A stretch of DNA of 44,669 nucleotides from a virus, in IMG/VR virus record IMGVR_UViG_3300023179_000183, positions 1-44,669 of that record; one strand, 5' to 3'. The notes below the pieces were generated by a model that was not told where the DNA came from, searched no databases, and saw only the letters and a program-made list of their open reading frames with translations. Position numbers and translations under genes: made by a program. This document shows, in pieces, positions 1 to 44,669 of the stretch; the stretch's first letter is position 1; each line of letters begins with the position of its first letter.

Positions 1-7306: not shown

Positions 7307-7942
7307 ATGACATACCTTAGAGAAAACCTAACGTTTGATCATGCCAAGATGGAAATCTTGCATGAAGACAAGCGCGACGGCTCCGGTAAGGATCTCTACA
7401 TGAAAGGTATATTCATTGAGGGCGGGGTAAAGAATGCTAATCAGCGTGTTTACCCTGTGAACGAAATTGCCAAGGCAGTTAATGCTATCAATGAACAAAT
7501 TAAAGGTGGATATAGTGTATTAGGTGAAGTCGACCATCCTGATGATTTAAAAATAAATTTAGATCGAGTCAGTCATATGATTGAACAAATGTGGATGGAT
7601 GGTCCTGCTGGCCATGGTAAACTTAAAATTCTACCTACACCAATGGGACAGCTAGTTAAAACCATGTTAGAAAGTGGTGTTAAGTTAGGTGTTTCCAGCC
7701 GCGGTAGCGGCAATGTATCGGAATCCACTGGGCACGTCAGTGAGTTTGAAATAGTCACCGTAGACATCGTAGCACAACCTAGTGCTCCGCATGCCTATCC
7801 TCAAGCCATATACGAAGGTTTATTAAACATGCGTCATGGGCATAGGGTGTTAGAAATGGCAGGTGAAGCTAAAGAAAATCAAAAAGTGCAAAAGTATTTG
7901 GCCAATGCTGTGAAGGCATTGATTAAAGACTTGAAAATATAG
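7307..7942 (+). CDS. gp21: Prohead protease gp21
   Basis: The 211-aa protein is a T4 gp21-type serine protease that cleaves scaffold and capsid proteins during head maturation and then destroys itself. Visible features are the GIFIEGGVKNANQRVYP segment and the conserved GEVDHP with the candidate catalytic His (H77). They continue with GVKLGVSSRGSG holding the candidate catalytic Ser (S130/S131), and VTVDIVAQPSAPHA with a conserved Asp (D153). Length equals T4 gp21 (about 212 aa). It begins 6 nt after the acidic core gene without a clear Shine-Dalgarno, suggesting translational coupling, and gp22 follows after 11 nt. Confidence 0.95.
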   Translation: MTYLRENLTFDHAKMEILHEDKRDGSGKDLYMKGIFIEGGVKNANQRVYPVNEIAKAVNAINEQIKGGYSVLGEVDHPDDLKINLDRVSHMIEQMWMDGPAGHGKLKILPTPMGQLVKTMLESGVKLGVSSRGSGNVSESTGHVSEFEIVTVDIVAQPSAPHAYPQAIYEGLLNMRHGHRVLEMAGEAKENQKVQKYLANAVKALIKDLKI

Positions 7943-7953
7943 GAGAAACCGCA

Positions 7954-9060
7954 ATGTTTGACGCTTTAAAACCATTGCTAGATAGCGGTATTATAAATGA
8001 AGATACTCGCCAGGAAATCACAGAAGCTTGGGAAGCCAAGTTAAATGAAGCCCGTGAGCAAATTCGTGCCGAACTCCGCGAGGAAATGGCTACCCGTTAT
8101 GAGCATGATAAGCAGGTAATGGTTGAAGCACTAGACAAAATGGTTACTGAAAATCTCGCTAAAGAAATCGAAGAGTTCGTAGGTGAGAAACAGGCTATGG
8201 TAGAAGATCGTGTGAAAATTAAAAACCACATGATTGAGAGTGCAGGTCGCTTTAATGAATTTATGGTTAACAAGTTAGCCGAAGAAGTTAAAGAGTTGCA
8301 TCGTGATCGTCAAGTTCAAAAAGAAAATTACCAGCGTTTGGAAAAATTTATTGTTCGCGCTCTAGCTGAAGAAATTCGTGAATTCAGTCAAGACAAGAAG
8401 GCCGTAGTTGAAACTAAGGTTCGCCTTGTTGCCGAAGCAAGAACAAAACTAGAATCAATCCAGCGCCGCTTTATTGAACAAAGCGCTCGCCTAGTTAAAG
8501 AATCAGTAACACATAAACTCGGTGCTGAATTAACTCAATTGAAAGAAGACATTCAACAGGCTCGTGAGAACATGTTTGGACGTCGTATTTTCGAAGCTTT
8601 TGCTAGTGAGTTTTCATTGACTCATCTCAATGAAAGCAAAGAGCTACAAAAACTAAGAAAACAATTAGATGAACAAAATCAAGTTATTGCTGAAGCTGCT
8701 GAAGCTAAGGTCAATGCTGAACGTCTAGTTGAATCAAAAGAACGCGAGATCCGCGTGATCAAAGAGCATCAAGATCGTCGTGCTGTAATGGACGAGCTAC
8801 TTGGTACTCTAGTCAAAGAGAAGCAAGCGGTCATGCGCGAACTTCTTGAAAGTGTGCAGACTCCAAAATTGAAGACTGCATTTGAGAAGTATCTACCTGC
8901 TGTACTTAATACAGGCAGTGCTAAGAAAGAAGAAAAATCTGTCCTAGCTGAGAGCCGTACCGAAGTAACAGGAGATAAAACTGCTAAACCAGCAGCAGCC
9001 CAAGAAACTGCAATTGAGAACAACGTAGTTGAGCTCAAGCGTTTGGCAGGGTTGAAATAA
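7954..9060 (+). CDS. gp22: Prohead scaffold (core) protein gp22
   Basis: The 368-aa protein is almost entirely helical and charged (AREQIRAELREEMATRYEHD, LREEM and EEIREF type heptads), with a C-terminus ending VVELKRLAGLK typical of gp22-type scaffolds. gp22 is the main prohead core protein around which gp23 assembles and is degraded by gp21. It is longer than T4 gp22 (269 aa). Numerous Leu/Ile-x-Glu tripeptides are potential gp21 cut sites. AGGAG lies 10 nt before the ATG. It stands in the conserved order 21-22-23. Confidence 0.92.
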   Translation: MFDALKPLLDSGIINEDTRQEITEAWEAKLNEAREQIRAELREEMATRYEHDKQVMVEALDKMVTENLAKEIEEFVGEKQAMVEDRVKIKNHMIESAGRFNEFMVNKLAEEVKELHRDRQVQKENYQRLEKFIVRALAEEIREFSQDKKAVVETKVRLVAEARTKLESIQRRFIEQSARLVKESVTHKLGAELTQLKEDIQQARENMFGRRIFEAFASEFSLTHLNESKELQKLRKQLDEQNQVIAEAAEAKVNAERLVESKEREIRVIKEHQDRRAVMDELLGTLVKEKQAVMRELLESVQTPKLKTAFEKYLPAVLNTGSAKKEEKSVLAESRTEVTGDKTAKPAAAQETAIENNVVELKRLAGLK

Positions 9061-9086
9061 TAGTTTAACCTTAAGGAAAGAAGATA

Positions 9087-10271
9087 ATGACACAAGAACT
9101 ATTAGAAAGCCGTTGGGGCGAAACTAAAGAAGCCCTGTTAGAAGGCTTGCAAGGCTCACGCCGCACAAGTATGAGTGTAATCCTAGAGAACACTCGTAAA
9201 AACTTGATGGAAACTGCAACAGCTGGTTCAACCAGTGCAGGTAGTATCGCTACTCTTAACCGTGTGATTCTACCAGTGATCCGTCGTGTTATGCCAACAG
9301 TTATCGCCAATGAAATCGTTGGTGTTCAGCCAATGACTGGCCCAGTAGCGCAAATCCATACATTGCGTGTTCGCTATGCTGAAGCAGCTAATTCTACAGC
9401 AAGTGCACCATTTGATACAGATACTGCTGCTGGTGACGAAGCACTAAGTCCATTCAAAATTGCTACAGCTTATTCTGGTAGCTTGACTACCGGCAAGGCT
9501 GATGCTACTGCTGCTTATGAAGGTCTAGCAGGTCGCAAGATCAACGTTCAGATCTTAAAGCAAACAGTGGAAGCTAAGACTCGTAAACTAAGCGCACGTT
9601 GGACATTCGAAGCTGCACAAGATGCTCAAGCAATGCATGGCATTGACGTAGAAGCAGAAATTATGGCTGCTCTAGCCCAGGAAATCACTGTTGAAATCGA
9701 TCAAGAGATCCTAGGTAGTCTACGTTCTCTAGCAGCAACAGAAGCTACTTACAATCAAGCCGCTGTTAGCGGTACAGCCACATTCGTTGGCGACGAGCAC
9801 GCAGCTCTAGCAGTACTAATTAATCGTAGTGCTAACTTAATTGCTCAGCGTACACGTCGTGGTGCCGCAAACTGGGCGGTTGTAAGTCCAGCAGCTTTAA
9901 CCGTGCTACAGAGCGCAACAACTAGTGCATTTGCTCGCACAACAGAAGGCACATTTGAAGCGCCAACTAACACTAAGTTTGTTGGTACATTGAATGGCGC
10001 TATGCGTGTTTATGTGGATAGCTATGCCGACGATACCACACCAGTTCTAGTTGGATATAAGGGCACAAGCGAAGCTGATGCTGCTGCTTTCTATTGCCCA
10101 TATGTTCCTCTAATGAGCAGTGGTGTTGTGTTAGACCCAGCTACATTTGAACCAGTGGTTGGTTTTATGACACGTTACGGTTATGTTGAGTTAACCAACA
10201 CAGCTAGCTCTCTAGGTAATGCAGGCGATTATCTAAGCGAAATCGCAATGAGCAATCTATCGTTTACCTAA
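9087..10271 (+). CDS. gp23: Major capsid protein gp23 (short form)
   Basis: The 394-aa protein has the T4 gp23/HK97-fold signature: LNRVILPVIRRVMPTVIANE, then IVGVQPMTGPVAQIHTLRVRY, then KLSARWTFEAAQDAQAMHGID and EIMAALAQEITVEIDQEIL. It forms the capsid lattice. A gp21 cleavage site is likely after E42 in KNLME, removing the N-terminal arm. It is clearly shorter than T4 gp23 (521 aa); the stretch between the FDTDTAAGDEALSPF region and the ARWTFEAAQD helix is compact, so the insertion domain appears reduced or absent. A good AAGGAAAGAAG precedes the ATG. A strong terminator follows the gene. Confidence 0.95.
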   Translation: MTQELLESRWGETKEALLEGLQGSRRTSMSVILENTRKNLMETATAGSTSAGSIATLNRVILPVIRRVMPTVIANEIVGVQPMTGPVAQIHTLRVRYAEAANSTASAPFDTDTAAGDEALSPFKIATAYSGSLTTGKADATAAYEGLAGRKINVQILKQTVEAKTRKLSARWTFEAAQDAQAMHGIDVEAEIMAALAQEITVEIDQEILGSLRSLAATEATYNQAAVSGTATFVGDEHAALAVLINRSANLIAQRTRRGAANWAVVSPAALTVLQSATTSAFARTTEGTFEAPTNTKFVGTLNGAMRVYVDSYADDTTPVLVGYKGTSEADAAAFYCPYVPLMSSGVVLDPATFEPVVGFMTRYGYVELTNTASSLGNAGDYLSEIAMSNLSFT

Positions 10272-10299
10272 TCAAACTTCTCAAAGGGATGGGAAGGAC

Positions 10300-10325
10300 A
10301 AAAAACCGCCCTAAGGCGGTTTTTT
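10300..10325. terminator. Bidirectional intrinsic terminator after gp23
   Basis: ACCGCC (10305-10310) and GGCGGT (10315-10320) form a GC-rich stem with loop CTAA, flanked by an A-run on the left and a T-run on the right. It serves both the rightward gp23 unit and the convergent leftward lipoprotein gene. Confidence 0.9.
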
Positions 10326-10340
10326 GTTGAGTACTATTTT

Positions 10341-11291
10341 TTAATTACCGCCGCCAGTATTAACTGAACTTGTGGTTGTATTAGTTGTGGTAGTGGTTGT
10401 ATTTGTTGTTGTCCCTGTTAATTTATCTGCTAGTGTCTTAACAACATCTTTATTGGCATTGGTTAATGTGGTAATATTGGTATTTGCTTGAGCACCTAAC
10501 GCTTGGATAGTTGCATTATTGCTAGCATTTAAAGTAGTCGCAGCAGTCAAACCAGCTGCGGCTGCATTATTAACACCAGTAATACCAGCAGTTCCTAAAG
10601 TAGTTGCAGCAGTTAATCCTGCACCTGCCGTGTCTTTTAATGCATTAAATCCGGCAATATTTGTGGCCTGCAGGGTATTAAATGCTGCGGTACTTTGTGC
10701 GCCCAATGCATTAAATCCCGATGTGCCTATGGTTGTAGCCGCAGTTAATCCAGCAGCAGCAGTATTATTGACTCCGGTAATACCGGCTGTGGCCACAGTT
10801 GCCAGAGAGTTGGCCGCCGAAGTAGCGGCATTGAATCCCGATTGGGCAATATTAGTATTGCTTGTACCCATATTAGAACTCATTGAGGCAAAAGTTTGAT
10901 TAGTACTTTGAGCAATGGCTGCTTGGTTATTGCTTTGAGCTATGGCAATCTCTTTGTTAGCGGTGATGCCATATAATTGAGTAAAACTTGGTAAAAGCAC
11001 ACTGGTCCATTTTAGTGCGGTATCTCCCCAGTTAGTTGGTGGTGCAACCTGCAATTGTTGTCTTTGATTGTTACCACCTCCGCTGCCCATTTGTATACTT
11101 AACACAGCAGCAACCTTAGCACCACTGTCTCCGTTTTTAGCTATTTCAGCTAGAGCATTATACCTAGCAGTTTCGGCCACGGCATAGGCCTGAGCAATCT
11201 TCTGCTGTGTTTCTGAATACATTTTATAATCTGTGTTAGCGCAACCAGCTGCAAGCAAGGCAGCTATAGATAAAGCAATTATTGAACGCAT
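10341..11291 (-). CDS. Predicted lipoprotein with Ala/Thr/Asn-rich repeats
   Basis: The 316-aa protein starts MRSIIALSIAALLAAGCANT: a basic start, a hydrophobic core and a lipobox LAAGC with the acylated Cys at position 17. It is expected to be exported and anchored in a host membrane. After a polar region (TQQKIAQAYAVAETARYN) comes a long series of short repeats of the type GLTAATTLGTAGITGVNNA and GFNALGAQSTAAFNTLQ, likely a helical or coiled-coil rod, then a Thr/Asn tail. It has its own late promoter and a GAGAGGTGA ribosome site and is convergent with gp23 behind a terminator, so it behaves as an independent inserted unit. Function is not recognised. Possibilities are a surface lipoprotein that blocks superinfection or assists lysis; neither is shown by the sequence. 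Confidence 0.7.
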   Translation of the reverse strand: MRSIIALSIAALLAAGCANTDYKMYSETQQKIAQAYAVAETARYNALAEIAKNGDSGAKVAAVLSIQMGSGGGNNQRQQLQVAPPTNWGDTALKWTSVLLPSFTQLYGITANKEIAIAQSNNQAAIAQSTNQTFASMSSNMGTSNTNIAQSGFNAATSAANSLATVATAGITGVNNTAAAGLTAATTIGTSGFNALGAQSTAAFNTLQATNIAGFNALKDTAGAGLTAATTLGTAGITGVNNAAAAGLTAATTLNASNNATIQALGAQANTNITTLTNANKDVVKTLADKLTGTTTNTTTTTTNTTTSSVNTGGGN

Positions 11292-11315
11292 ATTGTCACC
11301 TCTCGGGTTGTCAGT

Positions 11316-11323
11316 TATTTATG
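11316..11323 (-). promoter_or_regulatory. Late promoter (CATAAATA) for the lipoprotein gene
   Basis: The forward strand TATTTATG reads CATAAATA on the minus strand. The predicted start is near 11310, 19 nt before the lipoprotein ATG (11291), with a GAGAGGTGA ribosome site in the leader. Confidence 0.65.
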
Positions 11324-11329
11324 CAGTCA

Positions 11330-11337
11330 GATAAATA
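11330..11337 (+). promoter_or_regulatory. Late promoter (GATAAATA), rightward
   Basis: GATAAATA lies back-to-back with the leftward promoter at 11316-11323. The predicted start is near 11343, giving a leader of about 63 nt to the gene at 11406. Confidence 0.65.
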
Positions 11338-11405
11338 TTTATGTTCATTGATTATGGGGAAACCCGCCCCGTAGGCCTAGAACGCCATTTACAAGGAGAA
11401 ACAAA

Positions 11406-11837
11406 ATGGGTCGTCCGATTAATAAAAGACATTTTGGTGCAAGTACCAATGACGATAATAACATTCGTGTTCGTTTTCACAATGGAACTTCGAGTGTTGA
11501 TGGTTTTATTGTCAAGCAATTAGGTAGTAAAAAATTTCGATGCTCTAGTTATGGTGCAAGCCCTACTACAGCAATTTGTCGTTTAACCAATAAAGCCGAC
11601 GGTTCTTTAGCAGCCGGCGAAATGACAATTAAAGCTCGTGGTGATGATGGGTCAACTGGCGGAGCAGTAGGTTATGTTTCGAAAATTACTGCAAAAAAAA
11701 TGACCATTGTTAATACCAGTGGAGTAGTTATTTTTGTAGGACCCTGGAACTTTAGTACAAGCACCACAGATAGAACAGCACAAGTTGAAGAAGCAGGTAA
11801 CAGTACAGTTACAGGCACAGGCATTACAGATCTGTAA
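11406..11837 (+). CDS. Small virion structural protein (MGRPINKRHF type)
   Basis: The 143-aa protein begins MGRPINKRHFGASTNDDNN and is rich in short beta-like segments (IRVRFHNGTSSVDGFIVKQL, FRCSSYGASPTTAICRLTNK), ending in a Ser/Thr tail. Small proteins with this opening are common just after gp23 in marine T4-like phages and are generally regarded as virion structural proteins. A capsid decoration role is plausible from position and size but not shown. I place the start at 11406 because AAGGAG stands 9 nt upstream; an overlapping frame at 11341 is a shadow. An intrinsic terminator follows the gene, so it is a single-gene unit. Confidence 0.65.
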   Translation: MGRPINKRHFGASTNDDNNIRVRFHNGTSSVDGFIVKQLGSKKFRCSSYGASPTTAICRLTNKADGSLAAGEMTIKARGDDGSTGGAVGYVSKITAKKMTIVNTSGVVIFVGPWNFSTSTTDRTAQVEEAGNSTVTGTGITDL

Positions 11838-11855
11838 TAACAATTACAAATCGTT

Positions 11856-11883
11856 AAATAGCACCTTTGGGTGCTATTTTTTT
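11856..11883 (+). terminator. Intrinsic terminator
   Basis: AAATAGCACC (11856-11865) and GGTGCTATTT (11870-11879) pair perfectly around a TTTG loop and are followed by a T-run ending at 11883. The T-run merges into the next late promoter (11885-11892). Confidence 0.9.
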
Positions 11884-11884
11884 A

Positions 11885-11892
11885 TATAAATA
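11885..11892 (+). promoter_or_regulatory. Late promoter (TATAAATA) abutting the next gene
   Basis: Exact T4 late octamer, ending 4 nt before the ATG at 11897. Predicted +1 is 11898 plus or minus one base, so the transcript would be leaderless. Confidence 0.75.
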
Positions 11893-11896
11893 TAGT

Positions 11897-12568
11897 ATGT
11901 CTTCATATGATAGAATTTCAGGCGATTATCATTTAACTACCTTATCCGGTCTTTGCGGACCAGGGGATATACATTTCACTGCCAATGCCGGACAAGGATC
12001 TATGTTTGTAAATGGTAACCTTATTGTGTTAGGTACCTATAATTCATATCAAACTGTTAATACAACTACAATTGATCGATTTTTAACATTAGGCAACAAT
12101 ACACCAATCGGATATCCAAGTTTAGACGGTGGTATTAAATTAGAACGAGGTCCAGGAAAATCAACAGTAATGATAAAATGGACCGAATCAATTGGTAAGT
12201 GGCAACTTACCAATGACGGTGTAACTTTCGCAAACATCCATGGTAAAGATCCTGTGTTAAGCAGAATCGAGGAAGATCTTCTTCCGAGATTGGGTAGTCA
12301 TCTAAACACTCAAGGTTACAGAATTTTTAGTCCTTTTGGAAATAATATTATTTTCAGTCCGGGTTTTGATGGCGTGGGGGCAACATCGGGTATTGCCATT
12401 GAACGTATAAATGATGCAACAGTGGTTCCTTATTTGATAGATTCGTCATTGATTTATGCTAAATCAATAAAAAGTGGTGGATCAGGTATTTACATCACCG
12501 ATAATAAAAATAGATCGGAAGAATTAATTACCAAAAGACAAGCAGTAATTTACTCATTGGTTTTATAA
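11897..12568 (+). CDS. Short fibre-like structural protein
   Basis: The 223-aa protein starts MSSYDRISGDYHLTTLSG. An upstream ATG at 11867 would lie in the terminator hairpin, before the promoter start point, so 11897 is the real start. It has the beta-rich, Gly/Asn-rich style of phage fibres (GSMFVNGNLIVLGTYNSYQT, TTTIDRFLTLGNNTPIGYP) and a central KSTVMIKWTESIGKWQLTN segment. It heads the long rightward fibre gene set; the next gene begins one base after its stop. It is probably a trimeric tail fibre or fibre-base component. No catalytic motif was seen. Confidence 0.65.
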   Translation: MSSYDRISGDYHLTTLSGLCGPGDIHFTANAGQGSMFVNGNLIVLGTYNSYQTVNTTTIDRFLTLGNNTPIGYPSLDGGIKLERGPGKSTVMIKWTESIGKWQLTNDGVTFANIHGKDPVLSRIEEDLLPRLGSHLNTQGYRIFSPFGNNIIFSPGFDGVGATSGIAIERINDATVVPYLIDSSLIYAKSIKSGGSGIYITDNKNRSEELITKRQAVIYSLVL

Positions 12569-12569
12569 C

Positions 12570-12893
12570 ATGGCATTACAAAGCATAACATTATCAAATA
12601 TAGTGGCACCATTATTTTCAAGCGTAACTACAAATGCCGTTACAGTTATGTACATTTGCAATTCTGGAACCACCACAGTTCAATTTAACATATATGCTGT
12701 ACCGGTAGGCGGATCACCGGGCGGAACTAACATTATATACAGCAGTGTTCCTTTAACCAGCAACGACACTTATGTAATTGACACAGAAAAATTAATTTTA
12801 GGTCCCGGGGATAGTTTACAAGCAAATTTAGCAATACCTGTTATGACTGCAAATATAAGAGTCGTTGCTACGATATCTACCATTGAGGTTTAA
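12570..12893 (+). CDS. Small beta-sandwich structural protein, copy 1
   Basis: The 107-aa protein is built of alternating beta-like segments (AVTVMYICNSGTTTVQFNIY, TYVIDTEKLILGPGDSL). It resembles the 118-aa protein at 36152-36508 in length, in the order of strands and in the motif of a polar strand followed by L-x-x-GDSL near the C-terminus. Both copies stand immediately before a fibre gene whose product starts with M-x-RY. This suggests a small partner, for example a fibre-tip, adaptor or chaperone-like protein for the next gene. Function is not established. It is tightly coupled: one base after the previous stop and directly abutting the next ATG. Confidence 0.6.
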   Translation: MALQSITLSNIVAPLFSSVTTNAVTVMYICNSGTTTVQFNIYAVPVGGSPGGTNIIYSSVPLTSNDTYVIDTEKLILGPGDSLQANLAIPVMTANIRVVATISTIEV

Positions 12894-14087
12894 ATGGGAC
12901 GATATGTTAAAAACAAAGAAATTAAATCTGGAAGTTATAGTGTAAGATTTCCAATGGGGGCCGGTTTGGCAGCCCCTAATAGTCCAGTAAATGGTTTAGT
13001 AAGATACAATACCAGCCGAAATAGACCTGAAAGTTTTTATATAGATCGTTGGAGATCTATGCTTGGTAACGAAATTAATATACCTGCCAAAGATGTGTTT
13101 TATGGCAACGGATACATTATGGAATTTACACCAATGAGTTATCCGTATCCACCGGGAAATGAAGTTTTTTTGTTTGTTTTTATACATAATGTATTTCAGA
13201 ATCCTGGTGTTGCATTTACTGTTGATAATTATAAAATTATCTTTACAAGTCCTCCACCGGCTGGACATCCTATTGTAATTTTACACGGAGCTATGAACGG
13301 TAATGCTTTTGAACCTTTACCGCCTGTACCTACTATTGTTGTAACTACAACAACTGCAGGACCGGCTACTACAACCACTACTACACTGGTAACAACCACA
13401 ACTACAACACCATCAATTCCTTTAAGCAACAGCAGGCTTACTTATGTTTACAATGGAGACTTTGAAAATACACTAGGACGTCAAGAAACTGTTAACGAAA
13501 TTTTGATTCCGGGCTGGCGAATATTAAAAACAAATACTAGAATAAATGGAGCTGCAACTATACTTTCTTGTTCTACTCCGGCTACTACTATACCCGATTA
13601 TACTGGCAATGATAACACATTTGTGAGAGCTGCTTATTCTGCAGGTTTCGATCTTGACTTAGTTCCTGGACAAGGTGGTAGTTCTGTGTTATTTTTGACA
13701 TTAGCCGGGAGTGTAAATGAACCCAATAAAGTTGCAAGAGGACCTATATTAATTAGTGATAATTATCTTTCTTTAACTACAAATGATATAGTAGAATTTT
13801 ACTTTAAAATTGAAATGAAACCTATTGCATTTTATGTAGAGGAAAACTTCGATGTTATGGCTTATTTACAATCGGATACTTGTAATACCATAGTACTAAC
13901 TCATACAATCGGGCAAACCATAGGATGGACAAAAGTAACTAGAAAAATAACAAGTTCTGAAGCTGGAGATTATAGGTTTATTTTTATTGCTGGTAGCTAT
14001 GACAGGACCGGCGGTAAAGCAGTAGGTACTCAAGTTTATATTGATAATATCAAAATTGTTAAACCGGGTATGGTAGGTTATTACTAA
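12894..14087 (+). CDS. Fibre protein with poly-Thr linker and carbohydrate-binding-like module
   Basis: The 397-aa protein has an N-terminal attachment-like part (MGRYVKNKEIKSGSYSVRFP; SPVNGLVRYNTSRNRPESFY) and a middle FYGNGYIMEFTP segment. A Thr-rich linker (13340-13410, about residues 150-172) leads to a C-terminal beta-jelly-roll-like module of about 215 residues. That module (GWRILKTNTRINGAATIL; GPILISDNYLSLTTNDIVEF; GSYDRTGGKAVGTQVYID) recurs inside the 2077-aa protein at 29845, around 34000-34610. Such modules are often carbohydrate-binding, suggesting host-surface recognition. The start abuts the previous stop. The module assignment is by intra-window comparison and general pattern only. 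Confidence 0.65.
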   Translation: MGRYVKNKEIKSGSYSVRFPMGAGLAAPNSPVNGLVRYNTSRNRPESFYIDRWRSMLGNEINIPAKDVFYGNGYIMEFTPMSYPYPPGNEVFLFVFIHNVFQNPGVAFTVDNYKIIFTSPPPAGHPIVILHGAMNGNAFEPLPPVPTIVVTTTTAGPATTTTTTLVTTTTTTPSIPLSNSRLTYVYNGDFENTLGRQETVNEILIPGWRILKTNTRINGAATILSCSTPATTIPDYTGNDNTFVRAAYSAGFDLDLVPGQGGSSVLFLTLAGSVNEPNKVARGPILISDNYLSLTTNDIVEFYFKIEMKPIAFYVEENFDVMAYLQSDTCNTIVLTHTIGQTIGWTKVTRKITSSEAGDYRFIFIAGSYDRTGGKAVGTQVYIDNIKIVKPGMVGYY

Positions 14088-14088
14088 T

Positions 14089-14715
14089 ATGGCAATTGGA
14101 CGTATTTCGGGACCAATGTTGTTACCCAACCTTGAACGTCAAGGTGTAAATCTTTCTATTGATGGAAATTTAATATTATTTGATGTTACTACTAGAACTA
14201 TTACAATTGGTAATACAGTTCCTTTGTATTCGTTGCCTAATACAGCACCACCGGGTGTTACTAGTATACTTTATGCCGAGGGTTCTCCGAGTTTACGTAC
14301 TTACTGGGGACCGGCTCCTGCTAATATAAATGTCGGTCGACAGTTATATCAGGTAACTATTCCTAATTTACCTGGTTATGGAAATGCTGAGATAGTTTTA
14401 CCTTTAGGCGTAGCTAGTATTGTATATAAAGTAGAATTAAGCAGACCTGCTGTTAAATTAGAAGTTTTTGGTACTCGTTCTAGAGTTGAACCCAATCCTT
14501 ATACCTTTATATCGACTACTGGACATTTAATCGATGATGGTACTGTGGTCATGAGTGATGGCAGTAGTTTTCAGTCTAAGCAATATAATGTATTTGCTAA
14601 TATGGAAGACCCTGTAAACGGAAATGTTTATGCTACAGTAACTAGTTTGGATTGTACCAGGGCCAATGATCCTGTTACTGTTAGCTTTTATTATTTTAGG
14701 AGTGTAGCCTCCTAG
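14089..14715 (+). CDS. Fibre-like structural protein (MAIGRISGPM type)
   Basis: The 208-aa protein begins MAIGRISGPMLLPNLERQG followed by VNLSIDGNLILFDVTTRTIT, an N-terminal pattern that I recognise from structural proteins of marine T4-like phages and that probably anchors a fibre or forms part of a baseplate appendage. The rest is beta-rich, with GHLIDDGTVVMSDGSSFQSK near the end. It begins one base after the previous stop, without its own ribosome site, so translation is likely coupled. Precise role unknown. Confidence 0.65.
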   Translation: MAIGRISGPMLLPNLERQGVNLSIDGNLILFDVTTRTITIGNTVPLYSLPNTAPPGVTSILYAEGSPSLRTYWGPAPANINVGRQLYQVTIPNLPGYGNAEIVLPLGVASIVYKVELSRPAVKLEVFGTRSRVEPNPYTFISTTGHLIDDGTVVMSDGSSFQSKQYNVFANMEDPVNGNVYATVTSLDCTRANDPVTVSFYYFRSVAS

Positions 14716-14723
14716 ATATATTT

Positions 14724-14731
14724 GATAAATA
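14724..14731 (+). promoter_or_regulatory. Late promoter (GATAAATA)
   Basis: One mismatch to TATAAATA. The predicted start near 14737 gives a 35-nt leader with a weak GGGA ribosome site before the ATG at 14772. Confidence 0.6.
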
Positions 14732-14771
14732 AAACTAAATAGTTAAAATTATTTTTATATGGGAATTTTAA

Positions 14772-17033
14772 ATGCCAGTTCTACGCACAACTTATGAACT
14801 TAGTTATCCAACCAGGGCTTTTTATTCGGTAGAAAGAACTGGGTTTACTACTGTTACTGAGCTTTTCCAGCAGCTCGTAAATGACATGCTTTTTACAGGT
14901 GCCTATGCACTTCCTAGTACCGCGGGATCGGTATTTTTCACGGAAAGGGCCACTGGTGCAGAATCGGCCTGCGATTGGCCACCACTTGAAAGAGAATTTA
15001 AAATCGCCGCAAAGGGAACCGGTTATAATGTCGGAGACTATCTTATTTTAAGAGATTTTGGCGCTGTCACATCAAGAAGATTTGCTATAAAAGTAACAAA
15101 AGTTACTAATACAGATAGTGCCATTGATGAATACGCCACATTCGCTGGACCAACTTATTCTCAGATAAGTAACACTCAGCCTACTTTAATGGGTTATAGT
15201 TCAGGGGCTTCATTAAGTATCTCTCCATCCACAAGTGATCCTGTTGGTTCTTATGATGCTAGTTATTCTACAGGTGATTTTACTAACAGTGGTTATTTAG
15301 TTGTGAATACTCAAGGTGGTGATCCTAACCATCTAACAAATCTCAGTGAGAATCAATTAAGATTATTTGCTTCCTATTTTGGTGCCGCAGGCGCTTTGAA
15401 AACCGGAGCTGTATTAGGGCCAACAACAACAACATGGCCAACAAACGACACTATTTGGTTTTTTGATGATCAAAGAACTAATACTATAAAAAAAGGCCAG
15501 GAAATATTCTGTCCAAATCCTTCTGCAAATACAAGTATTCCTGCTGGGACTACAATTACCGACATAGCAGAATTCTATATTACTGTAACTAGCAATTATA
15601 ATCCTTATAGTGCTTCTTATTATCCGAGTCCCAAAAGTTGTTTCTCTATCAAAGTAAGTCAGGCAGTAAGTATTAAATTTGGCGAAAAAATTTATGTAAG
15701 GGGAATAGGTGCGAGTTTTACAAGCAATACAACTGTAGTACCAAACAGTTGGAGTGTTATTGTAGAAAGTAAAGGTGCCGGAGATATTCTCAGTGACGGT
15801 GCTCCGATAAATTGTAATGTTCACGCCAGTTCTGGAACTACGTTAATAGTTAAGAATATGACCACTGTAAATCCTTACATGCCTGAAATTTATCCGGGTA
15901 TGCGACTAACCAGTCAATTACTAACTGGGACAGTAACTGGTACTGTCTATGTGAAAGAGGTAAACAAGGCAAATATTGGATGGGCAAATGTAACATTGAC
16001 CTCTAGTCAAACAATTACAGTTAATGAACCAGTAAAATTTACCTGGGACACTTTACAACCCTATCGTATAAGATTTAATGTAAAAGATAGTCAAACCGCA
16101 GAAATTTATGTCGGAACAGAAATTCAAATTCCAGTGGGTGGAAAAATTTCCTATGTGTGGAACGCAACGGGTACAGAGATTGTAGATATAGCCGGTATAC
16201 TAGGCAATGTACCTACTAAAATCGGTAATGTCATTATTAATGATAAAGGCCAAAAAACAACTATATCTTCTAAGGAACCAAATCCAAACAGTGTCGATCA
16301 AGGTTTTATTAACAGATCTATAAGGATAGGTGCTACCAAAGATAAAACGAATTTTTCACTTGGCAGTCCTGAAGCTTATCCAATGAGTTATACAATGACA
16401 ATTACTCGTCGTGGTATTTTCTTTGGAATTTGGGAAAGCAATTGGTCTGTTATGCAACGCACTAAGTCAGCCAACGATGCTTTCTTTAATTGGTGTCTAA
16501 TACAAAGGCCTGTTGATAGAGTCACAGGAAGAACGTTGGTTACAGGCAGATCTCCAGTTTTTTGTATAAATTCGGTGGGTTACAAATATTGGAAATTTAT
16601 TGTAAGGGAGTCTGATTCGTTACATCCAACCGTCGGTGACCCTACTTGTAAATCCTATGTATATAATGATACTACTAATACTATTGATGTAGAAACAACT
16701 CCATATAGAACTCCTGCAGATAGACATAGTCAAGACAGTGCGGCTATAATTAATAGTTCTAACCAGATTGCCCTCACAGAAGAAAGTAAATTTTTAATTA
16801 GTTTTTTAAATAATTTAACAACACCGAGATTCAGATATAGTGAAGAATTAGATTTGGTAAGTCAAACTAGTGCAGACGTATGTATGGCAACCAATGACAT
16901 TTCTATAACAGCATACAAAGAGTCTGGGCCAAGAACATATAGGGCCATGCCATCTAACAATCCATATAACACCGGTATGAGAATAGCGATCTTAAAAGAT
17001 CTGCCACCTTACGTTGACCAGCCAGTAATTTAA
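14772..17033 (+). CDS. Virion structural protein, paralogue A
   Basis: The 753-aa protein starts MPVLRTTYELSYPTRAFYSV. Its C-terminal part (about residues 530-745) is paralogous to the next gene: SPEAYPMSYTMTITRRGIFF and RPVDRVTGR correspond to AYPMSYMISITNRGLYLGVW and RGVDRVTGH. Likewise LTTPRFRYSEELDLVSQ corresponds to LSSPRFRYADELDMVGT, and NTGMRIAIL to GSGMRVMVL. Large proteins of this kind occur as virion structural proteins in T4-like phages of aquatic bacteria; the exact place (tail, baseplate or fibre) is unknown. The middle (residues 250-500) contains beta-rich repeats unique to this copy. It has its own late promoter and is followed 27 nt later by the paralogue. Confidence 0.65.
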   Translation: MPVLRTTYELSYPTRAFYSVERTGFTTVTELFQQLVNDMLFTGAYALPSTAGSVFFTERATGAESACDWPPLEREFKIAAKGTGYNVGDYLILRDFGAVTSRRFAIKVTKVTNTDSAIDEYATFAGPTYSQISNTQPTLMGYSSGASLSISPSTSDPVGSYDASYSTGDFTNSGYLVVNTQGGDPNHLTNLSENQLRLFASYFGAAGALKTGAVLGPTTTTWPTNDTIWFFDDQRTNTIKKGQEIFCPNPSANTSIPAGTTITDIAEFYITVTSNYNPYSASYYPSPKSCFSIKVSQAVSIKFGEKIYVRGIGASFTSNTTVVPNSWSVIVESKGAGDILSDGAPINCNVHASSGTTLIVKNMTTVNPYMPEIYPGMRLTSQLLTGTVTGTVYVKEVNKANIGWANVTLTSSQTITVNEPVKFTWDTLQPYRIRFNVKDSQTAEIYVGTEIQIPVGGKISYVWNATGTEIVDIAGILGNVPTKIGNVIINDKGQKTTISSKEPNPNSVDQGFINRSIRIGATKDKTNFSLGSPEAYPMSYTMTITRRGIFFGIWESNWSVMQRTKSANDAFFNWCLIQRPVDRVTGRTLVTGRSPVFCINSVGYKYWKFIVRESDSLHPTVGDPTCKSYVYNDTTNTIDVETTPYRTPADRHSQDSAAIINSSNQIALTEESKFLISFLNNLTTPRFRYSEELDLVSQTSADVCMATNDISITAYKESGPRTYRAMPSNNPYNTGMRIAILKDLPPYVDQPVI

Positions 17034-17060
17034 TATACATGCACCAGGAGATTTTATAAA

Positions 17061-18743
17061 ATGGCAGTTTATTTTAACCAACGATATGGTTTTTTGCATT
17101 TAGGGGAACTATTATGGGCGATAGATCAAGATCTTACTACCACTAAAAGCAACGGAAAAAAATATTTTACAAGAAAATACGCAAATATAGGCGGAACTAG
17201 GAATAGACCATGGGAATCTGGGACTAATAAAGCCAGTAATTTGACCCAATCGGATATGATAGAGGATACTTCTAAGGTCTTGATATACGAAGCCACAGTG
17301 GATTGTGATCCCTTGTTTAATTATCAGGTACCTGGTTCTAGTGCTAACTCTACATGGCGTATATGTTTTATAGAATGGATGCATCCCGATACGGTGAATT
17401 CTGGGTCAAAATCGGCTGGTATATCAGTAAGTGTAGGGACTAATATACAATTTCCAGATTCTGGTAAAATTGCCATGTTAAATAATCGTGATTTCCCTCC
17501 GAATAGTACAGGAGGTATCACTGCTCAAAATCCTTACGCCAAAAATATTATGCCACCTGGGTCATTAAATCAGCCATGGAAATCATTTTCGATACCAGGT
17601 GGGGGTGGAACTGCTTATGGTCAACCTAATCTAATAGATGAAGCTTTTTTTGACGATCTTTGGTTAAATAGAATGCCTACAAATACAAAAGGCACTGAAC
17701 AAACTGGAGAAAACAATCAAAGAGCTTATCCTATGAGTTACATGATAAGTATTACCAATCGTGGTTTGTATTTGGGGGTTTGGGAAGACAGTCAAGAAGA
17801 AATTCCACAAATTAATTTTAATACAGCTACTAACGATACCAGCGATGAACCTGAAGGACATGGTATGAGTCCATTCAGATGGTTTGTGGTGCAACGTGGA
17901 GTAGACCGAGTAACGGGTCATGTGCGCGGAGGTGAAGTTTTACGCGATGATGTAGATCCTAATGCCGAACTTAGTCGTTGTCCAGTATTTGTTGTAGGTG
18001 GTACTACTAGATCAAAACAATTTTACAAATTTGTTGCTAGGGAATTAGATGTTGTTAGTCCCAGCAGATCAAAATATGCCATGGTTGACATGGAAGATAG
18101 TCCTGCTTGTTTAAATCCATGGCCACAAAATAGTATCAGTGAAAGTGGAGAATTTATAGTAAATTTTATTAATAATCTAAGCTCACCGAGATTTAGATAT
18201 GCAGATGAATTAGACATGGTAGGTACTGTTGGAGCTGAAGTAATTGGGGCAGGTACTATAATTGAAGTTAATGTATACAATGAGGTGTATCCACGAAAAT
18301 ATATTGCAGCTTATGCAACAAATAAATTTGGTAGTGGTATGCGAGTTATGGTGCTTATGGAGGCCAGTGAAACAGACGAAGACAGTCATATATTTAAAAC
18401 ACCTGAAACATATAGTTTAACATCTAGCGCCACGTCTGCAACTAGAGGAACAAGTCTTACGTTTACTTTAAATACAACAAATGTCAGTAATGGGAAAACT
18501 TTTGATTATCATATCACAAATGCAAGCGGAGTTACTACAGCTAATATAAGTAGGTTAGATTTTACTGACTTAACAAAATCTGGCAGATTTACTATCCAAA
18601 ATAATACTGCTACTTTTGTTAAGACTTTTTCTAGTAATCTTTCATTTAATGTTCCTCAAACCATCAAGATGGTAGTAAGAAGATTACCTAACGAATTTGG
18701 TAATATTCTTGCGTCAACTGCTAACATTACTGTAACACCTTAA
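17061..18743 (+). CDS. Virion structural protein, paralogue B, with C-terminal Ig/Calx-like domain
   Basis: The 560-aa protein begins MAVYFNQRYGFLHLGELLWA. Residues about 220-440 correspond to the C-terminal part of the preceding gene (see shared AYPMSY, RVTG and SPRFRYxxELDxV motifs). The N-terminus is different and shorter. After the shared part it gains about 115 residues that look like an Ig- or Calx-beta-like beta-sandwich (TYSLTSSATSATRGTSLTFT to the end), not present in paralogue A. AGGAG lies about 10 nt before the ATG. The pair looks like a tandem duplication followed by divergence and domain gain. Confidence 0.65.
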   Translation: MAVYFNQRYGFLHLGELLWAIDQDLTTTKSNGKKYFTRKYANIGGTRNRPWESGTNKASNLTQSDMIEDTSKVLIYEATVDCDPLFNYQVPGSSANSTWRICFIEWMHPDTVNSGSKSAGISVSVGTNIQFPDSGKIAMLNNRDFPPNSTGGITAQNPYAKNIMPPGSLNQPWKSFSIPGGGGTAYGQPNLIDEAFFDDLWLNRMPTNTKGTEQTGENNQRAYPMSYMISITNRGLYLGVWEDSQEEIPQINFNTATNDTSDEPEGHGMSPFRWFVVQRGVDRVTGHVRGGEVLRDDVDPNAELSRCPVFVVGGTTRSKQFYKFVARELDVVSPSRSKYAMVDMEDSPACLNPWPQNSISESGEFIVNFINNLSSPRFRYADELDMVGTVGAEVIGAGTIIEVNVYNEVYPRKYIAAYATNKFGSGMRVMVLMEASETDEDSHIFKTPETYSLTSSATSATRGTSLTFTLNTTNVSNGKTFDYHITNASGVTTANISRLDFTDLTKSGRFTIQNNTATFVKTFSSNLSFNVPQTIKMVVRRLPNEFGNILASTANITVTP

Positions 18744-18784
18744 TAGGGATGATTTATTGTTTTGTATGATCAATCAAGGAATAC

Positions 18785-21700
18785 ATGATGTTTACAAGTC
18801 TATCGTCATGTATTCCAGCCACTTTAGTCACTACAACATATTCGTCTTTAAATAGTCATGAACTAGATATAGATAGTAATGTTTCTATATCGATAAATGG
18901 TAATTTTACAACTCAAAGACCTATACAAATAAATCAAGGGGACGTTGTACGAGCCCAAATAATTAGTCCTCCTTTATATTTAGGATATAATTTTTATGAA
19001 TACTCAATAGATGGAGTACCAAGTGTATTTGCAGTAGTTAATAGAAACAATTTTACTGCAACAGTTAAGACTAAAGATTCTAAGTTAAAATGGTTTAATT
19101 ATATTGCTTCGAATCCAGAAATTAGTTTTTATCAAAGTCCTGAAAAATTTCCTACTAGAAAGTTAGTAGGTTATGGTAGTGATTTCATTGATGTTGCCAA
19201 ATTACACATCATATTAGATCCTGCTAACGCATTTATAAACTTTTACAGTACCACATATGAATTTATATGTAAAATTAAATTGCCAGCAGGCCCAATTGAT
19301 TACAAACAAATAGTAAGAACTAGTCCTATAGGTCAATACAGGCAAGATCTAATTGTATTAGTTAATAATGGCAAGTTGTACAAAATTATTTTTGACAGAC
19401 AATTTTATGAGAGTCAAGAATTTATACCGGCTGTGACCCCTTTTTTTAATCTCAATGATTTACCATTTCAGCAAGACTTACCAAACGGTGGAACTTTTTT
19501 AGATGCTGCACGTAATATTTTCTTAAAAAGATTATTACCAGTAGTAATGGCATTGGACACAGATGAAACTACAATATGGATAGCTGGTAGTAATATTATT
19601 TGTGTATTAAATCATAATTTTACATTAATAACTCAATTTAATATTCCTGACGAAGAAATAAATTCTATATGCTGTTTTTTAAACGGAGCAGTAGTTACAA
19701 CTAAGAGTCAAAAATTAATCCATGTATCATCGTCGGGCATTGTGCAACTTTTTACATCTAGTGTATTGGGTACTCCATCTAATTATAACAACCGATTGAT
19801 TGTTCCCGACAGTAACCATCAAAGATTGCTGGTATTTAATGATTTATCGGGCTCCTTTACAGTATGGAGTACACCTGATTTTCTTCCTGCCTATGCTAGA
19901 ACTTTTTTCAATGTTCTGTATGTTACCGGTCATGATTCAATTTATTCTTTAAAATATGTGGCCGATGATGTTTACCAGTCGTTAAAATTTACTAAAAAAG
20001 TAACTGTTGTTAGCGCAGTAGGCAATAGTGTAATAGGATATCACTATTTAGAAAAATATACAACATCAGATTTAACAGGCATTAAAAAAATAGCTCCAAT
20101 TGAATTTGAACCTAGAAGGGGTAGTATAACTCATGTAGGCACTAAACCAATACAGGTGTACCTATTAGGCGAGCCTGGCGTAGTTCCTGTGCCGGGACCT
20201 TATACAACGGTTTGGGTAAATGGATTAGAAAATGAACCAATTAATCATAATGATTATGTTGGTGTTAGTATAAAAGCCCTAATTCCCGGAGTAATGAGGT
20301 CTTGTGTTGTAATAGGAGATCAGGCCATTGATTATACTATAGAGACTGAAACTTCTAAAAGACAAATAGATAATTTATCAACGATAACAAATTTAAATTT
20401 ATTACAATCACCTTTTAATTCTAATCTTATTCCAAGCGTTGGTAATCTTAGTTTTGGCACCACTTCCATAAACCTACCAAGTTACTTTACGGTTTATAAA
20501 AAAAGATACAACAGTATCAATGTAAGCACCAATGGTTATTTGACCTTTGGAAATAATTTTAGTACAAATTCTATAAACACTATCAACGGACTTAATCAAG
20601 ATGCTATATATGCGATAAGAGAACCTTTGTATCAAGGTTTGCCGATTAACAATGTTGATCCTTTGAATATAACTACGGGCACATTAACCACTAACGAAAT
20701 TCCTGGGGTTTATTGGAAAATAAATGAATATATAGACTTTACCGAATTAAGAATAAAATGGATTGGAACAGCACAGAAATTTTATCCATTGGGTAATACA
20801 ATACCAATGGCTGCTAACGTTAGTACCACTTATAAGTTACCTACCGGCCTTTATAATAATTTCAATGTAAATGATTATATAAGTGGAAATTCTATTATCA
20901 CGAGTACTAGAGTCGTGTCGACTAGTTTTTATACTGGTTTATTTAGAATAGCTGCCGTAGACTCTTTAAACAATCGTTATTATCTACGGTCAACAGATTT
21001 AGTTGAAAATTATACGGAAATATTTTACTCTAATAATTATGTAGGTTATGTATTATCTAATTCTAATACAATAAGTTCCGGACCATTGATGTTAAACAAA
21101 CCTGGCATTAGAACTATTCTATTAGACACGCACTGTGCTAGTCAATTCGTCAGTCCTTTTACAATGATAAGATGCGAAAGTATTCTAGTAAATAGTTATC
21201 ATTTTTTAGTAGAACCAATCAATACCAACGAAATAACAATTCCGTTCAATGCCATTAGGTCAAATAATACTGATCGAATATACGTCGATGCGTCAGTGGC
21301 CCCTGTTGTTACTATTAATAGTACACTTTATTCATCCGGTTCAGTGCCTGCTAATACACGATTAGTTGATAAGGGATCAATATTTAGACAAGTAACTGCT
21401 GAAAAAAATGTTACTTTAGTTGCAAATAATTCTATATTATCGGCTAATTTAAATTTTGCCAACTGTGAATTCCCTGTAAGTGTGACCTATTCGGTAACAA
21501 ATTTTTTAGGAAATGCAGATTTTTTCTCACAACCATTATCAGGAAACTTTGTTGTAAATAATTTTTCTGCGTCAATAACATATACTGCTAATAGTCTAAT
21601 AGAAGTAGCTGCTCAAACTATAAACCTAGAAATAAAAGCTAATCTAATACCCAATGTAACATCCACAATAACTTTCACGCAAGGTATAAATGGAAATTTA

Positions 21701-24700
21701 TTGTCCACAGGCACAGATACCCAAAATTCTAGTTTTACGGAATATTATTTAACATTCAATAACAATGTGATCAGTGATATATCTGAAACTTATTCTTTTA
21801 AAACCACTGAAGTAGAATTTGCCAGTTCAAGTAACCCGGTAAATGAAGTTCAATTTATAAACTCTACTGGATATATTGATTTTGTTGATAATCATATTAC
21901 AATTGGTAATACAAGTGCGTCATTAAATGTAAACAGTAGAGTTCAAATCGAAGGTTCTTTTGCTATAGTTGATACATCGACAAGTGTTAATTTAGGAGAA
22001 CCAATTTTATTCAAGTCTAATAATTCTGCACCTACAGTAAGTTATGAAGTTGGTTTATTTTATAGCAATTTATTTCAATATGTAGAAATTAGCTATTCAA
22101 ACACTGTTATTGCTACCTCTAACATTGGCATAGACTCAACTACAACAAGTAATATTATTATACCCGGTAATACATCTAATATGAGTTATCTGTTTTCCAG
22201 TTTTCGTGTGTCGGGTATGTTTATCTACCAAGGAACAGGAAGTTTTGTTGAAAATGCTCAACCTAACGATCTGAGAATGCCAAGAATGTTTAAAGTATCC
22301 AGCTCGGATTTAAGTGAATTACACTATGAATTATTATTAGATAGTAAAGTATCAATTGGAGCTAACGTATTTTTATCAATGGATTATGGATATATTGAGC
22401 ACAATGGTATATTCTATAACGGATTTGGAAACCAATCACTTGTAAAAGAAAATGATTTTGTTAAATTAATAATACCATTTAACACAACACAGCGAGCAAT
22501 TAGCCCAATATTTACTATTGGAGATTTGCAGATTGCATTACCTAGTGTACCGGAAGCAATTTACAATACATACGTGCAAAATAATATATTGTATATTAAT
22601 CAACCTACGTATACTATTGTAACAGGTACTTGCACTATTCTCTATACCGGAGATTATTTTATTCCAGACTATTATGTTGGTCCTTTTGCTTATAAAAATA
22701 ATCTAATTTTTAAAAGAACAAGAGCAGGGATCACCACAGTTATTACCGGGCGCAATCATTCGTTTGTCAGTGGAGATATTATCACCGTTGAAAATTTAAG
22801 GACTAGTCTTAGAAAATATGATTATAGAGATGTTGTTATAGTTGGCCCTGAATCTTTAAGAATAAGTTTTAGAACTAATTCCGATCCAGTATTTAACAAT
22901 TTTGAATATCCAATACTGGATCAACCTTTTGTTAGATATTTTAAGGGACGAGAAATTGTAGACGATGGCAATGTTATTGTAGTAGAAGGGATCCCAGCCT
23001 ACATTACTTCAAATATTACATTAACCAGTAACTCGGGAATTATAAACGGTAACCTTCTACTCAATATACCAAATGTAGAATTTATAGTAGATGGTAATAT
23101 ATTATACAGTCAACCTACTGTTACTAATATATCAACCGGATCAAATTTATCATTACAACGAGTGGTCACGAGTTATTTTGAAAGTAATGTTGTAGTTTAT
23201 CAACTGCAAAAAGATATAGATCAGTCTAACGTTTACATTCCAATCGGACAATGGCCGATTAATAATAGATTAATACCAAACATTGGTATACAAGATGTAA
23301 TTAGTACATCTATTAAAAATAATCTAAATCAACAATTTTTAACAAGTACCGAGAATAAGTCGATAGAAATAGCCAAAGAATTTTATCAAGGTCGTGTTAT
23401 AACTGAAATTGATTTATCGGGGCAGAAAGAGTTTTCACAAACCGTAATGGAAAACTCTATTTTACAAGATATTTACGAAAATTCTACCATATTCAGTTTT
23501 GCATTAGATGATTCTTCTAGATACTCGACAGAATTTTCTTTTACAATTTTAGAGGATTCGCTTTTAAAATATACATTTTTTAAAGGAGGTCAAATTGAAG
23601 GGGAATACGTACAACCATCAACACTATCAAACCAAACCATTGACAATCCCGATTCTGTCATTAGATACTCATTATTCAACATTGGCCCTGTTGACGGAGA
23701 ATATTTAGTATCACCAACTGAATCAGGCCAAACCATTGACGATCCCGATTCTGTCATTAGATACTCATTATTCAACATTGGTCCCATTGACAGCGAGTAT
23801 TTAGGATTACCAACTGAATCAGGCCAAACTATCGAAGAACCCGATTCTGTCATTAGATACTCATTATTCAAAATTGGTCCCATTGACAGCGAGTATTTAG
23901 GATTACCAACATTATCAAACCAAACCATTGACGATCCCGATTCTGTCATTAGATACTCATTATTCAACATTGGTCCCATTGACAGCGAGTATTTAGGATC
24001 ACCAACCGAATCAGGCCAAACTATCGAAGAACCCGATTCTGTCATTAGATACTCATTATTCAAAATTGGTCCCATTGACAGCGAGTATTTAGGATTACCA
24101 ACTGAATCGGGCCAAACTATCGAAGAACCCGATTCTGTCATTAGATACTCATTATTTAATATTGGGCCCTTTGGTATGGAATACCTACAGCCCTACTCTG
24201 AATTATTTAACTATATTGATAGCTCCGATTTTATTCAATACTCGTTAATTAGTGTTAGTCCCTTTGATGCAGATTATCTAAAACAGTACACAGAATTATT
24301 AAACTACATCGATCTCTCAGACAATAATATTCAATATTCGTTTATAAGTATTAAACCCATCGAAGGACAATCTCTAGGATTTCCAACCCAATCAGATCAA
24401 ACTATTGATAAAGTTTTTGTTATTAGTCCTACAGTATTTAGTAACACTATAGAAGAAGATTATTTAGTACCCTACACAGAATTATTAAACTACATCGATC
24501 TCTCAGACAATAATATTCAATATTCGTTTATAAGTATTAATCCTATCGATGGACAATATTTAGAACCACAAACTAGATTATTAAAAAGTATCGAAAATGA
24601 TAGAGTCATTAGTTATACATCATTAAATGGTATTATAAACGAAGAATATGTAGAACCACAAACTAGATTATTAAAAAGTATCGAAAATGATAGAGTCATT

Positions 24701-27700
24701 AGTTATACATCATTAAATGGTATTATAAACGAAGAATATGTAGAATCACAAACTAGATTATTAAAAAGTATCGAAAATGATAGCGTCATTAGTTATACAT
24801 CATTGATAGGTAATATAGAGGGTGACTACGTAGAACCATATAATCAATTAGTTCGAACTATTTTTAATGATAGTGTTATTAGTTATACATCATTGATAGG
24901 TAATATAGAGGGTGACTACGTAGAACCATATAATCAATTAGTTCGAACTATTTTTAATGATAGTGTTATTAGTTATACATCATTAATTGGAACCATTGAA
25001 GGTGAATACTCAGAATCAAGTACTGGTTTACTTATGAGTATCATTGATCCCGATTCTGTTATTAGTTATACATCATTGATAGGTAATATAGAGGGTGACT
25101 ACGTAGAACCATATAATCAATTAGTTCGAACTATTTTTAATGATAGTGTTATTAGTTATACATCATTGATAGGTAATATAGAGGGTGAATACTCAGAATC
25201 AAATACTAAGATACTTAAGAGTATCAATGATCCCGATTCTGTTGTTGCCTATACATCATTGATAGGTAATATAGAGGGTGAATACTCAGAATCAAATACT
25301 AAGATACTTAAGAGTATCAATGATCCCGATTCTGTTGTTGCCTATACATCATTGATAGGTAAGATAGAAGGGGAATACTCAGAATCAAATACTAAGATAC
25401 TTAAGAGTATCAATGATCCCGATTCTGTTGTTACCTATACATCATTGATAGGTAAGATAGAAGGGGAATACTCAGAATCATACATCGGATTAGAAAAAAC
25501 AATTGGAGAACCCGACAGTTCAGTTCAATATACAATTTTAGACATCGGTAAAATTGAATCGGACTATTTAGAATTGCGATCCGAATTGGTTATAACTAAT
25601 AAAAATAAAAGTTATGCTTTTCCTACTGCAATTAATTTAACCAATGACTCTAGTTATACTAATAGACATGACAGTATTGTTTTATATTTAAATTTTGAAA
25701 AATATACAAAAAATGATAGTTATATTGCAGATACAGAATTTATAAAAACTATTTTAACTGACAGTATAAAAAATAGTCTAAATTTTGTCAGGCACTTACC
25801 CCACGACAATGTGTTAACCCTTAATTTTGTCACATATTACGTAAATGAATTGAACATGAATCTTGAAAACTATGTGCCAATCGATACAAGCACTAACACC
25901 TTTTCTACGGAATTTGTTCTTCAAGAAAATACTCCTGAGGTCACTTTGCCATTGTATGATACTACTGTGAATCTAGAAACAAATGTTGAATTTTTATGGC
26001 ATCCATTGTTAAAAGAAAATTTACCATTTAGCATAATTATGGAGAACGAAAATGAATTATACCATAGACACGAATCGTTAACAAGAATAATGCCATTTTA
26101 TAGGATAGATCCGCACTTCTTAATAAGAAATTCAGAACCAATTAACGATTTTAAAAACATTGGATACGAAAAAGATTATATTCCTTATCTTGAAACAACC
26201 AGTAGTAGTTTTGATGTTGATATGAATTTCTATTCGGTTCCTAATTTAGATTCACTGGAAATGACATTACCGTTTTCTCTTATTAAAGAAAATCAGCCCA
26301 AAATTTATATCAATTATGAAGGTTTAGCTGTCTCCCAATTGGATAGTGTTCCTGTTAGAATGGCCGGTGAAAAACTTATGTCGCCAATTGATTCTGTTAA
26401 AAGTAAAATCGATTCTATACAAAATAAAATAAACTATATAATCTATAATCGGATGATACCTAATTTTTATCAAGTTAAAGATATCATAAGATCTCAGAGT
26501 TGGGAATTATTACAAGAAAATCATCAAAGTTATTCGGACATAAAATCCAATGGATCATACGACCCGACAATAAGATTCTTTGCTGTAAATAAAGTTTGGA
26601 GTAGATACGAAAAAGATATTAGTCTTACAAAAAGCGTAATTGAAGGTAATGTGCTTTATCTAGAGACGCCCCCGGGTTATGTTTTTTCTAGTGTAGAATT
26701 TGCCAGTTTTGGGCTTCCTGAAGGCTCCGACGGGGCTTATTCAATTAACCCAAATGCTCATGCTTCTGGTTCACTTTCAATCGTCAAAAATATATTATTA
26801 GGTTGTACAGGAAACATTGCTATACCTGCAACAGAACAAAGATTTGGAAATCTATCTACACCCGGCAGGGTAAAAAGACTTACAGTTAGTGCCACTGTAG
26901 CTCCTGCAACCAGATACAAATATCAACATTACCCTACATTAATAAAACAGGGTAATATTACTGTGTTCAACGACGAAGTTATTCATTATTTTACAAATAA
27001 CACAACAATTACGTTCCCTCAGGATACAGAAATTGAAATTATAGCTGTAGGTGGTGGAGGTGGTGGAGGTGGTGGAGAATCTACAATATCAGTTGGTGGA
27101 GGAGGTGGCGGAGTAGTAAGCGGGAAATACACGGCCCGGGCCAGCATACCATTGAATATTTGGGTCGGCGGTGGCGGTGGCGGTGGATATCCATTTAGCG
27201 GCTCCGGGGGTCAAGGATTAGGTGGCAGAAATGGTGGAGGTGGTGGTGGTCGTGCCGGTAAAGAAGGAACCAGTGGAGGTGGAGGTGGAGGTGGTGGATA
27301 CAGCGGTGTGAGTCTAACCAATGGTACTTTCTTGTTAGTTGCAGGCGGCGGAGCCGGGGGTGGTGGCGGACTGGAAGGTACAGCAGACAATGTACCGGCC
27401 ACCGGCGGAGGTGATCAAATAGCTGGCACTAATCCGTCGGGAGCAATGGATGGCACCCCGGGTTCGGATTATGTTTTTGCTATCTCGTCTGGGGTTGGTA
27501 GTCAAAAACTATTCAATTTGATTGACCCAGGCTTGTCTGGATCTCCAAATTATAGGTCTTATCAACCACAATATGGCGACTATTTAATAGAGTATGGGGT
27601 CTGGGAATTGGAATCTAGTGAAACCATATTTTCTCGCTCTTATTCGGTAAATTTTCCAACGACAGATACCTACGTATTTGCTGGTAGTGTAGACGACAAA

Positions 27701-29842
27701 GGAAATGTTTACTTAGACGGTACTCGAGTTTTAGAATTAGTAAATTATGCCTTAATTGATAGTGCAGGTATTGTTGTCAGTGCAGGTACTCATACTATTG
27801 ATATAGTTGCTACTAATGTAGGAGGACCGGGCAGTGTAGCATTTACAATAGAAAAAGCAATATTAAATGGTGGCGGCGGCGGAGGTGGAGGTGGTGGTAA
27901 AGTGGGTGGACGTGGACAACTTAATCTGACTAAAATGGATAGAGCCAGTGGAGGATCAAATTATATTAATACGTCTTTAGTCATGCCATTGGCCAATGTA
28001 ATTGGTCGAGAAGGTGATAAACGCATTCGAGGGTTACCTGGTAGCTATAAAGTATCGGGTTTCGACCCAGAATTACCGTTTGAAGGTAATAGCTATCTAG
28101 GACCAAATAATATTTCAATGGTTAGTAGTGTTTACACAGGTGGTAGTGGTGGTTTTCCTTACTTGTTTACAACACCATTGACTGGAGTTGTTAATAGAAA
28201 TGATTTACCAAACAACGGACAAGATGGTCTAGTTGTTATAAAATATCGTAAACCTAAGATTTATCAAGAATTCGTACTATATGAACAAAAATATGAATAT
28301 AGTAAAGGTAGTTTTGCAAGTTACACAGAAGCAGCCACAGAAGCTGCAAAATATACAAGTGCAACACCATTTTTAATTCCTGGCACAAATTATTGGAATT
28401 ATAGGATTTTCTTTAATACTCATATATACGCGGTTCCTGCTAAACCAGATGCTTATTTTTATGAGGAGTACGTTCCCGGTCTATATAGTAATTTAAGCAT
28501 AGCTTCTAAGCCCAGCACTGTTAGATTTATGGCGCAAACTAAAGATATAAATGATGGAACCGTAGTCCCATATTTAATAACTAGTACAGCTAACCTACAA
28601 TTATTAAGTCCTAATACAGATCCTACGGGTAATTTAACTATTCAATCTAATAGAACTTATTTTGATTTAGCTCTGATCAATGACAACACTGCAACTAATT
28701 CAAATGTGACACTGACATTATTTGGAACTGGATGCCTTAGTAATGCCAATATTACAATAATGGTTGTTCCGGCAGGACAGCCTTCAGGAAATGCTTTATA
28801 TGGATTTAATAACTGTAATGTATTGTCTGGTAATGTAGGATTACCGGCTATTCAGGGTAGACCGGTCGAATTGCCGGAATTTTTTAGTACAAAGAGTCAA
28901 GTGGAAGTCAAAGATTTTTCTGTTGACGTAGCAACGTCGTATGAGAAGTACAGCAAATATGTAACAGAAAGTTCAACTGTTCCACTGGCTCCTACATTCA
29001 ATGAGGCTACAAATTTTCAACAATATAAAGAAGTGATTGATTTTGCCTACAGGATGAGTCCATTGAAAATAGACCAATGGCAGGTAGGATCGGGGCCTAT
29101 TCCTGAATATAATTTTAATCAAACTGCAACCGGAGAAAATGCTCTAGTACTTGATACGGATCCATGGGGCAATACCAAAGTTATATGGGAAACTAGAGCC
29201 AGCGGTGATGGAAATGCCGACGGTGGTTGGAATCATAATTATTTTGCAATTGATAACAATAAAACTTATAGAAGTACAGTATGGGTAAGAAGAACTAGTA
29301 CTACTAGTGGTGGTGTAGTGTATCACGGATTGTTTACAAATGGTAGTGCTGCAACTTATCCTAATCCTTATTATCCGTCGGGTAGTGTTATAAGATTAAC
29401 CGATGGCCTGTCGGAAGGGAATCCTTATTGGGATTATGCAAGTGCATCTACTTATGATCATAATGTTTGGTATTTGCTTGTAGGATATATTTTTCCTGCT
29501 GGTTATCCTGGATCAGTTAGACATCCAGAGTCGGGTGTATATACTCGTGGACAAGGAAAAGTATTTGAAAATAGGGGAAATATTCCTCAAGATGGTCGAT
29601 TCCCTAGCAATGCTACTCAAGCTATGCAACGTTGCTATCATTATTACTGTTCAGATTCTACTACAACCATACAATTTGCTTACCCTAAATTTGAAGAAGT
29701 CACTAGAAATATTCTACCTATTAGTATCATGCTTGAATTTCCTCCTTATGAAATACCTCAAATGTATAATAAGGCCTCTACTAAGTATGTAGTAGCACGT
29801 CGTAAGACATGGCCAATTTTATGGAATAGTAAAGGGGGATAG
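18785..29842 (+). CDS. Giant modular adhesin/fibre protein (3685 aa)
   Basis: One uninterrupted 11-kb frame. Domains in order: beta-propeller/NHL-like region (about 236-409, NRLIVPDSNHQRLLVFNDL); nidogen-like sheet (about 549-669, YNSINVSTNGYLTFGN); beta-sandwich modules; about 21 repeats of 30-32 residues (1613-2265). There follow a SUEL-type galactose-lectin-like domain (about 2609-2707, VEFASFGLPEG, HASGSLSIVKNILLGCTGN, GRVKRLTVSATV) and a glycine-rich domain (from about 2756, closing at DGLVVIKY near 3150). The glycine-rich domain is interrupted by a PA14-like module (2936-3026, YVFAGSVDDKGNVYLDGTRV). The C-terminus is a carbohydrate-binding-like domain (3403-3642). Together they suggest a multivalent receptor-binding fibre. 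AAGGA lies 4 nt before ATGATG; the second ATG (18788) has better spacing. Domain calls are by eye; SUEL and glycine-rich are the strongest. Confidence 0.8.
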   Translation: MMFTSLSSCIPATLVTTTYSSLNSHELDIDSNVSISINGNFTTQRPIQINQGDVVRAQIISPPLYLGYNFYEYSIDGVPSVFAVVNRNNFTATVKTKDSKLKWFNYIASNPEISFYQSPEKFPTRKLVGYGSDFIDVAKLHIILDPANAFINFYSTTYEFICKIKLPAGPIDYKQIVRTSPIGQYRQDLIVLVNNGKLYKIIFDRQFYESQEFIPAVTPFFNLNDLPFQQDLPNGGTFLDAARNIFLKRLLPVVMALDTDETTIWIAGSNIICVLNHNFTLITQFNIPDEEINSICCFLNGAVVTTKSQKLIHVSSSGIVQLFTSSVLGTPSNYNNRLIVPDSNHQRLLVFNDLSGSFTVWSTPDFLPAYARTFFNVLYVTGHDSIYSLKYVADDVYQSLKFTKKVTVVSAVGNSVIGYHYLEKYTTSDLTGIKKIAPIEFEPRRGSITHVGTKPIQVYLLGEPGVVPVPGPYTTVWVNGLENEPINHNDYVGVSIKALIPGVMRSCVVIGDQAIDYTIETETSKRQIDNLSTITNLNLLQSPFNSNLIPSVGNLSFGTTSINLPSYFTVYKKRYNSINVSTNGYLTFGNNFSTNSINTINGLNQDAIYAIREPLYQGLPINNVDPLNITTGTLTTNEIPGVYWKINEYIDFTELRIKWIGTAQKFYPLGNTIPMAANVSTTYKLPTGLYNNFNVNDYISGNSIITSTRVVSTSFYTGLFRIAAVDSLNNRYYLRSTDLVENYTEIFYSNNYVGYVLSNSNTISSGPLMLNKPGIRTILLDTHCASQFVSPFTMIRCESILVNSYHFLVEPINTNEITIPFNAIRSNNTDRIYVDASVAPVVTINSTLYSSGSVPANTRLVDKGSIFRQVTAEKNVTLVANNSILSANLNFANCEFPVSVTYSVTNFLGNADFFSQPLSGNFVVNNFSASITYTANSLIEVAAQTINLEIKANLIPNVTSTITFTQGINGNLLSTGTDTQNSSFTEYYLTFNNNVISDISETYSFKTTEVEFASSSNPVNEVQFINSTGYIDFVDNHITIGNTSASLNVNSRVQIEGSFAIVDTSTSVNLGEPILFKSNNSAPTVSYEVGLFYSNLFQYVEISYSNTVIATSNIGIDSTTTSNIIIPGNTSNMSYLFSSFRVSGMFIYQGTGSFVENAQPNDLRMPRMFKVSSSDLSELHYELLLDSKVSIGANVFLSMDYGYIEHNGIFYNGFGNQSLVKENDFVKLIIPFNTTQRAISPIFTIGDLQIALPSVPEAIYNTYVQNNILYINQPTYTIVTGTCTILYTGDYFIPDYYVGPFAYKNNLIFKRTRAGITTVITGRNHSFVSGDIITVENLRTSLRKYDYRDVVIVGPESLRISFRTNSDPVFNNFEYPILDQPFVRYFKGREIVDDGNVIVVEGIPAYITSNITLTSNSGIINGNLLLNIPNVEFIVDGNILYSQPTVTNISTGSNLSLQRVVTSYFESNVVVYQLQKDIDQSNVYIPIGQWPINNRLIPNIGIQDVISTSIKNNLNQQFLTSTENKSIEIAKEFYQGRVITEIDLSGQKEFSQTVMENSILQDIYENSTIFSFALDDSSRYSTEFSFTILEDSLLKYTFFKGGQIEGEYVQPSTLSNQTIDNPDSVIRYSLFNIGPVDGEYLVSPTESGQTIDDPDSVIRYSLFNIGPIDSEYLGLPTESGQTIEEPDSVIRYSLFKIGPIDSEYLGLPTLSNQTIDDPDSVIRYSLFNIGPIDSEYLGSPTESGQTIEEPDSVIRYSLFKIGPIDSEYLGLPTESGQTIEEPDSVIRYSLFNIGPFGMEYLQPYSELFNYIDSSDFIQYSLISVSPFDADYLKQYTELLNYIDLSDNNIQYSFISIKPIEGQSLGFPTQSDQTIDKVFVISPTVFSNTIEEDYLVPYTELLNYIDLSDNNIQYSFISINPIDGQYLEPQTRLLKSIENDRVISYTSLNGIINEEYVEPQTRLLKSIENDRVISYTSLNGIINEEYVESQTRLLKSIENDSVISYTSLIGNIEGDYVEPYNQLVRTIFNDSVISYTSLIGNIEGDYVEPYNQLVRTIFNDSVISYTSLIGTIEGEYSESSTGLLMSIIDPDSVISYTSLIGNIEGDYVEPYNQLVRTIFNDSVISYTSLIGNIEGEYSESNTKILKSINDPDSVVAYTSLIGNIEGEYSESNTKILKSINDPDSVVAYTSLIGKIEGEYSESNTKILKSINDPDSVVTYTSLIGKIEGEYSESYIGLEKTIGEPDSSVQYTILDIGKIESDYLELRSELVITNKNKSYAFPTAINLTNDSSYTNRHDSIVLYLNFEKYTKNDSYIADTEFIKTILTDSIKNSLNFVRHLPHDNVLTLNFVTYYVNELNMNLENYVPIDTSTNTFSTEFVLQENTPEVTLPLYDTTVNLETNVEFLWHPLLKENLPFSIIMENENELYHRHESLTRIMPFYRIDPHFLIRNSEPINDFKNIGYEKDYIPYLETTSSSFDVDMNFYSVPNLDSLEMTLPFSLIKENQPKIYINYEGLAVSQLDSVPVRMAGEKLMSPIDSVKSKIDSIQNKINYIIYNRMIPNFYQVKDIIRSQSWELLQENHQSYSDIKSNGSYDPTIRFFAVNKVWSRYEKDISLTKSVIEGNVLYLETPPGYVFSSVEFASFGLPEGSDGAYSINPNAHASGSLSIVKNILLGCTGNIAIPATEQRFGNLSTPGRVKRLTVSATVAPATRYKYQHYPTLIKQGNITVFNDEVIHYFTNNTTITFPQDTEIEIIAVGGGGGGGGGESTISVGGGGGGVVSGKYTARASIPLNIWVGGGGGGGYPFSGSGGQGLGGRNGGGGGGRAGKEGTSGGGGGGGGYSGVSLTNGTFLLVAGGGAGGGGGLEGTADNVPATGGGDQIAGTNPSGAMDGTPGSDYVFAISSGVGSQKLFNLIDPGLSGSPNYRSYQPQYGDYLIEYGVWELESSETIFSRSYSVNFPTTDTYVFAGSVDDKGNVYLDGTRVLELVNYALIDSAGIVVSAGTHTIDIVATNVGGPGSVAFTIEKAILNGGGGGGGGGGKVGGRGQLNLTKMDRASGGSNYINTSLVMPLANVIGREGDKRIRGLPGSYKVSGFDPELPFEGNSYLGPNNISMVSSVYTGGSGGFPYLFTTPLTGVVNRNDLPNNGQDGLVVIKYRKPKIYQEFVLYEQKYEYSKGSFASYTEAATEAAKYTSATPFLIPGTNYWNYRIFFNTHIYAVPAKPDAYFYEEYVPGLYSNLSIASKPSTVRFMAQTKDINDGTVVPYLITSTANLQLLSPNTDPTGNLTIQSNRTYFDLALINDNTATNSNVTLTLFGTGCLSNANITIMVVPAGQPSGNALYGFNNCNVLSGNVGLPAIQGRPVELPEFFSTKSQVEVKDFSVDVATSYEKYSKYVTESSTVPLAPTFNEATNFQQYKEVIDFAYRMSPLKIDQWQVGSGPIPEYNFNQTATGENALVLDTDPWGNTKVIWETRASGDGNADGGWNHNYFAIDNNKTYRSTVWVRRTSTTSGGVVYHGLFTNGSAATYPNPYYPSGSVIRLTDGLSEGNPYWDYASASTYDHNVWYLLVGYIFPAGYPGSVRHPESGVYTRGQGKVFENRGNIPQDGRFPSNATQAMQRCYHYYCSDSTTTIQFAYPKFEEVTRNILPISIMLEFPPYEIPQMYNKASTKYVVARRKTWPILWNSKGG
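23621..25579 (+). repeat. About 21 tandem coding repeats of 30-32 residues
   Basis: Residues 1613-2265 of the giant protein. The first six units (to about 24196) are 32 residues with core PDSVIRYSLFNIGPIDSEYL. Later units are mostly 30 residues with cores SVISYTSLIGNIEGDYVEPY or SVVAYTSLIGKIEGEYSES. Units 24572-24661 and 24662-24751 differ by a single base. A 90-bp unit starting at 24842 recurs at 24932 and, after an intervening unit, at 25115. Unit phase keeps the frame throughout. Confidence 0.9.
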
Positions 29843-29844
29843 AC

Positions 29845-32800
29845 TTGTTAATAGTACCAAATCATCATGTAATAGTTCCTAAAATACATGATTTGTACTT
29901 TTACATGCCTTGGAAAATTACGACTCTGGAAGATACCGGGCGTTACGAAAATGCTCTTAGAGTAGTAGCTCCTTACCTAAATTTTATAGATTTAAGATTT
30001 GATGTTAAAATAATGCCGTTTTTGGAGGTCTACGAAAATGAGCATCGTCCCTATAAAGGCTACAGAATAATTAACATCGGAGGATACTATCATAATATCT
30101 ATCCAAAAAATAAACATATATCTCATGTAGGGTTGCCATGGAGCGAATATAATTTTAAAAGTAATCAATTACAATACTCAGAAAAAGAACACGAATTATT
30201 ACAATCTTTACCTGCTCCGGCTGTATTTTTAGATAATACAGACAAGCAAAGTTATCCTGGCACCGGCCCAACGGTCCAATCAAAAGGTTATTGGAATGAT
30301 TTAGGACCAGGTAAACATAATGCTGTGGTATTAGGAACCATTGATATAAAGAGCGACAATCGATTGACCATGGCTTCCATGTGCGTAAGTGGTTATATCT
30401 ACAAACAAATCATAACTGCAAATGAATTAGGTGGACCAGTCTGGGGTACTAATCCCTACACCGATGACAGCGATTGGGGACGAGCAGCAGTACATGCAGG
30501 TTTAATGAATTTTAACGAAACTGCTGAAATAACTTTTAGTATACTAGGCTATCAATCTAGCTTTGCTGGAAGTCTGCAAAACAATGTACTTAGTTCTGCA
30601 TTTTCACAATCATGGTGCGGTATACAACTTAGTAGACCGTCTACAAGTTCAACTTGTATTCCTGGAACAATACTAAGAAAAACATTAACAGGAAGAGTAC
30701 ACGGAAACGTAGTTTACGGAAAAAACCCCTATACCGAAAACAGTGATCTAGAACGAGCAGCAGTACATGCAGGCGTTCTAGTAGAAGGTGTAACAGATAT
30801 AGTTCAAATACAAACTGTTGGTTTGTTGAATAATTATAATGGTACCGAATCTAATAAAATCACAAGTCTTTCGACTACAAATAATGTATGCGGTGTAATT
30901 CTTAGCGCAATATCAGATTATAAAGATGTTGGTATTTGGATAAACGGTCAGCCTATAAGACATTTTTATACTAAAGGTATAACATTAGCAATAGTTGATC
31001 AAAATACTTACGAATGTAAATTTGTTAGTACATATGATACAGAAGCAAATATTAACAACGGTATAGTTAGCAGATTAAATTCTGTTTCAGATGGAAATAT
31101 TGTCATACTGTTGGGATTAGATAGGACCACTATTACTGATAACCTAAGATCAAATTTGATATCAAAATTTGGCAGCACTTTTCCTAGTGTGTGGAATAAC
31201 AAAAATTATTCCTATTTATTTTTAGGATATGGCAATATAGCTAAACCTCCTACAGAGGCACTTAGTTATGACTCGCCCATAGCTAGAAATTTTAATTTAA
31301 TTTCAAACAGTAATATTGTAACTACAAGCACTGGTATCTCATTTACAGGTAGTTTTTACTATATGGGTATTAATACTCATGCCTGTGATTTCCCAATGGA
31401 CATGACAGCCGAGGTATGGTTCTACATGACGGAACGTCCCACTGATTGGGTACGTTTATTTGGTAAAGGCACAGATACGGATAGTCCATCTACTGCTACT
31501 AAAAGAAATTGGGGTTTGTGGTTACGTGCAGGTGCAGATCAATTATTATTTCAAAGGTACAAAAATAATGCTGCTACAGCAATAAACTTAACCAAAGATT
31601 TTGAATTTCAGACCAATAACTGGTATCACGTGGCTGCTGTAACAGTTATTAATACGCATCGATTATTTATTAATGGCTTAGAAGTAGCGTCTACATCAAC
31701 TGCAGGGCCTTGGGATTTGGGAACGAGTCCGTACACAGTAGGTGGTACAAGTTATCATCAAAAATTTAAAGGAAAAATTAGTATAGCAAGGGCCTGGGGC
31801 ACAGCAAGAACAGTTGATGAAATATTTAATTTGTATGATGTTTATAGATTAAAACATACGCTAGTTGATGCAACCAATTCAATGAGCGAAGCTGGCGGCA
31901 CTTTACATTTTACCAGACTTATCGATAATACATTTAATATTATTCAAGATACTGTCACTGATCCTCTTCCTGAATCAACCGGAGATTATAATAAAAAAGG
32001 ATTAGTAATCAGGTTTAATAACATACAACCCTATGATTGGTATTCACTACATTTTACTCCTAATAGACAAGCACCTAAACAAACGTCTAACGTACAGATA
32101 ATCCTACCAACTGCAACTCCGCCTATACCACCATATAGACTTTATAATTCTAACGCTTTTTTAACAGTAGCTAATGTAATAACAAATGAAAACGACGAAT
32201 TAACATTTACATTCAGACTAAAACGACTTAGTATAACATTACCATCGGGCGGTTCGAAGACTTATTATTGGAAGATTATGCCACTTAATAATGTAGCTAA
32301 TGTGACTGATACGGCATTAGGCACTGTAAACGATGATTTTTTGTTTTTTGAAGGAAATTTAGTATTAGATGATTCAACGGTTATTAACGGCTATGCAACA
32401 AAAAACTTTATTGTACGAACCTTCCTAGATGTACCAGAAGATTTAGAATATTATTTTGTTAACATTTATGAAAGTCCTGCCGATAGATTAAAACAGGCAA
32501 ACATAGTTATTAGTTCTCCTATTATTACAGTAGTACCTATAGGTTACGTACCACCTATTACAATCAGTACAACAACTAGTACAACAACCACTACAACAAC
32601 TTTGTGTAAGTTGCCGGCAGGTACTGTTAGTTATAATTCAGTGATAAAACGTAATGTGTTAGATAGTTTATATTCGGAACCTGTTGCTGTAACTCAGCCT
32701 TTGTGGGGTTACGTTAGACCAACTAAAGATCGTCGCGGGTTACTTTATGTTCCTTACAGGAATTTTCAAGGTACAGACGTGTTTACTTATACCATGGTAA

Positions 32801-35800
32801 CTCAACATGGACAAATAGCACCGCCTAAAACAATTACAATTGATGTACATGCTCCTGCGCCAATGACTACTTATGAATTAGTCTGTGAGCCCTGTGTTAC
32901 TTATGCAGGGGCCAGATGGCAAGCAAGCCTTACTACTGTAAATGTCCCTCCTAATTCGTATATTCCTTTTAGATTTTTAGGTAATATTTCGTCGTCGGAT
33001 TTTAATTCTACTATAAGTTACAATGTAGAAACAGAAATTGATTTCAATGCATTAAACGGGCGTTTCTATATGGTTTTAGATACAGAAACAAGTCGTAGTA
33101 ATGTTTGTAAATCAGATCTGATTCTACAGATTGCCTATGATAAAGAGTTTAAGTTTGAATTTTTTACTATAAATCTTAATAATAGTCCTAAAACATTTTG
33201 TAAAGTTGATATAAAACCAGTGACACTAGCACTAACCGCAAATGTTAGTTGTGTAATAGAAGGTAATGTTGTAGAATTTTGTCTCAGTCAATCTTTTGCT
33301 AATGCCGCAGAACACCCAATAATAGATGGAACAAAATACGATTATATTATCAGTCGAAATACAGTTTCTCTCACTAGTGATGATTTAAGTCCGGCAGTTG
33401 ATTTTAACTATGGTACTTTTGTTATGTACAATCAAAAGGCCTGCATACAATTTACTGCTAATCGAGATAATATACCAGAATCGGATCCTCCAGTCAATGG
33501 CATTGAGCGATTAACTTTAAGATTGGCCAATAGCGAAAACCTAAAGGCTAATGTCGAAATCTGTGATACCAGTCCGGGATTTTGGAGTTTAGTTGCGAGA
33601 AATCCTGAAGTTAATTGTGATGAGCCCTTAAATTTGGTTTGGACAGCTCCTACTACTGCTGTTCCTAGTACGGTTAGTTGGTTCGCGGTTGATTTTGCTA
33701 GCAACATTAGGTATACAGGAAAAGGTGTTGACGAATACGATAAGGGTTTTGATAATAATTTACCCGTTAATAGTACATCGGGATCATTAAGTATTCCTAT
33801 ACAAAGGTTTTTTGATCCTGAATTACCGGCTAGATTACAGGTTATATTAACTGATGATGCAATTAATACCACCGAACGAGCACGTAGTCAACTATTAACT
33901 ATAAATCCTTGTCCTACTACAACTACCACTACAACCACCACCACTACGACCACTGCGACGCCTATACCGGTAGTAGATGATAATTTTGCGAATCAATGTT
34001 TTCCTAACTATAGTATAACAACCATAAATCCCACCACTAAGAGCGTCGAAGGTTGGATAATTGTCAGTGAATTAGTAAAAATGGACGGACAGTCTACTAT
34101 TCTTGGTGCTCCCACCCCGCCCCATCCGGATAGGTATTCTGGTGGACTTAGTCCGGGTGATACTGCTGATCTGACTTCGGATCCGAATCCGGTAACTCCA
34201 TTTAGTATGGATGTGTATTTTGAAGCCGGCGATGCTAGCAGATCGCAAAATTGGTTGACTGTGGATTTAGCAGGTACCAGTTCGCTACCTTATGGAGTAT
34301 TACGTGGGCCTTATATTGTAAGCGATCGGGCAGTGAATTTTGGTGGTGGAGATATAATTACATTTTTGTATAATGCAACTGCTACACTTGACCACTATGA
34401 TATTATAGTTTATTTGCAAGATATCTATGTTCCTAACAAGCAAATAGTTATCCTGAACAGACAAGGGTCAGGTACAACTGGATGGACAAGGTTTAATTAT
34501 CGTGTAAATGTGGCAGACTCGGGAACCTATCGAATAGTTTTTGTAAATGGTAGTTTTGATGCAACAGGAAGAAAGGGTTTGGGCGCCAAACTGCAAATTA
34601 CTTGTATAGACACCATTCCTTTAGCCAATCAACCCGTTACTACAACCAGTACCACTATTTTTACATGTATATTTGGCCAAACAGAAACAAAATTAGTAAC
34701 TGGTAGATCAGTGGGCGGAACAGTTTGGGGTAGTAATCCTTATACCGAAGATAGTGATTTTGGAAAAGCCGCGGTACACGCAGGTTTACTACAGGTAGGA
34801 GAAACAAAATTAATAGAGTTCAGGAAGTTTGGAATACAAGGTAATTTCACTGGATCAATGGCCAATGGCATAATTACCATGCCATATGTTCAAAGTTTTT
34901 GTGCGATAATAATTAGTTTAGGCACAGCACCTTCAACAACCACTACTACAATATCCGGTGGAGGGGGATTTACAGGAACAACCACAACCATAGCATCAGA
35001 AGGCGATCTTACTGTTGTTTTATCTATTGCACCCGACAGTAACTATCAATGTGTGCCAATAATTGGTAGTCCTGGGTCGGGCCAGGCTCGTGTAAAATTT
35101 AGAGCTACCTTTAGTCGTCCATTGGATTTGTACAAAAAGCCTACCGAAACAAGTCAACAGAGTTACAGTTGGACATTTTTTAATTTTGGTTTAGAAAGAG
35201 AAAATAAACCGCCTGTTATGGTTAGTAATCATCAGGTATTTGACTTCGAAGCCTATTATTACTATGTAAATCCTACATATAATCTTACAATCCCATTTGG
35301 TGCTGTGCAGTCGCGTACTACAGATGGATTGTTAAAGTTAAATCAAGTAAGTAATGTATTAAGTATTCCTAATTGCGGTGTTCCTACCACTTCTACTACA
35401 GTAGGAATACCAGTTATGACCTGTCAAGCAGTACCATCTTCTCTCACCGCAGACACAGTAAGTAACTCAAATATTTACTGGACATCGACCCATGCCACCA
35501 AAGTAACAGCCATGGTTGACGGGAAAGACGCTGGATCCATTGCTTTAAATGGTGCTTTTAATTTTGGACCTTTTAATAGCAGTCAAACTGGTACAAAAAC
35601 AGTTAAATTTACAGCGACCGGTCCGGGGGGTTCAACAACTTGCACATTAAACATTCCTGTTATCGCCCCGACTACAATAAATGCTGGACCCCCGAGAACA
35701 ACCACCACTACCACTCAAAGAATAATAACAACTACCACCACAGCAGCAGCCTCCTATCCTACATCTGGAAAATTGACAGTATCGACACTTTATGGGTTGT

Positions 35801-44669: not shown

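Follow-up and report, generated by a model that had tools for sequence, protein, structure and literature searches.

LCCL and ILEI domains are best known from animals, and the LCCL family (PF03815) has cochlin, Limulus factor C, Lgl1, and the apicomplexan CCp/LAP proteins among its members. The LCCL domains of cochlin and akhirin have been reported to bind bacteria (PMC12839204), and isolated cochlin LCCL, when tested directly, showed no glycosaminoglycan binding (PMC9987951), which makes LCCL a weak candidate for a glycan binder. The presence of ILEI in phage fibers has already been published: T4 gp35, the long-tail-fiber hinge connector, is listed among the GG-domain proteins (PMC10276149) and has been described as a monomeric knee-cap (PMC5537660), and the Tal protein of a streptococcal phage carries a carbohydrate-binding module resembling the POMGnT1 stem (PMC9437275). 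The POMGnT1 stem itself binds beta-linked GlcNAc via Arg129, Asp179, and Arg207 (PMC9802357). LCCL in phage fibers seems to be unreported; we found no papers linking LCCL with phages in the literature searched, which covers few subscription journals.

Here we describe the window, the whole 44,669-nucleotide stretch of viral DNA that was analyzed, in which LCCL, ILEI, and laminin G-like (LamG) domains occur together in one phage adhesin. This domain combination is new, real, and well supported.

Gene neighborhood and domain layout

By its gene sequences, the contig is from a T4-superfamily phage akin to the jumbo phages. It encodes a T4-type portal (gp20), protease (gp21), and capsid protein (gp23), the last 66 to 69% identical to those of jumbo T4-like phages, e.g., PA5oct, Vibrio phage 2.275.O, and Phosso, and two sheath-family ORFs lie on the same contig. 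These two ORFs (14772 to 17033 and 17061 to 18743) adjoin each other and both match one tail-sheath family. A 368-aa ORF adjoining gp23 (7954 to 9060; phrog_10922) has a partial Globin profile match above the cutoff (E = 1e-5). The contig is a fragment, and its fiber gene set may be incomplete.

The fiber genes are arranged in the order giant fiber, ILEI protein, small ORF, and distal fiber, such that the 2,077-aa ORF sits between a 3,685-aa fiber-like ORF and a 2,672-aa collagen-type tail fiber. Its modules run LCCL-LCCL-ILEI-LamG, with another LCCL later on and Thr-rich and other spacers between them:

18785 to 29842, + strand: upstream giant fiber-like ORF, 3,685 aa; Gly_rich_2 (Pfam)
26630 to 26908, + strand: SUEL/rhamnose-binding-lectin-like domain in the 3,685-aa ORF (phmmer)
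29845 to 36078, + strand: multidomain fiber-associated protein, 2,077 aa (ORF; start TTG as called)
29845 to 30375, + strand: N-terminal region, residues 1 to 177, without a recognized family
30382 to 30633, + strand: LCCL domain 1, residues 180 to 263 (Pfam, alignment)
30655 to 30909, + strand: LCCL domain 2, residues 271 to 355 (Pfam; AlphaFold2; Z 10.9 to 1jbi)
30976 to 31230, + strand: ILEI/GG domain, residues 378 to 462, fold model 355 to 480 (Pfam; model; Foldseek/VIA)
31393 to 31824, + strand: Laminin_G_3/concanavalin-A-like domain, residues 517 to 660 (Pfam, E = 1.9e-19)
33982 to 34635, + strand: ~220-residue domain ahead of LCCL3, residues 1380 to 1597 (33% identity over 232 aa to contig L064)
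34666 to 34923, + strand: LCCL domain 3, residues 1608 to 1693 (Pfam; 54% identity to the L064 LCCL)
36514 to 44532, + strand: downstream collagen-repeat tail fiber, 2,672 aa (Pfam Collagen, E = 3e-131; PHROG tail fiber, E = 4e-194)

An earlier note on this DNA had placed the domains in a phage fiber or adhesin, as these neighbors bear out, and the motifs that it cited are present in the ORF at 29845 to 36078 (+). The N-terminal region, for which neither a Pfam match (E ≤ 10) nor relatives among the viral contigs searched were found, is possibly the attachment part. By phmmer, the SUEL-like domain of the upstream ORF matched RemA best (8gl6; E = 2.8e-9), followed by a beta-galactosidase SUEL domain (1.5e-5) and a rhamnose-binding lectin (0.0021), with the Pfam SUEL_Lectin match falling below the cutoff. 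The same 3,685-aa ORF holds, at about residues 1600 to 2350, some 20 imperfect repeats like DSVIRYSLFNIGPIDSEYL.

A second viral contig of 51.8 kb (L064), in which a T4-type portal was sought and not found, has adjoining ORFs encoding ILEI+LamG+Gly_rich_2, ILEI+Big_12, and Ig+LCCL (the LCCL being C-terminal), followed by a small ORF and then a distal tail fiber with an S74 chaperone domain. Common to the two contigs are the unit formed by the ~220-residue domain, for which a Pfam search returned no family, and the LCCL after it (33% and 54% identity, respectively), as well as the C terminus of the 3,685-aa ORF (29048 to 29809), which is 51% identical over 254 aa to an L064 fiber ORF. Because L064 repeats the module set in neighboring fiber genes, the set is no artifact of a single assembly. 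Elsewhere in the window, the C-terminal ~200 residues of a virion-structural-like ORF (12894 to 14087) are similar to L064 at two sites, and one of these sites is similar to the domain ahead of LCCL3 as well.

LCCL domains and their cysteines

The 2,077-aa ORF matches LCCL in three stretches with E = 1.5e-31 and 108.9 bits (cutoff, 22.6), the individual copies scoring 39 to 44 bits each, so that the LCCL identity given in the earlier note stands and its count of two becomes three. A DNA-level search located LCCL at 30433 to 30612, 30706 to 30885, and 34636 to 34881, each above the cutoff, and in 0/14 control genomes. The AlphaFold2 model of LCCL2 (18 alignment rows) had a mean pLDDT of 94.2. 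Its best PDB matches were yeast Rxt3, with which a Pfam Rxt3 match in the ORF agrees, and the LCCL of cochlin (1jbi), to which it aligned at Z 10.9 with an rmsd of 2.1 across 84 residues. LCCL2 and ILEI were folded separately, MAFFT having put ILEI rows onto LCCL1 in a joint LCCL-LCCL-ILEI alignment, and the AlphaFold2 models, compared by Foldseek and VIA-align, confirmed both folds.

Aligned to 1jbi, the three phage copies have G, E, and G opposite the Cys of the cochlin SSIC motif (YxxxSxxCxAAVH). The W, L, and F that had been said to replace this central Cys stand one position earlier, opposite a cochlin Ile. The animal-type Cys is absent from the phage copies, which keep the rest of the motif YxxxSxxCxAAVHxG; bacterial LCCLs above the Pfam cutoff also lack it, and neither the profile nor the fold needs it. 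A Cys pair is present in each copy as claimed (180/258, 271/349, and 1608/1686), but it lies at the N- and C-terminal strands and brackets the domain, and it does not look like a remnant of the cochlin pairs.

Among the distinct LCCLs collected, both terminal cysteines are present in 16, neither in 17, and a mixed state in 2 (one of them a truncated frame), counts that are not independent for a Fisher test, since the tree has mostly one change and one joint loss. In this tree of viral and bacterial sequences, the three window copies group with 15 viral-contig rows and one CPR bacterium in a mostly viral clade (support, 95/95) that is marked by the terminal Cys pair and is split from the LCCLs of Bacteroidota and Verrucomicrobiota. 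The pair thus probably forms a disulfide of single origin, jointly lost in L010. The further idea that phages own an LCCL lineage with a private putative disulfide and employ it to bind receptors on bacterial surfaces strikes us as doubtful; if it were true, one bacterium-gripping fold would serve both phages and animal innate immunity.

The LCCL and LamG repeats might instead be mere spacers of a long flexible fiber whose specificity resides in other fiber genes, a reading that fits the tandem arrays in which bacterial LCCLs often occur (L017, L018, and L020) and the lack of glycosaminoglycan binding by isolated cochlin LCCL. However, members of the mostly viral clade retain the core motif YTxDSDxxxAAVHAG even as the remainder of the domain diverges, which suggests more than spacing, although folding alone may explain it. 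We consider the spacer reading possible, if rather unlikely.

An essentially eukaryotic character of the two domains was not supported: ILEI occurs in gp35 and other phage adhesins, and LCCL was found in bacteria (3/198 and 4/145 genomes of two phyla) and in about 20 further viral contigs. Some viral contigs whose proteins are Thr-rich and 745 aa long may derive from bacteria. Direct acquisition of LCCL and ILEI from a eukaryote would agree with the prominence of both domains in animals and with a Klosneuvirus LCCL protein that is similar in fold and 38% identical. Since the closest LCCLs found, in a comparison whose tree covered viral and bacterial sequences, were those of viral contigs and a CPR bacterium, and ILEI occurs across unrelated phages, we regard this origin as highly improbable.

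By tblastn (E ≤ 0.01), 50,697 phage records yielded no LCCL match, so that sequence searching gave no LCCL in cultured phages. LCCL-like folds are predicted, however, for uncharacterized proteins of two cultured jumbo phages, Erwinia Deimos-Minion and Cronobacter PBES 02 (BFVD; Foldseek probability, 1.00 and 0.95, respectively). A match near modB of Tevenvirinae lay on the opposite strand and was set aside as chance. In another T4-like phage (L004, 9110 to 10768), LCCL is followed directly on its C-terminal side by a Hint/intein-like domain (Hint_2, E = 2.5e-4, below the cutoff), and a 2,497-aa viral-contig ORF adjoining a DNA primase (L012, 8219 to 15712) combines an N terminus that is subtilase-like by eye with LCCL and Thr-rich linkers.

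ILEI domain and its sugar triad

The ILEI/FAM3-like domain predicted behind the tandem LCCLs was recovered by Pfam (PF15711; residues 378 to 462) at E = 1.6e-7 and 32.2 bits, above the cutoff of 27. Its AlphaFold2 model, built from five rows, is of moderate confidence only (pLDDT, 64.5; pTM, 0.62); Foldseek ranks 1 to 21 were all FAM3A/B/C, POMGnT1 stem, or TMEM2, and VIA-align gave Z 8 to 9 to FAM3/POMGnT1-type structures, consistent with the beta-beta-alpha FAM3 fold. A single-sequence search returned no ILEI relatives in viral contigs, and a profile of four ILEIs contained no stretch with enough conservation for scanning. The ILEI profile also scores T4 gp35 (35.9 bits), a pb4-like protein of Alteromonas phage AD45 (35.0 bits), and a tail protein of Lactococcus phage CAP (29.7 bits).

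POMGnT1 was the best PDB match (E = 8e-5) of a profile made from four phage ILEIs, and alignment places R/D/R at the POMGnT1 triad positions in the ILEIs of AD45, the lactococcal phage, and both L064 copies. The window equivalents are K377/D426/N454, with K453 adjacent: the Asp is kept, one Arg is lost (Asn, with Lys beside it), and another is now Lys. In gp35, the aligned triad is lost. This pattern, with the triad intact in four phage ILEIs and partly kept in the window ILEI but gone from gp35, favors a sugar-binding role over a pure hinge role for the window ILEI but is not proof of it.

A hinge was weighed because of gp35 itself. Were the ILEI part its counterpart, the protein would join the proximal fiber to the distal collagen-like fiber as a hinge (knee), with LCCL and LamG decorating it. 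The ILEI scores are similar, gp35 is the described monomeric knee-cap (PMC5537660), and the window resembles the T4 block 34-35-36-37 in having T4-type head genes and the order giant fiber, ILEI protein, small ORF, and distal fiber; the position before the collagen-like fiber gene suits a hinge or a side branch no less than the tip suggested in the earlier note. Yet the window proteins are far larger than those of the T4 block (2,077 aa versus 372 aa for gp35), and sequence similarity lies only in ILEI, where BLASTP aligned the segment with gp35 at 30% over 69 aa; no gp35 homology was found beyond ILEI, and tblastn of the whole ORF against phages yielded no gp35. Other ILEIs with an intact triad belong to tail adhesins, and the L064 cassette has two ILEI genes. 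Together with the state of the triad, these observations leave the hinge reading unlikely.

Proposed role and relation to known systems

We propose that the 2,077-aa protein serves a T4-superfamily (jumbo-type) phage as a modular adhesin in its tail-fiber apparatus, with small extracellular binding folds linked via Thr-rich and other spacers, and that its likeliest job would be multivalent binding of bacterial surface glycans for host recognition. ILEI would bind via a site equivalent to the one that takes beta-GlcNAc/Man in the POMGnT1 stem, LamG would act as a lectin-like fold, and LCCL would act as a cell-surface-binding module, with modules being exchanged among fiber genes and phages by recombination. 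As a whole, a modular glycan-binding fiber adhesin is in our judgment the likely reading. The analysis shows the domains, their folds, the gene cluster, and the return of the module set in L064; presence in the virion, position in the fiber, ligands, and recombination are inferred, with glycan binding by the window protein as the best such inference.

These findings add LCCL to the domains that phages mix into fibers and describe an ILEI with a POMGnT1-type sugar triad as recurring across different phage adhesins. They also provide small, well-folded pieces, making the ligand of these on bacteria testable, and this bears on what animal LCCLs bind, including on bacteria.

Compared with the cochlin LCCL (1JBI; PF03815), the window copies share the fold and the YxxxSxxxxAAVHxG core, whereas they lack the central Cys of animal LCCLs, have one N-/C-terminal Cys pair, match the PF03815 profile mostly from position 34 on, and sit in a phage fiber cassette. 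Plasmodium CCp3/LAP1 (LCCL + LamG + SR) likewise brings LCCL and LamG together in one secreted adhesive protein (PMC10892792) but is eukaryotic, with no ILEI reported. The window ILEI matches the PF15711 profile and the fold of its relatives (FAM3A-D, the POMGnT1 stem, TMEM2/CEMIP, gp35, and the TP-778L Tal CBM_1) and keeps the Asp of the sugar triad; it differs in having K/D/N rather than R/D/R and in its placement after tandem LCCL and before LamG.
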